A DNA stretch of 64,000 nt from Holophagales bacterium (lineage in GTDB: Bacteria > Acidobacteriota > Thermoanaerobaculia > Multivoradales > Multivoraceae). Below, piece after piece: positions 1 to 64,000 of the stretch. The stretch covers positions 62,001-126,000 of the forward strand of contig VYDI01000047.1 of assembly GCA_009843505.1 (NCBI GenBank), given 5' to 3'. The position numbers and the translations under genes are program-made. Numbering within the stretch: position 1 is the stretch's first letter; each line of letters begins with the position of its first letter. The notes beneath the pieces were generated by a model that searched no databases, had not been told where the DNA came from, and saw only the letters and a list, made by a program, of their open reading frames with translations.

Positions 1-1
1 A

Positions 2-1318
2 CCCAACGCGCTGCACCACCTGGGCCGCGCCCTGCTCGGACTCGACCGGCCGAGGGAAGCGGCGACCGCTCTCGAGAGCGCGATCGATCTGGCGGAAGGC
101 GGTTACGGCGGCTCGTTCAACGCCAACCAGATGGAGAGCCTCCACTACCAGCTCGCCCTGGCCCTCCGCCGCACCGGCGACGAGGCGCGGGCGAAGCCGC
201 ACTTCGAGGCCGCCGAGCGCTTCTCGGTGGCCCTGGCCCGGACTTCGCGCGATCGAATGTCGAACTACCTGGACGGGCACGGCAAGGAACCCTCGGCCGG
301 GGTTGTCGGCCTGTCCGTCTTCAGCGAGACGCCGGTCTCCGGCCTTTCCCCCGAAGTTCGCGAGCAGCTCGTTCGAACGGCGCGAACGACTCTGGCCCGT
401 GCCTCGTTCAATCTCGGCGTCATGGCGACGCAGGCCCGGCGTTTCCCCCGGGCCGCGGGTCATTTCGAGCAGGCTGCCTCGGTCGATCCGGACTTCCCGA
501 GGGTCCAGTACTCGCTGGGTGTCGCCCGCTTCAATGCGGGCCACTTCGAACAGGCGACATCGCCGCTGTCGAAGGCGCTGGAGGGAACGCCCGGCGATCC
601 GGCGCTGCGGCGGATGCTCGCGCTGGCCTGGCTGAACGCCGAGGTCTACGATCGCGCGGCGGAGCTCCTGGCCACCGACCCGGGCCGCGCCGCCGACCGT
701 TCGCTCCAGTACGCCTACGGTCTGGCCCTGGTCCGGAGCGGCCGGACCGTCGAGGCGCAGCCGATCTTCGACCGGCTGCTCGCCGAGCACGCCGACTGGC
801 CCGAGCTCAACGTGCTGCTCGGCCAGGCGGCGGCGCAGGAAGGCGACTTCGACGCGGCGGTGGAGCACCTGGAACGCGCCATCGAACTTCGTCCCGGCGT
901 CGCCGAGGCGCAGGCCACGCTCGGCAACATCTATCTCCGCCAGGGGCGCCTCGAGGAGGCCGGCGCCGCGCTACGTGCCGAACTGGCTGCCCGTCCCGTC
1001 GACAACCGGTCGCGCTACGTCCTGGCGACCGTCCTCGAACTCGACAATCAGCCCCAAGCCGCGCTCCGCGAGGTGGAGCTGGTCCTCGCCGCGGAACCCG
1101 ACTTCGCCGATGCCGGCTACCTCCGCGGCAAGATTCTGCTCGAGGACGGCCGCGTCGACGAGGCGGCCGCGCAGTTGCTGGCGGCCGCGGAACTGGCGCC
1201 GGAGGATCCGAACATCCGCAACCAGCTCGGTCAGGCGTACCAGAAGCTCGGCGACCGGGAGAAGGCGCGCGAGCAGTTCGAGATCTTCCAGAGACTCAAA
1301 GGAAGGTCGGACCAGTGA
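2..1318 (+). CDS. TPR-repeat protein, 5' end outside window
   Basis: The reading frame is open from base 2, so the true start lies left of the window; the first internal ATG is at 131. The protein is built of tandem tetratricopeptide repeats, for example LGVARFNAGHFEQATSPLSKAL, LGQAAAQEGDFDAAVEHLERAI and LGNIYLRQGRLEEAGAALRAEL, with a final repeat near the C-terminus. TPR arrays are protein-interaction scaffolds, and no catalytic motif is visible. It overlaps the next TPR gene by a GTGA junction, and a CRTAC1-like exported protein follows. The three probably form one operon for an envelope-associated complex; that role is inferred from order only. Confidence 0.85.
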   Translation, partial: PNALHHLGRALLGLDRPREAATALESAIDLAEGGYGGSFNANQMESLHYQLALALRRTGDEARAKPHFEAAERFSVALARTSRDRMSNYLDGHGKEPSAGVVGLSVFSETPVSGLSPEVREQLVRTARTTLARASFNLGVMATQARRFPRAAGHFEQAASVDPDFPRVQYSLGVARFNAGHFEQATSPLSKALEGTPGDPALRRMLALAWLNAEVYDRAAELLATDPGRAADRSLQYAYGLALVRSGRTVEAQPIFDRLLAEHADWPELNVLLGQAAAQEGDFDAAVEHLERAIELRPGVAEAQATLGNIYLRQGRLEEAGAALRAELAARPVDNRSRYVLATVLELDNQPQAALREVELVLAAEPDFADAGYLRGKILLEDGRVDEAAAQLLAAAELAPEDPNIRNQLGQAYQKLGDREKAREQFEIFQRLKGRSDQ

Positions 1319-2166
1319 AGAACTGGGTGTTCTCGCTGCTGCTTGTGCCGGCCGGTCTCAGCGCCCAGCCGGAAGCGGCGGCAACGGAGTCGGTCCGCGG
1401 CCTGCTCGACCAGGCCCGCTCCCTCGCCTCGCGGAACGAAGCCGACGCGGCCGCCGAGGCGCTCGGTCGGGCCATTGCCCTGGCGCCCAACTCCGAGGAC
1501 GTCCTGAACGCCTACGCCCGCTTCTCGCTCGCTCGGGGAAACCCGATCCAGGCGACCCTGGCTCTCGAGCCGCTGGCGCGGATGCACCCCGGCGAGGCGG
1601 AGTACGCCTACCTGCTCGGCGTGGCCCGCATGCAAGTGGGCGAGATGGCGGAGGCCGCCGAGGCGCTGTTCGACGCGGCCGCCCTCGACCGGAGCCGCGC
1701 CCTGACCCATATCGCCCTCGGCCTGGCCCTCAACCGGGTGGACCGGTTCGACGAGGCCCGGGAACCTCTGGCCACGGCCCTGCGGCTGGAGCCCGACAAC
1801 GTCGAGGCGCTGGCCGCCATGTCGGAGAGCACCGAGGGGCTTGGCATGCTGGCCGAAGCGACGGCACTGGCTGAACGTGCGCTGGCGGTCAACCCCGATC
1901 ACCCGACGGCCCTGGTGACGATCGGAACGGCCCGGTTGAAGGAGGGTCGTTTCGAGGCCGCCCGGGAGGCGCTCACGCGAGCGGTCGCCGCCGAGCCCGA
2001 TTCGATCAAGGGGCACTACCAGCTCAGCCTCGCTCTGGCCCGCCTCGGCGACCGCGAGCGGGCGGAGCGCCACCTGCGGCGTTCCCGGGAGGCGCAGGCC
2101 ACGATCGAAGAGCACATCGAGCGTCTGCGCGCCCAGGCGCCGCTGGGATCGAGGAAAGAGCCTTGA
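1315..2166 (+). CDS. Exported TPR-repeat protein
   Basis: A protein of 283 aa. The GTG start at 1315 overlaps the upstream stop (GTGA), which implies translational coupling. Residues 1-18 resemble a signal peptide (MKNWVFSLLLVPAGLSAQ). The rest is TPR-type helical repeats (LGRAIALAPNSEDVLNAYARF, LLGVARMQVGEMAEAAEALF, IGTARLKEGRFEAAREALTRAV), ending in a charged helix. It is probably a periplasmic scaffold working with the upstream TPR protein and the downstream FG-GAP/ASPIC protein. No enzymatic motif is seen and the exact function is unknown. Confidence 0.85.
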   Translation: MKNWVFSLLLVPAGLSAQPEAAATESVRGLLDQARSLASRNEADAAAEALGRAIALAPNSEDVLNAYARFSLARGNPIQATLALEPLARMHPGEAEYAYLLGVARMQVGEMAEAAEALFDAAALDRSRALTHIALGLALNRVDRFDEAREPLATALRLEPDNVEALAAMSESTEGLGMLAEATALAERALAVNPDHPTALVTIGTARLKEGRFEAAREALTRAVAAEPDSIKGHYQLSLALARLGDRERAERHLRRSREAQATIEEHIERLRAQAPLGSRKEP

Positions 2167-3914
2167 GCGGACCCGGCGGGCCGGGACCTGGACCGGCCGC
2201 CACTGGGTGCGCCGGCGCCCCCGCCGGCATCCGGCGCGACAGCGCCGGTCTCCGGGTCGCCGCCGCCGTAGCGGTCGCGGCCCTCCTCGTCTGCCCCGCG
2301 TTGACGCTCGCCCAGGGCGCCGGCGACGCTCCGCTGTTTCGCGACATCACCGAGTCCACCGGCATCGCCTTCCGTCACAACTCGGCGCCCGAGAAGAAGT
2401 ACATCGTCGAGTCGATGAGCGGCGGAGTCGGGCTCTTCGACGTCGACCGTGACGGTCTGCTCGACATCTACTTCGTCAACTCCCTGACGGTCGACACGGC
2501 GAACGAGCCGGAGTCGTCGCACAGCGCGCTCTATCGCAACCTCGGCGACGGCACGTTTCGCGATATCGCCGCCGAGGCGGGGGTCGCCCACCCCGGCTGG
2601 GGAATGGGCCTGTGCATCGCCGACGTCGACGGCGACGGCTGGCAGGACCTCTACGTGACGGGGATCGGCCGGAACCGGCTCTATCGCAACTCGGGCGACG
2701 ACACGTTCACCGACGTGGCGACGGAACTCGGCGTCGCGGCCTCGGGCTGGTCGACCGGCTGTGGCTTCGCCGACTACGACCGCGACGGCGATCTCGACCT
2801 CTTCGTGAGCCGCTACGTGGAGTTCGATCTCGACAACCTGCCGGAGTTTGGCAGCGACAAGACCTGCCAGTACCGCGGTGTCTCGGTCCAGTGCGGACCG
2901 CGCGGCCTGCCGGGCACCTCCGACCTCCTGTTCCGGCAGGAAGCGAACGGAGCCTTCACCGAGGTCGGCGAGGAGGCGGGGGTTCGCGACCCGGACGGCT
3001 ACTTCGGCCTCGGCATCGCCTGGCTCGACATGGACGGCGACGGTTGGCTCGACCTCTACGTCGCCAACGACTCGACGCCCAACTACCTCTACATGAACCG
3101 GAAGGACGGCACCTTCGAGGAGTCGGGGTTCTTCATGGGCGTCGCGGTGAGCGAGGACGGCGGCGAGCAGGGAGGCATGGGCGTCGCGGTTGGCGACTAC
3201 GACGGCAGCGGCCGGCTGAGCCTGTTCGTCAGCAACTTCGCCGAGGAGTACAACGCGCTCTACCGCAACGAGGGCGACTACTCGAGCGACGCCTCCTTCC
3301 GGTCGAGGACGGGCGCGTCGAGCCTGCCCTTCGTTGGCTGGGGGACCGCGTTCTTCGACTACGACAACGACGGCTGGGAGGACCTGGTGGTGGTGAACGG
3401 CCACGTCTATCCCCAGCTCGACGGCGCCCGGCTCGGCGCCTCGGCCGGCTACCGCCAGCGCAAGCTGCTCTACCGCAACCTGGGCGACGGCACCTTCGAA
3501 GAGCTGGCCGAGCGAGGGGGCCCGGCCTTCCTCGAACAGACCGTCAGCCGCGGTCTGGCGATGGGCGACCTCGACAACGACGGCCGGGTGGACCTGGTGA
3601 TCAACGACCTCGACGGCTCGCCCATGGTGCTGCGCAACGAGGCCGGCGGCGGCCACTGGCTGCAGGTGCGGCTGGTCGGGGCCGGCAGGAACACCGACGC
3701 GATCGGCGCGGTGATCCGGGTGACGGTTGATGGTCGCAGCCAGATCCGCAACATCCGCAGCGGCACCAGCTACCTGTCCCAGGACGACTTCCGCCAGCAC
3801 TTCGGCCTGGGCGACGCCGCCACGGTCGGTTCGGTCGTCGTGACCTGGCCGGACGGCTCGACCACGGAGCGCGAGAACGTCGCCGTCGACCAGCTACTGG
3901 TGATGGAGCAGTAA
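2163..3914 (+). CDS. CRTAC1-type FG-GAP/ASPIC-UnbV repeat protein, exported
   Basis: A protein of 583 aa with a TTG start overlapping the previous stop. A hydrophobic signal segment lies near residues 30-51 (VAAAVAVAALLVCPALTLAQ). At least seven FG-GAP-type calcium-binding loops follow, including DVDRDGLLDIYFVN, DVDGDGWQDLYVTG, DMDGDGWLDLYVAND and DLDNDGRVDLVIND. The last 80 residues match an ASPIC/UnbV domain (GAVIRVTVDG, SYLSQDDFRQHFGLG, VTWPDGSTTE). Such proteins are secreted beta-propellers of poorly known function, often beside TPR genes as here. Codons about 14-31 are supplied by a copy of the REP-like repeat, so the real start could lie downstream of it, although no better start precedes the signal segment. 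Confidence 0.85.
   Translation: MSGPGGPGPGPAATGCAGAPAGIRRDSAGLRVAAAVAVAALLVCPALTLAQGAGDAPLFRDITESTGIAFRHNSAPEKKYIVESMSGGVGLFDVDRDGLLDIYFVNSLTVDTANEPESSHSALYRNLGDGTFRDIAAEAGVAHPGWGMGLCIADVDGDGWQDLYVTGIGRNRLYRNSGDDTFTDVATELGVAASGWSTGCGFADYDRDGDLDLFVSRYVEFDLDNLPEFGSDKTCQYRGVSVQCGPRGLPGTSDLLFRQEANGAFTEVGEEAGVRDPDGYFGLGIAWLDMDGDGWLDLYVANDSTPNYLYMNRKDGTFEESGFFMGVAVSEDGGEQGGMGVAVGDYDGSGRLSLFVSNFAEEYNALYRNEGDYSSDASFRSRTGASSLPFVGWGTAFFDYDNDGWEDLVVVNGHVYPQLDGARLGASAGYRQRKLLYRNLGDGTFEELAERGGPAFLEQTVSRGLAMGDLDNDGRVDLVINDLDGSPMVLRNEAGGGHWLQVRLVGAGRNTDAIGAVIRVTVDGRSQIRNIRSGTSYLSQDDFRQHFGLGDAATVGSVVVTWPDGSTTERENVAVDQLLVMEQ
2202..2255 (+). repeat. REP-like palindromic repeat, copy 1
   Basis: It starts ACTGGGTGCGCCGGCG and continues with CCCCGCCGGCATCCGGCGC. 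GCCGGCG/CGCCGGC makes one hairpin arm pair and CCGGCGC..GCGCCGG a second. The same core recurs near 4974, 18357 and 26508, and inverted near 56193. Here it lies in frame near the N-terminus of the FG-GAP protein and is read as TGCAGAPAGIRR. Confidence 0.8.
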
Positions 3915-3916
3915 CG

Positions 3917-5050
3917 CTAGGGCTCGCGCGGCGTCATCCAGCGTTTTCCCGAGCTGTGCGGGGCGCTCCTGGCCCCGCGGTTGAACGTCTCCGCCGCGTG
4001 GGGATAGTCCGGTCCCACGACGCCGCCGGCGCACTCGCCGGCCGGCGGGATCACCCAGTCGCAGCCGGGCGTCTTCTCCGGGCCGTGGGCCCAGCATTGC
4101 TTCAGCGCCTCGAGGTCCGCGGCCAGTGAGCCGGGATCGTGCGGCGGCATGTGCTGGTTGGGGTCCCAGAAGTCGCCCGTGAACTCCTCCAGCGTCTCCA
4201 TGGCGATCCGGTGGCAGCCGAGGCAGCCGTTGCCCTCGATGTGGATCGTCCGCATGTCCCACGTAGGCGCGCCCACGACGTAGTAGGGCGGGTTCGGTCC
4301 GGGCAGGACCGGGACGACCGGCTGGCGCGGGTTCTCGGGAAGTCGCGCGGACTTGATCCACGGGTTGTGAATGAACGGATCCGCCTGGTGGCAGCGGACG
4401 CACTGGATGTCTCCGGCAGGCATGTACGCGTCGTCGAAGTCCGGTTCGTCGGGGCCGGGGAGCACGCCGAGCAGCCGGTTGTTCTCGCCGACGTGGGTCC
4501 AGGGGCTGTTGTCGCCGGACTCGAAGAAGCAGGTGGCGCCCGTCTCACGGTTGTAGCCGATCATCTGGACCGAGTCGCCGATGTCGACGTTGAAGACGTC
4601 GTCGCGCCCGTCGTGACGGCAGAAGCTCACCCACACGACCTCGGGGCGGGGCGAGCCGTCCGTGTTCCGGCCCTCGTAGCGCTGGAGGCTCGAACCCGGC
4701 ATGCAGTCGCCGATCTGGAGACTGCCGTCGTCGCAAGCGTGGAGCCCCGGGTCCTCGAAGATCTCCCGGCCGTCCTGCCGGATGCGAATGCGCGCCCCCT
4801 GCCCGCAGTCGACCGTCGGCGGCACGCCCAAGTGCGGCTCGCACATCGCCGCGTAGGCGCGGGCGCTCTTCGGCATCGGCGGGTTCGCGCCCGCGGGCGT
4901 GCACTGTCCGGCAGGCGCGGACTGCCCTTGCACCAGGCCCGGTCCGAGCACAACGGCAAACAAGAGCGCCAGACACTGGGTGCGCCGGCGTCCCCGCCGG
5001 CTTCTGGCGAAGACGCGCCGCGAAGCGGCGACCACACTCCGGACGACCAT
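3917..5050 (-). CDS. Exported diheme c-type cytochrome
   Basis: A protein of 377 aa starting at the ATG at 5050. The N-terminus is arginine-rich and followed by a hydrophobic stretch (CLALLFAVVLGPGLVQGQ), consistent with a signal peptide. Two CxxCH heme-attachment motifs are visible, CVRCHQ and CLGCHR, in the C-terminal half, along with numerous other cysteines. It is likely a periplasmic electron carrier or heme protein of unknown redox partner. The arginine-rich leader is encoded by a REP-like repeat read in reverse. It lies 17 bp downstream of a TauD-like dioxygenase gene on the same strand and may be cotranscribed with it. Confidence 0.75.
   Translation of the reverse strand: MVVRSVVAASRRVFARSRRGRRRTQCLALLFAVVLGPGLVQGQSAPAGQCTPAGANPPMPKSARAYAAMCEPHLGVPPTVDCGQGARIRIRQDGREIFEDPGLHACDDGSLQIGDCMPGSSLQRYEGRNTDGSPRPEVVWVSFCRHDGRDDVFNVDIGDSVQMIGYNRETGATCFFESGDNSPWTHVGENNRLLGVLPGPDEPDFDDAYMPAGDIQCVRCHQADPFIHNPWIKSARLPENPRQPVVPVLPGPNPPYYVVGAPTWDMRTIHIEGNGCLGCHRIAMETLEEFTGDFWDPNQHMPPHDPGSLAADLEALKQCWAHGPEKTPGCDWVIPPAGECAGGVVGPDYPHAAETFNRGARSAPHSSGKRWMTPREP
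4974..5038 (+). repeat. REP-like palindromic repeat, copy 2
   Basis: ACTGGGTGCGCCGGCGTCC and CCGCCGGCTTCTGG are followed by a second palindrome, CGCCGCGAAGCGGCG. It overlaps codons of the signal-peptide region of the minus-strand cytochrome (read RRGRRRTQC). Confidence 0.8.
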
Positions 5051-5067
5051 GCCGTCTCCCACCACCC

Positions 5068-5982
5068 CTACATCTCCAGCACAACTTCCTTCTTCGCGTT
5101 CGACTCCAGCGACTGGACCTTGCGGTTCAGGTACTTGTTCAACTGCCGGTCGTACCGGCTCGTGGCGCCGGCGTGGCGGGCGCGCACGTAGGGCTCCCAG
5201 CGGGCTTCGCCGGCCGCCTCGACCTGGTCGCCCATCACGGTGACCCGCTGGATGATCCGCTCCTCGTTGAAGTCGTTCAGCACGAAGTGCTGCGTGCAGC
5301 GGTTGTCCCACATGGCGAGTGTGCCCTGCTGCCAGCGATAGCGGACGGTGAAGCGGGTGTTCGTCGCCCAGCGGGTCAGGTAGCCGAGCAGGTGGTCGCT
5401 CTCCTCGTGGCTGAGTTCGACGATGCGGCGGGTGAAGTGCTCGTTGACGAACAGCGACTTGCGGCCCGTCTCCGGGTGGACGCGGACGACGGGGTGGATC
5501 GTCATCTTCTCCGGCTTGCCGTGCGGCGTCGCGTCGTGGAGCGCGGTGAGACCCTCGCAGAGTTCCTGCAGCGGCGGCGAGAGTTCCTCGTAGGCCTTGT
5601 ACATGTTGGCCCACATCGTGTCGCCGCCGACCTCCGGGCACTTGACCATGTTCAGGATCGCCATCACCGAGGGGCTCTCCTGGAAGCTGATGTCGCTGTG
5701 CCACTCGTCCGCGACGCCGCCGCGGGTGGCCACCAGCTCGAAGACCTCGGGGTGGTCGAGGAAGGGGTTGTTCAGGTGCGGGTGCCCTTCCAGCTCACCG
5801 AAGTGCCGCCCGAAGGCGACATGCTGCGCCACGTCCAGGTGCTGATCGGGAAAGAACAGCACCTGGTGGTCCAGCAGCAGGCCGCGGATCGTTGCGGCCT
5901 CATCCGGGCCGGCCTCGGCCAGCGGCAGATCGTGGATCTCGGCGCCCAGGGACCCGGAGAGACGTACGACTCGATGGCTCAT
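5068..5982 (-). CDS. TauD/TfdA-family Fe(II)/2-oxoglutarate dioxygenase
   Basis: A protein of 304 aa, the normal length for the family. The facial triad is visible: HxD in EWHSDISF and the distal His in WDNRCTQHFVLNDF, followed by the 2-oxoglutarate-binding Arg region RIIQRVTVMGD. Family members hydroxylate taurine, 2,4-D, alkyl sulfates or related substrates with loss of CO2 from 2-oxoglutarate; the substrate here cannot be told. The enzyme is cytoplasmic with no signal peptide. A divergent promoter region separates it from the hydrolase that starts at 6033. Confidence 0.9.
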   Translation of the reverse strand: MSHRVVRLSGSLGAEIHDLPLAEAGPDEAATIRGLLLDHQVLFFPDQHLDVAQHVAFGRHFGELEGHPHLNNPFLDHPEVFELVATRGGVADEWHSDISFQESPSVMAILNMVKCPEVGGDTMWANMYKAYEELSPPLQELCEGLTALHDATPHGKPEKMTIHPVVRVHPETGRKSLFVNEHFTRRIVELSHEESDHLLGYLTRWATNTRFTVRYRWQQGTLAMWDNRCTQHFVLNDFNEERIIQRVTVMGDQVEAAGEARWEPYVRARHAGATSRYDRQLNKYLNRKVQSLESNAKKEVVLEM

Positions 5983-6019
5983 TGGAGTTTCTCCTGCGGT
6001 TGAGGATCGAGGCTATCTC

Positions 6020-6025
6020 TAGAAT
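6020..6025 (+). promoter_or_regulatory. Candidate -10 element (TAGAAT), probable leaderless start
   Basis: TAGAAT ends 7 bases before the ATG at 6033, leaving almost no room for a leader. No Shine-Dalgarno sequence lies between them. Inference from sequence and spacing only. Confidence 0.4.
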
Positions 6026-6032
6026 CCGCGTC

Positions 6033-7190
6033 ATGCGCAACCGATTCGGCCTTGTCGTCGCCGCCCTCGCCGCAGTCGTCCTTTCCGCCTCGCCGCTCGC
6101 GGCGCAGGAGGAGCGTCCCCGCGTGGAGGCCGACGGCACCGTTCACGTCCCGGCCTTCGACCTGCCGGAGACCTCCTACTTCAGCGACGAGTCGCGGGCG
6201 GCGATGAAGCACTTCCGCGAGGTCTACGGACCGGAGTTCGGCACCTTCTCCCAGGGCTGCGCGAACCTGAACGACGTTGCCGACGACCCCGAGGCGATTC
6301 GGGCAGCGCGCCAGTGCGTCGCCGACGGCTATTACAAGACGGCCATCTACCGGGACACCGTCGCCAAGCACCCGGTGAAGATCACCGCGGAGACGATCGC
6401 CGGCGTCTACACCGAAGTCTTCGTCCCCGAACGCGGCGTCGCCGAGGAGAAGGAAGACCGGCTGCTGATCAGCATCCACGGCGGCGGCTTCCGCGTCGGC
6501 GCCCGCTACTTCAGCCAGACGGAGGCGATGCAGGTCGCCGACATGGGCGGCTACAAGGTGATCAGCCCCGACTACCGGATGGCGCCGGAGGCCACCCATC
6601 CGGCCGGCGTCGAGGACGTCATCGCCGTCTACAAGGCGATGCTGGAGGACTACGAGGCGTCGAAGATCGGCATCTACGGCTGCTCGGCCGGCGCCATGCT
6701 CACCGCGCAGACGGTCGCCTACATCCTCGAGAACGACCTGCCGCTGCCGGGGGCGATCGGTCTCTTCTGCGCCGGGATACCGACGACCGACGGCGACACC
6801 CCGGGCGTGTTCAAGATGGGCCGCAGCGAGAGCGCCTTCCTCGTGTCCGCGTTGGGCGGCTTCCCGCGCCCGGTCGAGCCGGCGGAGCCGCCCCAGCCGA
6901 GCGGCTACTTCCGCGGCGTGAAAGCCGGCGACCCCGTCGTGGCTCCCGGCGACCACGACGACCTGCTCGCCCGCTTCCCGCCCGCGCTACTGATCAGCGG
7001 CACCCGCGACTTCGCGCTCGGCGGCGTACTGGCCAGCCACAACAAGCTGGTCAGCCTCGGCGTCGAGGCCGACCTGCACGTCTGGGAAGGCCTCGGGCAC
7101 GCGACCTTCGCGTTCAACCCGCGTCTGCCCGAGTCGGACGAGGTGCACAACGTGATCGTGCGCTTCTTCGATCGGCACCTGTCCTCGTAG
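6033..7190 (+). CDS. Exported alpha/beta hydrolase (HSL-type esterase)
   Basis: A protein of 385 aa. Signal peptide MRNRFGLVVAALAAVVLSASPLAAQ. The oxyanion-hole motif HGGGF (in LISIHGGGFRVGA) and the nucleophile elbow GCSAGA identify the hormone-sensitive-lipase branch; the acid and His are likely in GTRDFALGG and GLGHATF. It probably hydrolyses small esters in the periplasm. The ATG at 6033 is chosen because the signal peptide begins there and a -10-like TAGAAT sits 7 bases upstream. The substrate is unknown. Confidence 0.85.
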   Translation: MRNRFGLVVAALAAVVLSASPLAAQEERPRVEADGTVHVPAFDLPETSYFSDESRAAMKHFREVYGPEFGTFSQGCANLNDVADDPEAIRAARQCVADGYYKTAIYRDTVAKHPVKITAETIAGVYTEVFVPERGVAEEKEDRLLISIHGGGFRVGARYFSQTEAMQVADMGGYKVISPDYRMAPEATHPAGVEDVIAVYKAMLEDYEASKIGIYGCSAGAMLTAQTVAYILENDLPLPGAIGLFCAGIPTTDGDTPGVFKMGRSESAFLVSALGGFPRPVEPAEPPQPSGYFRGVKAGDPVVAPGDHDDLLARFPPALLISGTRDFALGGVLASHNKLVSLGVEADLHVWEGLGHATFAFNPRLPESDEVHNVIVRFFDRHLSS

Positions 7191-7223
7191 AGCGGTCGCC
7201 GGCCCTCGACGCGCGAAGACGGG

Positions 7224-7579
7224 TCAGGGCAGATGCGGACCGTAGAGGTAGAGCAGTGCGTCGTTCAGCGCCGGAGCGAGGATGGTGGTGTGCGTGTGAC
7301 CGGGGTAGATGCGTGACTTCCAGGTCAGGCCGGGGTTGGCCGTTCGGCCCAGGGCGCTGACGGTGGCGTTGAAGTTGCGGCCCATGTCTTCGTAGAAGTC
7401 CACGCCGAGGATGCCGGCCGGGCGATCGGTCGTGTTGTAACGGGCCCGAATGTACGGGTCGAGCTCTTCCTCGAGGAACTTCAGGAACTTGCCGGCGCCG
7501 CCAACGCCGTTCGCAGGGTGCCGGAGATCAGAATGCCTCCGACGGCCGCCGCCGACAGCAGCAAGGCCCTGCGCTTCAT
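7224..7579 (-). pseudogene. Eroded esterase (IroE/Fes-like alpha/beta hydrolase) remnant
   Basis: On the minus strand an ATG at 7579 opens a signal-peptide-like sequence (MKRRALLLSAAAVGGILISG) that stops after 32 codons. In another frame just downstream, coding sense continues as GKFLKFLEEELDPYIRARYN..RPAGILG, then jumps to VDFYEDMGRNF and ends SRIYPGHTHTTILAPALNDALLYLYG. Members of this family have a G-x-S-x-G nucleophile segment right after the AGILG-type sequence; it is missing here. The gene therefore carries a frame break and an internal deletion and is non-functional. An intact relative lies at 8015. Confidence 0.7.
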
Positions 7580-7785
7580 CGTCGTCTCTCGTTTGCCCGG
7601 TCCACTCCTCATCGCTGTCTCCTCTCTTCCTGTCGCACGGGATACCATTCACGCGTGTTTGGTTGAGGCGAGGCCCTTTCGCCTCGAAGGCGGTTCGCTT
7701 ACTGTGGCCATCGTGACGACCAAGACCAAGCCGCGCTCCGGCCGGCGCCTGAGTCGGCTCGGCTGGAAGTGACTCGAGGCAGCTC

Positions 7786-7923
7786 GTGCGCGCGCGGGTC
7801 ACCTACTTCCGCCAGGTCGGCTACTACGCCCTCGATCTTGGAGAGACGAAAGCCAGACGGCGGGAGCTCCTGCCGCTCTACGTTCGGGTGCTGACCGGTG
7901 TGACGCCGAGCAGAAAGGACTAG
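7786..7923 (+). other. Short unassigned coding-like fragment in an otherwise gene-free stretch
   Basis: The 7580-8014 stretch has no convincing complete gene. One frame of about 45 codons (TYFRQVGYYALDLGETKARR, then ELLPLYVRVLTGVTPSRKD) has coding-like composition and ends at 7923. It may be the C-terminal remnant of a lost gene; I do not recognise it. Confidence 0.3.
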
Positions 7924-8014
7924 CGGGAGGCCAGTTCGAAGGGACTAACGGATCTGGTGCGCTGGCCGCCTGCAACCTGAGTAACGGCCGACACACCTGG
8001 GAGATGGAGGAACC

Positions 8015-8917
8015 ATGATCATGCCGCCGAGAGTATTGACCGTTGTCGCACTCGTTGCGGCTGTCCTTCCAGGTGACCTGGCTTTCTCGCAGGAAGCTGA
8101 GGAGTTACCGCTAACGCTCAGCAATGAGACGGTCGTCGGGGGGTTCGTCGAGCCCGCTCGCAGGATACGAGCAGAGGGATGGGACTGGGACCACGAGGTC
8201 AGAATCTACCTGCCTCCCAGCTACCGCAGCTCCGATCGGACCTATCCGACCTTGTGGGTCACCGACAACTCGCTCGAACTGATCCAGGGCGCCTTGATGG
8301 GAGCCGAGTTCGGGATGGCGCCGGAGTTGATCGTTGTCGCCGTCGGGGCCCCGACGGGCACTTCGCCGGCGGAGTTCCAGCGTCGGCGCTCGTACGACTT
8401 CATCCCCGACAGGAGCCTGATGGGAGACCTCTTTGCTGCAGCGCCCGACGGCACGTTCGGTGGCGCGCCGGGGTTTCTCCACTTCCTGGTGCACCAGCTC
8501 AGACCGCTACTGGCCGAGGAGTACCGGATGGACCCCGAGGATCACGGCTACGCCGGTCACTCCGGAGGTGCCCAGTTCGGGCTCTACGTGCTCTTCAACG
8601 AGCCGGAGAGCTTCGACAAGTACGTTCTCAGCAGCCCTGCGGTCTCTCAGCCTTGGCTGGAGATGGAGGAGGCCTGGAACGAGGAGCACAAGGACCTTGA
8701 GGCGAAGGTGTTCCTGAGCGCCGGCGAGGCGGAGGCGAGCGATCCGGTCTGGGCGGCCGCCCAGATCGTGTCGACGGTCGCCCTCGTCGCCGAGCGCCTG
8801 GCGACTCGTAACTACGAGTCGCTAGAACTGAGCGTCCGGATCTTCCCCGGCGAGGACCACCTGACCGTGATGCCCATCGCCTACATGCGGGGGGTGCGCC
8901 AGCTCTACGCTGAGTAG
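8015..8917 (+). CDS. Exported alpha/beta hydrolase of esterase-D/IroE type
   Basis: A protein of 300 aa. A GGAGG lies just upstream of two close ATGs (8015 and 8021). Signal peptide to about residue 26 (VVALVAAVLPGDLAFSQ). The nucleophile elbow is GHSGGA, preceded by a DPEDHGYAG strand, and a likely catalytic His is in FPGEDHLTV. The fold matches putative esterases such as ferri-siderophore esterases IroE/Fes, but substrate specificity cannot be inferred. The neighbouring remnant at 7224 appears to be a decayed relative, so this could be a former tandem pair. Confidence 0.85.
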   Translation: MIMPPRVLTVVALVAAVLPGDLAFSQEAEELPLTLSNETVVGGFVEPARRIRAEGWDWDHEVRIYLPPSYRSSDRTYPTLWVTDNSLELIQGALMGAEFGMAPELIVVAVGAPTGTSPAEFQRRRSYDFIPDRSLMGDLFAAAPDGTFGGAPGFLHFLVHQLRPLLAEEYRMDPEDHGYAGHSGGAQFGLYVLFNEPESFDKYVLSSPAVSQPWLEMEEAWNEEHKDLEAKVFLSAGEAEASDPVWAAAQIVSTVALVAERLATRNYESLELSVRIFPGEDHLTVMPIAYMRGVRQLYAE

Positions 8918-9029
8918 GAGGACTTCATGAACTGGAAGGCGAGTTCGATTCCGCGGACTCGCCGGGGCACTCCTTCCCCTCCGTGAGTGACGGGCACTTG
9001 TCCAGCTAGCTTGCTAGCGGAAGCCGCGC

Positions 9030-10667
9030 TCAGTTGTACCAGTAGATGTGCTCGTCGTCCGGAGCGTCCGGATCGAGCAGCGTCTTGTCGATGTTGACCG
9101 GGCTCTGGGTGGCCCAGGGCCAGATCGGCGGCGCCTGCTCCTCGTTGTGTGCGGCGAGGAGCTTCTTCAGGGCCGCGACCCGCTCCGGCTCGGAGTCGGC
9201 GAGGTTGTGCTGCTCGGTGGGGTCCTTCTTCATGTTGAAGAGCCATACCCCCCCGGGGGGTTCGCTGATCTGGAGTTTCCAGCCGTCGGCGAGGACGACC
9301 TGATAGTCGCCGGTGCGCCAGAAGAGACGGTCGTGCGGCGCGCCTTCGACTTCACCCAGGACGTGCGGCACCAGGTCGACGCCGTCGATCTTCCGGTCGC
9401 CGGGCAGATCGACTCCCGCCGCGGCCGCCGCGGTCGAGAAGATGTCGAAGCCGTGCACCGGGGCTTCGTAGACCTGGCCTGCGCTGAGACGGGCTGGCCA
9501 CTTCAGGAGGAACGGCACGTGGATGCCGCCCTCGAAGAAGCTGATCTTCCAGCCGCGGAACGGCTCGTTGACGCGCGGCAGGCCGATGTAGGCCGGCGCC
9601 CCGTTGTCGGAGGTGAAGAAGACGAGCGTGTTCTCTTCGAGGCCGTTCTCGCGCAACGCCTCGAGCACCCGGCCCACGCTCCGGTCTAGCGAGCGGACCA
9701 TCGCGGCGTAGACCCGCAGGCGATGCTCCTCGATGTGGGACAGCGCCTCGTAGTCGGCGCGCAGCGCCTGCAGCGGCGTGTGCACCGCCCAGTGCGCCAG
9801 GTAGAGAAGGAAGGGCCGGTCCCTGTTCGCCTCGATGACCTGGACCGCCTGGTCGGTGTAGTAGTCGGTCAGGTACCCGCCAGGCTCGAAGGAAGGACTG
9901 TCGTTGAACGACGCCTCGTAGCGCACGAAGCGCCACAGGAAGCGGTCGATCCCATCGAACTCCTGCTTCGAGTTGACGACGTTCGGGTCGTCCTCGGGCA
10001 GATACAGGCCGCTCCTCATCAGCAGGCTCTCGTCGAAGCCCTGCTCGTGAGCTCGCGTGCCGTCGCCCGTGCCGAGGTGCCACTTGCCGATGTGCACGGT
10101 GTGGTAGCCGGCCGGGTTGAGCAGCTCGGCGAGCGTGATCTCGGACGGCGGCACGCCCTTCTCGTCGATGGGAACCGTCGCCCCTTCCGGGTTGCCGCTC
10201 GTCTGCCGGAGCCTGCCTTCCGTGCTCGAGAGGCGGGGCACCATCGTGGCGAACCCCGGCGGCGTCGGCGTGAACTCGAAACCGAAGCGGGTGCCGTAGC
10301 GGCCGGTCATCAGCGCGGCCCGCGACGGCGCGCAGGTGCCGTTGGCCGAGTAGCCGTTGGCGAAGTGAACGCCGTCACGTGCCAGCGAGTCGATGTGCGG
10401 GGTCGGCACCGTGCCGCCCGCGACGCCGCCGCCGAGCCAGGTCAGGTCGTTCCAGCCGAGGTCGTCGGCGAGGATGACGACGATGTTGGGCGGCCGCTCC
10501 CCGGCGGGCCGTCCTTCGGGATCGGCGCCGGACTGCCAGTCGATCGTCCGGGTCGGACCGATCTCGGCGGGTTGAAACTGTGCTGCCGCGCCCGTGGCGC
10601 CGGCCGCGAAGGCCGCGGCGAGCCCGAGGGCGACCAGGCCGCGTCGCGCGCCGCATCGATTCATCAT
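9030..10667 (-). CDS. Exported arylsulfatase (formylglycine type I)
   Basis: A protein of 545 aa. Signal peptide with Ala-rich h-region ending near AAAQ (residue 30). The N-terminal metal-binding motif is ILADDLGWNDL, and the sulfatase signature is CAPSRAALMTGRYG with Cys112 to be converted to formylglycine (C-x-P-S-R). Later motifs GKWHLG and TSDNGAP are also typical. It hydrolyses sulfate esters, probably periplasmic, with a Ca2+ cofactor. It points outward from the TolB-like gene at 10715. Conversion needs a formylglycine-generating enzyme, which is not in this window. A second, lipoprotein sulfatase is at 19920. Confidence 0.93.
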   Translation of the reverse strand: MMNRCGARRGLVALGLAAAFAAGATGAAAQFQPAEIGPTRTIDWQSGADPEGRPAGERPPNIVVILADDLGWNDLTWLGGGVAGGTVPTPHIDSLARDGVHFANGYSANGTCAPSRAALMTGRYGTRFGFEFTPTPPGFATMVPRLSSTEGRLRQTSGNPEGATVPIDEKGVPPSEITLAELLNPAGYHTVHIGKWHLGTGDGTRAHEQGFDESLLMRSGLYLPEDDPNVVNSKQEFDGIDRFLWRFVRYEASFNDSPSFEPGGYLTDYYTDQAVQVIEANRDRPFLLYLAHWAVHTPLQALRADYEALSHIEEHRLRVYAAMVRSLDRSVGRVLEALRENGLEENTLVFFTSDNGAPAYIGLPRVNEPFRGWKISFFEGGIHVPFLLKWPARLSAGQVYEAPVHGFDIFSTAAAAAGVDLPGDRKIDGVDLVPHVLGEVEGAPHDRLFWRTGDYQVVLADGWKLQISEPPGGVWLFNMKKDPTEQHNLADSEPERVAALKKLLAAHNEEQAPPIWPWATQSPVNIDKTLLDPDAPDDEHIYWYN

Positions 10668-10714
10668 TCTTGTCCTTTCGAGTGGTTGGGGCGGTAGCCT
10701 ACGAGATCAACGCG

Positions 10715-11629
10715 ATGGGTCCCGTTCTCTTCATCTGCCTTCTGTTTGCCGTCACGACTGCAACACATGTGCAGCCAGCGGCGGCACAGAACAACTCCTC
10801 CAGGATCGCCTTCGTATCCAATCAGGACGGCAACCCGGAGATCTACGTCATGAACGAAGGTGGCTCCGACCTGACGCGGCTGACCAACAATCCGGGCTTC
10901 GATGGTGCCCCGACGTGGTCGCCCGACGGCACCCGGATCGCATTCGCATCATCTCGCAACGACAACGCCGACATCTACATCATGAACGCCGACGGCTCCA
11001 ACGTCGTCCGTCTCACCAGCCACGCGGCCAACGACGGCGGCCCCTCCTGGTCGCCCGACGGCTCGATGATCGCCTTCGATTCGAATCGCAGCGGCAGCTC
11101 TCAGGTGTGGCGTACCAACGTCGACGCCGGAAACTGGGGCTACAACCTCACGCAGCTCACCGAAGACCATCCTCTGGGGCGCGTAAACAACTTCGTCGCC
11201 TGGTCGCCCGACGGTTTGTGGATCGCCTTCGAAGCCGACCGTGACCGCGACGACCCGGAGATCTATCTGGCCAACGCCGTCGATGGCACCAACCAGCAGC
11301 GATTGACGTTCACTCGTGCTCTTGACGAGGTCCCCAGTTGGACACCCGATGGCAGGCAGATCGTCTACTCCACCGATCGCGACGGGGCACCGCAGAACGG
11401 CAACTATGAGATCTACATCATGAACGTCGATGGCTCCGACAAGCGCCGTCTGACCACCGCCCCAGGTGCCGACTCCAACCCTTCGGTGTCGGCCGACGGC
11501 ACCCGGATCGCCTTCGATTCTTCGCGCGGCGGAGGGAGGGAGATCTATGTCATGAACCTGGATGGCTCCAATCCGATTCGACTGACGGGCACAGGATCCA
11601 ACAGCAACCCCGCCTGGTCACCGTTCTAG
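10715..11629 (+). CDS. Exported TolB-like PD40/WD40 beta-propeller
   Basis: A protein of 304 aa. Signal peptide FICLLFAVTTATHVQPAAAQ. Five to six repeats carry the PD40 pattern, for example APTWSPDGTRIAFASSRNDN, PSWSPDGSMIAFDSNR and PSWTPDGRQIVYSTDRDG, with D.EIY.MN.DGS..RLT between them. The whole protein is a small propeller, shorter than TolB because it lacks an N-terminal domain. Proteins like this act as periplasmic scaffolds or sensors. Divergent from the sulfatase at 9030 with about 47 bp between the genes. Confidence 0.85.
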   Translation: MGPVLFICLLFAVTTATHVQPAAAQNNSSRIAFVSNQDGNPEIYVMNEGGSDLTRLTNNPGFDGAPTWSPDGTRIAFASSRNDNADIYIMNADGSNVVRLTSHAANDGGPSWSPDGSMIAFDSNRSGSSQVWRTNVDAGNWGYNLTQLTEDHPLGRVNNFVAWSPDGLWIAFEADRDRDDPEIYLANAVDGTNQQRLTFTRALDEVPSWTPDGRQIVYSTDRDGAPQNGNYEIYIMNVDGSDKRRLTTAPGADSNPSVSADGTRIAFDSSRGGGREIYVMNLDGSNPIRLTGTGSNSNPAWSPF

Positions 11630-11700
11630 GCGGGCTCGGGGCTAGAGTAAGACGGATGCCGCTTCCGGCATCCGAATCAGAGAGAGGGAGCGTTCGACCC

Positions 11701-12912
11701 ATGAAGAGAGGCCGACTTGCCTTGCTCGCCCTTGTCACGATGTTCCTGGCCGTTCCGGCGTTTTCCCAGGACGGCGACGAGAACGAGAACGAGAGAGTGA
11801 AGGGCGCGCACGAGAACCAGTCGCCGGAGGCGCGGCAGGACGATCTCGGTATCACGGTTCCCGTGCCGACGAGCCACCCGGGCCGCCGCTACCCGGCGGA
11901 ACACGAGTTCCCGACCGGCCCGGCCATCGGCGAGCGCCTGCCCGAGTTCGAGTTGCCGAACCAGGACGGCGAGTTGGTCGACTTCCACGCGGACCGGGGC
12001 GACTCGAAGGCGGTCGTCGTCTTCTATCGCTCCGCCGTCTGGTGACCGTACTGCCGCACGCAGCTGGTCGAGCTGCAAGACAACCTGGAACTCTTCGACG
12101 CCGAGGACATCAAGGTCTACGGCATCAGCTACGACACGCAGGAGCAACTGAAGACCTTTGCGGAGGATCGGGGCGTCACCTACGACCTGCTCTCCGATGC
12201 CGACTCCGCGGTCATCAAGCGCTTCGGCATTCTGAACACGACGATCGATCCCGACGCGGATGTGCTCAACCGGGCGACCCAGAAGGGCTTCTACGGCATT
12301 CCCTTCCCGGGCGTCTACGTCACTGACCGTGACGGCCAGGTGACGGAGAAGTTCTTCCACCGTCACTACGCGACACGCACTTCGGCCGGGACCATTCGCG
12401 ACAGCGCGATCGGCCGCATCCTCGCCAAGCACGAGGTTCCGGCCGCCGAACTAGGCGACGAGCACGTCGAGGTCTCCGTCTTCCTCGCCGACGAGGCGCT
12501 CAAGTTCGAGTACACGAGCACGCTCCATGTGCGGTTCGAGGTCGCCGACGGTTACCACATCTACGCGGAACCCCTGCCCGACGGCTTCATCGCGTCCACG
12601 GCGACCGTCGTACCGACAAAGGGGGTGAGGCTCGGCGAGCCGGTCTACCCGGCGACCTCCGAGCGCGAGTTCCCCCAGCTCGGCGTGACGCTCAACGTCT
12701 ACGAGGAAGGCACGACCGACATCGCCATCCCGATCGCCCTGAACGCCGAGATTCTGAACTGGCCGATTCAGGACAAGCCGACCGAGATCGAGATCCCGGT
12801 CGACGTCGTCTACCAGGCCTGCAGCGAGACGGTCTGCTACGTGCCGAAGGAAGAGACGGTCGTGCTCAAGGCGCCGATCGAACCGCTCGTGATGCCGGGT
12901 CGCCGCAGATAG
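11701..12912 (+). CDS. Putative selenoprotein: AhpC/TSA-type redoxin fused to DsbD-alpha-like domain, UGA read as Sec
   Basis: The ATG at 11701 opens a signal peptide (LALLALVTMFLAVPAFSQ), then a redoxin domain (PAIGERLPEFELPNQDGELV, AVVVFYRSAVW). An in-frame TGA at 12043-12045 follows, after which the same frame continues PYCRTQLVELQDNLELF, IKVYGISYDTQEQLKTFAED, to a stop at 12912. Reading TGA as selenocysteine gives 403 aa with U115 in a UPYC redox motif, replacing the usual CxxC. The C-terminal third (VYQACSETVCYVP) resembles DsbD N-terminal/alpha domains. A hairpin with a GGTC loop sits about 20 bases after the TGA. Likely a periplasmic or membrane-side thiol peroxidase or disulfide reductase. 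Sec insertion factors (SelA, SelB, SelC, SelD) are outside the window. The alternative is a nonsense-mutated Cys form. Confidence 0.75.
12046..12080 (+). promoter_or_regulatory. Candidate bacterial SECIS hairpin
   Basis: Directly after the in-frame TGA the RNA can form GCAGCT-GGTCG-AGCTGC (12060-12076), a perfect 6-bp stem with a loop starting GGUC. About 20 bases separate the TGA from the loop, close to the spacing in E. coli fdhF, whose apical loop is also GGUC. This supports recoding rather than termination. The lower stem is weak. Confidence 0.6.
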
Positions 12913-12964
12913 CCGCCGGCCAATCACCACCTCCGACTCGATGTCGGGCAGCACGGAGCCAACC

Positions 12965-13876
12965 ATGAAGTTTCCACTTGCCGTTGTCTCGTGCCTGCTC
13001 GGCGCCCTGTCGCTCGGGGCCGGCGGTGCCGCGGTGGCGCAGGACGCACCGCGGACCGAGTTGGGTGCACGTCTCGTCGAGCACCATGGCGACGAGACCT
13101 TCCTCCGCCTGGAGGACGTGAAGCTCCGGGAGAGAGTCGCCTACCCGGACGGGGCAACGTTCGGCGCACTGAAGACGCCGGCGGGCGCCTACCAGGCCTA
13201 TCTCTCCACGCTGGCCGCGGTCGAGGAGGAGGCCGGTGTCAAGACCCTGCTCGTCAACAGCGTGTTGAGAAGCAACAGGGTACGCCCCGACGTTCACTGG
13301 ACGCGCTGCGACTGGGACATCGTCGTGGTGAAGCACTATCCGAGCTGGCGTGCCTGGGAGAAGGTCGAGGGCAGCGGGTTGCGGAAGGCGGCGTACGTCC
13401 ATCGTGAGGCGGCCGTGGCGAACGATCACGTTGTGGTGGCCGTGCCCCGGATTGTCAGAGCGACGCGACAGTCGCGCCCTGACGATCCCACCGACACGAT
13501 GATCTACATCATGAACCACCTTGAGCTTCGCGAGCAGGCACGGTACGCCGACGGCTCGTACCCCGGATCAACCGGCATCGAGGCTTACGAGCGCTACAAG
13601 GGCGGTGGCCCGCTGGCCAACGTGCCCCGTGAACTCATCATCATCGCCGAAGTGCCCGCCGCCCTGAACTCTGCCGACGCTCACTGGACGCGCCTCAACA
13701 TCGTGCGCTACCCCAGCCTGCGCGAAGTCGTAGAGCTGACCCGGCCGAGCGATCATCCCGAAAGCTGGTGGATGATGCACGAGCACAAGGAAGCGGCGGC
13801 GGCTCGTCACTGCGGCCCGATCACGGTGCCGACTTTGCCCGAGTCGAGTGTGGATTCCGCGTCGAGAGAACCCTGA
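12965..13876 (+). CDS. Exported protein with duplicated DUF1330/dimeric-barrel-like halves
   Basis: About 303 aa. Signal peptide MKFPLAVVSCLLGALSLGAGG. I do not recognise the family with confidence. The two halves share a motif: DVHWTRCDWDIVVVKHYPSW and DAHWTRLNIVRYPSLREVVE. The sequence around each (sheet, short helix, IVxYPSxxxxxE) is reminiscent of ferredoxin-like alpha/beta barrels such as DUF1330, here in tandem. No catalytic residues can be assigned. It lies between the selenoprotein gene and the GST of the aromatic cluster. Confidence 0.7.
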   Translation: MKFPLAVVSCLLGALSLGAGGAAVAQDAPRTELGARLVEHHGDETFLRLEDVKLRERVAYPDGATFGALKTPAGAYQAYLSTLAAVEEEAGVKTLLVNSVLRSNRVRPDVHWTRCDWDIVVVKHYPSWRAWEKVEGSGLRKAAYVHREAAVANDHVVVAVPRIVRATRQSRPDDPTDTMIYIMNHLELREQARYADGSYPGSTGIEAYERYKGGGPLANVPRELIIIAEVPAALNSADAHWTRLNIVRYPSLREVVELTRPSDHPESWWMMHEHKEAAAARHCGPITVPTLPESSVDSASREP

Positions 13877-13918
13877 CTACACCCGAGTACCCGGCGACGC
13901 GAAGGAGACCAAGTCAAG

Positions 13919-14608
13919 ATGAGCCTGATCCTCTACGGAGCCCACCTCTCTCCCTTCGTTCGGAAGGCGGATGCCCTGCTACGTGAGAAGGGGGCGCCTT
14001 TCGAGCTCGAGAGCGTCAACATCATGCCGATGCCCGACTGGTTCAAGGAAATCAGTCCGGCGCGCCGGATTCCGGTGTTGCGCGATACGGACGTCGGCGA
14101 GGAAGGTCCTGCCGGCACGATCCCCGATTCGTCCGCGATCTGCGCCTACGTCGAGCAGAAGTTCCCGGAGCCTGCGTTCTATCCTGCGGATCCCTACGAA
14201 CGCGGCCGTGCGGTCTGGCTGGAGGAGTACTGCGACACCGAGCTGGCGATGGCGATCGGCCTCGGGATCTTCCGCCCGATCCAGTTCAAACGGTTCATGG
14301 GCGAGGAGCCCGATGTGGACACGGCCAGGAAGACGTATGAGGAACGGCTTCCGCGGCGCCTGGACTATCTCGAGGGCGAGGTCGGTGACGGACCGTTCCT
14401 GGTTGGAGACGCGCTCACGATCGCGGACATCTCGCTCGCGTGTCAGATCGCTCAGTTCGAGTTCGTCGCCGGGCCGCTCGACGCGTCGCGGTGGCCCGGA
14501 GTGGCCGGCCTCGTCGAGCGTTTGACAGGGCGGGACAGCTTCCAGCCGTGCCTCACGATCTGCCGGAAGATCGTGAAGCAGGAGCCCATCGATCTGAGCG
14601 CGGCTTGA
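13919..14608 (+). CDS. Glutathione S-transferase family protein
   Basis: A protein of 229 aa. N-terminal thioredoxin-like GST domain (LILYGAHLSPFVRKADALLR, RRIPVLRD, IPDSSAICAYVEQKFP) and C-terminal helical domain (DYLEGEVGDGPFLVGDALTIADISLACQI). It is cytoplasmic. Next to homogentisate 1,2-dioxygenase, it may serve as a maleylacetoacetate isomerase, the glutathione-dependent step after ring cleavage. That assignment is from context; the zeta-class SSCxW-type motif is not clearly present (SPFVRK instead), so another conjugation role is possible. Confidence 0.85.
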   Translation: MSLILYGAHLSPFVRKADALLREKGAPFELESVNIMPMPDWFKEISPARRIPVLRDTDVGEEGPAGTIPDSSAICAYVEQKFPEPAFYPADPYERGRAVWLEEYCDTELAMAIGLGIFRPIQFKRFMGEEPDVDTARKTYEERLPRRLDYLEGEVGDGPFLVGDALTIADISLACQIAQFEFVAGPLDASRWPGVAGLVERLTGRDSFQPCLTICRKIVKQEPIDLSAA

Positions 14609-14665
14609 TCGGCGAGTAGCTAGAATCCCTGTAGCCGAAGTACGGCGAGAGGGAGCGTTCGACCC

Positions 14666-16009
14666 ATGACGGGACGCCACATCGTCCAGGCCGAAACCCC
14701 CTGCGGGACGACACCGGGTTACATGCCCGGGTTCGGCAACGACTTCGAGACCGAAGCGCTGCCGGGCGCGCTGCCGCAGGGCCAGAACAGCCCGCAGCGC
14801 TGCGCCTACGGCCTCTACGCGGAGCAACTCTCGGGGACGCCGTTCACGGCGCCCCAGGGCGAGAACGAGCGGACCTGGTGCTACCGGATCCGCCCCTCGG
14901 TCAGGCACACGTCGCGCTTTCGGCGCATCGATCTGCCGTACTGGCGTTCGGCGCCCCACATCGTCGACGACGTCGTCTCGCTCGGCCAGTACCGCTGGGA
15001 CCCGGTGCCCCACACGGCGGAGGCGCTGACCTTCCTCAGCGGCATGCGCACGATGACGACCGCCGGTGACGTGAACACCCAGGTCGGGATGGCCGCCCAC
15101 ATCTATCTCGCCACCGAGAGCATGGTCGACGAGTACTTCTACTCGGCCGACTCGGAGATGCTGGTCGTGCCGCAGGAGGGACGCCTCGTCTTCTGGACGG
15201 AACTCGGCCGGATCGACCTGGAGCCGCGCGAGGTAGCGATCCTGCCTCGCGGCATGGTCTTTCGCGTCGAGGTCGCGGACGGCCCCGCCCGGGGCTTCGT
15301 GTGCGAGAACTACGGCGCGAAGTTCCGCCTGCCCAACCGCGGACCGATCGGCGCCAACTGCCTCGCCAATCCCCGCGACTTCAAGACCCCCGTCGCGGCG
15401 TTCGAGGATCGCGAGGTCCCGTCACGGCTGGTGGTCAAGTGGTGCGGCCGCTTTCACGCGTCGGACATCGGGCAGTCGCCGCTCGACATCGTCGCCTGGC
15501 ACGGCAACTACGCGCCTTCGAAGTACGGCCTGGAGGCCTTCGCGCCGGTCGGCGCGATCCTCTTCGACCACCCCGATCCGTCGATCTTCACGGTCCTGAC
15601 CGCGCCGTCGGGTGTGCCCGGCACCGCCAACATCGACTTCGTGCTCTTCCGCGATCGCTGGAGCGTCGCGGAGCACACCTTCCGGCCGCCCTGGTACCAC
15701 AAGAACATCATGTCGGAGCTGATGGGCAACATCTACGGCATCTACGACGCCAAGCCGGAGGGCTTCGTGCCGGGCGGCCTGTCGCTGCACAACATGATGC
15801 TGCCCCACGGCCCCGACGCGGACGCCTTCGAGGCCGCGACGTCGGCCGAACTCGCGCCGAAGAAGCTCGAGAACACGATGAGCTTCATGTTCGAGACCCG
15901 CTTTCCGCAGCACCTCACCGAGTTCGCGGCCCGGGAGGCGCCGCTCCAGGACGACTACACGGACTGCTGGACGGGGCTCGAGAAGCGCTTCGACCCGGGC
16001 GACGGCTGA
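14666..16009 (+). CDS. hmgA: Homogentisate 1,2-dioxygenase
   Basis: A protein of 447 aa, the expected length. Family hallmarks: [26 protein letters not shown] near the N-terminus, [24 protein letters not shown], and the Fe(II)-ligand region [18 protein letters not shown] with [10 protein letters not shown] further on. It cleaves homogentisate to maleylacetoacetate, the central step of tyrosine, phenylacetate and hydroxyphenylacetate breakdown. The leader shares a 17-plus-base identical block (GAGGGAGCGTTCGACCC) with the selenoprotein gene. It overlaps the MBL-fold gene by a TGATG junction, so they are cotranslated. Confidence 0.95.
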
Positions 16010-16959
16010 TGGCGAGGGCGTTCGCGTCGGCGGGGGACCTCGCCGAGAAGCAGATCAGCTTCACCGAGGTCGGCGAGGGACTCTGGGCCTTCACGGCGGA
16101 GGGCGACCCCAACTCCGGCGTGATCATCGGCGACGACCGCGTCATGGTGGTCGAGGCGCAAGCGACGCCGCTGCTCGCGAACAAGGTGATCGAGAAGGTG
16201 CGCTCCGTGACCGACAAGCCGATCACGCACCTGGTCCTCACGCACTACCACGCGGTGCGGGTGCTCGGGGCGTCGGCCTTCGACGCGCAGCAGGTCATCA
16301 TGTCCGACGCCGCCCGCTCGATGGTCGCCGAGCGCGGCCAGGAGGACTGGGACAGCGAGTTCCAGCGCATGCCGCGCCTGTTCGAAGGGCACGAGTCGAT
16401 CCCCGGCCTGACCTGGCCGACCACGACCTTCTCGGGCCGGATGACGGTCTACCTCGGCAAGCGCCGGGTCGACATTCTGCAGCTGGGCCGCGCCCACACC
16501 GCCGGCGACGCCGTCATCCGGGTGCCGGACGAGCAGGTGCTCTTCACCGGCGACATCGTGGAGTACCACTCGGCCTGCTACTGCGGCGACGGGCACTTCC
16601 TCGACTGGGGCGGGACGCTCGACCGGATCGCCTCCTTCCGGCCGAGCGCGATCGCGCCCGGCCGCGGCGACGCGCTGGTGGGAGAGCAGATGGTCGCCGC
16701 GGCGATCGAGAGCACGCGCGACTTCGTCGACTCGACCTACGGGCCGACGGCGCGTGTCGCGGCCCGGGGCGGGACGCTCAAGGAGGCCTTCGAGGTCACC
16801 CGGGCGGTCTGCGATCCGAAGTTCTCCGACTACGCGATCTACGAGCACTGCCTGCCCTTCAACGTCGCGCGGGCATACGACGAGGCGCGGGGGATCGACA
16901 CGCCGCGCATCTGGACCGCGCAGCGCGACCTCGAGATGTGGGCGGCGCTGCAGGATTGA
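16009..16959 (+). CDS. MBL-fold protein with altered metal-site motif
   Basis: A protein of 316 aa; the ATG overlaps the hmgA stop. Metallo-beta-lactamase-fold features: DDRVMVVEAQATP, ITHLVLTHYHAVR, LQLGRAHTAGD, VLFTGDIVE. The canonical HxHxDH is HYHAVR here, so the Asp and third His of the motif are absent; the later His (RAHTAGD) and Asp (TGDIVE) remain. It may bind a single metal or be non-hydrolytic. Its tight coupling with homogentisate dioxygenase and the flavin hydroxylase points to a role in the same aromatic pathway, but no activity can be assigned. Confidence 0.85.
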   Translation: MARAFASAGDLAEKQISFTEVGEGLWAFTAEGDPNSGVIIGDDRVMVVEAQATPLLANKVIEKVRSVTDKPITHLVLTHYHAVRVLGASAFDAQQVIMSDAARSMVAERGQEDWDSEFQRMPRLFEGHESIPGLTWPTTTFSGRMTVYLGKRRVDILQLGRAHTAGDAVIRVPDEQVLFTGDIVEYHSACYCGDGHFLDWGGTLDRIASFRPSAIAPGRGDALVGEQMVAAAIESTRDFVDSTYGPTARVAARGGTLKEAFEVTRAVCDPKFSDYAIYEHCLPFNVARAYDEARGIDTPRIWTAQRDLEMWAALQD

Positions 16960-18644
16960 GGACCTTCGAGACTCCGCTCTACCCCTACGAGCGGAGTCCC
17001 GACCAGGACGCTTCCATGCCGGCCCGTCACCCGGTGGTCGTCGTCGGTGCGGGTCCGGCCGGTCTGGCGGCCGCCATCGACCTGGCGCGGCGCGACATCC
17101 CCGTGGTGCTGCTCGACGAGAACGACCGGGTCAGCTACGGCTCGCGCGCCATCTGTTTCGCCAAGCGGACGCTGGAGATCCTCGACCGCCTCGGCTGCGG
17201 CGACGAGATCGTCGACCACGGGGTGACCTGGAGCCGCGGCAAGGTCTTCTTCCGCGATCGCTGCATCTACGAGTTCGATCTCCTGGCGGAGGAAGGGCAC
17301 CGGCGGCCCGCCTTCATCAACCTGCAGCAGTATCGCCTCGAGGAACTCCTGGTGGGGCGCCTCCGCGATCTCCAGTCGGAGGGCCGTCCCGTCGAGCTGC
17401 GGGGCGGCAGCAGGGTGACGAAGGTCGAACCCGCCGCTGCCAGCGTGCTCCTGACCGTCGAGACCCCGGAAGGTCCGTACCGGCTGGAGGCCGAGTGGGT
17501 CGTGGCGTGCGACGGGGCCGGCTCGACCGTGCGCCGCGAGCTGGGGCTCGAGTTCGCGGGCCGGGTGTTCGAGGACAACTTCCTCATCGCCGACGTCACA
17601 ATGAAGGCCGACTTTCCGACGGAGCGCTGGTTCTGGTTCGATCCGCCGTTCAACCGGGGCCAGTCGGCCCTGCTCCACAAGCAGCCGGAGGGACTGTGGC
17701 GGATCGACCTGCAGCTCGGGCGGGGCGTCGACAGGGAGGAGGAGCAGCGTCCGGAGAACGTCGTTCCGCGGTTGCGCCAGATGCTCGGCGATGACGTCGA
17801 GTTCGAGCTCGAGTGGATCTCGGTCTACACCTTCCAGTGCGCGCGGATCGACCGCTTCCGCCACGGCCGCGTGCTCTTCGCCGGCGACGCGGCCCACCAG
17901 GTTTCGCCGTTCGGCGCACGCGGAGCCAACAGCGGCATCCAGGACGTCGACAACCTGGTGTGGAAGCTCGAGCGCGTCCTCCGCGGCCGTTCGCCGGATT
18001 CGCTCCTCGACAGTTACGACGCCGAGCGCGTACCGGCAGCCGACGAGAACATCCTGAACTCGACGCGCTCGACTGACTTCATCAGTCCGAAGTCGGAGAC
18101 CAGCCGACTGTTCCGGGACGCGGTCCTGAACCTCGCGGAGACCCAGCCCATGGCGCGGCCCCTGGTGAACTCGGGACGGCTGTCGTTGCCCCACGTGTAT
18201 CTCGACTCGCCCCTCCAGAGCCCGGACACGGACGGTCTTCCCGCGCGGACGCGGCCCGGCTCGCCCGCGGTCGACGCGCCGGTCGGCGACGGCTGGCTAC
18301 TGGCGCGGCTGGGCGACCGCTTCCAGCTTCTGGCCCTGGGCAACTGCGCGGCAGAAACTGGGTGCGCCGGCGTCCCCGCCGGCATCCGGCGCGAAGCGCC
18401 GGCTTCTGGATCTTCTGCCGCGCTGGGCATCGATGTTCCGGACGACGAGCCCGGCCTGGAAGTCGTCAGCCAGCCGGCCGGAAGGCACCCCCTGCTGAAC
18501 GAAAGGTACCTGGGCGATGCTCCCGGCGCCCTGTATCTTCTCCGCCCCGACCAGCACGTCGCCGCGCGCTTCACCGACTACGACCCCGAGCGGATCGCCG
18601 ACGCTTTTCGGCGCGCGAGGGCGAGGGAGACAGACGACCCATGA
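16956..18644 (+). CDS. mhaA: FAD-dependent aromatic hydroxylase, MhaA-like (3-hydroxyphenylacetate 6-hydroxylase large subunit)
   Basis: 562 aa from the TTG at 16956 (TTGA overlap with the previous stop); the ATG at 17016 gives 542 aa. The longer start is preferred because YPYERSPDQDA before the Rossmann motif VVVVGAGPAGLAAAIDLA is typical of this family. Other FAD motifs: GSRAICFAKRTLEIL, VACDGAGSTVRRELG and GRVLFAGDAAHQVSPFGARGANSGIQD. Family members hydroxylate phenolic acids using NAD(P)H. The DUF2783 gene immediately downstream and hmgA upstream suggest the two-component 3-hydroxyphenylacetate 6-hydroxylase making homogentisate. A REP-like repeat is inserted in frame in the C-terminal domain (read TGCAGVPAGIRREAP). 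Confidence 0.75.
   Translation: MRTFETPLYPYERSPDQDASMPARHPVVVVGAGPAGLAAAIDLARRDIPVVLLDENDRVSYGSRAICFAKRTLEILDRLGCGDEIVDHGVTWSRGKVFFRDRCIYEFDLLAEEGHRRPAFINLQQYRLEELLVGRLRDLQSEGRPVELRGGSRVTKVEPAAASVLLTVETPEGPYRLEAEWVVACDGAGSTVRRELGLEFAGRVFEDNFLIADVTMKADFPTERWFWFDPPFNRGQSALLHKQPEGLWRIDLQLGRGVDREEEQRPENVVPRLRQMLGDDVEFELEWISVYTFQCARIDRFRHGRVLFAGDAAHQVSPFGARGANSGIQDVDNLVWKLERVLRGRSPDSLLDSYDAERVPAADENILNSTRSTDFISPKSETSRLFRDAVLNLAETQPMARPLVNSGRLSLPHVYLDSPLQSPDTDGLPARTRPGSPAVDAPVGDGWLLARLGDRFQLLALGNCAAETGCAGVPAGIRREAPASGSSAALGIDVPDDEPGLEVVSQPAGRHPLLNERYLGDAPGALYLLRPDQHVAARFTDYDPERIADAFRRARARETDDP
18357..18412 (+). repeat. REP-like palindromic repeat, copy 3
   Basis: ACTGGGTGCGCCGGCGTCC, CCGCCGGCATCCGGCGC and GAAGCGCCGGC follow in order. 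It lies in frame inside the C-terminal domain of the flavin hydroxylase, in the same reading phase as copy 1. Confidence 0.85.
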
Positions 18645-18856
18645 CCCGACTCCAGAACAAAGCCAACATCCCCGATAGCGACAGCTTCTACGAGGAATTC
18701 CTTGATCTTCACCAGGGCTGCTCGAGGGACGAGAGCGACGCGCTGAACGTCAGTCTGATCCTGCTGCTGGCCAACCACATCGGCGATCACGAGGTGCTGC
18801 GCGAGGCGATGCAGGTGGCGGCCCAGGTAGTCCTCGGATCCAAGCCCGAGCCATGA
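18641..18856 (+). CDS. mhaB: DUF2783 small protein, MhaB-like coupling subunit
   Basis: A protein of 71 aa; the ATG overlaps the hydroxylase stop (ATGA). The sequence (DSFYEEFLDLHQGCSRDESD, ALNVSLILLLANHIGDHEVL) matches DUF2783, a family found next to flavin hydroxylases of the homogentisate pathway. Size and position fit the small coupling protein reported for the Pseudomonas putida 3-hydroxyphenylacetate 6-hydroxylase. Coupling of NADH oxidation to hydroxylation is therefore the likely role; this is inferred from family and context. Confidence 0.7.
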   Translation: MTRLQNKANIPDSDSFYEEFLDLHQGCSRDESDALNVSLILLLANHIGDHEVLREAMQVAAQVVLGSKPEP

Positions 18857-18879
18857 TCGCGACCTGCGTCTCCACCGGG

Positions 18880-19851
18880 CTACGTCTTCGCCACCTGCTC
18901 GAACAGCCACGGGCAATCGATGAAGGGCGGTGACTGAACGCCGCGCGAGGCGAGGTCGATCCGTTGGCTGAGCGCCATGGCCCTGGCTTCGTCCGGCAGG
19001 TCGACCCAGTCGTGACCCCAGAGGCTCGGGCCGTCGAAGATCTCGACGGGCTGCCAGGTCGCCGGGTCGATGATCCGGCCGCCCCAGCCGTTCTCCACGA
19101 AGAAGCCGGAGGGAGTCCTCGCGTAGAAGGACGTCATGAAGTCGTTGGTGTGGCGACCGAGGGTGAAGCCCACCCGGTCGTCCGTCGCTCCCGCCAGGTC
19201 GTAGCCCTGTCCGACATCGTCCAGCGATTGGAACTCGACCATGAAGTGGTGGAAGCCCTTCTGTCCGGAGGCGATCATCGCCAGGCTGTGGTGGCGACCG
19301 TTGACGTGCAGGAAGTGGATGGGGACCGGCATGTTGCCGAAGTCGCTGAGTTCGAAGCTCAGCAGGTCGCGGTAGAAGGCCAGTTGCCTCTCGATGTCGG
19401 TGACGTGCAGGACCGCGTGGCCCATGCCCAGCGGACCCGTCTTGAAGCCCGAGATCGTCCTGCCCGGCAGGAACGGCTCGCTCGTGCGCATCGGATTCCA
19501 CACCAGCTCTACGCGGTTTCCGTCCGGGTCGTGGCAGACGATAAGCCGCTCGGCGAAGCGCCGGTCGGCGAGTTCGGAGCTTCCCCATTCCACCTCGACG
19601 CCGGCCGCGTCGAGCTTCGTGGCGAAGCTCTCGAGATCGTTCTCTCCGGCGACCTCCCAGCCCATGAAGGAGAGCGTGTCGCCCGGTTCGTCCGAGACCA
19701 GCAGGCGCTGCTCGAAGTCGTCCATCCGGTAGGACAGGGACTTGCCGCCCCGGTCGACCTGCTGCATGCCGAGGAGGTTGCAGGCGAAGTCGTTCCAGTC
19801 GTCGAGCTTGTCCGAGCGGACTCCGAGGTAGGCGAGGGAGGCTGTGCTCAT
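18880..19851 (-). CDS. VOC-superfamily extradiol dioxygenase-like protein
   Basis: A protein of 323 aa from the ATG at 19851, preceded by AGGAG. Two tandem glyoxalase/VOC domains: LAYLGVRSDKLDDW..LLGMQ and GMGHAVLHVTDIERQLAFYRD. The 2-His-1-carboxylate set expected for type I extradiol dioxygenases is visible as GHAVLHV, FHHFMVEF and FFVENGWGG, in the second domain. It probably cleaves a catecholic ring using Fe(II) or Mn(II). It faces the hydroxylase cluster tail-to-tail, suggesting related aromatic substrates. Substrate unknown. Confidence 0.85.
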   Translation of the reverse strand: MSTASLAYLGVRSDKLDDWNDFACNLLGMQQVDRGGKSLSYRMDDFEQRLLVSDEPGDTLSFMGWEVAGENDLESFATKLDAAGVEVEWGSSELADRRFAERLIVCHDPDGNRVELVWNPMRTSEPFLPGRTISGFKTGPLGMGHAVLHVTDIERQLAFYRDLLSFELSDFGNMPVPIHFLHVNGRHHSLAMIASGQKGFHHFMVEFQSLDDVGQGYDLAGATDDRVGFTLGRHTNDFMTSFYARTPSGFFVENGWGGRIIDPATWQPVEIFDGPSLWGHDWVDLPDEARAMALSQRIDLASRGVQSPPFIDCPWLFEQVAKT

Positions 19852-19919
19852 CGTTCGTTCTCCTGGATTGGGACCGTGACTGAGTATGCTCCAAACCGAC
19901 CCCACGAAGGAACGGATTG

Positions 19920-21446
19920 GTGACGAAGGCGAAGCAGTGGAACCTGCTCATGACGATCGTCCTGCTCGGCTGTGCGCCGGGCGAGGAGATCGAGGCGCCG
20001 GAGGCGCGGCAGCCGCCCAACGTCGTGCTCATCGTCGCCGACGACCTGGGCTGGCGTGACGTCAGCTTCAACGGCGGCGAGATCGCCACCCCCAACGTCG
20101 ACCGCATCGCCACGGAGGGCGTCAGGCTCGATCGCTTCTACGTGGCGCCCATCTGCTCGCCGACGCGCGCCGGCCTGATGACCGGCAGACATCCGATTCG
20201 CTACGGCATGATGCGCGGCGTCGTCATGGGGTACCACGACTACGGTCTCGATCCCGAGGCTGTGATCGTGCCGCAGGTGCTCGCCGAGGCCGGCTACGAG
20301 CACCGCGGCCTCGTCGGGAAGTGGCATCTTGGCCTGTCGCGCCGGGAGTACCACCCCCTGGAGCGCGGCTTCACGCGCTTCGTCGGCCACCTCGGCTGGG
20401 GCTTCGACTACTTCACGCACGAGCGCTACGGCGAGGTCGACTGGTTTCACGACGACGAGTCGGTGAACGAGCCCGGCTACAGCACGGATCTGATCTCCGA
20501 GCATGCGGTGCGCTTCGTCCGCGAGCACGCCGCCGGCGAGGCACCCTTCTTCCTGTTCGTGCCCTACAACGCGCCGCACTCACCCTTCCAGGCGAAGGAA
20601 GAGGATCTGCCGCTCTATGAGGACCTCGAGTCGGTGCCGATCGAGGCGGTCGTCGGCGCGGGCGTGCCGCCGGAGAAGTACGAGTGGTTCGGCGGTCACG
20701 CCATGAGCCGGGCGCGCCTCGAAGACGTGGAAGGCCGGCTCCGCAACCGGAGGATCACCGGCGCGATGGTCCACGCGATGGATGTCGGCATCGGTCGCAT
20801 CCTCGATGCCCTGGACGAAGCGGGCGTGGCCGACGACACCCTGGTCTGGTTCTTCTCGGACAACGGCGGCGACACGGGCATCGGCGACAACCGCCCATTC
20901 CGTGGCTCCAAGGGCAACGTCTTCGAAGGGGGAATCCGCGTAGCTGCGGCGGCCCGCTGGACCGCCGGCGGGGTGAGCGGCGGCGGCGCCGTCTCCGCGC
21001 CGCTCAACTACCTCGACGTCATGCCGACGCTTATGGAGGCCGCGGCCGCTTCGGATCGCCCCGACCTTGAACTGGACGGCCGCGATGCCCTGCCTGCGCT
21101 TCGCGGCGGCGAGGTCGCCGGCGACCGCGACTTCTACTCCTACTGCGGCCAGTTGAGCAGCGAGCGCGAGCAGCTCATGGCGATGGAAGGCGACTGGAAG
21201 CTGATCGTCATTGGCCCGGAGCCGCTCGACCGCACGGCGCTCGCCGAGTCCCAGGCCATGCTCTTTCACCTGGGCGACGACCCCGGCGAGCAGCACGACC
21301 TGTCAGCCGAGCACCCGGAAATCGCCGAGCGTCTGATCGGGAAGGCGCTTGCTTTCCGTGCGCTGCAGCCCGAGGAGCACGTACCGATCTTCTGGGAGGA
21401 CCGCGACGGTTTCGTGGCGCCGGAGAGGTGGCGGTTTGCGGAGTAA
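19920..21446 (+). CDS. Lipoprotein sulfatase (formylglycine type I)
   Basis: 508 aa from the GTG at 19920. The short signal LLMTIVLLGCAP has a lipobox (LLGC, Cys18). Metal motif LIVADDLGWRDVSF and signature ICSPTRAGLMTGRHP with Cys79 as the formylglycine precursor. GKWHLGLS and FSDNGGD motifs follow. It is probably anchored in the periplasm and desulfates carbohydrates or aryl sulfates. It is divergent from the VOC gene at 19851, with 68 bp of shared promoter space. Similar in plan to the sulfatase at 9030 but only distantly related. Confidence 0.92.
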   Translation: MTKAKQWNLLMTIVLLGCAPGEEIEAPEARQPPNVVLIVADDLGWRDVSFNGGEIATPNVDRIATEGVRLDRFYVAPICSPTRAGLMTGRHPIRYGMMRGVVMGYHDYGLDPEAVIVPQVLAEAGYEHRGLVGKWHLGLSRREYHPLERGFTRFVGHLGWGFDYFTHERYGEVDWFHDDESVNEPGYSTDLISEHAVRFVREHAAGEAPFFLFVPYNAPHSPFQAKEEDLPLYEDLESVPIEAVVGAGVPPEKYEWFGGHAMSRARLEDVEGRLRNRRITGAMVHAMDVGIGRILDALDEAGVADDTLVWFFSDNGGDTGIGDNRPFRGSKGNVFEGGIRVAAAARWTAGGVSGGGAVSAPLNYLDVMPTLMEAAAASDRPDLELDGRDALPALRGGEVAGDRDFYSYCGQLSSEREQLMAMEGDWKLIVIGPEPLDRTALAESQAMLFHLGDDPGEQHDLSAEHPEIAERLIGKALAFRALQPEEHVPIFWEDRDGFVAPERWRFAE

Positions 21447-21467
21447 GCTGATCCGCGTGGGTAGCGC

Positions 21468-22307
21468 ATGAAGACGTTTCTCTACCTTGTTGCAGGGTGC
21501 CTGGCAGCGATGATGCCTGTCGCGCAGGCCGCGAACGGCGAAACGGCGCGCCCGCTGTCGGCCTTCTTCGGGTTGGACAACGCCCTGCCGGGCGTGGCGA
21601 ACGTCCTCTGCCAGGGCGCATCCGGGCAGGACGGCATGCCGATCGTGCTGTCCCATACCGTGGACGCGGACACCCTGCAGGCCGAGGACTTCCGGATTGT
21701 CACGCGGTCCGGGTCTGAACACACTCCCCTCTGCTCAACCCTCCGGCCGGCCGGCGATCCAGGCGAACTCAGGACCGTACTCCTCATCGGTGAGTTCGGC
21801 GACGCGGCGGACGACCCACCGGCGAGAGTGCTCGTGGTCGGCGACCTGTTCTCGGATGGAGCAACGGGTGATCCGGTGAACTTCCGCGGAACGGAGACGG
21901 ACGTCACGCCGCTGGATGCCGGGCCCTCTCTCGTGCTCGCGGAGGTGGTACCCGAGGACCGATGGTCAACGGAGAGCCGTGGGTCAGCCTGTCCGCAAGG
22001 CATCCGGCAGGTGGTCCGGGCGACCTGGGCCGGCGGCATACGGCGGCCGGATGGCGCCGATGCTGGCGACGCCGAGCGCGCCCTCTATCGCGTGGCCGTG
22101 GAGCGCACGGACGGCTCGACCGACGAGATCGTCCCGGCAGCGCTCGCGGATCTGGGCGACAACGACAACAACCACCTGCTGTGCCTCGATACGTCCGCCC
22201 CGGCGGTCTCGGTCAGCTTCCCGGGTGGTCATCTCGTCGACCCCAATCAGGACCTGAATCCTGACACGCAGGTTGCCGTCAGCAGTCCTTCGTCCGAGGC
22301 GCCCTGA
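21468..22307 (+). CDS. Exported protein of unknown function
   Basis: A protein of 279 aa. Signal peptide MKTFLYLVAGCLAAMMPVAQA. The mature part is beta-rich by composition, with LPGVANVLCQGASGQDGMPIV, SHTVDADTLQAEDFRIVTRSG and DLGDNDNNHLLCLD. Several cysteines could form disulfides (LCQ, PLCST, ACPQG, LLCLD). I do not recognise a domain. It starts 21 bp after the sulfatase and ends shortly before tRNA-Glu. Confidence 0.75.
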   Translation: MKTFLYLVAGCLAAMMPVAQAANGETARPLSAFFGLDNALPGVANVLCQGASGQDGMPIVLSHTVDADTLQAEDFRIVTRSGSEHTPLCSTLRPAGDPGELRTVLLIGEFGDAADDPPARVLVVGDLFSDGATGDPVNFRGTETDVTPLDAGPSLVLAEVVPEDRWSTESRGSACPQGIRQVVRATWAGGIRRPDGADAGDAERALYRVAVERTDGSTDEIVPAALADLGDNDNNHLLCLDTSAPAVSVSFPGGHLVDPNQDLNPDTQVAVSSPSSEAP

Positions 22308-22324
22308 CCACGGGCACGCTGTGC

Positions 22325-22330
22325 TAAATT
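22325..22330 (+). promoter_or_regulatory. Candidate -10 element of tRNA-Glu
   Basis: TGCTAAATT contains an extended -10 (TG-N-TAAATT) about 20 bases before the tRNA 5' end. No good -35 is seen. Confidence 0.4.
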
Positions 22331-22350
22331 GCGCGGCCCTGCGCACGCGT

Positions 22351-22426
22351 GGCCCGTTCGTCTAGGGGTCTAGGACGCTGGCCTCTCACGCCAGTAACAC
22401 GGGTTCGAATCCCGTACGGGCTACCA
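22351..22426 (+). tRNA. tRNA-Glu (CTC)
   Basis: 76 nt including an encoded CCA. Acceptor GGCCCGT/ACGGGCT, anticodon stem CTGGC/GCCAG with loop CTCTCAC (anticodon CTC), and T-arm CACGGGTTCGAATCCCGT. The first pair is G-U. Confidence 0.95.
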
Positions 22427-22497
22427 GCGCGCGTGTGGGTGGTTCGCCCCGGCGGGCCCGGAATCAGGGCTCCCCGCGGTGGTGTTAGGTTGCCGTA

Positions 22498-24225
22498 GTG
22501 TCTCTCCGACGCGGCATCTTCTGGTGTGCCTCCGGACTGCTGGCAGCGGCCCTGGAGCTCCTGCCGCTCGCGCCGGCGTCGGCGCAGAGGGACGACGAGC
22601 CGGAGACGGAGATCCTCTCCCACGAGGCGGGGACGATCGTCGTCGGCCGTGACTCCGAGCCACTGCCCTGGGCCCGCTCTTCCTCCGGGCCGCTGGTCGC
22701 GCTGGGTACCGTGGTCGAGGTGCTTGGAGGGGACCTCGAGAGGGGACCGCTCGGCGAGGCGCACACGCTGCGCGTAGCGGGGCGGGTGGTCGTGCTCGGA
22801 CCCCTGAGCAGGACGGTCGTGGTCGACGACGAGGTCCACAACCTGTCGATCAGGCCCTGGATCGAGCCAGAGCCGGAGTACCCCGACGAAGAGGAGGAGG
22901 AAGACGGCGAGGAGGAAGATCCCGCGCCGGAAGAGGAAGAGCCCGAGTTGCCCCCTGAGCCGATCGAGCCGCGCAAGTTGTTCGTGCCGGTCGACGCGCT
23001 GGCGCGGGCGTATCCGGAAACCCTCGGCTACCGCTTCGACTTCGACCGGCGGCGGGGCCTGCTTCGCGTCGACAGGACGGGCGAACGCCGCCTCGACGTC
23101 GAGGTGGACCGTGTCCACGACCTGGGCGCGACGACACTGGTCGTGACGTTTTCCAATCGGCCTCGCTTCCAGGTCGAGCGCTACCGCGCGGGCGTGCGGC
23201 TGCGGCTGCTGAGCGGGGTCCTGGAGCCGCGCCGCCGGGTGCGGTTGAACGATCCCCTCGTGCGCTGGATCGAAGTGCGTGAGCGCTCGGTCGACGTCGG
23301 TCTGGCGCCTCTCGCCGAGGCATCCGAGCCGTACCTCCTGGGCCGTCCCCCGCGGGTCCAGCTCGTCTTCGACATCACGCGGCGCCGGCCCGGACTTCAG
23401 CCGCGCGCGACGTCGCGCGCGCAGGAGGAGCGGCGCGAGTTCCGGATCGTCCTCGACCCGGGACATGGCGGGACGGACAACGGCGTGCGGGCTCCGTTCG
23501 GCGAGAGCGAGAAGAACCTCGCGCTCGGGATCGCCGAGGCGCTCAGGTCCTATCTGGAGTTCGAACTGGGGGCGCGGGTGGTGCTGACCCGCAACGGTGA
23601 CAGTACGGTCACGCTGGAGAACCGGACCTCCCTGGCCAACCAGTACGAAGCGGACCTCTTCGTGTCGCTGCACGTGGGCGCCGCCGCGGCGGCCATGCCG
23701 GGAAGCGCGTTTCAGACCTGGGTTCTCGATCCGCCTCCGGCGTCGCTCGATGAGGAGGCGACCGAGTCGGAAGACGGAGCCGGTCCCAAGGTCGCCGAGG
23801 ACGAACCGCGACCAGATCGGGAGCCGGAGACCTTCGAGGACGAGGAGCTCGGCGACCTCGAGGCGGAACCGGCGGAAGAGGAGCCGCCGATCGTGATCCC
23901 GCCGCTCGAACCCTGGGACCGGGTCCACGATGCGGAGTTCGAGCGGAGCGCGCTGCTGGCGCGGCTGATCCAGACCCAGGTCAGCGACGTCCTCGGCCTG
24001 CGGAACCGGGGCTTCCAGCGCGCGCCGCTGCGGGTGTTGACCGGGGCGTCGATGCCGGCGGTACTGATCGAGTTCGGGTACGAGGAAGTCGAGGAAGTGA
24101 AGACGCCGGTCTTCGACGGACCGCGTGGCCGTGAGGTCTTCGAGGCGATCGGCCGGGCGATCCGGCTCTTCCGGGGCGTCATGTCCGGTGCCGCGGAGAC
24201 GACCGCCGACGGGACGCGATCGTGA
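22498..24225 (+). CDS. N-acetylmuramoyl-L-alanine amidase (Amidase_3), exported
   Basis: 575 aa from a GTG start. A signal peptide is followed by an AMIN-like beta region (RRLDVEVDRVHDLGATTLVV). An acidic spacer rich in Glu and Pro lies near residues 120-155. Catalytic domain: VLDPGHGGTDNGVRAPFGESEKNLAL gives the first zinc His, then RTSLANQYEADLFVSLHVGAA and MPAVLIEFGYE. SLHVGAA replaces the common S-x-H-x-N. An acidic insert (about residues 418-470) interrupts the domain. It cleaves the peptidoglycan lactyl-peptide bond, probably at division. It leads a cell-wall operon with GerMN, murI, rph and mpl. Confidence 0.88.
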   Translation: MSLRRGIFWCASGLLAAALELLPLAPASAQRDDEPETEILSHEAGTIVVGRDSEPLPWARSSSGPLVALGTVVEVLGGDLERGPLGEAHTLRVAGRVVVLGPLSRTVVVDDEVHNLSIRPWIEPEPEYPDEEEEEDGEEEDPAPEEEEPELPPEPIEPRKLFVPVDALARAYPETLGYRFDFDRRRGLLRVDRTGERRLDVEVDRVHDLGATTLVVTFSNRPRFQVERYRAGVRLRLLSGVLEPRRRVRLNDPLVRWIEVRERSVDVGLAPLAEASEPYLLGRPPRVQLVFDITRRRPGLQPRATSRAQEERREFRIVLDPGHGGTDNGVRAPFGESEKNLALGIAEALRSYLEFELGARVVLTRNGDSTVTLENRTSLANQYEADLFVSLHVGAAAAAMPGSAFQTWVLDPPPASLDEEATESEDGAGPKVAEDEPRPDREPETFEDEELGDLEAEPAEEEPPIVIPPLEPWDRVHDAEFERSALLARLIQTQVSDVLGLRNRGFQRAPLRVLTGASMPAVLIEFGYEEVEEVKTPVFDGPRGREVFEAIGRAIRLFRGVMSGAAETTADGTRS

Positions 24226-24830
24226 GACGGCAGCTCTCCAACCGCTGGCTCCTGGCCGCCGTCGTGCTGCTCGTGTTGCTTGGCGCCTGCGGCGGCGGCG
24301 ACCTGGACGGCGACCTCGACGGCGAAGTGGAACTCGTCCCGGAGGGCGAGGACTTCTTCGCGATTCTCTGCTTCCCGGCGGCCGACGGATTGCTCCGGTG
24401 CGAGCCGCGGGCGATCCCGGCCGCCGGCAGCGTCGAGGAGACGGCGGCGACGATCGTCCAGGCCCTGATCGACGGTCCCGGTACGGCTCCGGTCGGCGGC
24501 GACCCGCTGGACGACGAGATCTTCCCCGTGCTGCCGCCCTCCGTCAGGCTGCAGGCCTTCGACCTGGTCAACGGCGTCGCCTACGTCGACCTGACCGTCG
24601 CGCGGACCGGCTCCGCGCTGGGCTTCGAGCGCCCGGCGATGGGGTTGCGCGATGAACTGCTCGCGGTCTACAGCCTGGTGAACAGTCTGACCGCGAGCAA
24701 CCTGGGCATCGAGCGCGTCGTGCTGATGTGGAACGGCGAACAGCGCCTGACCTTCGCCGGCCACGTCGACACGAGCCGGCCGCTGCTGCCCGACCTCGAC
24801 CGGAACGCGGAGCCTGCCGCGGATCTCTGA
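24222..24830 (+). CDS. GerMN-domain lipoprotein
   Basis: A protein of 202 aa; the GTG start overlaps the amidase stop (GTGA). Lipoprotein signal WLLAAVVLLVLLGAC. The mature part matches a GerMN domain (EETAATIVQALIDGPGT, DLVNGVAYVDLTVAR, LLAVYSLVNSLTASNLGIERV). GerMN proteins are envelope-associated and often encoded next to amidases, as here. It is probably a periplasmic partner of the amidase; the biochemical role is unknown. Confidence 0.85.
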   Translation: MRRQLSNRWLLAAVVLLVLLGACGGGDLDGDLDGEVELVPEGEDFFAILCFPAADGLLRCEPRAIPAAGSVEETAATIVQALIDGPGTAPVGGDPLDDEIFPVLPPSVRLQAFDLVNGVAYVDLTVARTGSALGFERPAMGLRDELLAVYSLVNSLTASNLGIERVVLMWNGEQRLTFAGHVDTSRPLLPDLDRNAEPAADL

Positions 24831-24833
24831 GCG

Positions 24834-25667
24834 ATGCGCGGAGCCCAGCCCCTGATCGGCGTCTTCGACTCGGGCGTCGGCGGCCTGACCGTGGTCGCGG
24901 CGCTCCGGCGTCGCCTGCCCGGCGCCGCCATCCTCTATCTCGGCGACACCGCGCGTCTGCCCTACGGGACCAAGTCGCGGCGAACGGTGCTCCGCTACTC
25001 CCAGACGAACGTCGACTTCCTGGAGCGCCGGCAGGTCGACGCTCTGGTCGTGGCCTGCAACACGGCCTCGGCGATGGCGCTCGACGACCTCGTCGTGCGG
25101 GCGCCGCACTGGGGCGTGCTGGAGCCGGGCGCCTCGGCCGCGGTGGCGTCGGCGAGCCGGCACATCGGCGTCATCGCCACCGAGTCGACGGTGCGGTCGG
25201 GCGCCTACGAAGAGGCGATCCGCCGCCTCGACCCGCGCCTCCGCGTCAGTCAGCGGGCCTGCCCGCTGCTCGTTCCGCTGGTCGAGGAAGGTTGGGAGGA
25301 GGACGAGATCACCGGGCGCATCGTGGCCCGCTATCTCGAACCGCTGCTGGCCGAGGGGATCGACACGCTGCTGCTCGGCTGCACCCACTATCCGCTGCTG
25401 CGCGGCGTGCTGGAGCGAGTCTGCGGCCCGGAGGTGACCCTGGTCGACTCCGCCGCCTCGACCGGCGCCCTGGTGGAACGGGAACTGCGCGCCGGAGGCT
25501 GGACCGACGGCGCCGGGCGCGGACCGGCAAGTGTGAGACTCTTCGCCACTGACGCTGGTCCGCGATTTGCCAGACTTGCCGAGCGGATCCTCGGCGAGTC
25601 GGCGACGCTCGAGTGGATCGACGTGGACGAGCCGGGAACCGAAACCAGGGAGGTCGAGACATCGTGA
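24834..25667 (+). CDS. murI: Glutamate racemase
   Basis: A protein of 277 aa. Motifs: GVFDSGVGGLTV, GDTARLPYGTKS, VACNTASAMA (first catalytic Cys) and LLGCTHYPLL (second catalytic Cys with His). It makes D-glutamate for peptidoglycan. It starts 4 bases after the GerMN gene and overlaps rph by GTGA, so it is part of the same transcript. An Ala-rich C-terminus is present with no unusual features. Confidence 0.95.
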   Translation: MRGAQPLIGVFDSGVGGLTVVAALRRRLPGAAILYLGDTARLPYGTKSRRTVLRYSQTNVDFLERRQVDALVVACNTASAMALDDLVVRAPHWGVLEPGASAAVASASRHIGVIATESTVRSGAYEEAIRRLDPRLRVSQRACPLLVPLVEEGWEEDEITGRIVARYLEPLLAEGIDTLLLGCTHYPLLRGVLERVCGPEVTLVDSAASTGALVERELRAGGWTDGAGRGPASVRLFATDAGPRFARLAERILGESATLEWIDVDEPGTETREVETS

Positions 25668-26500
25668 CGAATCGAGGCGGCGGTTTCAGCCGGAGCAGCG
25701 ACAGGTCGCCTTCCGCCCTGCGGCCGGTGACGATCGAACTCGACGCGATGAAGTTCGCCGAGGGTTCGGCGCTGATCGGGTGCGGCGACACCAGGGTGCT
25801 CTGCTCCGCCAGCGTGGAGCGGCGGGTGCCGCCCTTTCTGATCGGCAAGGGGCAGGGCTGGCTGACCGCGGAGTACGCGATGCTGCCGCGGGCGACCCTG
25901 ACCCGCTCGAGGCGGGAGGTGTCGCGCGGGCGACCTTCGGGGCGCACGGCGGAGATCCAGCGGCTGATCGGTCGTTCTCTCCGGTCGGCGGTCAACCTCA
26001 GGAAGCTGCCGGAAGTCACGATCGCCGTCGACTGCGACGTCATCCAGGCCGACGGCGGCACCCGCACCGCCTCGATCACCGGCGCCTATGTGGCGACCGT
26101 CGCGGCGCTGGCCAGGATGCTGCTCGAGGGCGACCTGAAAAAGTGGCCCATGGTCCATTCGGTGGCCGCGGTCTCGGTCGGGATCTGCCAGGACGAGTTG
26201 CTGCTCGACCTGGAGTACGTCGAGGACCGGGACGCCCAGGTCGACCTGAACGTGGTGGCGACCGGCGAGGGTGACCTGATCGAGGTTCAGGGCACCGCGG
26301 AGGGCCGCGTGTTCACGCGACCCGAGTTCGACGGTCTTCTCGATCTGGCCCTGGCGGGGATCGCCGAGCTGACCGAGCTGCAGCAGAGCTGCCTGGCACC
26401 GCGGCTGACGGAGATGGAAGAGGCGCTCGAGCGTCGCCGAAGCGGTCCGGCCAAGGCGAAGGACGAGGCCAGCATCTGGAAGCGGCCTCCCCGTGACTAG
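25664..26500 (+). CDS. rph: Ribonuclease PH
   Basis: 278 aa from a GTG overlapping murI. Phosphorolytic 3'-exonuclease signatures: GDTRVLCSASVERRVPPF, GWLTAEYAMLPRATLTRSRRE, RSLRSAVNL, VDCDVIQADGGTRTASITGAYVA and DLNVVATGEGDLIEVQGTAEG. It trims the 3' ends of tRNA precursors. The C-terminus is extended by about 25 residues and charged (RRRSGPAKAKDEASIWKR). The usual downstream partner rdgB is absent; a REP-like repeat and mpl follow. Confidence 0.95.
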   Translation: MTNRGGGFSRSSDRSPSALRPVTIELDAMKFAEGSALIGCGDTRVLCSASVERRVPPFLIGKGQGWLTAEYAMLPRATLTRSRREVSRGRPSGRTAEIQRLIGRSLRSAVNLRKLPEVTIAVDCDVIQADGGTRTASITGAYVATVAALARMLLEGDLKKWPMVHSVAAVSVGICQDELLLDLEYVEDRDAQVDLNVVATGEGDLIEVQGTAEGRVFTRPEFDGLLDLALAGIAELTELQQSCLAPRLTEMEEALERRRSGPAKAKDEASIWKRPPRD

Positions 26501-26507
26501 CTCCGGG

Positions 26508-26560
26508 ACTGGGTGCGCCGGCGCCCCCGCCGGCATCCGGCGCGCAGCGCCGGCCTCTGG
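26508..26560 (+). repeat. REP-like palindromic repeat, copy 4
   Basis: ACTGGGTGCGCCGGCGCCC, CCGCCGGCATCCGGCGCG and CAGCGCCGGCCTCTGG follow in order. It fills the gap between rph and mpl and ends exactly where the mpl GTG begins. Confidence 0.85.
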
Positions 26561-27999
26561 TGGTCCTTGCCGCTAGCGGAGCCACTCTGGACATCCACCT
26601 GATCGCGATCGGCGGCACCGGCATGGCGCCGCTGGCCTGCCTGCTCCGGGAGCTGGGCCATCAGGTGCGAGGCTCGGATGGGCCCCTCTACTCGCCGACC
26701 AGCGACATCCTCGCCGACGCGGGGATCGAGCCGCTGGTCGGCTACGACCGGGCCCACCTCGAGCCCCGGCCGGACCTGGTGATCGTCGGCAACGCGGTGC
26801 CGCGGACGAACCCGGAGGCGGTCGCGACGGAGGAACTCGGCCTGCCGCGGCTATCGATGCCGGAAGCGCTCGACCGCTTCGTTCTCCGGGACCGCCGGCC
26901 GCTGGTCGTCGCCGGCAGCCACGGCAAGACGACGACGACCGCGATGGCCGCCTGGGTCTACTCCCGTGCGGGTGCCGATCCCGGCTACCTCATCGGGGGC
27001 GCGCCGATCGGTCTGGCCTCGGGGTTCGCTCTCGGCGGCGGTTCGCGCTTCGCGATCGAGGGCGACGAGTACAACGCCTCCTACTTCGATCGCGGACCGA
27101 AGTTCTGGCACTACCGGCCGGAGACCGTGATCCTGACCAGCCTGGAGCACGACCACGTCGATCTCTATCCCGACTTCGAGGGGCTGAAGCGGGTCTTCCT
27201 CGATCTCGTCGAGCGCCTGCCGCCGACCGGGTTGCTGGTCGCCTGTGCCGACTATCCGACGGTGGAACGACTCTTGCCGGCGAGCCCGTGCCGGGTCGTG
27301 ACCTACGGTGCCGGGGCGGGCGATATCCGGCTTGAAGGCCCCGTCGAGAGCAGCGAGCGTGGGATCTCCTTCGAACTGGAGGAAGAGGGCCGGCGGCAGC
27401 CGGTCGACCTCGGCGTATGGGGCGAGCACAACGCGCTGAACGCGATGGCGGTGTGGGCGGCGGCTCGCGCCGACGGACTGGAGCGGGACGCCGTCCTGGA
27501 AGCGCTCGCCACCTTCCGGGGCGTCAAGCGGCGGCTCGAGGTGATCGGCGAGGCCGCGGGGATGATCGTCATCGACGACTTCGCCCACCATGCCTCGGAG
27601 GTCGCGGCCTCCCTCGCGGCGCTCCGGCAGCGCTTCCCGGGCCGCCGGCTGGTCGCCCTGTTCGAGCCGCGAAGCCTGAGCGCGGGCAGGCTGCAGTTCG
27701 CCGCCGACCTGGCGGCGTCGCTGGCCTCGGCCGACCGCGTGTTCCTGGCGCCCGTGTTCCACCGCGAGCGGCTGGGCGAGGAGGGGTTCGACCCGGAGGA
27801 GGTGGCGGCCGAGATCGAACGCCTCGGTGCGGCGGCCACCGCCTGCAGCTCGAACGACGAACTGGCCGCGGCGGTCCTCGGGGAGGCCCGGCCCGGCGAC
27901 GTCCTGGTCACGATGTCGTCGGGGTCCTTCGACGGCATGCCCCGCCGTCTACAGATGGCTCTCCAGGATCTGCTGGTCGGAAAGCGCGGGCAGCCTTAG
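26560..27999 (+). CDS. mpl: UDP-N-acetylmuramate:L-Ala-gamma-D-Glu-meso-DAP ligase
   Basis: A protein of 479 aa with a Mur-ligase architecture. N-terminal nucleotide fold (IHLIAIGGTGMAPLACLLREL, LGHQVRGSD), ATP loop VVAGSHGKTTTTAMAAW, central GDEYNASYFDRGPKF, LTSLEHDHVDLYPD, and C-terminal RRLEVIGEAAGMIVIDDFAHH. The GDEYNxSYFD and DDFAHHP-like segments favour Mpl over MurC. It reuses the recycled murein tripeptide. The start is a GTG immediately after the REP-like repeat and no earlier start exists in frame. Its 3' end overlaps ftcD on the opposite strand by 51 bp. Confidence 0.88.
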   Translation: MVLAASGATLDIHLIAIGGTGMAPLACLLRELGHQVRGSDGPLYSPTSDILADAGIEPLVGYDRAHLEPRPDLVIVGNAVPRTNPEAVATEELGLPRLSMPEALDRFVLRDRRPLVVAGSHGKTTTTAMAAWVYSRAGADPGYLIGGAPIGLASGFALGGGSRFAIEGDEYNASYFDRGPKFWHYRPETVILTSLEHDHVDLYPDFEGLKRVFLDLVERLPPTGLLVACADYPTVERLLPASPCRVVTYGAGAGDIRLEGPVESSERGISFELEEEGRRQPVDLGVWGEHNALNAMAVWAAARADGLERDAVLEALATFRGVKRRLEVIGEAAGMIVIDDFAHHASEVAASLAALRQRFPGRRLVALFEPRSLSAGRLQFAADLAASLASADRVFLAPVFHRERLGEEGFDPEEVAAEIERLGAAATACSSNDELAAAVLGEARPGDVLVTMSSGSFDGMPRRLQMALQDLLVGKRGQP

Positions 28000-28830
28000 C
28001 GCCGCCGCGCCTCCCGCCGGCACGACACGGCGCGGCGCCAGCCCGACCAACTCCGTCTCGACGACGCGTACGCTAGCCGCGGCTGCCAGCTCGTCGGCTC
28101 TCCGGACGACATCAAGCAGCGACGTCCGGTCGCAGTCGGTCAGGTTCACGCTGACCTGGGCCTGTCCGCGGCTCTTCAGGAAGAACCCGAGGGCGCGCAC
28201 CCCTGGCAAGCCGCCGCCGGATTCGCGAAGAGAGGCCGCGATCCGTTTCGCCGCGGCGACCTGGTCCGTGTCGAGCAACAGGTTGAAGGCGACCAGTGGT
28301 GGCCTGGCGCCGACGCACACCGCGCCGGCGGTCGTGTGCAGCCGGTTCGGGCCGCGGTCCGGCAGCCACTCGCCGCTCGCCATCCGTTCGCCGAGTCGCG
28401 CGAGACCGCCGCGGCGATGGTCGGCAAGGGCGGCTCGCGACGGTGTCGAGGAGGCCTCGCCGTAGAGGTACACCGGCAGATCGAGCGCGGCCAACTCGTC
28501 CGCGGCGCGCAGCGCGGCGTCGACCGCCGCGGGCATCTGCTGCGCCTCCAGTGGCACGAGTGGAGCGACGTCGAGGGCGCCGAGAAACGGGTGCACGCCG
28601 GAGTGCCCGGCCACGTCGATGCGCTCGATCGCCGCTGCCGCCAAGGCCGTCACGGCCCGCACCAGATCGCCGCCCTCGCCCAGCAACGTCAGAACCGTCC
28701 GGTTGTGGTCGGGGTCCGAAGACACGTCGAGCACCCGCACCCCAGTCGTCGAAGCCGCCTCCACACAGGCGTCGATGACATCGCGGCGCCGGCCCTCGCT
28801 GATGTTCGGGACGCACTCCAGGCGGACCAT
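27949..28830 (-). CDS. ftcD: Glutamate formimidoyltransferase
   Basis: A protein of 293 aa matching the formiminotransferase part only; there is no cyclodeaminase domain. Motifs: LECVPNISEGRRRDVIDA at the N-terminus, VSSDPDHNRTVLTLLG, IDVAGHSGVHPFLGALDVAP and YLYGEASSTPSRAALADHRRG. It transfers the formimino group from N-formimino-Glu to tetrahydrofolate in histidine breakdown. No other hut gene is nearby. Convergent overlap with mpl; divergent from vapB. Confidence 0.9.
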   Translation of the reverse strand: MVRLECVPNISEGRRRDVIDACVEAASTTGVRVLDVSSDPDHNRTVLTLLGEGGDLVRAVTALAAAAIERIDVAGHSGVHPFLGALDVAPLVPLEAQQMPAAVDAALRAADELAALDLPVYLYGEASSTPSRAALADHRRGGLARLGERMASGEWLPDRGPNRLHTTAGAVCVGARPPLVAFNLLLDTDQVAAAKRIAASLRESGGGLPGVRALGFFLKSRGQAQVSVNLTDCDRTSLLDVVRRADELAAAASVRVVETELVGLAPRRVVPAGGAAALRLPALSDQQILESHL

Positions 28831-28855
28831 GCGGTCAGGCTAACGCGGCCTGACC

Positions 28856-28885
28856 TTGACGAAGGTGGCCACCGGAAGCTACATT
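28856..28885 (+). promoter_or_regulatory. Promoter of vapBC-PP2C operon
   Basis: TTGACG (28856-28861), an 18-base spacer and TACATT (28880-28885). The ATG of vapB is 8 bases after the -10, so the message is probably leaderless. Confidence 0.6.
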
Positions 28886-28893
28886 TCTGCGCC

Positions 28894-29187
28894 ATGAGAT
28901 CTGTGGGACTCAAGACGCTGAACAACCGGCTCAGCCGGTATGTGCGAATGGCTGCAGCGGGCGAGACGATCCTGGTTACGGATAGAGACCGCGTAGTCGC
29001 CGAGATCGTGCCGCCGCGCGAAGAGCGCAGCCCCTTCATTGCCGACGCGCTGCTGGCCGATGCCGTGCGCAAGGGCCTGTTGACGCCGCCGGCCATGAAG
29101 GGAGCAGGGCCGCCGGTGAAGCCGCCACCCATCATGTCGTTGGATGAGCTGCTGCAGGATCTGGAAGCGGATCGGCAAGACCGGTGA
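28894..29187 (+). CDS. vapB: Phd/YefM-type antitoxin
   Basis: A protein of 97 aa. The N-terminus MRSVGLKTLNNRLSRYVRMAAAGETILVTDRDRVVAEI fits the Phd/YefM fold that binds DNA. The C-terminal part (KPPPIMSLDELLQDLEADRQDR) would wrap the toxin. It overlaps the PIN toxin gene by a GTGA junction. It most likely represses its own promoter with the toxin as co-repressor. Confidence 0.85.
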   Translation: MRSVGLKTLNNRLSRYVRMAAAGETILVTDRDRVVAEIVPPREERSPFIADALLADAVRKGLLTPPAMKGAGPPVKPPPIMSLDELLQDLEADRQDR

Positions 29188-29579
29188 TCTACATCGACTC
29201 CTCGGTCGTGCTGGCGCACCTCTTTGCGGAGATTCGGCGGCCACCTGAACATCTTTGGGCTGAGAGCCTCGTGGCGAGCCGATTGGTCGAGTACGAAGTC
29301 TGGAACCGTCTTCACGCCCGGGGACGGGCAGAAACCCACGGCGAGGCCGCCGAGGAGGCGATCGGCCAGATCGCGCTGCTGGAACTGTCTCCGGTCATAC
29401 TGACCCGGGCGTTGGGCGCCTTCCCGGCGCCGGTTCGCACACTGGACGCCCTGCACCTGGCGTCGCTTGACTACTTTCGAGGGCAACGCCAAGGCGTGGA
29501 GCTAGCTACCTACGACCGTCGCATGGCGGAAGCCGCCAGAGCGATGGAGATCCCGGTCCTGGACCTCGGAGAAGCGTGA
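29184..29579 (+). CDS. vapC: PIN-domain toxin
   Basis: 131 aa from GTG. PIN-domain acidic residues: IYIDSSVVLAHL (first Asp), SRLVEYEVWNRL (Glu), RTLDALHLASLDYF and ELATYDRRMAEAA (Asp residues). A Mg2+-dependent RNase that inhibits translation. It is flanked by its antitoxin and overlaps the PP2C gene (GTGA), so the phosphatase is likely expressed with the TA pair. Confidence 0.88.
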   Translation: MIYIDSSVVLAHLFAEIRRPPEHLWAESLVASRLVEYEVWNRLHARGRAETHGEAAEEAIGQIALLELSPVILTRALGAFPAPVRTLDALHLASLDYFRGQRQGVELATYDRRMAEAARAMEIPVLDLGEA

Positions 29580-30346
29580 TCGAAGGCCGCCACTACGCGG
29601 CGGCCACCATGATCGGCGCGCGCAAACGCCAGGAAGACGCGTGGAGCGTCCGCCCCGTGTCCGACGACGGTTCGGACGAAGAGCTGCTACTCGTGGCGGT
29701 CGCCGACGGTTTGGGCGGAATGCCGGCCGGCGACCGGGCGAGCCGGATCACGATCCGTAGCTTCGTCGGCAGCTACGCGCTGATCCCGGAGCCGCCCGCT
29801 GAGCGCCTGCGTTTCGCGCTCGCCAACGCGAACGGCGAGGTGGCGCGTGCGATCGAGGCCGATCCGTCCCTTCGAGGCATGGGTACCACCCTGGTGGCTG
29901 CGTTGTTCTTCAGGGACCGTTTCCGCTGGCTCAGCGTCGGCGATTCGTTCATCTTCCACTGGCGCGCCGGCGACCTGGAGCGTGTTAACCCGCTCCACAC
30001 CTACGGCCGCGAACTCGACGCCCGGGCCGCGCGCGGCGTGATCAGCGCAACGCACGCCGCCCTTCACCCGGAACGCGCCGCAATCACGAGCGCGGTGATG
30101 GGCCTGCCACTCGACGAGGTGGCGGAGGGCGCGGTCAACCTCGCCGCCGGGGATGTCGTTGTTCTCGCCAGCGACGGCATTGAGGCGCTTTCCGACAGAG
30201 AGGTCGCGGCGATTTGCGGCGACCACCGGTCGGCGGGAGCGTCGCGGATCGCCGCCGCAATCATCCGGCGGATCGAGCAGCGGGCGCTTTCCTGGCAGGA
30301 CAACGCGACGGTCGTGGTCGTGTGCCCACCTTCGCCAACGGACTAG
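29576..30346 (+). CDS. PP2C-family serine/threonine protein phosphatase
   Basis: 256 aa from a GTG overlapping the toxin stop. PP2C motifs: MIGARKRQEDAW, LLVAVADGLGGMPAGDRAS (metal-binding DG), LRGMGTTLVAALFF, SVGDSFIFHWRAGD, VVLASDGIEAL and DNATVVVV at the C-terminus. It dephosphorylates Ser/Thr residues with Mn2+. No kinase gene is adjacent. The overlapping arrangement with vapBC is unusual and may only reflect compact packing. Confidence 0.9.
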   Translation: MIEGRHYAAATMIGARKRQEDAWSVRPVSDDGSDEELLLVAVADGLGGMPAGDRASRITIRSFVGSYALIPEPPAERLRFALANANGEVARAIEADPSLRGMGTTLVAALFFRDRFRWLSVGDSFIFHWRAGDLERVNPLHTYGRELDARAARGVISATHAALHPERAAITSAVMGLPLDEVAEGAVNLAAGDVVVLASDGIEALSDREVAAICGDHRSAGASRIAAAIIRRIEQRALSWQDNATVVVVCPPSPTD

Positions 30347-30371
30347 GCCCGCGAGGTCCCTCCCTGACGTC

Positions 30372-30387
30372 CGGGCCGCAAGGCCCG
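30372..30387. terminator. Hairpin between convergent genes
   Basis: CGGGCC-GCAA-GGCCCG is a perfect 6-bp stem with a GNRA tetraloop, lying between the PP2C stop (30346) and the AAA gene stop (30390). It is probably a bidirectional terminator; no T-tract is present. Confidence 0.5.
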
Positions 30388-30389
30388 CG

Positions 30390-31511
30390 CTACACCAGCC
30401 GGCCCAGCAACTCCAGGGCCGGCGCAACCCGGATGCCCTCGGGCGTTACGAAGTCCTTCGTCCCCGTGGCCGACACCTGCCACGCCTCGCAGTCCGGGAA
30501 CCGGACCTTGAAGTAGCGGAGGCTCTTGTCGAGCCGCCCGTCCGCCCACTTGCATTCGACGCTGAGCACAGGCTGCCGGCGGTCGGTGACGATGAAGTCG
30601 ACTTCGCGGCCGTCCGTGTCGCGGAAGTAGCGAAGCTCCAGGTCGAGACCCTGGGTGTCCTGCTGATGATGCACCCACTTGAGCAGGTGGCAGGCGATCA
30701 GGTTCTCGAAGCGTGGCGCGTCCGCCGGCACGACCGTCCAGTCGACGTGGTAGTGCTTCTGCTGCTTCTTGACCGCCCGGATCGTCGGGGCGCCGAAGGG
30801 CGACAGCCGGAAGATCGCGTAGAGCCGCTCGAACGCTCCCAGCCAGTCGGCGACTGCCTTGTGGCTCACCTGCAGGTCTTCCCGCACAGCGTTGATCGAG
30901 AGCGGCGAGCCGACCAGCTCCGGGAGACGGAGCATGAGCAGTTCGAGCCGGCCGAGGTCCTGAATGCGTTCCAGGCTCGTCACCTCCTCGCGGATCAGCA
31001 GGGTGCGGTGCTCGCGCGACCATCTGCGGGCCTCGACTTCGCTGGCGCCGAAGTAGGGCTCGGGGAAGCCGCCAAGCAGCAACAGGTCCTGGAGTTCACT
31101 CGTCGTTCGCAGCTTGAGTTCGGCGGCGGACAGTGGGTGCAGGCGGAGGAGATGGAAGCGGCCCTGGAGGGAGTCGCCGCCGAACCGGTAGGCGTCGAGC
31201 CTGGCGCTTCCGACCACGAGGAGCCGACGCTCTGCCGCGGCCCGTGCGTCGTACAGTCCCTTGAGGTAGTTCCGCCAGTCCCGGTACTTGTGGATCTCGT
31301 CGAAGACCCAGAGATCGGCGATCGGGAGTTCGCGTCTCAGAATGTGCTCGCGATCCTCGGCGACGTCCCAGTTGAGGTAGCCGTCGTCGGCGCCGGGCAG
31401 GCTGCGAGCCAGCGTCGTCTTGCCGACCTGCCGGGGGCCGGCGACGAAGACCATCTTCCGCTCGAGGTCTCGCTCGATCTGATCCGCCAGGTACCTGGTT
31501 GCGGTCGCCAC
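30390..31511 (-). CDS. AAA-family ATPase with DUF4143 domain
   Basis: About 373 aa from the GTG at 31511; a TTG at 31529 is an alternative start. Walker A FVAGPRQVGKTTLARSL and Walker B-like DLWVFDEIHKYRDW belong to an AAA_14 domain. The C-terminal half is DUF4143 (ELRYFRDTDGREVDFIV, PVLSVECKWADG, which also resembles a nuclease-like D..ExK core). A winged-helix-like middle (SINAVREDLQVSHKAVADWL) is visible. Such proteins are widespread, often single genes of unknown function. A cluster of palindromes just upstream may be its operator. Confidence 0.85.
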   Translation of the reverse strand: MATATRYLADQIERDLERKMVFVAGPRQVGKTTLARSLPGADDGYLNWDVAEDREHILRRELPIADLWVFDEIHKYRDWRNYLKGLYDARAAAERRLLVVGSARLDAYRFGGDSLQGRFHLLRLHPLSAAELKLRTTSELQDLLLLGGFPEPYFGASEVEARRWSREHRTLLIREEVTSLERIQDLGRLELLMLRLPELVGSPLSINAVREDLQVSHKAVADWLGAFERLYAIFRLSPFGAPTIRAVKKQQKHYHVDWTVVPADAPRFENLIACHLLKWVHHQQDTQGLDLELRYFRDTDGREVDFIVTDRRQPVLSVECKWADGRLDKSLRYFKVRFPDCEAWQVSATGTKDFVTPEGIRVAPALELLGRLV

Positions 31512-31531
31512 GGCACGCGAGACTACCAAGA

Positions 31532-31583
31532 TTTTCGACCGTAGTCGAAAATGTCCGTGGACATTTTCGACTGTAGTGGAAAG
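31532..31583. promoter_or_regulatory. Palindrome cluster upstream of AAA/DUF4143 gene
   Basis: TTTTCGAC-CGTA-GTCGAAAA (31532-31551) overlaps a second palindrome, GTCGAAAATGTCC-gt-GGACATTTTCGAC (31544-31571). A third, imperfect unit TTTTCGACTGTAGTGGAAAG follows at 31564-31583. The A+T-rich arms stand out from the GC-rich surroundings. A tandem operator is likely. Confidence 0.65.
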
Positions 31584-31673
31584 TGTCGACGTTTGGTCCG
31601 GGTCCTTCCGAGCGCCGGTCGCAGCTCGCGAAGCTCGGCATTCTTGAAGCCCGGTCTGTGCCCGCAACGGCCG

Positions 31674-31702
31674 TTGACCACCCCTGACAGCCGTGTTACG
31701 TT
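31674..31702 (+). promoter_or_regulatory. Promoter of ATP synthase operon
   Basis: TTGACC (31674-31679), a 17-base spacer and TACGTT (31697-31702), about 95 bases before the first atp start. It is the best sigma70-like match upstream of the operon. Confidence 0.55.
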
Positions 31703-31798
31703 ACCGCCGCTTTCGGGCGCGAGCGAGACAGGTTGGCAGGCGTTGGTAAAGGTCTGCGCTCGTCGAAACAGACCCGGACGACCGCGGGACGAGTAGCT

Positions 31799-32221
31799 GT
31801 GGATTTCGACGCCAGCCTCCTGGTCATCATGGCGATCTTCTGGGCCACCTATGTGGTGGTCCGGTTCTACCTCGTCCGCCCGATCATGCGCATGCTCAAG
31901 GAGCGCGACAGCGAGATCGTGACCGCCCAGGAGACGTTCGACCGGGCCCAGGCCGAGGTCGAGGCGAGAGTCGAGGCGCAGCGCGAGAAGCTGAAGGAAG
32001 CCCGCGCCGAGGCCGCCGCGCACCGCGACCGGATGCGCAAGGAGGCCCAGCAGGCCCGCGAGACGCTGGTCGCCGAAGCCCGCCAGGAGGCGGATGCCGA
32101 ACTCCAGCAGGCGATCGCCGCGCTCGACGCCGAGACCGCGGAACAGCGCCGATCGCTTGAAGCCCGCGCCGAGCGGCTCGCGGCCGACATGACCGCGAAG
32201 CTGATGGGAGCCCCCTCGTGA
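31799..32221 (+). CDS. atpF': ATP synthase F0 subunit b'
   Basis: 140 aa from a GTG at 31799. One N-terminal TM helix (LLVIMAIFWATYVVVRFYLV), then a long charged coiled coil rich in Ala, Glu and Arg. It forms the peripheral stalk with b. An upstream in-frame start would add 22 residues before the TM helix and is less likely. First gene of the operon; genes for a and c are absent from this locus. Confidence 0.85.
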   Translation: MDFDASLLVIMAIFWATYVVVRFYLVRPIMRMLKERDSEIVTAQETFDRAQAEVEARVEAQREKLKEARAEAAAHRDRMRKEAQQARETLVAEARQEADAELQQAIAALDAETAEQRRSLEARAERLAADMTAKLMGAPS

Positions 32222-32835
32222 GGCGCGCCGCGACCCTCAGAGTCGCCTCGCTGGCGCTGCTCTGGGCGCTGTTCGGCGGCGTCGCCGCCGCGTTCGGCGC
32301 GGAAGTCGGCGAGTCGACGACCTTCCTCGGCCTGCCGCGCTGGGTCTTCTCCTGGTTCAACATGATCGTCTTCTTCGGTGGTCTCGGCTACCTGGTCGGG
32401 CCGATGGCAATGCGTGGGCTCGAGTCGCGCCGGGACCAGATCCGGGACAGCCTGATGACCGCACGACGCCAGCGTGCGGACGCGGAAGAGCTGCATGCCG
32501 GCCTCGACGGCCAGCTCGCCGCCCTGGAGGCGGAAGTCGCCCAGGCAGCGGAGCGCTCCCGGCAGGAAGGCGAACGCGACGCGCGGGAGATCGCGGCCCT
32601 GGCCGAGCGAGAGCGCGAGCGGATGCTGGAGCAGGCCCGCGCGGAGATCCGGAACCGCACGGCCCGCGCCCGGGTCGAGCTGGCGCAGCACGCGGCCCGG
32701 CTCGCCACCTCGCTCGCCGCCGAGCGGCTGGAGCGCGAAGTCGACTCGGCCGCCCGCCGCCGGATTCTCGATCGCGGACTGCTCAGCCTGGAGAGCCGCG
32801 CGGACGACGCGTCTACCGGAGCCGACGCGCGATGA
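32218..32835 (+). CDS. atpF: ATP synthase F0 subunit b
   Basis: 205 aa from a GTG overlapping the b' stop. It has an N-terminal hydrophobic leader (ASLALLWALFGGVAAAFGAE) and a TM helix (WFNMIVFFGGLGYLVGPMAM), then a coiled coil. The extra leader suggests a signal peptide or a second TM helix, as in some acidobacterial and deltaproteobacterial b subunits. It pairs with b' in the stator stalk. Overlaps atpH by ATGA. Confidence 0.88.
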   Translation: MRRAATLRVASLALLWALFGGVAAAFGAEVGESTTFLGLPRWVFSWFNMIVFFGGLGYLVGPMAMRGLESRRDQIRDSLMTARRQRADAEELHAGLDGQLAALEAEVAQAAERSRQEGERDAREIAALAERERERMLEQARAEIRNRTARARVELAQHAARLATSLAAERLEREVDSAARRRILDRGLLSLESRADDASTGADAR

Positions 32836-33395
32836 TCTACCGCTACGCGAGGCCCTACGCCCAGGCCCTGATGGGCGCCGCCGGCTCGCTCGAGGTGGCG
32901 CAGGCGACGCGCGATGAACTCGCCGCCTTCGCGGAGGCCATGCGGGCCGTGCCGCGCTTGGGCCGCATGGCCTCGAACCCGGGCGTGCCGCCGGCGACCA
33001 AGCGCGCCGTGGTCGACGAGATCGCCGGCATGCAGGGGGCGGGCGCGTTGGCCCAGCGGATGCTGCGGCTGCTGCTCGACAACTACCGGCTGGTCCATCT
33101 GCCGGCGATCCTGGAGGCGATCGACGAGTTGCTCGATCGGGCCCACGGGGTCGTCAGCGCCACGGTCACCGCCGCCGAGGAACTCGACGAGGAACAGCGC
33201 GCGCGGCTGGAGAAGGCGCTCGAACAGCTATCCGGCGCCGAGGTCCGGCTGGAAGCCCGCGTCGATCCGAGCCTGATCGGCGGCTTCGTGGCCCAGTTTG
33301 GGAGTTACCGCTACGACGCGAGCGTTCGCGGCCAGTTGGCCGTACTGGAATCCAGATTGACCGCCGAGTCGGCGACTGCGGCGGCGGAAGCCTAG
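32832..33395 (+). CDS. atpH: ATP synthase F1 subunit delta
   Basis: 187 aa. N-terminal helical bundle (YRYARPYAQALMGAAGSLEV) and the conserved C-terminal motif DPSLIGGFVAQFGSYRYDASVRGQL. It connects the stator to alpha subunits. A hairpin lies between this gene and atpA. Confidence 0.93.
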   Translation: MIYRYARPYAQALMGAAGSLEVAQATRDELAAFAEAMRAVPRLGRMASNPGVPPATKRAVVDEIAGMQGAGALAQRMLRLLLDNYRLVHLPAILEAIDELLDRAHGVVSATVTAAEELDEEQRARLEKALEQLSGAEVRLEARVDPSLIGGFVAQFGSYRYDASVRGQLAVLESRLTAESATAAAEA

Positions 33396-33415
33396 AAACG
33401 TCACGATTTCGAGAC

Positions 33416-33434
33416 GCTCCGGACCTCCCGGAGC
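33416..33434 (+). promoter_or_regulatory. Hairpin between atpH and atpA
   Basis: GCTCCGG-ACCTC-CCGGAGC, a perfect 7-bp stem, sits in the 63-nt gap 25 bases before the atpA ATG; GGGGAG upstream of the ATG is the ribosome binding site. It may stabilise or process the polycistronic RNA, allowing more atpA and atpD product. Confidence 0.5.
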
Positions 33435-33458
33435 GCACCTTAGGGGAGTAGAACGAAC

Positions 33459-34997
<1,539 letters not shown>

Positions 34998-35035
34998 ACG
35001 AGACGAACGGGAAGGTTCCGAGGTAGGCCCGAACG

Positions 35036-37463
<2,428 letters not shown>

Positions 37464-37466
37464 AAC

Positions 37467-37871
37467 GTGGCGGGCTTGAACCTCATCCTCGTAACCCACG
37501 CCGAGAAGCTGCTCGAGATCGAGTGCTCGGACGTCGGCCTGCCCGGCCGCAAGGGCGACATGGGCATCCTCCCCGGCCACGCGGCGCTGATCAGCACGCT
37601 GCGGCCGGGAGAGCTCAGCTACCAGCCGGCCGACGGCGGCGCGCGCCGCTTCGTCGCCGTGGCGCCGGGCTTCTGCGAGGTCGCGGACGACACCGTGACC
37701 GTGCTGACCGAGACCGCGGAGCCGGCCGAGGACATCGACGCCGCTGCCGCCACGACCGAGCGCGACGAGCTGGCGGCGGAGTACGCCCGCGCCAGCTTTG
37801 AGGACCAGGCGGGACTCAAGGACCGCGTGGATACCGCGCAGGCGCGCGTAGACGTCGCGTCGCGGGCGTAG
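37467..37871 (+). CDS. atpC: ATP synthase F1 subunit epsilon
   Basis: 134 aa from a GTG. The N-terminal beta domain is clear (GRKGDMGILPGHAALISTLRPGEL, FVAVAPGFCEVADDTVTVLTETA) and a C-terminal helical hairpin follows (ERDELAAEYARASFEDQAGL). Last gene of the operon. Confidence 0.93.
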   Translation: MAGLNLILVTHAEKLLEIECSDVGLPGRKGDMGILPGHAALISTLRPGELSYQPADGGARRFVAVAPGFCEVADDTVTVLTETAEPAEDIDAAAATTERDELAAEYARASFEDQAGLKDRVDTAQARVDVASRA

Positions 37872-37945
37872 GGTCAGCAGCCGCTCGCAACCGGGTGTCC
37901 GCCCGGCCTTGGCGGCCGCCCGCCGCTGCTACACTCCCCGGCTCG

Positions 37946-38037
<92 letters not shown>

Positions 38038-38074
38038 GGCAACGCCTCGACGCCCGGTTGAGGAAGCTCGCCGG

Positions 38075-39532
38075 CTAACTCAACCCATACGCCCGCCGCA
38101 CCTCATCGCCATCCGGGTCCGCGGCAACGTGCGGATCGTCATCGAAGATCAGACACGTCCGGCTCGCGCCGTCATAGCGCGGCCACTCCGGCAGGCCGGC
38201 GCCGTTCGGATCGCCCGTGCGTGCGAACTGGACCAGCGAGGCGCCCCAGAGCCTGGCGATCGCGCGGTTCTCGTCCGTGCTCTCGTGGAATGACACGAGG
38301 CCCGGCTTCGCCATGGCGAACTGGTTGAAGGTGAAGGCGATGTCGCATCCGTGGGTGATGCCGAGAGGGTGACCGGTGGGCACCTCGAAGTTGTAGACCC
38401 AGCCGCCGGCGCCCGCGTTGGTCGCCGCCTCGGCGTTCCGCAGCGACGCCGAACGGAACAGGTCGCACCAGACCTGGGCCACCCTGGCCACCTCGTCGGC
38501 GCCCGGGAGCAGTCCGTCGAAGTGCGAGACGTAGTCCTCGGGGCTGTGCGGGTTGATGAGCGGCAGAAACAGGGCCATCACGATGTCGAGCCCCATCGGC
38601 GCCGGCCCGCCGAGATCGGCCAGGTAGCTTCCCTCGTCCCGGTTGCTCCCGGCGATGAGCGGCGGTCCGCCGGCGCCCTTGCGTGCGATCGCCTCGACCG
38701 TCGGTTGCGTGATCACGGTGCCGTCCACCGTCTGCGCGGTTGGCGCGGCACCCTGCAGGTAGAGCGCGAGGAGTTCGTCCGCCGGGAGCGCCTGGAGCCG
38801 CGCCTCGAGATCGCTCTCGATCCCGAGATGCGCGGCCAGCGCGCCGGCCGCGTCGGGCACGGGCAGAATCCCGATGTCGATGTCGCCGGGACTGAAGGCG
38901 ACGGACCGGTGGAACAGCCCTTCGGCCGCCGGCGCACCCTGCAGGGCGAGCACGGAGCCGGCGCCGCCGCTCTCGCCCCAGATGCTGACGCAGCCTGGGT
39001 CGCCGCCGTAGTCGGCGATGTTGTCGCGGATCCAGCGGAGCGCCGCGATCTGGTCCTCGAAGCCCCGGCTGACGCTGCCCGCGTAGGCGTCGCCCAGGGC
39101 GCTGACGTCGCAGAAGCCGAAGACGTTCAGGCGGTAGTTGATGGTGACGACCACGCAGTCCTGCTCGCGGGCGAGCACGCTGCCGTCGTACTCGTTGGCG
39201 GAGCCCTGCAGATAGCCGCCGCCGTGGATCCAGCAGATCACCGGCCGGCCCGCGCGGTCCGCGGCCGGCGTGTGCACGTTCAGGTAGAGGCAGTCCTCCG
39301 ACTGCTCGCCCGGAATCTCAGGCCCGGCCAGCACCTCGGGGAAGGGCGGCTGGGGGCAGCGGTTGGGGTGCCGCGTCGCATCCAGCGTTGCGCTCCAGGG
39401 CGGCGCGGGCTGGGGCGAGCGCCACCGCAGGCCGCCGGTCGGTGGCGCGGCGTACGGCAGGCCCAGGAAGACGGACACGCCGTCGCGGTCGATGCCCCGC
39501 ACGGTGCCGAGCCGTGTTCGAACGGTCGTCAT
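38075..39532 (-). CDS. Carboxylesterase type B
   Basis: 485 aa from the ATG at 39532. Motifs: GTVRGIDRDGVSVFLGLPYAAPP, EDCLYLNVHTP, HGGGYLQGS, FGGDP-like YGGDPGCVSIWGESGGAGSV with the nucleophile Ser, and THGCDIAFTFNQF near the catalytic His. No signal peptide. It hydrolyses ester bonds of unknown substrates. It sits directly downstream of the tannase-like gene on the same strand, 14 bp apart. Confidence 0.93.
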   Translation of the reverse strand: MTTVRTRLGTVRGIDRDGVSVFLGLPYAAPPTGGLRWRSPQPAPPWSATLDATRHPNRCPQPPFPEVLAGPEIPGEQSEDCLYLNVHTPAADRAGRPVICWIHGGGYLQGSANEYDGSVLAREQDCVVVTINYRLNVFGFCDVSALGDAYAGSVSRGFEDQIAALRWIRDNIADYGGDPGCVSIWGESGGAGSVLALQGAPAAEGLFHRSVAFSPGDIDIGILPVPDAAGALAAHLGIESDLEARLQALPADELLALYLQGAAPTAQTVDGTVITQPTVEAIARKGAGGPPLIAGSNRDEGSYLADLGGPAPMGLDIVMALFLPLINPHSPEDYVSHFDGLLPGADEVARVAQVWCDLFRSASLRNAEAATNAGAGGWVYNFEVPTGHPLGITHGCDIAFTFNQFAMAKPGLVSFHESTDENRAIARLWGASLVQFARTGDPNGAGLPEWPRYDGASRTCLIFDDDPHVAADPDGDEVRRAYGLS

Positions 39533-39546
39533 CGGGAAAGCGCCGG

Positions 39547-41109
39547 TCAGTCCGCGACGCAGGCGTAGTTCACGGCGTCGTTCACGTCCCCCGACCCGTT
39601 GTACTGCGCGTACTGCGGATAGGGGCACAGCGGGCGGGAGAAGCGCTTCCTGTCTTCCAGCGCTTCGCCGGCTTCGAGCATCGCCTCGCTCCAACTGACC
39701 GTCCTGTCGCCGAGGGCCACCTGGCCTTCCAGGAACGTGAAGTTCCCGGGGTGCTCCGCGAGGATCCGGTCGGGCGCTTCGCCGTTCTCCACCCAGTCGA
39801 CGATCGCCTGGATGTAGTCGGCGGCCCAGGCGCCGTTTCCCCCCAGGCAGTGGATCATGCCCGGAACCATGAACGTGCGCAGGTAGTCGTCCATCTCGCC
39901 GTTCACTTCCCCGGCCTCCACCAGGAACTTCTCCAGCGCCGCGGCGCGGCAGGGAAAGTCGTGCCAGCCGTTGTAGATGATCAGCTTGCCGCCGCTCTCC
40001 TGGAAACTGCTGAAGTCGGGCGCCGGGAGGTCGACCGCGACCATGGCGTCTCTCAGTGCCGGCAGGTCCTTCACCGGGTCGAAGGCGTCGATGTCGAAGC
40101 CCGGCGTGCGGTGCATCGCCGCCACGAGCACGTCGACCGTGACGTCCGACGCGGTCCCCTCGAGGAACGGCACGGGGCCCGTCGCCCAGAGCTGGAAGTC
40201 GCCGTTCAGCTCCGCGCCCGGATAGACGCCCGGCACGACGACGGCGCCCGAGCCGTCCGTGATCCCGGTGTAGATGAAGCGCGCCGTCTCGATCTGGCCG
40301 GCCGTGAGGCAGTCGACGGCGGGACTGTCCCGGCATTCGAGAGCCTCGAGTTCGAGCAGTTCGACGGCGCACTTGCGGGGGTCGCCGACGATGCCGTCAG
40401 CGACGCCGTCCAGCATGTCGCAGGCTCTCCGGGTGTTCGCGTCCAGCAACGCCACGGAGTCCGCGCTGAGGGGGTTCCGCTTCTGGTGCCGGCTCGTCTC
40501 GAGCGCGAACGTCAGCAGACCGAACCCATAGTCGACGGCCGGCGCCCCGGCGATGATCCCGTCGTAGTCGTCCGGAAAGCGCAACGCCTCCATCAGCGCG
40601 GCGCGCCCGCCGTTCGAGCAGCCCCAGAGATACGCATGCTCGACGGGCCGGCCGTAGAACTCCTGGATGATCCGCTTCGCCAGCACCGTCGTCAGGTGAT
40701 TGGCGCGGAAGCCGAAGTCCAGTTGCGCGTGGTCGTTCCGGTAGAAGGACGGGTCGTTGTCCGGCTCGTGGCCGGTGTCGGTCGTCGCCATGGCGAAGCC
40801 GTCGTCGAGCAGGCTGCTCGTGTCTCCGATCACGCCGGCCAGACCCCCGGGCGCGTGGAACATGAACCGCCCCGTCCAGCCTTCGGCCGGCATGCGGACC
40901 TCGAAGCGGATCGTCGCGTCGATCGTGCCGCGGACCCGGCAATGCTCCGGGACCTCGCCCGCGGCGGGGACCAGTACGCCCGGCCCCACCGCGTGGTCCG
41001 AGTCGGTCAGGAGGTAGAGCGCGTCGCAGCGGTCCGCGGGCGAATCCGCCGCGAGGGCGACGCCCGGAAGGGCGAGGCAGACCGATGTCAGAAGGGCGGG
41101 AAAGCGCAT
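39547..41109 (-). CDS. Exported tannase/feruloyl esterase-family hydrolase
   Basis: 520 aa. Signal peptide FPALLTSVCLALPGVALAA. Family features: the nucleophile GCSNGGRAALMEALRFPDDYDG, the lid with several cysteines (RRACDMLDG, DPRKCAVELLELEALECRD), the acid in LIIYNGWHDFP and the base in VPGMIHCLGG. It cleaves aromatic esters such as feruloyl, galloyl or phthalate monoesters. It is paired with a carboxylesterase, consistent with stepwise hydrolysis of aromatic esters. Confidence 0.92.
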   Translation of the reverse strand: MRFPALLTSVCLALPGVALAADSPADRCDALYLLTDSDHAVGPGVLVPAAGEVPEHCRVRGTIDATIRFEVRMPAEGWTGRFMFHAPGGLAGVIGDTSSLLDDGFAMATTDTGHEPDNDPSFYRNDHAQLDFGFRANHLTTVLAKRIIQEFYGRPVEHAYLWGCSNGGRAALMEALRFPDDYDGIIAGAPAVDYGFGLLTFALETSRHQKRNPLSADSVALLDANTRRACDMLDGVADGIVGDPRKCAVELLELEALECRDSPAVDCLTAGQIETARFIYTGITDGSGAVVVPGVYPGAELNGDFQLWATGPVPFLEGTASDVTVDVLVAAMHRTPGFDIDAFDPVKDLPALRDAMVAVDLPAPDFSSFQESGGKLIIYNGWHDFPCRAAALEKFLVEAGEVNGEMDDYLRTFMVPGMIHCLGGNGAWAADYIQAIVDWVENGEAPDRILAEHPGNFTFLEGQVALGDRTVSWSEAMLEAGEALEDRKRFSRPLCPYPQYAQYNGSGDVNDAVNYACVAD

Positions 41110-41167
41110 GGGAGTCTCCTGGGTCAGGCAGTCGAAGGACGAAGCGCGCGGCCCGATCGCACGTGGG

Positions 41168-41340
41168 TTAGAAGTCCAGGGTCAGCTCGATGCCGTAGCG
41201 TCGGGGCGTCTCGATCATACGGATGGCGGCGGCATAGAGCGGGCCCAACTGACCCCAGATGACGGCGTTCTCGACGTGCTCTCGCGCGCTTTCCGGGGCC
41301 TTCACCCAGAGCGGTGCCTCGACTTGACAACCTAGCGGGG
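41168..41340 (-). pseudogene. 3' remnant of a TonB-dependent receptor
   Basis: The minus strand reads VIWGQLGPLYAAAIRMIETP and RRYGIELTLDF followed by TAA at 41168. The terminal beta-strand ending in aromatic F is typical of TonB-dependent receptors. Only about 55 codons remain and no 5' portion is found to the right. The receptor was cut by arrival of the island at about 41.34 kb, or by a deletion. Confidence 0.6.
41324..41329 (+). promoter_or_regulatory. -35 element (TTGACA) upstream of orphan antitoxin
   Basis: A perfect TTGACA lies 31 bases before the antitoxin ATG at 41360. No convincing -10 follows at the right spacing. Confidence 0.3.
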
Positions 41341-41359
41341 CGGCCACCAGAGTCGGTCC

Positions 41360-41617
41360 ATGAAGGCGCTTTCGGTGGCCGAGTTGAAGGCCAGGTTCTC
41401 GAAGGTCCTCGCGGACGTGCGTCGTGGCGAGCGCATCGCCGTCCTGTACGGGCGGTCGAAGATGCCCGTCGCCATGATCGTTCCGTGGGCACCGGCGTCT
41501 GCGGGCCGGCGCGAGGTTGGCTTCCTCGACGGGGAGGTCACGATCGAGTTCGCCGATGACTTCGAGATGACCGAGGAGTTCGAGATGACCGAGGAGGAGT
41601 TCCTCGGCGGCGCGTGA
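41360..41617 (+). CDS. Orphan Phd/YefM-type antitoxin
   Basis: 85 aa. The N-terminus MKALSVAELKARFSKVLADVRRGERIAVLYGRSKMPVAMIVP is a Phd/YefM domain. The acidic C-terminus contains a short direct repeat (EMTEEFEMTEEEF). No toxin gene follows; instead the DUF1828 gene converges on it from the other strand. It may be a TA remnant or an anti-toxin acting in trans. Confidence 0.75.
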   Translation: MKALSVAELKARFSKVLADVRRGERIAVLYGRSKMPVAMIVPWAPASAGRREVGFLDGEVTIEFADDFEMTEEFEMTEEEFLGGA

Positions 41618-41638
41618 CTTCGCGTGCCCCTCGCGGGC

Positions 41639-42421
41639 TCAGGCGACGCGCCGCAGCAGCTTCCGCTCCAGATCGGCGGTCGATTCAAGCGAGGAGATCA
41701 TCTCACCGCCTACGTCGGAGAGCCGAGCCAGATCGAGACGGGGTATCTCCGATTGGTCCGAGAAGACGAGGATCGACTCGAACTGAATCTCGTGACGGTG
41801 GAAGTGGGACAGCATGATCGTGGTCAGACGGGCCTTGTCGCGATTCGGCACGCCGTACAGGAACAGCGGCGTATCCAGCCGTCCGTCTATCCGATAGTCC
41901 ACGCGGTACGGTTCGGGGTCGGGAAGACCCTCGGGCGAGTAGTCCGCCTGGATCTTGTCTTCGTCGACGAGGCCGTGCAGCAGGTCGGCAAGATCGTCGT
42001 AGAAGGTGGACCTCACGTGGGACCTGGAGAGCAGTGTCAGGTCGTGAACCCTGGTCAGCGCCTGGCCGAATCGAAAGACTGCTTCAGGCAGTCGCTCGAT
42101 GGACGTGTCGAGGCAGAAAGAGCCTCCGTCTCGTTCTACACCCGTCTCGTTGACGATGCGTTCGAGAATCTGTCCGCGCGCCCCTTGAAGGAAGGCGTCG
42201 ATGTCGTGGTCGTAGCTGATGTGCATGAGCGTGTGACCACGGTCCGAGAGCCGGATCCCGCCGATTCCGGTCTCGGAGACATGGATCGGGAATCGATCGC
42301 CGTCCGGGAACTCGAAGTGCGTGCGTAGCATCAAGGCGTCGTCCGGACGCCGCGCGAGGCGCACTTCGGCACAGAGACGTTCGCAGAGGAGCTTCTGCAC
42401 CGCGTCGACATCGAACGTCAT
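41639..42421 (-). CDS. DUF1828/DUF1829-type protein
   Basis: A protein of 260 aa. Its N-terminal half (FPDGDRFPIHVSETGIGGIR, LSDRGHTLMHISYDHDID) matches DUF1828. The second half (YRVDYRIDGRLDTPLFLYGV) resembles DUF1829. No biochemical role is established. Its ATG overlaps the upstream gene stop by ATGA, so the two form an operon. Genes of this kind often lie in mobile or defence-rich regions, which fits the surroundings. Confidence 0.7.
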   Translation of the reverse strand: MTFDVDAVQKLLCERLCAEVRLARRPDDALMLRTHFEFPDGDRFPIHVSETGIGGIRLSDRGHTLMHISYDHDIDAFLQGARGQILERIVNETGVERDGGSFCLDTSIERLPEAVFRFGQALTRVHDLTLLSRSHVRSTFYDDLADLLHGLVDEDKIQADYSPEGLPDPEPYRVDYRIDGRLDTPLFLYGVPNRDKARLTTIMLSHFHRHEIQFESILVFSDQSEIPRLDLARLSDVGGEMISSLESTADLERKLLRRVA

Positions 42422-42897
42422 AGCGGGAGAGCCCTTTGGCCGTCATGCGTGGCGGAGATGCCGGCGATGTTGAAGTCCTCGAGCAGGCACGCGAACGCGC
42501 CCTCCAGCGTGACGAAGCGGTCGGTCTCTTCGGCATGGCGCTCAGGCTTGCCGCCCGTGGCGATCGACTCCGCGTTCGCACGGTGGATATGAGGCCGATA
42601 GGAGATGTCCCCATGTTCGTGACTCGGTCCGTTGTAGCGCGCCAGGGTCAGGCGCGAGCCGTCGACCGACACGAGGGCAATGCCGCTGGAGAAGTCCGCT
42701 TCGTCGAGGAGGTTCTGGCGCTGGTAGATGTCGAACCTGGTTCCGGCCGCGTCCTCCCCAGTGGCCTTGAACGACCGTTGACGATGGACTGGGGCCTCCG
42801 TTGGCTTCCCGGTCCAGCGAGAGCCGGGATTGGTGAGCCGCTTTGGCGACACCCGAAGCTCGTCGAGTTCCTCCTCACTGAAGAGACGGACGGTCAT
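42418..42897 (-). CDS. Small unknown protein paired with DUF1828 gene (DUF6978-like)
   Basis: 159 aa from the ATG at 42897. It has the sequence FDIYQRQNLLDEADFSSGIALVS, SRLTLARYNGPSHEHGD and FVTLEGAFACLLEDFNIAGI. It recalls the DUF6978 family seen beside DUF1828 genes, from memory only. No known motif. It is translationally coupled to the DUF1828 gene, suggesting the two products act together. Confidence 0.6.
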   Translation of the reverse strand: MTVRLFSEEELDELRVSPKRLTNPGSRWTGKPTEAPVHRQRSFKATGEDAAGTRFDIYQRQNLLDEADFSSGIALVSVDGSRLTLARYNGPSHEHGDISYRPHIHRANAESIATGGKPERHAEETDRFVTLEGAFACLLEDFNIAGISATHDGQRALPL

Positions 42898-42984
42898 GGC
42901 CCCTATTCTACGGTCCAGGCCGGAGGGGGGAACACGCGAACGCCTCGCCGACCAGAGCGATGCCGGGGCGGTGCACGCCGTTGC

Positions 42985-42990
42985 TACACT
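42985..42990 (+). promoter_or_regulatory. -10 element (TACACT) of the glycine-zipper gene
   Basis: TTGCTACACT ends 9 bases before the ATG at 43000. The same extended -10 (TGCTACACT) precedes tRNA-Ser, which supports its use as a promoter. The transcript would be essentially leaderless. Confidence 0.5.
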
Positions 42991-42999
42991 CCCGCGCCA

Positions 43000-44934
43000 A
43001 TGTCTACGCGCGATGGTGTAGTCCGGCGACGCGTTCGAACCGCCGGTTTGGCCGCCAAGGAGACGGTCGGAAGCGGGGTAGACAAGTTGAGGCCGCTGAC
43101 GGGCTTCGCAGCTCCTTTCGTCGCCCAGGTCCTCGAGAGGACCCAGATAGCGAAGTACCACGCTCTTGGCGGCCACGGCTTCGCTGCCGAGGACGTCAAC
43201 ACCCTTCTGGACCGGTTTAGGGGCAAGGCGGCCGAGGTCATTGGAGCTTCGAACAAAGCCCAGGGAGCGGATCGCCTGGTTGACGGCGTTCGTATTCAGA
43301 CGAAGTACTACGCCAGCGCATCCAAGACCGTGGCGGCGGCGTTCGATCCGGCAACTGGCTATCGCTATCGCGGGCAGGTCCTTGAGGTTCCGAGGGACCA
43401 GTACGCCGAGTGCGTCGAGTTGATGGCCGAGCGAATCGCTGAGGGGAGAGTGCCGAACGTCAGCGATCCGGGGCGGGCAGAGGAGCTGGTTCGACAGGGA
43501 AGCGTCACCTACGAACAAGCGAGGAACGTGGCTCGATTTGGCACCGTCGAGTCGTTGGTCTATGACGCCGCGAATCAGGCTGTCGTTTGCACGTCGGTGT
43601 TCTCCATCACCGCGGTTGTCACCTACGCGCAGGCCCGTTGGCAGGGAAAGGGCCGGAAGGAAGCCGCCTTGGCGGCTGTCGGTGCTGCATCCATGAGCGG
43701 CTTCGCAACTCTTGTCGTCGGTGTTCTCAGCGCCCAGATTGCGAGAACCAAGGCGGCGGCGGGAGCCACCGTTGCGATCAGGGCGCTGCTGAAATCGTCG
43801 GTGTCAGGCTCGGGTCCAGGTAAAGCCGCGGTCCAGTGGATCGCGAGGGCGTCCACCGGAAAGCCGCTCTACGGTGCCGCAGCTGTCAACCACGTGTCCA
43901 AGTTACTGCGGACGAACGCGATCACCGGTGTGATCGCATTGGGTGTGACGAGCGCTCCCGACTTCTATCGGGCGGCCCTAAGGCGGACCATCTCGTGGCA
44001 GCAATTCACGAAGAACACCCTGGTCAATGCCGGTGGGATTGCAGGGGGAACGGCCGGGTGGATTGGAGGAGCGGCTGCGGGAGCCGCAGTCGGCACGGCC
44101 GTTGCACCCGGAGTCGGCACGACGATCGGTGGGATCGTGGGCGGAATCGTGGGCACCCTCGGCGGCGGTCTTGGCGCTGGAGCTGCAGCAAAGGCCGGCT
44201 TGGACCAGCTCATCCGGGACGACATGGAAGTCCTCCAGGGGATCCTGAGGGAGGAGTTGGAACACTTGGCGTCGGAGTACCTGGTCGCGGAGGACGAAAT
44301 GCGGCGTCTCGCGCTCGACATCGACCAGACGACCACTGCCGACTGGCTTCAACAGATGTTCCAGTCGACGGACCGACGCGAGTTCGTTCGCTCTGAGTTC
44401 GAGCCGCTCTTCCGGGAGAGCCTGGGAAGGAAGCCCGAACTCGTGGAGAAGATTGTGCTGGACGAGTTCGCTTGGCTCGTGTCGGAGTATGCGCTTACCG
44501 ACGAGGAGAAGGCCTTAGCTGACGGTCAGCTCTCGAGGCTTGTGGACGCCGCTTGGCTCCGCCGAATGAGAGACGCTAAGCAGTGGCGGGTCTTCGCCCG
44601 CGATGAACTGAAGCCACTCTTCGAGGAGATCGTCAACTCTCATCCGGAGCAGTTGTTGGGGCGCATCTTCGAGGAAGAAACCACGCGGTTGGCGTCTGAG
44701 TACCTGCTTACCGAGGGTGAACTGGAGAGCCTGGTACTGCGCATCAGGGAGAGATGCGACCGCGCGTGGCTGCAGCGGCTCCTCAAGGCTGAGGACCCTC
44801 GGCAGTTCGTCCGTTCACGACTGGTGTCGGCGTTCGATGAGGTCGTCAGGGCGAGGGAGAGGGTTCGCTTTCCCACCGGGGCAGCCCTAGAGAAGGCGGT
44901 TGTCGGCCAGTTGGCCCCAGCCGTGTATGAGTAG
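43000..44934 (+). CDS. Large membrane protein with glycine zipper and three C-terminal repeats (YeeR-like N-terminus)
   Basis: 644 aa. The N-terminal part (ADRLVDGVRIQTKYYASASK, GRAEELVRQGSVTYEQARNV, FGTVESLVYDAANQAVV) resembles prophage-encoded membrane proteins such as E. coli YeeR. A glycine-zipper region follows near residues 345-400 (GGIAGGTAGWIGGAAAGAAV). The C-terminus holds three tandem units of about 71 residues beginning near 415, 486 and 557, each with a LASEY/LVSEY core and a W-L-x-x-M/L helix. Pore-forming or membrane-targeting activity is plausible for glycine zippers but not shown. An orphan nucleotidyltransferase gene follows 21 bp downstream. Confidence 0.75.
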   Translation: MSTRDGVVRRRVRTAGLAAKETVGSGVDKLRPLTGFAAPFVAQVLERTQIAKYHALGGHGFAAEDVNTLLDRFRGKAAEVIGASNKAQGADRLVDGVRIQTKYYASASKTVAAAFDPATGYRYRGQVLEVPRDQYAECVELMAERIAEGRVPNVSDPGRAEELVRQGSVTYEQARNVARFGTVESLVYDAANQAVVCTSVFSITAVVTYAQARWQGKGRKEAALAAVGAASMSGFATLVVGVLSAQIARTKAAAGATVAIRALLKSSVSGSGPGKAAVQWIARASTGKPLYGAAAVNHVSKLLRTNAITGVIALGVTSAPDFYRAALRRTISWQQFTKNTLVNAGGIAGGTAGWIGGAAAGAAVGTAVAPGVGTTIGGIVGGIVGTLGGGLGAGAAAKAGLDQLIRDDMEVLQGILREELEHLASEYLVAEDEMRRLALDIDQTTTADWLQQMFQSTDRREFVRSEFEPLFRESLGRKPELVEKIVLDEFAWLVSEYALTDEEKALADGQLSRLVDAAWLRRMRDAKQWRVFARDELKPLFEEIVNSHPEQLLGRIFEEETTRLASEYLLTEGELESLVLRIRERCDRAWLQRLLKAEDPRQFVRSRLVSAFDEVVRARERVRFPTGAALEKAVVGQLAPAVYE

Positions 44935-44955
44935 GCTGCCTAGCCACGCGCGCCA

Positions 44956-45240
44956 ATGCACGCCCTGATCGAGTCCCACCGAGCGGAAATCCGCGCGTTA
45001 GCAGCGCGACACGGCCTCCGCGATGTCCGCCTCTTCGGCTCGATGGCTCGCGGAGACGCGGATGAAGCGAGTGACGTCGACCTGCTGGTCACCTTGCCGG
45101 CCGGGTGCAGCGGTCTGGCGCTTGGGGCACTCCTGATGGACGTGCAAGCTCTTCTCGACCGGCGGGTGCACGTGGTGACGGAGCGAAGCCTGCACCCGGC
45201 ATTCCGAGACCGAGTGCTCGGGGAAGCGCGGATGCTCTAA
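44956..45240 (+). CDS. Minimal nucleotidyltransferase (MNT), no HEPN partner
   Basis: 94 aa. Pol-beta-type motif LFGSMARGDADEASDVDLLV with the catalytic GS and DxD, typical of MNT antitoxins that AMPylate HEPN toxins. No HEPN gene follows in the next 225 bp, which hold no gene. It could be an orphan remnant or work with a neighbour. Confidence 0.85.
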   Translation: MHALIESHRAEIRALAARHGLRDVRLFGSMARGDADEASDVDLLVTLPAGCSGLALGALLMDVQALLDRRVHVVTERSLHPAFRDRVLGEARML

Positions 45241-45465
45241 GTTCTGGGTGTTGGAGGCGCACCGGATGCCGCTTGAGTTCCGCACCCACGTGGGTTGCGT
45301 TTCGCAGCCGATGGTCATCGATCTTTAGGCCCCGGGACCGGGTCGGTGGTCTTTCCGTGCGAGAACGCCGGCACTTCAGCAGGCCGGGACACGAGGAGGC
45401 CAATCTGCCTCCTGCACCAGACTCGAGCCTCATGTTCCACCGACGGCCCGTCGTAGATTCCAGAC
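45241..45465. other. Gene-free gap in the island
   Basis: No coding frame of credible composition in 225 bp. A TAGATT (45453-45458) lies 7 bases before the next ATG and may be a -10 for a leaderless start. Confidence 0.5.
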
Positions 45466-46839
45466 ATGACTAGCGAGATGCCACCTTTCGCTGGTGCAGC
45501 CGACGCCGACCTCGAAGGCGCGTTGGAGTGGTTTCTGGGTTTTCTGAGCGTCGACGACTGGAAGGCCCGAGTTGCGGCGGTCGAAGAGAACGTCGAGAGG
45601 GGCCTCAGTTCTGTAGCCAGCAGCTTCGGTGCGGAAGGCGGCGATTCTGTCTACACCGGGCCGGACCGCATTGGCTGGTACCTCTACCTGGTAGACGCGG
45701 TGCAGCACCATCCTCTGAGATACGAACCCATCCAGGGTGCCCGGATCGTTCCGATCTTCAAGAGGCTCGGGGCCGACCTAGATCTCTTGAGGAGTATCGG
45801 GGGCGTTGAAGATCGTGTTGGGCGCTTGCTCGACTCCGGTCGCGGTCAGCCCGATGGCGGCCTCTTCGAGTTTCTCATCGCTTTGGTCTGGAAGCGAAGC
45901 GGCTACGCAACGGTGGAGTTCATTCCCGAAACCCCGCACCGCAAGACGCCGGACTTTCTCGCCCGTTCAGGACGAGAGGAGTGGTTCGTCGAGTGCAAGC
46001 GACTGCAGAAGCGATCCGAGTACAGCGAACGGGAACGAGAGAAGTGGCTCGCCATGTGGTCGCCGTTCGCTCAGCACCTCGTGCGGAACGGGCACTCCCT
46101 CTTGTTCGACATCACGTTCCATGTTGAACTCGCGACACTTGCCGACGACTACCTGATGGAACATCTGGCGGGGAAGCTCCACCTTCTTTCTCTCCCCTGC
46201 CGTATCGTCTCGAACGACACGTGGGACGTGACGGCGAAGCCCGTCGACTACGTCCGAGCCCGAGCCCATCTGCAGCGGTACTTCGTCCGGTTCCCGTCCG
46301 ACCAGCTACGGGAACTTGTAGCCGGTTGCCGCAACCCGCGTCGTGACTTTTCGTTTGTCGCCAAGGGCGACCTCGTCCGGTTTGGCGGTGCCTCGGGCAA
46401 CAATAGGTTTCTGGAGGACCTCTCCTTTGCCGCGGGCTCGTTCTGGAGCTCCGATGCGCCACAGGCGATCCGGCACAAGGCTCGCGACGTCAGGCGTCAG
46501 CTTGTTCGCGCCGTCGAGCAGTTCCCGTCCGACGCCAGATGCGCCGTTCACGTCGGCCTTGAGACGTGGGACGGCCCCCTCGTCGAGGAGGAGCGGCTCG
46601 GCCGCATTGTGCGCTCCGTTCTGGACTTCGACGCCTTGGGCAAGGACCTCAGGTGGGTCTACTGTCACTTCTTTGAGTCCTACGCCCCTCCGGACCAGAC
46701 ATGGGTGGTCGACGAAACCGTGCTTCGCTTTGGCCCTGAACTGTTAGGTCGTGACGAGCCAATCTGCTTCAGAGCGGCTCTCCTTCCAGAGACGGATACG
46801 TTCTCCGAGGGTCTTCATTGGCGCCGGGCCCCGCCGTAG
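45466..46839 (+). CDS. PD-(D/E)XK-type nuclease-like protein, unknown family
   Basis: 457 aa. After an alpha-helical N-terminus, residues 133-180 look like a restriction-endonuclease-fold core: FEFLIALVWKRSGYATVEFI, then TPDFLA with Asp163, then EWFVECKRL with Glu176 and Lys178. The spacing fits D-x(n)-ExK. The remainder shows no domain I recognise. It lies directly upstream of the Gabija-like pair with a 341-bp gap, so it is part of the same defence island and may be a separate defence gene. Confidence 0.7.
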   Translation: MTSEMPPFAGAADADLEGALEWFLGFLSVDDWKARVAAVEENVERGLSSVASSFGAEGGDSVYTGPDRIGWYLYLVDAVQHHPLRYEPIQGARIVPIFKRLGADLDLLRSIGGVEDRVGRLLDSGRGQPDGGLFEFLIALVWKRSGYATVEFIPETPHRKTPDFLARSGREEWFVECKRLQKRSEYSEREREKWLAMWSPFAQHLVRNGHSLLFDITFHVELATLADDYLMEHLAGKLHLLSLPCRIVSNDTWDVTAKPVDYVRARAHLQRYFVRFPSDQLRELVAGCRNPRRDFSFVAKGDLVRFGGASGNNRFLEDLSFAAGSFWSSDAPQAIRHKARDVRRQLVRAVEQFPSDARCAVHVGLETWDGPLVEEERLGRIVRSVLDFDALGKDLRWVYCHFFESYAPPDQTWVVDETVLRFGPELLGRDEPICFRAALLPETDTFSEGLHWRRAPP

Positions 46840-47180
46840 ACTGACCGTTTGCGACAGTCAGTCTTGGCTGCTTGGCCCAGGCGTTCGGTACCTCGCGGCC
46901 GCTACTGACTGGTGTGGTACCGTCCGTACCCTTGGTCGAGACCTTCCGTCTTCGGGCCGAGACCTTGGCCAGCGTTGGACGGGGTTCTGACGGCGGGCGC
47001 CGACCCGAGGCAGAGGACAGTCCGCTCAACGCCCTCTATCGGGGAAGCTGCTGTAGATCAGAGATCGAAGACGCCGGGTCGCGCGCCTCGACTTGAACGA
47101 CAAGCCGACCATCGCCAACTTCGGGTGGTGTTCTTCGCAGCGCGGGCCCGCGTGCGCGCACGAAATGAGGAGGCTGGCGC
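46840..47180. other. Gene-free gap with an inverted repeat upstream of gajA
   Basis: No credible gene. GGTAC-cgtcc-GTACC (46916-46930) is a perfect 5-bp inverted repeat that might be a regulator site. The gajA ribosome binding site GAGGAGG is at 47167-47173. Confidence 0.4.
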
Positions 47181-49208
47181 TTGCACATCACGTCTATAAG
47201 AGTCAAGAACTTCCGTGGTCTGAAGGACGTGGAGATACCGCTTTCCCGCTCTACCGTTCTGATCGGCGAGAACAACTCAGGTAAGTCGTCAGTGCTCGAT
47301 TGCATCTCCCTAGCACTCGGGAGACGCTGGGGCCGGCGCGGAACCGGCTTCTCGGAGTATGACCTCAGGATGGACGGCGGCTCCGGCGGGAATGGTCGTA
47401 TCCGAAACACGGACGCTGGCTCGGAAGAGTCGCCGGTTGGAGGCGAGGAGTCGTTCCTGAGTGCGGACGCGGCGGCCGATGGAGCGGCGGAGACCTCTAT
47501 TGAGTTGTTCTTCACTGAGCAGACCGGCGACGAGTGGCCCGAAGAAATCACAAGCGGCCTATTCGGGATAATCCAGACCGATCCTCTGACAGGCCTCAAC
47601 TCGATCACGCTGCGGGTGACGTACAAACTGAACTTGCTCGAGAGAGACTACGATTCCGGCTGGGCGTTTCTTGACATCAACGGCGATCCGATCGGCTCGA
47701 AGGAGGCCAGGCGCGCCACCAACACCCAGAACTTCTTTAAGTTTGTTCCGGTGTTCTTCCTGTCGGCTCTGCGGGACGCCTCCGAGGAGTTCTCATCACG
47801 GTCGCAGTTCTGGGGTAGTCTACTCAAGGCTGTCGAGATTCCACCAGACGAATTGCAACTACTCGACACGGCAGTCGAGGAACTGAACGCCAGGTTGCTT
47901 GCGGCGGACCCGCGGGTTGCCGAGACAGTCGAGCGCCTGAAGGAAATCCAGACCGTTGTGGCGAACGGTGCCGCTGAAGACGTGTCGATTCGCGCGTTGC
48001 CCATGAAGGTCTGGGAACTTCTGGCCCGCTCTGAAGTCGTGATTAAGGGGGAGAGCGACGCCCCGTGGCTACCGCTTCGGCGCCACGGTCAAGGCGTCAA
48101 GAGTCTGTCGGTCATCTACCTGTTTGATGCCTTCATCGGACGCCTATTGAAGGAGAGGTTTGCCGAACATAGCGAGCCTATTGTGGCGCTAGAGGAGCCC
48201 GAAGTGCATCTTCACCCGCAAGCTGTGCGGGCTCTCTGGCCTCAGATTGACGCGTTACCGGGTCAGAAGATTGTCGCCACGCACTCGCCCTACTTCATAC
48301 AGTACGTACCGATTCGGGATATTCGTCTACTGCGCCGGGGCGCAGACGGTGTCCGGGTACATCTCGTCCGCGATAGCGTTTCGGTGGACCTTCCAGCGAA
48401 TGACGAGCTTCTGGCTGTGGCCGACCAGCGCAAGGGTCAACTCTCGTACGATCTGGAACGCGGCCTGTTGCACGCCTCCAGACCCGTCGGCGAGGACCTC
48501 TGCCGCAAGCTCCTGAAGTGCTTTCCTGGTACTGCTTGTCGACAGCAACATTCGGCAATCCGGAGGCTCCAGAGGTGTTCGAATGCACTGATGGAGGCCG
48601 AAGACTTGGACGAACTGGAAGACTGGGCGCGTAGGTTTCGGGGGGAGATCTTCTTCTCCCGCTTCTGGATACTCTGCGAGGGCCAGTCTGAGGTCTTTCT
48701 TCTGACGGCACTGTTCGAGGCTCTCGCACTCCCCCTGGATGTGCGAAGTGTGTCTCTAATCGACTACCAGAACAACGGCAGTGCTCGTGCCTTTGCGTGC
48801 CTTGCTCGGGCTTTCGGGTTCCCTTGGGCGCTACTTGCGGACGGTGACGGTCAAGGCCGAAACACGCTCGCCAGCTTGCGGAGTGCTGGCTTCAGTGAGG
48901 AGGAGCTCGCTGCGAGGACGGTGCAACTACCTAACGATACCGACCTTGAGGACCATGTCGTGAGCTCGGCCTGGCGGCCGTTGGCCCTCGCGGTTGCGAA
49001 GGATTCGGATTCGGGCATGGCGGAGAAAGTCGACGACGCAGTGCTCGCGAAGACCTTGCGTGCGCAGAAGCCCCTATGGGCGAGACGATTGGGCGAGAAA
49101 CTCGTACGGGTTCCGCCAACGGTGGAGAGCCTCCCGGACGCGCTGGGGCGTCTCCGGGAGATTCTTCTGGAGCACGAGGCCAGCCATGGCGCAGCCGGCA
49201 ACGCTTGA
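47181..49208 (+). CDS. gajA: OLD-family ATPase/TOPRIM nuclease, GajA-like
   Basis: 675 aa from a TTG with GAGGAGG 7 bases upstream. ATPase: Walker A LIGENNSGKSS (residues 28-38), Walker B region VALEEPEVHLHPQAVRALWP, then IVATHSPYFIQYVP. C-terminal TOPRIM: WILCEGQSEVFLL (acidic Glu) and ALLADGDGQGRN (DxD). OLD proteins with ABC ATPase and TOPRIM domains adjacent to a UvrD helicase are class 2 OLD nucleases; the pair is the Gabija anti-phage system. Its 3' end overlaps the helicase gene by 23 bp, so they are coupled. GajA appears intact. Confidence 0.8.
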   Translation: MHITSIRVKNFRGLKDVEIPLSRSTVLIGENNSGKSSVLDCISLALGRRWGRRGTGFSEYDLRMDGGSGGNGRIRNTDAGSEESPVGGEESFLSADAAADGAAETSIELFFTEQTGDEWPEEITSGLFGIIQTDPLTGLNSITLRVTYKLNLLERDYDSGWAFLDINGDPIGSKEARRATNTQNFFKFVPVFFLSALRDASEEFSSRSQFWGSLLKAVEIPPDELQLLDTAVEELNARLLAADPRVAETVERLKEIQTVVANGAAEDVSIRALPMKVWELLARSEVVIKGESDAPWLPLRRHGQGVKSLSVIYLFDAFIGRLLKERFAEHSEPIVALEEPEVHLHPQAVRALWPQIDALPGQKIVATHSPYFIQYVPIRDIRLLRRGADGVRVHLVRDSVSVDLPANDELLAVADQRKGQLSYDLERGLLHASRPVGEDLCRKLLKCFPGTACRQQHSAIRRLQRCSNALMEAEDLDELEDWARRFRGEIFFSRFWILCEGQSEVFLLTALFEALALPLDVRSVSLIDYQNNGSARAFACLARAFGFPWALLADGDGQGRNTLASLRSAGFSEEELAARTVQLPNDTDLEDHVVSSAWRPLALAVAKDSDSGMAEKVDDAVLAKTLRAQKPLWARRLGEKLVRVPPTVESLPDALGRLREILLEHEASHGAAGNA

Positions 49209-50307
49209 GGGGGCTCTTGGGAGCCTTAGCGATGTCCAACGTTGTGCCGTGCGACATCAAGACGGGGCGCTGCTCGTCCTAGCCGGGCCGGGTTCAGGCA
49301 AGACCCGGATTCTGACGACTCGCATTGCGCGGCTGTTGCACGAGGCAGAGGATGCACCGTTCCGCGTGTTGGCGCTGACCTTCACGAACCGTGCCGCGGA
49401 CGAGATGCGCGGCCGGATAGAGCGGATGGCACCGGAGGCCGAACATCGGCTCTTTATCGGGACGTTTCATGCCTTCAGCGCAGATGTTCTGCGGCAGCAC
49501 GGCCAGCATCTCGGAATCAAGACGGACTTCAGGATCTACTCGACGACCGAAGACCGCGCCGAGATCGGGAGTCTTGCGATCGCGTCCGAAGCGGGGAGGG
49601 AAGCCGGTCTGGAAGCCCAGCATGGGAGTTTTCTGCCGTTGGTTGATCGGGCGAAAGCCAAACTGATTCCGAGTAAGGGCGTCGCGAGCCGATTCCGGAG
49701 TGCTGGGCGCGGCGCTAAGTTCGAAGCGTTCTATGCTGCCTACGACGCGGCGCTTGGCAAGGCGAATGCCCTTGACTTTGACTCGCTAGTCTTCAACGTG
49801 TACCGTCTCTTCGTGCGCTTCCCCGCGCTCGCTCGGCGCTATCGCTCGGTGTATCGCTACTGCTGCATTGATGAGTTTCAAGATACGAATCTTGCTCAGT
49901 ACGAGACGATTAAAGCTATGGCCGGCGGAGAGTTGCGCAACGTGTTTGCGGTGGCGGATGACGATCAGATCATCTATCAGTGGAATGGTGCCGACCATCG
50001 CCGACTCGATGAGTTCCGAGAGGATTTTGAGGCTGAGATAGTGCAGGTCCCGACGAATTTTCGCTGTCCGCCTGAGGTTGTGACCTGCGCCAACAGGCTC
50101 ATAGCCCATAATCTGTTGCGTAACCCCATAAAGAGACCACTGGTTGCGGAGCGGGAATCTACCGGTTCCCCATCGGTCGTCGAAGTACTGTCATTCGGAA
50201 CCGCCGAGGACGAGACCCAGGGAATCGCGGAGCACATAGAGAGGCACCGCGGGGATGCGTTAGCGCAGACCGCCGTTCTCGCTCGGGTGCGCCGTCTGCT
50301 TGCCCCG

Positions 50308-50315
50308 ATTGGAGA
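50308..50315. repeat. Target-site duplication, left copy (ATTGGAGA)
   Basis: Identical to 54732-54739; the 8-bp length is typical of IS1595-family insertions. Confidence 0.95.
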
Positions 50316-50346
50316 GGGGATTATACTCGATAGTAACCATTCCTGA
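50316..50346. repeat. Left terminal inverted repeat
   Basis: 31 bp, perfect reverse complement of 54701-54731. It ends TCCTGA, whose TGA is in frame with and truncates the helicase. Confidence 0.95.
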
Positions 50347-50413
50347 CCGGGCGATTTGACTCGTTCGAGATCCATCCGGTACCCCTTTGGTGGAACTACC
50401 GGAGGAGATCTCC

Positions 50414-50629
50414 ATGCGACGCAGATATCTACGCAGCCGGGACCGGGATGAACGGTACCTGGATGCACTGGACGAGGCAAGGGACAACGTGCGCCTTACT
50501 CGGCGGGACTACCACGAGGCCCTGGACGATCTTGAGGAACTAGAGGCCGTGGGGCCGGAGGGACCGGATGCCGACGACGCTACCGACCCAGACTTCTATC
50601 GGCCACGGCGAAGACGGGAAGCGAGCTAG
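50414..50629 (+). CDS. Passenger: small charged helical protein
   Basis: 71 aa from the ATG at 50414, preceded by GGAGGAG. Composition is arginine- and aspartate-rich (MRRRYLRSRDRDERYLDALD, YHEALDDLEELEAVGPEG), predicting a helix or coiled coil. I do not recognise a family. Overlaps the following frame by 62 bp. Confidence 0.6.
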   Translation: MRRRYLRSRDRDERYLDALDEARDNVRLTRRDYHEALDDLEELEAVGPEGPDADDATDPDFYRPRRRREAS

Positions 50630-50924
50630 GCCGGTCGTGGACGCATCATCACTTCGACGTGTAGCCGAGATAGAACGCCGTCGGCTTGAGACGGTCGAAC
50701 GCCATCAGCGGATGTTTCCCTACGATAGCGAGGACCAGCGGGAGTTGAGACGGCAGGAGATCATCCTCGAGAAGCTCTCCACCGCAACTCGGTGCCTGCA
50801 TGATGTGTACGAGCTACTAGAACTGGAGTTCCCATCCGCCGGGGCGACTACGGAGGCAGTTCATCTACGACTTCCTTCGCCTTCTTCACCGACCGGCATA
50901 TCGCCTTCAGTTTCTTCTGCGTAG
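50568..50924 (+). CDS. Passenger: unknown protein with helical core
   Basis: Up to 118 aa from the ATG at 50568; a GTG at 50637 would give 95 aa. The convincing part is RRVAEIERRRLETVERHQRM and DQRELRRQEIILEKLSTATR. The C-terminal 25 codons are antisense to the minus-strand gene ending at 50848. No known domain. The overlap with the gene at 50414 makes the start uncertain. Confidence 0.45.
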   Translation: MPTTLPTQTSIGHGEDGKRARPVVDASSLRRVAEIERRRLETVERHQRMFPYDSEDQRELRRQEIILEKLSTATRCLHDVYELLELEFPSAGATTEAVHLRLPSPSSPTGISPSVSSA

Positions 50925-51126
50925 CCGACACCGCATCTTGGTACTGGGTGGCATAGACGGCTCCCGAACCATCGGGCAAGGAGACTACAGCAGGCGAGAC
51001 CTGGTCGTTTACGAGGTGCTTCTCGATATCGCGCATGGATCGAGCCAGTGCTTCGAGTTTGTTGGAGAGACAGTTGAGTCGCTCGCTAAGAGTCCCAACG
51101 GGGTCTTTCCCTTCCATACCGATCAT
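50848..51126 (-). CDS. Passenger: small coiled-coil protein
   Basis: 92 aa from the ATG at 51126, coupled by ATGA to the small gene upstream. Heptad-like helices: TLSERLNCLSNKLEALARSM and DAVSATQKKLKAICRSVKKA flank a short loop. No family recognised. It overlaps convergently with the frame ending at 50924. Confidence 0.6.
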   Translation of the reverse strand: MIGMEGKDPVGTLSERLNCLSNKLEALARSMRDIEKHLVNDQVSPAVVSLPDGSGAVYATQYQDAVSATQKKLKAICRSVKKAKEVVDELPP

Positions 51127-51236
51127 CCCCTCTTGATCGCCCTAGCGATCTCGCGTAGTTGTTTGTTGGTTTCCCCTAGGGTGCGGATCAGTTCGTGGAG
51201 CATGCGTTCGATGCCCCTGGTGTTGGTCGCGGCCAT
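51123..51236 (-). CDS. Passenger: 37-aa microprotein
   Basis: Minus-strand ATG at 51236 preceded by AAGGAGGG with 6-base spacing. It reads MAATNTRGIERMLHELIRTL then GETNKQLREIARAIKRG and stops at 51123, overlapping the ATG of the 92-aa gene by ATGA. The strong ribosome binding site and coupled stop/start support a real gene. A single amphipathic helix is expected. Confidence 0.65.
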   Translation of the reverse strand: MAATNTRGIERMLHELIRTLGETNKQLREIARAIKRG

Positions 51237-51529
51237 AGTCGACCCTCCTTGATGGTGGTAGGTGCCCCGGGAAGCGACCCCCTGGGGCGAGAATCAGCGA
51301 GTGTATCTCGGCATTCAGTGCCTGTGCTAGCTTCCGCGCATGGCCGTCCGACACGAGTGGCCCCTGCGTCGGGTCACTCGCTCAATACAACAGCCCGACA
51401 CACGGGGCCGGGGTAGCTCCCCAGCCCTGGGCGAATAGGCGAGACCACCGTGTCACTCGTGTGCATGGACGGCCATAACGGCCCGACACCATCCCGGTGT
51501 CGGCGCGTCGCTATGGAGGACCATGCACG
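51237..51529. other. Structured non-coding segment between divergent passenger genes
   Basis: No gene. Two arms of about 19 bp (ATGGCCGTCC/ACACGAGTG at 51340-51359 and its near-reverse-complement at 51454-51476) could pair across a 94-nt loop. A separate perfect hairpin CCGACACC-ATCCC-GGTGTCGG lies at 51483-51503. It may be a structured RNA or a regulator or transposition site. Function unknown. Confidence 0.5.
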
Positions 51530-52210
51530 ATGGAGTCGACGAAACCGGAGGAGAAGCAGGACGAAGGGAAGATCACAGGCAAGGGATGCCTCGGTTGCCT
51601 GGGCATAGGAGCGGGGATCCTCCTGCTACTGGCGTTCCTCGGCTCGCTACTCCCCGACGACCTGGACTTCCCCGCACAAGAGACAGCGAGCGAGCAGAGC
51701 CCTTCGCCTACCGCCACCACCCAGCCTGAGGTCGAATCCTCACCTCCACCGGCACCGCCACAGCCGGACAACGAGCAACTGGACGAGGCTGCGCGGGCCG
51801 AGGTCACTCAGATGATCTTGGACTTGGGGGAGATCTATGACAGGCAGAAGGACTTCTGGGAACTTGCCAACTCGCGACTGGCATCGAACTGCAACTTGCA
51901 GTCGCTCAACGAGGACACGTGTCAAGTACTTCTCGGCAGTGCCCTGTCGATAGCACAGGGCGTCGTGTACGTGAACCAGATCTCCAGAGACCGGATCCGT
52001 GCGTACCAGCGTCAAGGTCGTGATCTGGGCCCGGATGTCTCGGACGCCCTAGCGACGCTCCAGAAACAGGACGCGGCCTCGAGGGAGATGGAGGCTGGCA
52101 TCCTTGAGCTTGCTCGGCAGGTCGAGCTTGAGAGCGTAGTGAGAACGCTCGGAGGGGCCCACAGGGACGCCCCGATGTTCCGGAGCTTCGCACTGAGGTG
52201 GAGGAATTGA
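51530..52210 (+). CDS. Passenger: single-TM anchored protein with proline-rich linker
   Basis: 226 aa from the ATG at 51530 with GGAGG upstream. A cytoplasmic charged N-terminus (MESTKPEEKQDEGKITGKG) is followed by a TM helix (LGIGAGILLLLAFLGSLL), then a Pro/Thr/Ser-rich linker (SPTATTQPEVESSPPPAPPQ) and a helical C-terminal domain with two cysteines (NCNLQSLNEDTC). Type II membrane topology is likely. No family recognised. Confidence 0.7.
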   Translation: MESTKPEEKQDEGKITGKGCLGCLGIGAGILLLLAFLGSLLPDDLDFPAQETASEQSPSPTATTQPEVESSPPPAPPQPDNEQLDEAARAEVTQMILDLGEIYDRQKDFWELANSRLASNCNLQSLNEDTCQVLLGSALSIAQGVVYVNQISRDRIRAYQRQGRDLGPDVSDALATLQKQDAASREMEAGILELARQVELESVVRTLGGAHRDAPMFRSFALRWRN

Positions 52211-52254
52211 TCGAGTACTTCCGCGCTTTTCGATCAATTTCTGCAAGAAACTTA

Positions 52255-52283
52255 TTGACTTTAGGAACATAAAACGCTACAAT
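52255..52283 (+). promoter_or_regulatory. Promoter of transposase, leaderless
   Basis: TTGACT (52255-52260), a 17-base spacer and TACAAT (52278-52283). It lies in an A+T-rich dip. The GTG at 52293 is 9 bases from the -10, so transcription starts at or next to the start codon. Confidence 0.7.
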
Positions 52284-52292
52284 TGCCTCGTT

Positions 52293-53270
52293 GTGGAAGG
52301 CAAGGATCCAGCGAAAGCACCGGGGAAATTCTATCGAAAGGGCCTGTCCCTGATCGAAATGATCCGGATGTTCCCGGATGACGAGGCGGCGGAACGCTGG
52401 TTCTACGCCCAGCGGTGGCCCGAGGGCCTGTGCTGCCCACGCTGTGGCGACACGAACGTGCAGGAGAAGACCACCCACCCCACGATGCCGCACAGGTGCC
52501 GGGGCTGCAGGAAGTTCTTCTCCGTCCGCACGGGAACGCCCATGGAGGCCTCGAACCTCGGCCTGCAGGTCTGGGCCCTAGCGATCTACTTGCTGTGCAC
52601 GCACCTGAAGGGACAGTCGAGCATGAAGCTCCACAGGGATCTCAGCGTCACGCAGAAGACCGCATGGCATCTCGCCCACCGGATCCGAGAGGCATGGAAC
52701 GCCGGCGATCCCCCTCCCTGGGAAGATCGCTTCGACGGGCCGGTCGAAGTCGACGAGACGTTCATGGGTGGACTGGAGAAGAACAAACACCGCTCGAAGC
52801 GCCTCAAGGTCGGGGGCGGAACGGGCGGCAAGGTCGTGGTTGCAGGCATGAGGGACCGCGCCACCAACAAGGTCAAAGCCGCCGTGGTGCCCAACCGAGA
52901 GCGGTGGGTGCTCCAGACCTTCATCCGCAACCGCGCCAAGGCTGGCGCTACCGTCTACACCGACGACTTCTCTGGCTACAAGAAGCTGCCGGACTACACC
53001 CACGAGCCCGTCAACCACAGCGTCGGGGAGTACGTCCGGGGACGGGCGCACACACAGGGCATCGAGTCCATGTGGAGCATGCTCAAGCGAGGCCACAAGG
53101 GCACCTACCACCGCATGAGTTGGCGGCATCTGAACCGCTACGTCAACGAGTTCACCGGCCGCCACAACCAGCGGGAGCTTGATACACTCGACCAGATGAC
53201 CCAGGTCGTACTGGGGATGAACGGGAAGAGGCTACGGTATGCTGACCTTACGGGGAGGAGAGCGGCGTGA
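52293..53270 (+). CDS. IS1595/ISXO2-type DDE transposase
   Basis: 325 aa from a GTG. A zinc ribbon (CCPRCGDTNVQ and CRGCRKFFSVRTGTPMEAS) precedes a winged-helix segment (GQSSMKLHRDLSVTQKTAWH). The catalytic core has VEVDETFMGG (first Asp), VYTDDFSGY (second Asp) and HTQGIESMWSMLKR (Glu). It cuts and joins the 31-bp ends of the element. The gene appears intact and the element may still move. Confidence 0.92.
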   Translation: MEGKDPAKAPGKFYRKGLSLIEMIRMFPDDEAAERWFYAQRWPEGLCCPRCGDTNVQEKTTHPTMPHRCRGCRKFFSVRTGTPMEASNLGLQVWALAIYLLCTHLKGQSSMKLHRDLSVTQKTAWHLAHRIREAWNAGDPPPWEDRFDGPVEVDETFMGGLEKNKHRSKRLKVGGGTGGKVVVAGMRDRATNKVKAAVVPNRERWVLQTFIRNRAKAGATVYTDDFSGYKKLPDYTHEPVNHSVGEYVRGRAHTQGIESMWSMLKRGHKGTYHRMSWRHLNRYVNEFTGRHNQRELDTLDQMTQVVLGMNGKRLRYADLTGRRAA

Positions 53271-53345
53271 GAAGAAGATGCCGAAACTTCTGCGAAACAC
53301 CCGATCCCACCACTACGCAGAGTCAATAGCTAGCCAGAGGGGACC

Positions 53346-54092
53346 ATGAATGCCAGAAAAGAAGAAGACTCCAAGTCGTCCAAGGCCGGAACCGGAGCCA
53401 AGGCAGCCGCAGGAGGAGGGCATAGAGAAGTACGAGCGGTTCGAGAAGCGTCGGATTCCGACAGTCGGAGAGAGCGAGGGGGCAACAAGGAGCGTACCGG
53501 ACGATCTGGATCCGCCGGATCCACCAATGGAGGAAGAAGGGTAGATCCGCAGTACAAGAAGTCCTACAAGCTGCTGTTCGGCGTCCAGAGGTCAATCAGG
53601 TACCACTCGCGAAGACGAGCATGGTTCGAGTTCCTCCATAGCGCCACCATTGCATCCAGTTTGGTGCTGACTGGCGCCTTCCCGATCATCTTTGGCGATG
53701 ACGCAGGTGTCCTAAAGATCACGAGCGTCTCCGCCGCTGTCATCCTCTCTATCGGCCTCGTCGTGGGCTACGCCCGTAAAGCCGCACAACATCACGTCCT
53801 GTCGTCGAAGTTCGCCGTGCTCGAGAGCAAGATGGTCCCGCTGGACCAGTCGAACCCGTACTCCAACGCAGAGTACGAGAAGTTCTTCGCGGAAAGAACA
53901 TCGCTTGAAGTAGAGGAGCCAGCGAGAAAGAACCTACTCAACGCGCTGTGTGACTATGAGCTAAGGCGAGCGACACGCAGGGACTTGGACGAGAAGACAA
54001 TGGCTGCTCTAAGTAAGATCCCGTGGAGGAGACATGCGACGGCGCAACTCTTTAGTCAGGCGACATACGTCCACCGAGAACTGAAGAGCTAA
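53346..54092 (+). CDS. Passenger: SLATT-like two-TM protein
   Basis: Up to 248 aa from the ATG at 53346 after AGAGGGG. The first 65 residues are low-complexity and charged. The domain follows: SIRYHSRRRAWFEFLHSATI, then TM1 (ASSLVLTGAFPIIFG), TM2 (SVSAAVILSIGLVVGYA) and a C-terminal helical tail. The layout and the RRxWFExLH motif resemble SLATT domains, which act as membrane effectors in nucleotide-signal defence systems. No partner cyclase is on the element. A 64-codon frame from 53350 to 53544 (MPEKKKTPSRPRPEPEPRQP) overlaps it and shares the ribosome binding site; either or both may be translated. Confidence 0.6.
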   Translation: MNARKEEDSKSSKAGTGAKAAAGGGHREVRAVREASDSDSRRERGGNKERTGRSGSAGSTNGGRRVDPQYKKSYKLLFGVQRSIRYHSRRRAWFEFLHSATIASSLVLTGAFPIIFGDDAGVLKITSVSAAVILSIGLVVGYARKAAQHHVLSSKFAVLESKMVPLDQSNPYSNAEYEKFFAERTSLEVEEPARKNLLNALCDYELRRATRRDLDEKTMAALSKIPWRRHATAQLFSQATYVHRELKS

Positions 54093-54192
54093 GACCGACT
54101 CGTACTCCTGAGTAGGGAGCGCCGACGCTACCGCGGCTCGACGGACGACACGACGGCCGCGTGGTTAGAACGATGCGTGGTAGACTGGGACC

Positions 54193-54675
54193 ATGAGAAT
54201 CGTCCCTGTTGACTTCCGAAGAACCCTGAAGAACGTTCATGTGGAGTTGGGCAGAGTCCACGCGCTCATAGCGGGTGCTGACAGCGCGAAAGAAGTCCAA
54301 GATGACGTTTTGCTCAAAGAAACACGGAACATCGAGCGGCTGTCCGAGACGCTCCGCAAAGCCGCAGCCTCGGTTCGATTCCAAATCCAGAGGGAACCAC
54401 TTCCCCCGGATCAGGCTCTGATTCTAGGCCACCCCGAAGGGCTCAGACTTGAAGACTCCATCTTGTCGGTTCAAAGGCAGCTTGGAGACGTGGACATCGC
54501 GCTTGACGAGATAACCGCCAAGATCGCACGCCAGGTGGATCCCAGTGATGAGATTCCGAACAGCGAGCATCGCGTGCGCCAGTTGTACGAGGACTATGGG
54601 CGTGCGCTGGAGAGGAGGGACTACCTAGAGAAGGTGGAACGGAGTCTCCATGCTCGGCCGGAGGTTGAAGGTTAG
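54193..54675 (+). CDS. Passenger: unknown helical protein
   Basis: 160 aa. Predicted mostly helical: RRTLKNVHVELGRVHALIAG, RNIERLSETLRKAAASVRFQ and RLEDSILSVQRQLGDVDIAL. No motif recognised. It is the last gene before the right terminal repeat. Confidence 0.65.
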   Translation: MRIVPVDFRRTLKNVHVELGRVHALIAGADSAKEVQDDVLLKETRNIERLSETLRKAAASVRFQIQREPLPPDQALILGHPEGLRLEDSILSVQRQLGDVDIALDEITAKIARQVDPSDEIPNSEHRVRQLYEDYGRALERRDYLEKVERSLHARPEVEG

Positions 54676-54700
54676 GGACACCGCTTGCCCATGCTCCCGC

Positions 54701-54731
54701 TCAGGAATGGTTACTATCGAGTATAATCCCC
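54701..54731. repeat. Right terminal inverted repeat
   Basis: 31 bp, perfect reverse complement of 50316-50346. Confidence 0.95.
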
Positions 54732-54739
54732 ATTGGAGA
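54732..54739. repeat. Target-site duplication, right copy (ATTGGAGA)
   Basis: Matches 50308-50315 exactly; joining the two flanks through a single copy restores the helicase frame. Confidence 0.95.
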
Positions 54740-55535
54740 TGCGTTGGCTGACCGCGGTATCGCGTCCCAGGTAGTAGTCCGCCGGGATGAGTTCCAGAGC
54801 CCGGCATTTCGCTGGTTGCACAGTGCCTTGCGTCTGGCGGTTCACAACACCGATGAGAGGGTCTTCAGGGTCTTTTGCAGCGCGTTTAACGAGATGTTCA
54901 CGGGCACGCTGTCGGCGTCCGCGATTCTCGCCGAGTCCGAAGGCAGGCGGGTCGATCTGCTGACGGCATGGCATCGGGCAGTCCACGACGTGATGAACTT
55001 ACCGGAGGCGCTTAGCTTGGCGGACGCTACTGCGCGACATCACCGCGGGGGGGTGGATCATGCGAGCTTCGCCGCGGGCGTGATCGGCGTGTTTGACCAA
55101 TGGCTCGAGGAAGACAGGGACGATGCGGGGAGGGCGGCGGTGTTCTCAGCCATAGAAGACGACCGCGGTGCTTGGCGAGCCTTGTCCGCCGAAGTAGGGC
55201 GTGCTATCGGCGTGCCGTCGGACCCCGAGCGGTTTCTGCAGGAGCTCGATTTACGATCGAAGGAGCCACCGGTTGGCTCGAGTACTGTATCGCTGATGAC
55301 CATCCATGGCGCCAAGGGAAGCGAATTCGATCATGTCTACGTCTGTGGTTTGGCTGAGGGGATAGTGCCGAGCTACCGTAGTAAAAGCGCCGCGGAGTTG
55401 GAAGAGGAGCGCCGTAGCTGCTTTGTGGCTGTAACTCGGTGTCAGCAGAGCCTCACGCTTAGCTACGCCAGGCGATACTCTGGCTGGCGCAAGGCGCCTT
55501 CACGCTTTCTGGGTGAAATGGGGCTACAGCCCTGA
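54740..55535 (+). pseudogene. gajB: UvrD-like helicase (GajB-like), 3' part, separated by transposon
   Basis: The frame continues from the duplication as DALADRGIASQVVVRRDEFQ and ends QP at 55535. Motif V (TIHGAKGSEFDHVYVCGL) and motif VI (CFVAVTRCQQSLTLSYA) are present. With 49186-50315 it makes a 641-residue helicase after excision. On its own it lacks an ATP-binding site. A TTG at 54744 could initiate a short product but is unlikely to be functional. Confidence 0.9.
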
Positions 55536-55539
55536 CTGC

Positions 55540-56109
55540 CTACTCCCCCCGCTGCAACACCGGATAGAACTGCGTGAACACGTTGTCCGTCGCCGCATGC
55601 TCGGCATGGCAGTCGTAGCACCGTTCCTTCGGGAACGCTGACGCCGACTCTCTCAACCCTCCCGACCGGTCGCGGAAGCTGAGGTATGCCCAGCTTTCGG
55701 GGTAGCGCGCGCTGTCCTTGACCGCGACTTCCATCCCCAGGAAGTCCTTCTCGAAGTAGCCGGCCTGGTTGATCGACTCGCGGGAGCCGGGGCGGAAGAC
55801 GTCCATCGGGAGCATGGTGCCCTCGGGGAACTCGCCGGTCTCCATGAAGTAGCGGTAGGCCTCCGGCTGGATGTAGACGTTGGTGAAGGCGCCGGGGCCT
55901 TCGCGCTCGGCGGCGTCTTCGTTGTAGCTGAGGCCGAGCGAGGCGCCGACGAAGACCCAGGTGCGGTAGCCGTCGGGGCGGAGGAGATCGCCGTCGGCGG
56001 TGTAGGTGGGGACGACCATGCCGTCGAGGGCGGGCTTGGCGTCCTGCGCGGCCACGACTAGCGCGGCGATGAGGGTGACTAGGGCTGTGGCGATGGCGAT
56101 GTTGCGCAC
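55540..56109 (-). CDS. Exported cytochrome P460-family protein
   Basis: 189 aa. Signal peptide IAIATALVTLIAALVVAAQD. Late in the sequence CYDCHAEHAATDNVFTQFYPVL carries the CxxCH heme site, and YRTWVFVGASLGLSYN is typical of the P460 domain. P460 cytochromes oxidise or bind small N-compounds; physiological electron flow is unknown. It follows the molybdenum hydroxylase genes on the same strand and could accept electrons from them. Confidence 0.85.
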   Translation of the reverse strand: MRNIAIATALVTLIAALVVAAQDAKPALDGMVVPTYTADGDLLRPDGYRTWVFVGASLGLSYNEDAAEREGPGAFTNVYIQPEAYRYFMETGEFPEGTMLPMDVFRPGSRESINQAGYFEKDFLGMEVAVKDSARYPESWAYLSFRDRSGGLRESASAFPKERCYDCHAEHAATDNVFTQFYPVLQRGE

Positions 56110-56130
56110 GGGGGGATTCTACGCGGCAGT

Positions 56131-56193
56131 ATGGTCGCCGCTTCGCGGCGCGTTCTCTCCTGAAGGCCGGCGGGGACGCCGGCGCACCCAGTG
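56131..56193 (-). repeat. REP-like palindromic repeat, copy 5 (inverted)
   Basis: On the minus strand it reads ACTGGGTGCGCCGGCGTCC, CCGCCGGC and CGCCGCGAAGCGGCG, like copy 2. Two extra CACCCAGT pieces lie at 56205-56212 and 56221-56228. It lies in the gap between the hydroxylase and cytochrome P460 genes. Confidence 0.8.
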
Positions 56194-56230
56194 TGCGGCA
56201 CCGTCACCCAGTGTGGGGCGCACCCAGTGG

Positions 56231-58459
56231 TTAGGCCCAGCTCAGGTCGTGCTTCGAGATCGGCAGCGACCGGATCCGCTTGCCGGTCACGGCGAAGATC
56301 GCGTTGCACAGGGCCGGCGGGACCGGCGGCAGCGCGGGCTCACCCAGGCCGGTGGGCTGGTTGTCGCTCATCACCCAGTGGACTTCCACGGGCGGCGCCT
56401 GGTCGATGCGGAGCAGCTTGAAGTTGTGGAAGTTGCTCTCCTTGGTGCGGCCGCCTTCGAAGGTGATCTCCTGGTCGAGCGCCTGGCCGAGGCCGTCTAG
56501 CGCCGCGCCCTGGACCTGGTTGACGGCGTTACTCGGGTTGACGAGCTGTCTGCCGACATCGCCGGCTACCCAGATCCTGTCGACGCCGAGTTCGCCCTCC
56601 TTGCTGACCGTGGCCTGGACGACTTCGGCGAAGTAGCCGCGGTGGCTGAAGTGGAAGGCGACGCCCTGGGCGGTGCCCTCGGGAAGGTCCGCCTTGCCCC
56701 ATTCCGACTTGTCGCGCACTAGCTCGAGCACGGCCTTCATCCGCTGCGGATCGAACGCGGTCCTGGTCCCGGCGGGAACCGAGTCGAGCAGGTCGAGCCG
56801 GAACTGGAGCGGGTCCTTGCCGGCCTCGACTGCCAGTTCGTCGATGAACGACTGCACGACGAACGAGATCGCGTTGCTGGTCGGAGCGCGCAGCGCTCCC
56901 GTCGGGATGCCGAGCGGCATCTTCGACGCCTGGAGCGCGAAGTTCGGCACGAAGCCCTGGGGGAACTCGTTCGGCATCATCTCGGCGCTCGGGGCGAACC
57001 GCCGACCCTCGCCGAAGCTGACGAAGTGGTCGCGCCACGCCGTCAGTTTGCCGGCCTCGTCGAGACCGCCCTGCAGATAGTGGTAGCCGCCGGGGCGGAA
57101 GTAGTCGAAACGCGTGTCGTCCTCGCGGTTCCACACCAGCTTGACCGGAACCCCCGCCTGCCGCGCGATCAGCGCCGCCTCGAGCATGTAGTCCCAGTAC
57201 AAGCGCCTCCCGAAGCCCCCTCCCATCCGGGTCAGGTGGATCGTGATCCTGTCCTCGGGAATGCCCAGCGCCTTGGCTAGGTCGCCGCGCGCGAACTGTG
57301 GAGTCTGGATCGGCGCCCACATCTCGAGCCCGCCATCGTGGAAGTGTGCGGTCGTGTTCTGCGGCTCGAGCGGCGCATGGGCGAGGAAGGGGTACTGGTA
57401 GGCGGCCTCGACCGTCTTTGCCGCGGAGGCCAGTGCGCCGGCCGCGTCGCCGTCGTTCCTGAGATCCTGTTCCGGCGCCTGCTTCGACAGCTCCTCGGCC
57501 TGGCGGTCGAACTCCTCGCTGCTCTGGGACGCGGTCGGCCCTTCGTCCCAGGTGACCTCCAGCTTGCTGCGGGCCTCGTTGATCAGCCACCAGGAGTCGC
57601 CGACGATGGCGATGCCGTTCGGCAGCCCGACCTGAAACATCGAGGGCGCGGGCGCGGCGCTTCCGGCCTCAGCGGTCGAGTCGACGACGAAGGCGTCCGT
57701 GACGCCGGGCGACGCCTTGACCGCGTCGAGGTTGGCGCTCTTCACCTTGCCGCCGTGGACCCGGCACTTCTCGAACACGGCGTACTTCATGCCGGGCACG
57801 GTGACGTCGATGCCGAAGAGCGGCTTGCCGGTGACGATCTGCGGGTTGTCGACGCCGGGGATCTCCTGGCCGATGATCCTGAAGTCCTTCGCGTCCTTGA
57901 GCGGAACGGTCCGGGGATTCGGCGGCTCGACCTTGGCCGCGGCGCTCGCCAGCTCGCCGTAGGACAGCGACTTGTTCTTGAAGTGGACGGCGCCGGCCTC
58001 GGTGGTGCACTTCTCGGGCTTGGTCTTCCACTCCTTCGCCGCGGCTTCGACGAGCATGGCGCGGGCGGCGGCGCCCACGCGGCGCATCGACGTGTAGTGC
58101 ATCGGCGTGGCCATGCTGCCGCCGGCCATCTGGCCGCGGTACTTCGTCGCGTCGAAGTCCGCCTGCTCGACGCGCACCTGGCTCCAGGGGATGTCGAGTT
58201 CCTCGGCGATGAGCATCGGCAGCATCGTCTTGACGCCCTGACCGATCTCGGGGTTCTGGGCCATGATCGTCGCGATGCCGTCCGGCGTCAGGCGGATGAA
58301 GGCGTTGAGCGCCGTCTCCGCATCGGCGGTGGCGGCAAAGGCGCCGCGCGCGCCGTCCAGCGGGAAGCGGGCTCCGAGGAGCATGCCGCCGCCGGCCAGG
58401 GCGGTGACGTGAAGGAATCCGCGCCGGGAGAGGTTGCCTGTCTTGTCCACGGCGTTCAT
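56231..58459 (-). CDS. Molybdenum hydroxylase large subunit (IorB/isoquinoline-type), exported by Tat
   Basis: 742 aa. Twin-arginine-like signal ([20 protein letters not shown]). Molybdopterin motifs: [39 protein letters not shown] (Arg and Gly near the cofactor) and [20 protein letters not shown] with the expected catalytic Glu. It is the large subunit of a two-part aldehyde or N-heterocycle dehydrogenase, located in the periplasm. Its start overlaps the 2Fe-2S subunit stop (ATGA). Confidence 0.9.
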
Positions 58460-58968
58460 GCCTCACTCCCTCCCGCTCCCGTGGCGGTCTCGTGGCTGGT
58501 GGCCGATGGAGCCTGTGCGATGTCCGCGGCCCGGTGGATAGCCGTCCGGATGCGGGTGTAGGTCGCGCACCGGCAGATGTTCCCGCTCATCGCCTCGTCG
58601 ATGTCGCCGTCGGTCGGCGCCGGGTTGCTCGCCAGGAGCGCCGAGGCCGACATGATCTGGCCGGCCTGGCAGTAGCCGCACTGGGGTACGTCGATCTCCT
58701 GCCAGGCGAGCTGCACGGGATGGGCGCCGTCCTCGGACAGGCCCTCGATCGTCGTGATCTCCTTGCCCTCGGCGCGCGACACCGGCATGCGGCAACTGCG
58801 CTCGGGCTCGCCGTTGACATGCACGGTGCAGGCCCCGCAGAAGGACCGGCCGCAGCCGAACTTGGTGCCCTTCAGGTCGAGTTCGTCGCGGAGAACCCAG
58901 AGCAGGGGCATCTCCGGCGGCGCGTCGACCGTCGTCGACTTGCCGTTCAGCGTGAAGGCGATTGCCAT
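58456..58968 (-). CDS. 2Fe-2S subunit of molybdenum hydroxylase (IorA-type)
   Basis: 170 aa. N-terminal plant-type ferredoxin cluster ([20 protein letters not shown]) and the C-terminal second cluster ([25 protein letters not shown]). It passes electrons from the large subunit to an acceptor. No FAD subunit gene is present, as in IorAB-type enzymes, which use cytochromes as acceptors; a P460-type gene follows the operon. Confidence 0.93.
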
Positions 58969-59072
58969 GAGTTCGTTCTCCTCGAGGGCCGTTGCGGGGC
59001 GGCGACTTACTGGCTGGCCATACAGTGAATGAAACGCGGGGTGAGGTCAAGGCCTCGCCCGCCAGGTAGCGC

Positions 59073-60617
59073 TCAGTTCCGGAATGCTTCCAGCTTTCGC
59101 CTGAGGGACCGGCAGAGGCTGGAACCGTCGTCGCCCGTCTCGTAGACGTAGCGGTCGGGCCGAATCAACACGCTGGACGCGTTGTTCCGGCCAAGCCAGC
59201 GAGTGAGCTCGCCGTTCGCGTCGGACAGGTCGCGGCCGAGCTGGAGGACGCCGCCGTCGAGGACGTCCCTGAACCAGTCCATGTCGGCGCCGGCGGTCGG
59301 GGAGCTCGTAACGAGGGAGAACTCCGGACCCAGCAGGTCGTCGAGCCAGGTTTCGCCGCCGGTGGTCGTCACGCGGGGCCTGATCATGCGTGCACCGGAG
59401 GCCTCCGAGCTTCCGATCAGGCCCCGCTGGTAGGGCTGCCGGTTCGTCATGCGCCGCATCAGGGAGAAGCCGGTCTTTCTCTTCCTGCGGCCGCGGAAGA
59501 AGGAGTAGTTGCGGTTCAGAATGGCGAGCGGGCTCGAGGCGCTGATCATCCTGCCCCGCTCCGACGCGCCCTCGATCAGGCGCGCGCAGTGATCCCAGCA
59601 CTCTTCCTGGTAGGTGTCCAGAAGCGCCGGTCCGGCGAGCCCCCGGAACAGGAGTTCGAACTTGAAGGCCAGGTTCAGGGCGTCGCGGATGCCCATGTTG
59701 AGGCCCTGACCGGAGAAGGGCGGCGACTGATGGGCTGCGTCCCCGGCCAGCAGCAGTCGACCGGCGCGCCACGCCTTCGGCATCGAGCCATGGAAGAGGA
59801 ATGGCTGAGTACGGAGGATCTCGCACGAAGACGGGTCGAAGTACTCGGAGATCGCCTCGAAGGCATCTTCGGCGGTGAAGTTCCGGGCGAGCGCTTCGCC
59901 GGCTTCGAAGTCGAACCGGACGTGCTTGTGGTGGCCCTTGAAGTACACGACGGAACGGTTGGGTCGGCAACTGATCTCGGAACCGTCCGGAAGGGAATCG
60001 AAGAGCTTCCGGTCGTGGACGATGAGGTCGACGACGATCCACTGGCGCCGGTAGCCGAAGTCGACCCGTTCCGACCCGATCGCCGAGCGGCAGAAACTGC
60101 CGCCGCCGTCCGCTCCGACGGCGTAGCGGCCGGTGAACTCATGGCGCTCGCCCGTGCCGCGGTGCGTCGCGACCACTTTCGCAGCTTCGCCCGTGCCGTC
60201 GACGGCGCACACGTCGTAGCCGAGGAACGCGTCGACTCCGGCACCCTTCGGGAAGTCGTCGCGCAGCAGGCGCTCGAGCGCGGGCTGGTGGAACACCATG
60301 CCGCCCATCGGGAAGCCGAACCGCTTCCGGGCCCGCAGGAAATCGAGCGTCATGAGCGGCCGGCGTTTCGCGTCGACGAACTCGTTTCGCGCGTAGGGCG
60401 AGGCGTCTTCGGGGATCAGCCTCTGGAGGATCCCCATGGACGTGTAGATGCGGCAGCTCTCCGGGTCGAGGACCATCGCCCGGGGCGTGGGGTAGACCTC
60501 CGGCTCGCGGTCGAAGATCGCGACCGAGCGGCCGCGCGCCCGAAGCAGGTTGGCCAGCGTGGCGCCCGTCGGTCCGCAGCCGATGACCAGTACGTCGTAC
60601 TTCCTGTTTTCGCTCAC
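59073..60617 (-). CDS. FAD-dependent aromatic monooxygenase (PheA/TfdB-like)
   Basis: 514 aa. FAD motifs: YDVLVIGCGPTGATLANLLR, RYAVGADGGGSFCRSAIG and GRLLLAGDAAHQSPPFSGQG. The C-terminal region is thioredoxin-like, as in phenol hydroxylases (LIRPDRYVYETG). It hydroxylates a phenolic or other aromatic acid using NAD(P)H. It is divergent from the TIGR03084-like gene. Substrate unknown; a second enzyme of the type is MhaA-like at 16956. Confidence 0.88.
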   Translation of the reverse strand: MSENRKYDVLVIGCGPTGATLANLLRARGRSVAIFDREPEVYPTPRAMVLDPESCRIYTSMGILQRLIPEDASPYARNEFVDAKRRPLMTLDFLRARKRFGFPMGGMVFHQPALERLLRDDFPKGAGVDAFLGYDVCAVDGTGEAAKVVATHRGTGERHEFTGRYAVGADGGGSFCRSAIGSERVDFGYRRQWIVVDLIVHDRKLFDSLPDGSEISCRPNRSVVYFKGHHKHVRFDFEAGEALARNFTAEDAFEAISEYFDPSSCEILRTQPFLFHGSMPKAWRAGRLLLAGDAAHQSPPFSGQGLNMGIRDALNLAFKFELLFRGLAGPALLDTYQEECWDHCARLIEGASERGRMISASSPLAILNRNYSFFRGRRKRKTGFSLMRRMTNRQPYQRGLIGSSEASGARMIRPRVTTTGGETWLDDLLGPEFSLVTSSPTAGADMDWFRDVLDGGVLQLGRDLSDANGELTRWLGRNNASSVLIRPDRYVYETGDDGSSLCRSLRRKLEAFRN

Positions 60618-60712
60618 GACGCAGTGCCGGGAGCCCGAAAACGGGGCAGGCTAGCAGACAGAAAACGGGGCCGGCGCGAGAGAGCCGGTAGGCTTCGCCC
60701 GCGCGCGACGAC

Positions 60713-61513
60713 ATGAGCAGCTTCCAGCAGATCGCTGACTTCCGAGACGAGTGCGACTGCCTCGCCGAGGTCCTGGAGCCGCTCGAGGACGCGGACTTCG
60801 AGCGGGCCACCCTGTTCAAGGGGTGGACGCTTCACGACGTCGTCGCGCATCTCCACATCTTCAACTACGCGGCCGACGCCTCGTACCACGATCAGTCCGC
60901 CTTCGACGGCTTCAAACAGTTCATGGCCGAGCGCCGCGGCCGGCTCAACCTCCGCGAGCTGACGGACGAGTGGTTCGAGGGCAAGCGCAACCGCGCGGTC
61001 TACGACGTCTGGCGCGAGTACTACCCGCGGATGTGCGACCGGCTGGAAGGGCTCGATCCGCGGAAGAGGGTGGAGTGGTTCGGGCCGCCGATGAGCGTGC
61101 GCAGCTCGGTCACCGCTCGGCAGATGGAGACCTGGGCCCACGGCCAGGAGGTCTTCGACGTCCTCGGCCTCGACCGCGACGAGACAGACAGGATCAGGAA
61201 CATCGTCTTTCTGGGATTCAACACCTTCGGCTGGACCTACGCGGTCCGCGGCCTCGAAGTGCCGGGCGTCGTTCCGGCGCTCGAGCTGACGGCGCCTTCC
61301 GGCGAGGTCTGGACCTGGAACGCGGACGAAACGACCAACCGGATCATCGGCGCCGCGGTCGAGTTCGCCCAGGTGGTCACCCAGGTCCGCAACATCGCGG
61401 ATACGTCGCTCGAGGTCACGGGGCCGGTCGCCACCGAGTGGATGAGCATGGCCCAGTGCTTCGCCGGCGGGCCCGAGACGCCGCCGGCTCCGGGCACGCG
61501 GCACAAGGCGTAG
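60713..61513 (+). CDS. TIGR03084-like metal-binding protein (DinB/MDMPI fold)
   Basis: 266 aa. A DinB/maleylpyruvate isomerase-type N-terminal domain with FKGWTLHDVVAHLHIFNY (first metal-site His residues) and METWAHGQEVFDVLG (further His). Related proteins bind a metal and may use thiols such as mycothiol or glutathione. Its position beside an aromatic monooxygenase fits a role in ring catabolism, but no reaction is known. Confidence 0.8.
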   Translation: MSSFQQIADFRDECDCLAEVLEPLEDADFERATLFKGWTLHDVVAHLHIFNYAADASYHDQSAFDGFKQFMAERRGRLNLRELTDEWFEGKRNRAVYDVWREYYPRMCDRLEGLDPRKRVEWFGPPMSVRSSVTARQMETWAHGQEVFDVLGLDRDETDRIRNIVFLGFNTFGWTYAVRGLEVPGVVPALELTAPSGEVWTWNADETTNRIIGAAVEFAQVVTQVRNIADTSLEVTGPVATEWMSMAQCFAGGPETPPAPGTRHKA

Positions 61514-61570
61514 CGCCGCCGACGGACCAACACCCGTCGCCCCCGTTCGAGCGTGTTGCCCGCGCCCGAT

Positions 61571-61593
61571 GGTATATTGCAACGCTGTATACC
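61571..61593. promoter_or_regulatory. Operator of the second vapBC pair
   Basis: GGTATA-TTGCAACGCTG-TATACC is a perfect inverted repeat 16 bases before the vapB ATG. It overlaps a probable -10 region. TA antitoxins bind such palindromes to autorepress. Confidence 0.7.
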
Positions 61594-61608
61594 TTCCCGG
61601 GAGGTCGC

Positions 61609-61857
61609 ATGTCCAAGACCGCCAAGCTGTTCTGGTCCGGCCGCTCACAGGCGGTGCGGTTGCCGAAGGAATTCCGGATGGAGGGTGACGAGGTTCGGAT
61701 TCGCAAGCGCGGAGCGGCCGTCATCCTGGAGCCCGTCGCGTCGGACTGGGCGTGGCTCGACGAGGTCGCTGGGAAGTTCTCGGACGACTTCTTCGCCGAA
61801 GGGAGATGCCAGCCCGAGATGCCGTCCCGGCCGGCGTTGGACGACTTGTTCGACTGA
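61609..61857 (+). CDS. vapB: VapB-type antitoxin (AbrB fold)
   Basis: 82 aa from the ATG at 61609. N-terminal AbrB-type swapped-hairpin domain: TAKLFWSGRSQAVRLPKEFR and DEVRIRKRGAAVILEPV. The acidic C-terminus would bind the toxin. The TGATG overlap with vapC implies coupling. GGGAGG is 6 bases upstream of the start. Confidence 0.9.
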   Translation: MSKTAKLFWSGRSQAVRLPKEFRMEGDEVRIRKRGAAVILEPVASDWAWLDEVAGKFSDDFFAEGRCQPEMPSRPALDDLFD

Positions 61858-62264
61858 TGCGTTACCTGCTGGACGCGAACGTCTGCATCGCCCTGCTCAA
61901 CGGCACGTCGCCAGCGGCTCGCGAACGCCTGGGCCGCTATGGCCCTGGAGATGTCGGTGTACCCGCGCCGGTTGCATACGAGTTGTACTTCGGGGCCTTC
62001 AAGAGTCGCCGAACCCGGGAGAACCTCGCCCTGCTCGACACCCTCGGCTTCGAGGTTCTGCCCTTCGACGTGGAGGATGCCCGAGCAGCAGGAAAGGTGC
62101 GAAGCGACCTGGAGGCAGTCGGGCAGCCCATTGGCCCGTACGATGTGTTGATAGCGGGCCAGGCGCTGGCGCGCGGCCTCGTACTGGTGACCGCGAACCG
62201 GCGCGAGTTCGACCGCGTTACGGGCCTGACCTGCGAGGACTGGACCAGACCCGACCAGAACTGA
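61857..62264 (+). CDS. vapC: VapC-type PIN ribonuclease toxin
   Basis: 135 aa from the ATG at 61857. Acidic active-site residues: YLLDANVCIALL (Asp), VPAPVAYELYFGAF (Glu), GPYDVLIAGQAL (Asp) and LVTANRREFDRV. It cleaves RNA, likely initiator tRNA or rRNA as in other VapCs. It lies just upstream of tRNA-Gln. Confidence 0.92.
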   Translation: MRYLLDANVCIALLNGTSPAARERLGRYGPGDVGVPAPVAYELYFGAFKSRRTRENLALLDTLGFEVLPFDVEDARAAGKVRSDLEAVGQPIGPYDVLIAGQALARGLVLVTANRREFDRVTGLTCEDWTRPDQN

Positions 62265-62344
62265 GGCATAGCGGCGGCACCTTCGGCGTAGCCGGCGGAC
62301 AATTGCCGCCGTTCGCGGTAAACTGCCCGGCTTGCCGCTACCGC

Positions 62345-62418
62345 TGGGAGGTCGTCTAACGGTAGGACATGCGGCTCTGGACCGTAGAATCGGGGTTCGA
62401 ATCCCTGCCTCCCAGCCA
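62345..62418 (+). tRNA. tRNA-Gln (CTG)
   Basis: 74 nt with encoded CCA. Acceptor TGGGAGG/CCTCCCA, anticodon loop CTCTGGA (anticodon CTG) and T-arm CGGGGTTCGAATCCCTG. A TAAACT at 62319-62324 is a possible -10. Confidence 0.95.
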
Positions 62419-62429
62419 CTCATGCGCAA

Positions 62430-62670
62430 ACCTCACATCGGCAGCGACGAACCGGATCAACCCCGCGCAACTGGTCGGGAACGAGACAGCCGGGATCGCC
62501 CGGGCAGCCGCTCGCGCCGTAGAAGATGCAGTCGCCGGAGCGACCGCCGAGCTCGTGACCCGCGACTACCTGCGCGCCGAGTTGGCGCACATGAGAAGCG
62601 CCTGATCGTATGGGCAATCAGTGTTGCCGTCACCGTCGGAGTCCGTTGGCGTTACCGGGGTCGTCACGCG
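62430..62670 (+). pseudogene. Decayed small protein remnant after tRNA-Gln
   Basis: One frame reads NRINPAQLVGNETAGIARAA, VEDAVAGATAELVTRDYLR and AELAHMRSA before a stop at 62605, with no start codon outside the tRNA. A second frame continues RLIVWAISVAVTVGVRW, a possible TM helix. Together they resemble a small coiled-coil protein with a C-terminal TM helix (DUF1640-like) that has been frameshifted and lost its start. Confidence 0.3.
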
Positions 62671-62700
62671 GTTGGCCTCGGTTGGCCTCGGTTGGCCCCG
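62671..62700. repeat. Three 10-bp tandem repeats
   Basis: GTTGGCCTCG, GTTGGCCTCG, GTTGGCCCCG in a row. Possible slippage site; no known function. Confidence 0.8.
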
Positions 62701-62750
62701 TTGTTCCGGCTGCCTGACCGATGCCGTCTTGGCTCCGCGATAAAGGAAGC

Positions 62751-63227
62751 GTGAGCGACTCGAAGGAGGATCCGCGCCGGTCCTCGCGGGGCATCCTGGG
62801 GGATCCTGATCGGTACTCGCGGGGAATCTGGGGGAGGCTGCGTTTCTTGGGAAGGCTCCGTGAAGTCTACGATTTCACCGTGTGGAACTTCTGGCTCTTA
62901 GCAGGAATGGTGGTCCTCTGCGGCCTTGTAGTGCTGTTGGTCTACACGATGGCGTTGTACCGCGATTCGATCTACGAGACGATAGAGCGATTCATAGAAG
63001 CGGTGGCGCGGTTCTACGAGGGACCGGAAAGCAGTCGCGACGGTGCGATCGTGCTTTGGCTGCGCAGCTGCGCCTCGATCCTGGCGACTCTGGGCGGGCC
63101 GGGGACTCTGAGCGGGCGGAAGGGCGCAAGTGGGGTTTGGGGGTTGAGTTCCGATCCCAGGGCTGTGTCGCGCGCCTTTCGGTCCGACCCATGTCCGGTC
63201 CACGAACTTGGAGGCAAGCAACCGTGA
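62751..63227 (+). CDS. Unknown single-TM protein
   Basis: 158 aa from a GTG at 62751 with AAGGAAG just upstream. A cytoplasmic basic N-terminus contains a short duplication (SSRGILG and YSRGIWG), followed by one TM helix (FWLLAGMVVLCGLVVLLVYT). No family recognised and the C-terminal third has poor coding quality, so the true end or gene status is uncertain. Confidence 0.45.
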   Translation: MSDSKEDPRRSSRGILGDPDRYSRGIWGRLRFLGRLREVYDFTVWNFWLLAGMVVLCGLVVLLVYTMALYRDSIYETIERFIEAVARFYEGPESSRDGAIVLWLRSCASILATLGGPGTLSGRKGASGVWGLSSDPRAVSRAFRSDPCPVHELGGKQP

Positions 63228-63237
63228 GCAACGAACC

Positions 63238-63486
63238 ATGACGCAAATCACGTCGCATCAGGAACTGGCACGCATTCTGCGGACGATGTACGAAGATGCC
63301 AAGAGAGGTCAGAAAGTCGCGATGATCCATCTGTTCGGAATCAAGTACGCCGAGGCAATCCGTGGGTGCGATGGCTCGCCAGCGGAGATCGCGCGGTTGG
63401 CATGCGGATATCCAAGCTATGGAGTGGAGATCAACAAGGGCTGCGTTCTGGCGGACTTCGTGGAGATCAGGGCCGGCGTCCTCTAA
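63238..63486 (+). CDS. Small unknown HTH-like protein
   Basis: 82 aa from the ATG at 63238. Sequence TSHQELARILRTMYEDAKRG, KVAMIHLFGIKYAEAIRGCD and SYGVEINKGCVLADFVEI. It may be a small helix-turn-helix protein of unknown role. Ends 140 bp before the ParD remnant. Confidence 0.6.
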   Translation: MTQITSHQELARILRTMYEDAKRGQKVAMIHLFGIKYAEAIRGCDGSPAEIARLACGYPSYGVEINKGCVLADFVEIRAGVL

Positions 63487-63653
63487 TCTAGGTCTAGTCT
63501 GGAGGAGTGAGGTGGTCCCGGTTCCTCCACCACGTCGTCCTCCGGGTTCCCGCGTGGAGGGGCTGCCGCGATGGTCGCGTCGCAGTCGCCCAAACCGGGG
63601 CACAGGTGCTGTCCTGCACCAATAGTATGACCGAGAGCGTTCCTGACGGCAGC

Positions 63654-63912
63654 ATGGCCACTATCCGAAAGACGATCACCCTGACGGACCTGCAGGACCA
63701 GTGGATCAAGGCGCGGATTGCCGCAGGCCACTTCACCACCGACGGCGAGTACATCCGCTATCTGATTCGCCGCGTACCGCGAACGGCGGGTCGACTTCGA
63801 GTCGTTTCAGTCAGCCGTGCAGGAAGGCATCGACAGTGGTCCAAGCGAGAAGACGGTGCCTTCCATCATGGAAGAAGTCGAGGCGCGGCTTCGAAGCGAT
63901 GGGCGTCCATAG
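63654..63912 (+). pseudogene. parD: Frameshifted ParD-like antitoxin
   Basis: From the ATG at 63654 (or 63627) the frame reads MATIRKTITLTDLQDQWIKA and FTTDGEYIRYLIRR, a ParD ribbon-helix-helix. An extra base near 63775 shifts it; in the new frame RERRVDFESFQSAVQEGIDS and TVPSIMEEVEARLRSDGRP end at 63912, the expected ParD C-terminus. It is either a true mutation or a single-base sequence error. Confidence 0.65.
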
Positions 63913-63922
63913 GCTCATGGAC

Positions 63923-64000
63923 GTGCCTCGCCGCTACCGCAGGCTCACGTAGTCAAGAGAGGCGCTACACGCCCTCGACGACTACGACATTCGTGTCGGT
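63923..64000 (+). pseudogene. parE: Degenerate ParE-like toxin start, truncated by window edge
   Basis: A GTG at 63923 gives RRYRRLT, an in-frame TAG at 63950, then SREALHALDDYDIRVG. ParE toxins begin with RYRLTxxAxxDLxxIDDY-like sequence. The early stop suggests a dead toxin. The right end lies outside the window. Confidence 0.45.

What the first reader, a model, noticed from the sequence alone, without database searches (positions are those of the whole stretch)
49186..55535. Gabija-like helicase gene split by a cargo transposon with a perfect footprint
Seen directly: the helicase runs from 49186, stops inside the element's end, and resumes at 54740. Flanks carry ATTGGAGA on both sides and perfect 31-bp inverted repeats. 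Joining the flanks through one duplication copy restores an uninterrupted frame of 641 codons with motifs I-VI complete. The GajA-like nuclease remains intact, so an anti-phage system appears switched off by insertion, and could be switched back on by precise excision.
Basis: partly seen in the sequence, partly recalled or inferred. Interest (0 to 1): 0.85.

Follow-up and report, generated by a model that had tools for sequence, protein, structure and literature searches.

The report
Cargo transposon splitting a Gabija gene
A jumping gene carrying passenger genes has landed inside one of the two genes of a bacterial anti-phage system (Gabija), probably disabling it, and its close relatives often carry other anti-phage genes, so one defence may have been traded for another.

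Summary
A 4,416-bp element (50316-54731; 31-bp perfect TIRs; 8-bp duplication ATTGGAGA) interrupts a UvrD-type helicase gene; joining the flanks through one duplication copy gives 641 codons. PADLOC profiles call the upstream gene GajA (1.7e-212), and the two helicase halves match consecutive stretches of one GajB profile (4-368 and 371-631 of 635). Six intact relatives align across the junction without a gap. GajA is intact; published work says both genes are needed, so Gabija is probably off.

The 'switch' reading is not supported: no empty-site allele was found, and IS1595-family movement is thought to leave the donor copy in place.

New here: the element belongs to a set of IS1595-family cargo transposons in this genus. 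A sibling in another species (identical TIRs, 96% identical transposase) interrupts an Mrr-type restriction gene and carries an ApeA-domain gene; a looser relative carries a complete Septu system; several carry DNA methyltransferases. PADLOC matches: at least 9 of 47 cargo ORFs (6 of them methyltransferases) against at most 2 of 84 flanking ORFs. The window's own cargo includes a two-membrane-helix protein with weak SLATT-like fold similarity. Targets are mostly not defence genes (2 of 12).

The parts
47181..49208 (+). gajA: OLD-type ATPase + TOPRIM nuclease, 675 aa, intact
   Evidence: PADLOC GajA PDLC00062 1.7e-212; PF20469 OLD-like TOPRIM 2.1e-12, PF13175 3.2e-28; GENNSGKS, CEGQSE, ADGDG present at residues 29, 498, 551 regions
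49186..50315 (+). 5' part of gajB (376 codons + 2 nt), overlapping the gajA stop; includes left duplication copy
   Evidence: PADLOC GajB PDLC00114 positions 4-368 of 635, 2.9e-142; PF00580 2.1e-66
50308..50315 (.). left copy of 8-bp target duplication ATTGGAGA
50316..54731 (.). IS1595-family cargo transposon, 4416 bp
   Evidence: TIR, TSD and transposase
50316..50346 (+). left terminal inverted repeat (31 bp perfect); last 3 bases are the stop codon of the truncated helicase
50387..50629 (+). 80-aa ORF that marks this TIR group (homologues in L147, L148, L149, G000:C11); function unknown
51497..52210 (+). 237-aa ORF with one hydrophobic stretch (by eye), 99% identical in sibling L147; unknown
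52293..53270 (+). IS1595-family transposase, 325 aa
   Evidence: NF033547 3.5e-52 above cutoff; PF12762 2e-37 and PF12760 5.1e-6
53346..54092 (+). cargo: two-long-helix protein (true start may be nearer 53523), candidate SLATT-like membrane effector
   Evidence: AF2 core residues about 71-190; 8 SLATT/2TM-effector names in the top 33 BFVD hits, best 1.7e-3; no Pfam SLATT hit itself; homologue in another IS1595 element L155
54193..54675 (+). cargo: 160-aa ORF, unknown, no homologue in the 31 other loci compared
54701..54731 (-). right terminal inverted repeat
54732..54739 (.). right copy of target duplication ATTGGAGA
54740..55535 (+). 3' part of gajB (motifs V and VI)
   Evidence: PADLOC GajB PDLC00114 positions 371-631 of 635, 9.1e-78; PF13361 1.3e-22

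Best explanation
An IS1595-family cargo transposon inserted once, by ordinary cut-or-copy transposition with an 8-bp target duplication, into codon 377 of a gajB gene. Shown: element bounds, footprint, transposase family, Gabija identity of the host operon, an intact gajA, and open frames on both sides. Inferred: the truncated GajB lacks motifs V and VI, so the GajA-GajB machine no longer works as a defence. Also inferred: the loss is an accident of insertion, not a programmed switch. The element is one of a set of IS1595-family elements in this genus whose cargo is often anti-phage or restriction-modification genes; its own exchangeable right-hand module holds a SLATT-like two-helix membrane protein. 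The event therefore plausibly put a candidate defence gene in the place of a working one.
For: Bounds and frame. GajA/GajB profiles. Junction aligns without a gap for 50 columns before and 60 after in the six relatives compared (of 80 fetched). A GajA-like gene lies near gajB in 78 of 83 loci. IS1595 transposase. Sibling L147 (G018): identical TIRs, exact TSD TTCACTGT, 96% transposase, cargo PF18862 ApeA_NTD1 1e-8 (above its cutoff), inside an Mrr-type gene. L164 (G005): PtuA 1.2e-199, PtuB 7.6e-61, MTase_II 5.3e-78. Cargo against flanks: at least 9 of 47 against at most 2 of 84 PADLOC matches at 1e-8, one-sided Fisher p 0.0016. Both Gabija genes essential: passages.
Against: No functional data. 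The window's own cargo is not called defence by PADLOC or Pfam; profile comparison with SLATT_1 relatives was not significant (probability 9.4 against 5.6 for the reversed control); PDB fold search gave nothing at 1e-3. 6 of the 9 cargo matches are methyltransferases, which need not be defence, and 3 of 9 come from one element. With the three neighbouring defence ORFs I had dropped (GajA, GajB part, Mrr) added to the flanks, p rises to 0.019. Three of 13 elements (L152, L157, L162) show no such cargo.
Confidence: 0.72

Rival explanations
1. Ordinary transposon insertion with neutral, unrelated passengers: Gabija is broken, but the defence-like cargo of relatives is coincidence or reflects methyltransferases being common passengers, and the window's two-helix protein has another role.
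For: Window cargo has no curated family match; SLATT assignment rests on weak fold hits; methyltransferase passengers in IS1595 elements are already known (recalled, Siguier et al.; not held); 2 of 12 targets only are defence genes, by eye for the other ten.
Against: Complete Septu pair, ApeA domains and a CAP12 TIR gene next to the same TIR type; enrichment over flanks.
Confidence: 0.25
2. Reversible switch: precise excision restores gajB in part of the population.
For: Perfect 8-bp duplication and long perfect TIRs; no added stop in 641 codons, which bounds neutral divergence since insertion to about 5.5%, so restoration would still be possible in principle.
Against: No empty-site allele found (for the sibling's site too, 22 genomes); replicative excision leaving the donor copy proposed for IS1595-family elements (passages); nothing in the element looks like an excision regulator.
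Confidence: 0.05
3. The two GajB pieces, or the N-terminal piece alone, still give a working or altered Gabija.
For: The left piece keeps motifs I-IV and the region equivalent to domain 1B, where GajA-GajB contacts were mapped (passages; equivalence inferred); GajA alone cuts DNA in vitro.
Against: Motifs V and VI are lost; no promoter-like site was found at 54550-54850 for the right piece (0 found, 0.2 expected); deletion of either gene abolishes immunity (passage).
Confidence: 0.07
4. Assembly artefact joining unrelated contigs.
For: The genome is a 50-contig draft; reads are not available.
Against: Both junctions carry exact TSD and TIR in one 169,710-bp contig, and the same element type is complete with its own TSD in G018.
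Confidence: 0.01

Closest known systems
Gabija (GajA/GajB)
   Same: OLD-type ATPase-TOPRIM gene overlapping a UvrD-type helicase gene; best PADLOC models are GajA and GajB
   Different: gajB is split by a transposon; sequence similarity to the solved B. cereus GajB is weak (phmmer about 1e-12 over residues 22-97) and GajA found no Gabija GajA chain at 1e-3
IS1595-family cargo elements (tISCpe8, MTnSag1; tIS)
   Same: IS1595 transposase, TIRs, 8-bp duplication, passenger genes (comparison from passages of PMC5704250)
   Different: tISCpe8 carries lincomycin resistance and is mobilizable; here no relaxase was seen among the ORFs and cargo of the genus set is largely restriction, methylation and anti-phage genes
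Septu, ApeA, CAP12/Pycsar TIR, SLATT effectors
   Same: cargo of related elements: PtuA+PtuB in L164, ApeA_NTD1 in L147 and L149, CAP12 TIR in G000:C11; SLATT-like fold in the window
   Different: carried on simple TIR-bounded IS1595 elements; the SLATT link is weak, and L149 and C11 show one TIR only

Membership tests
Gabija | GajA with ATPase and OLD-like TOPRIM domain | tested here: met
   PADLOC 1.7e-212; Pfam ATPase and TOPRIM; Walker A and TOPRIM motif residues present
Gabija | adjacent, complete GajB UvrD-type helicase | tested here: not met
   Adjacent but split in the occupied allele; the joined frame would meet it
Gabija | phage protection needing both proteins | not testable with these tools
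   literature passages only
IS1595 family | ISXO2/IS1595 DDE transposase with zinc ribbon | tested here: met
   NF033547 177 bits against cutoff 75; PF12762 and PF12760 over cutoffs
IS1595 family | terminal inverted repeats and 8-bp target duplication | tested here: met
   12 further elements in the genus
IS1595 family | intact catalytic residues and observed movement | not tested
   residues not mapped; transposition needs experiment
SLATT effector (window 53346-54092) | sequence profile match to a SLATT family | tested here: not met
   no SLATT hit at E up to 1; hhalign to SLATT_1 not significant; homologue L174 only 0.035
SLATT effector (window 53346-54092) | two long hydrophobic helices plus further helices, SLATT-like fold | tested here: inconclusive
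   AF2 core confident, mean pLDDT 66; 8 of top 33 BFVD hits are SLATT-type, none at 1e-3; PDB none
Septu (L164 cargo) | PtuA ATPase plus PtuB HNH | tested here: met
   PDLC00270 1.2e-199 over 2-627 of 627; PDLC00348 7.6e-61

The most novel reading that the evidence does not exclude
IS1595-family transposons of this genus are a vehicle class for compact immune systems: a conserved transposase core with exchangeable modules bounded by the transposase stop codon and the terminal repeat, carrying Septu, ApeA, CAP12-TIR, SLATT-like or restriction-modification genes between species. When such an element lands in Gabija or an Mrr gene it swaps one defence for another, and the window's two-helix gene is a working new defence gene.
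Probability: 0.35. Interest if true: 0.68.

Novelty: new variant of a known kind. Interest (0 to 1): 0.45.

Why it matters
Transposon hits in defence genes are ordinary. If the wider pattern holds, simple one-transposase elements, not only islands, prophages or Tn7-like elements, move small immune systems around a genus, their cargo modules would be a place to look for new anti-phage genes (the window's two-helix gene, L148's 375/195-aa and L149's 380-aa genes), and insertion into older defence genes would be one way by which defence repertoires turn over.

Tried and rejected
Programmed switch: rejected for lack of an empty site and because of the proposed replicative excision. Defence-gene targeting: rejected as a rule; 2 of 12 joined sites lie in defence genes (gajB, Mrr), the other ten look like unrelated genes or intergenic sites by eye, without a family search; the 13 duplications show no shared sequence. 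SLATT by profile: not significant; one search was a first run with one wrong-strand row (L183), redone. PDB fold search of the two-helix protein: nothing at 1e-3. Outward promoter: the TIR tip read outward holds TATAAT, but no promoter-like site was found. Phage contigs: transposase gave 5 pattern hits and no relative; the inner 25 bases of the TIR, 0 matches. Plasmids: transposase relatives below 60% only; two-helix protein 6 Klebsiella plasmids at 30%. Five of the 17 transposase loci examined (L151, L160, L163, L165, L166) gave no TIR+TSD there or; L175 and L178 gave only weak chance-like pairs (17-18 of 26, 2 TSD mismatches). L148 has three TIR copies but no matching duplication.

Counting notes: the flank set is 84 of 102 ORFs; 18 were dropped (15 overlapping or antisense ORFs and GajA, the GajB 3' part and Mrr). 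The cargo set is 47:'s 47 I dropped one 99% duplicate (L147:7952) and added L156:6706-7887. Nine distinct cargo matches were read; the tally lists only 25 of 124 families, so nine is a lower bound.
Full report
What is there. The window is C33:62001-126000 of a 4.52-Mb, 50-contig draft genome. A 4,416-bp segment, 50316-54731, is bounded by inverted repeats identical over 31 bases (35 of 36) and flanked by ATTGGAGA on both sides. It carries a 325-aa transposase that NCBIfam and Pfam place in the IS1595 family. The helicase frame that starts at 49186 runs into the left repeat and stops at its last three bases (50344-50346); the other part resumes at 54740. Joined through one duplication copy the frame is 641 codons.

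Which system was hit. PADLOC's best model for the upstream 675-aa gene is GajA (PDLC00062, 1.7e-212). The left helicase part matches GajB PDLC00114 at 4-368 of 635 and the right part the same model at 371-631, so the insertion point is the seam. Six of the 80 fetched intact relatives were aligned with the joined frame: 45-61% identity overall, and no gap in the 50 columns before and 60 after the seam. A GajA-like gene lies within the fetched stretch in 78 of 83 loci; the closest GajB relative (L039, 66% over the left part) and the genus loci L179 and L180 have none. Similarity to the solved B. cereus GajB is weak, and GajA found no Gabija chain at 1e-3, so 'Gabija' here means the profile families and gene order.

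Consequence. The occupied allele keeps motifs I-IV and loses V and VI (motif names recalled). Papers seen as passages report that GajA and GajB are each essential in vivo and that GajA alone cuts DNA in vitro. Loss of defence is therefore the likely outcome, but inferred. No stop or frameshift has appeared in either half; by my estimate this bounds neutral divergence since insertion to about 5.5%, which fits a fairly recent insertion but does not date it.

No switch. Among the 60 genomes searched (own included, 20 others of the genus), DNA of the left part found only short conserved stretches of 66-91% identity in 36 of 60; the nearest protein homologues are 51% or less. In the species-level contig collection the best of 80 kept loci is 66% identical. 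So no empty-site allele was found, with the limit that one genome per species is held. A review seen in passages describes IS1595-family cargo elements (tISCpe8, MTnSag1) with 8-bp repeats and proposes replicative excision that leaves the donor copy.

The element's kin. The TIR occurs within 3 mismatches at three places in the own genome and in 5 of 60 genomes, own included. G018 holds a 5,093-bp sibling (L147:6505-11597) with identical TIRs, its own exact duplication and a 96% identical transposase. Its core is 93% identical in DNA; similarity ends at the transposase stop codon and resumes only in the terminal repeat, so the right-hand cargo is an exchangeable module. The sibling sits inside a gene whose joined frame (345 aa) has HARE-HTH and Mrr_cat domains and carries a 451-aa protein with ApeA N-terminal domain 1 (1e-8, above cutoff). 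Of the other TIR-group loci, G000:C11 has a CAP12/Pycsar TIR gene (PF10137 1.4e-24) and G014 an ApeA_NTD1 gene (7.4e-11), but each shows only one TIR, so their place inside an element is inferred from the shared 80-aa ORF. G002 (L148) holds two unassigned genes, G016 (L150) is cut by a contig end. G005 (L164; 4 and 7 TIR mismatches, exact duplication) carries PtuA, PtuB and a type II methyltransferase.

Genus-wide set. Transposase relatives at 1e-30 occur in 13 of 21 genus genomes, own included. Of 17 transposase loci examined, 11 gave long TIRs with an exact 8-bp duplication and L164 a twelfth; reversed sequences of 12 loci gave none. With the window this makes 13 elements, 2.5-8.8 kb. Cargo includes cytosine methyltransferase + HNH (L153), cytosine methyltransferase + GIY-YIG (L154), N6/N4 methyltransferase-HNH fusions (L156, L159), methyltransferase + REase-like protein (L158; REase_II 1.5e-7) and DUF4411 + IrrE-type protein (L161). 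At PADLOC E 1e-8 at least 9 of 47 cargo ORFs match, in 7 of 13 elements, against at most 2 of 84 flanking ORFs; one-sided Fisher p 0.0016, or 0.019 with the three dropped defence neighbours added to the flanks. ORFs are not independent, 6 of 9 are methyltransferases, and the sample is one genus. L152, L157 and L162 show no defence-like cargo. Insertion sites of 12 elements were rebuilt: two in defence genes, ten elsewhere (by eye).

The window's own cargo. 53346-54092 has homologues at 28-38% identity in L155 (inside another IS1595 element), L174, L175 and L176. AlphaFold2 gives a confident core of two long helices and a third. The top viral-library fold hits include 8 SLATT-type proteins among the first 33, best 1.7e-3; the PDB gives nothing at 1e-3. 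Sequence profiles do not support SLATT. SLATT domains are predicted pore-forming effectors of nucleotide-signalled conflict systems (PMC7159879 passages). I treat it as a candidate effector. The 160-aa partner is unassigned.

Known or new. A transposon in a defence gene and IS1595 elements with passengers are known kinds. Methyltransferase passengers in IS1595 elements are in print as I recall (Siguier and colleagues; the 2009 title seen only in a reference list; the 2014 review not held). My searches of the open PMC library for IS1595 with passenger, methyltransferase or defence terms (listings only) showed no title on anti-phage cargo of IS1595 elements; that is a limited search.

Noticed in passing
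window 45466-46839: 457-aa gene upstream of gajA with a VECK motif (nuclease-like by eye); no Pfam, PADLOC or NCBIfam match and no homologue in 83 Gabija loci.
   Followed up: partly
window 44956-45240: 94-aa MNT-type nucleotidyltransferase matching PADLOC candidate PDC-S09 (3.2e-31) and, below cutoff, MntA antitoxin.
   Followed up: no
L036 (G000:C11) 2055-12304: Contig with one group TIR, a CAP12 TIR gene, and ORFs that look like type I restriction-modification genes by eye: possible defence island.
   Followed up: partly
L164 7271-7278: The duplication ACTATCGA of this Septu-carrying element is itself a piece of the group TIR, as if it had inserted into another copy's end.
   Followed up: no
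L148 6291-8709: Transposase-less stretch with three group TIRs, two of them about 100 bp apart on one side; a 195-aa ORF there has an RNxxxH-like RNALIH string (HEPN-like by eye, no family match).
   Followed up: partly
element ends, 50316-50325 and 54722-54731: The tip GGGGATTATA, shared by many elements of the set, reads outward as TATAATCCCC, a perfect -10 hexamer; no -35 found.
   Followed up: partly
L039, L179, L180: GajB-like helicases without a GajA-like gene in the fetched stretch, including the closest relative of the window's gajB.
   Followed up: no
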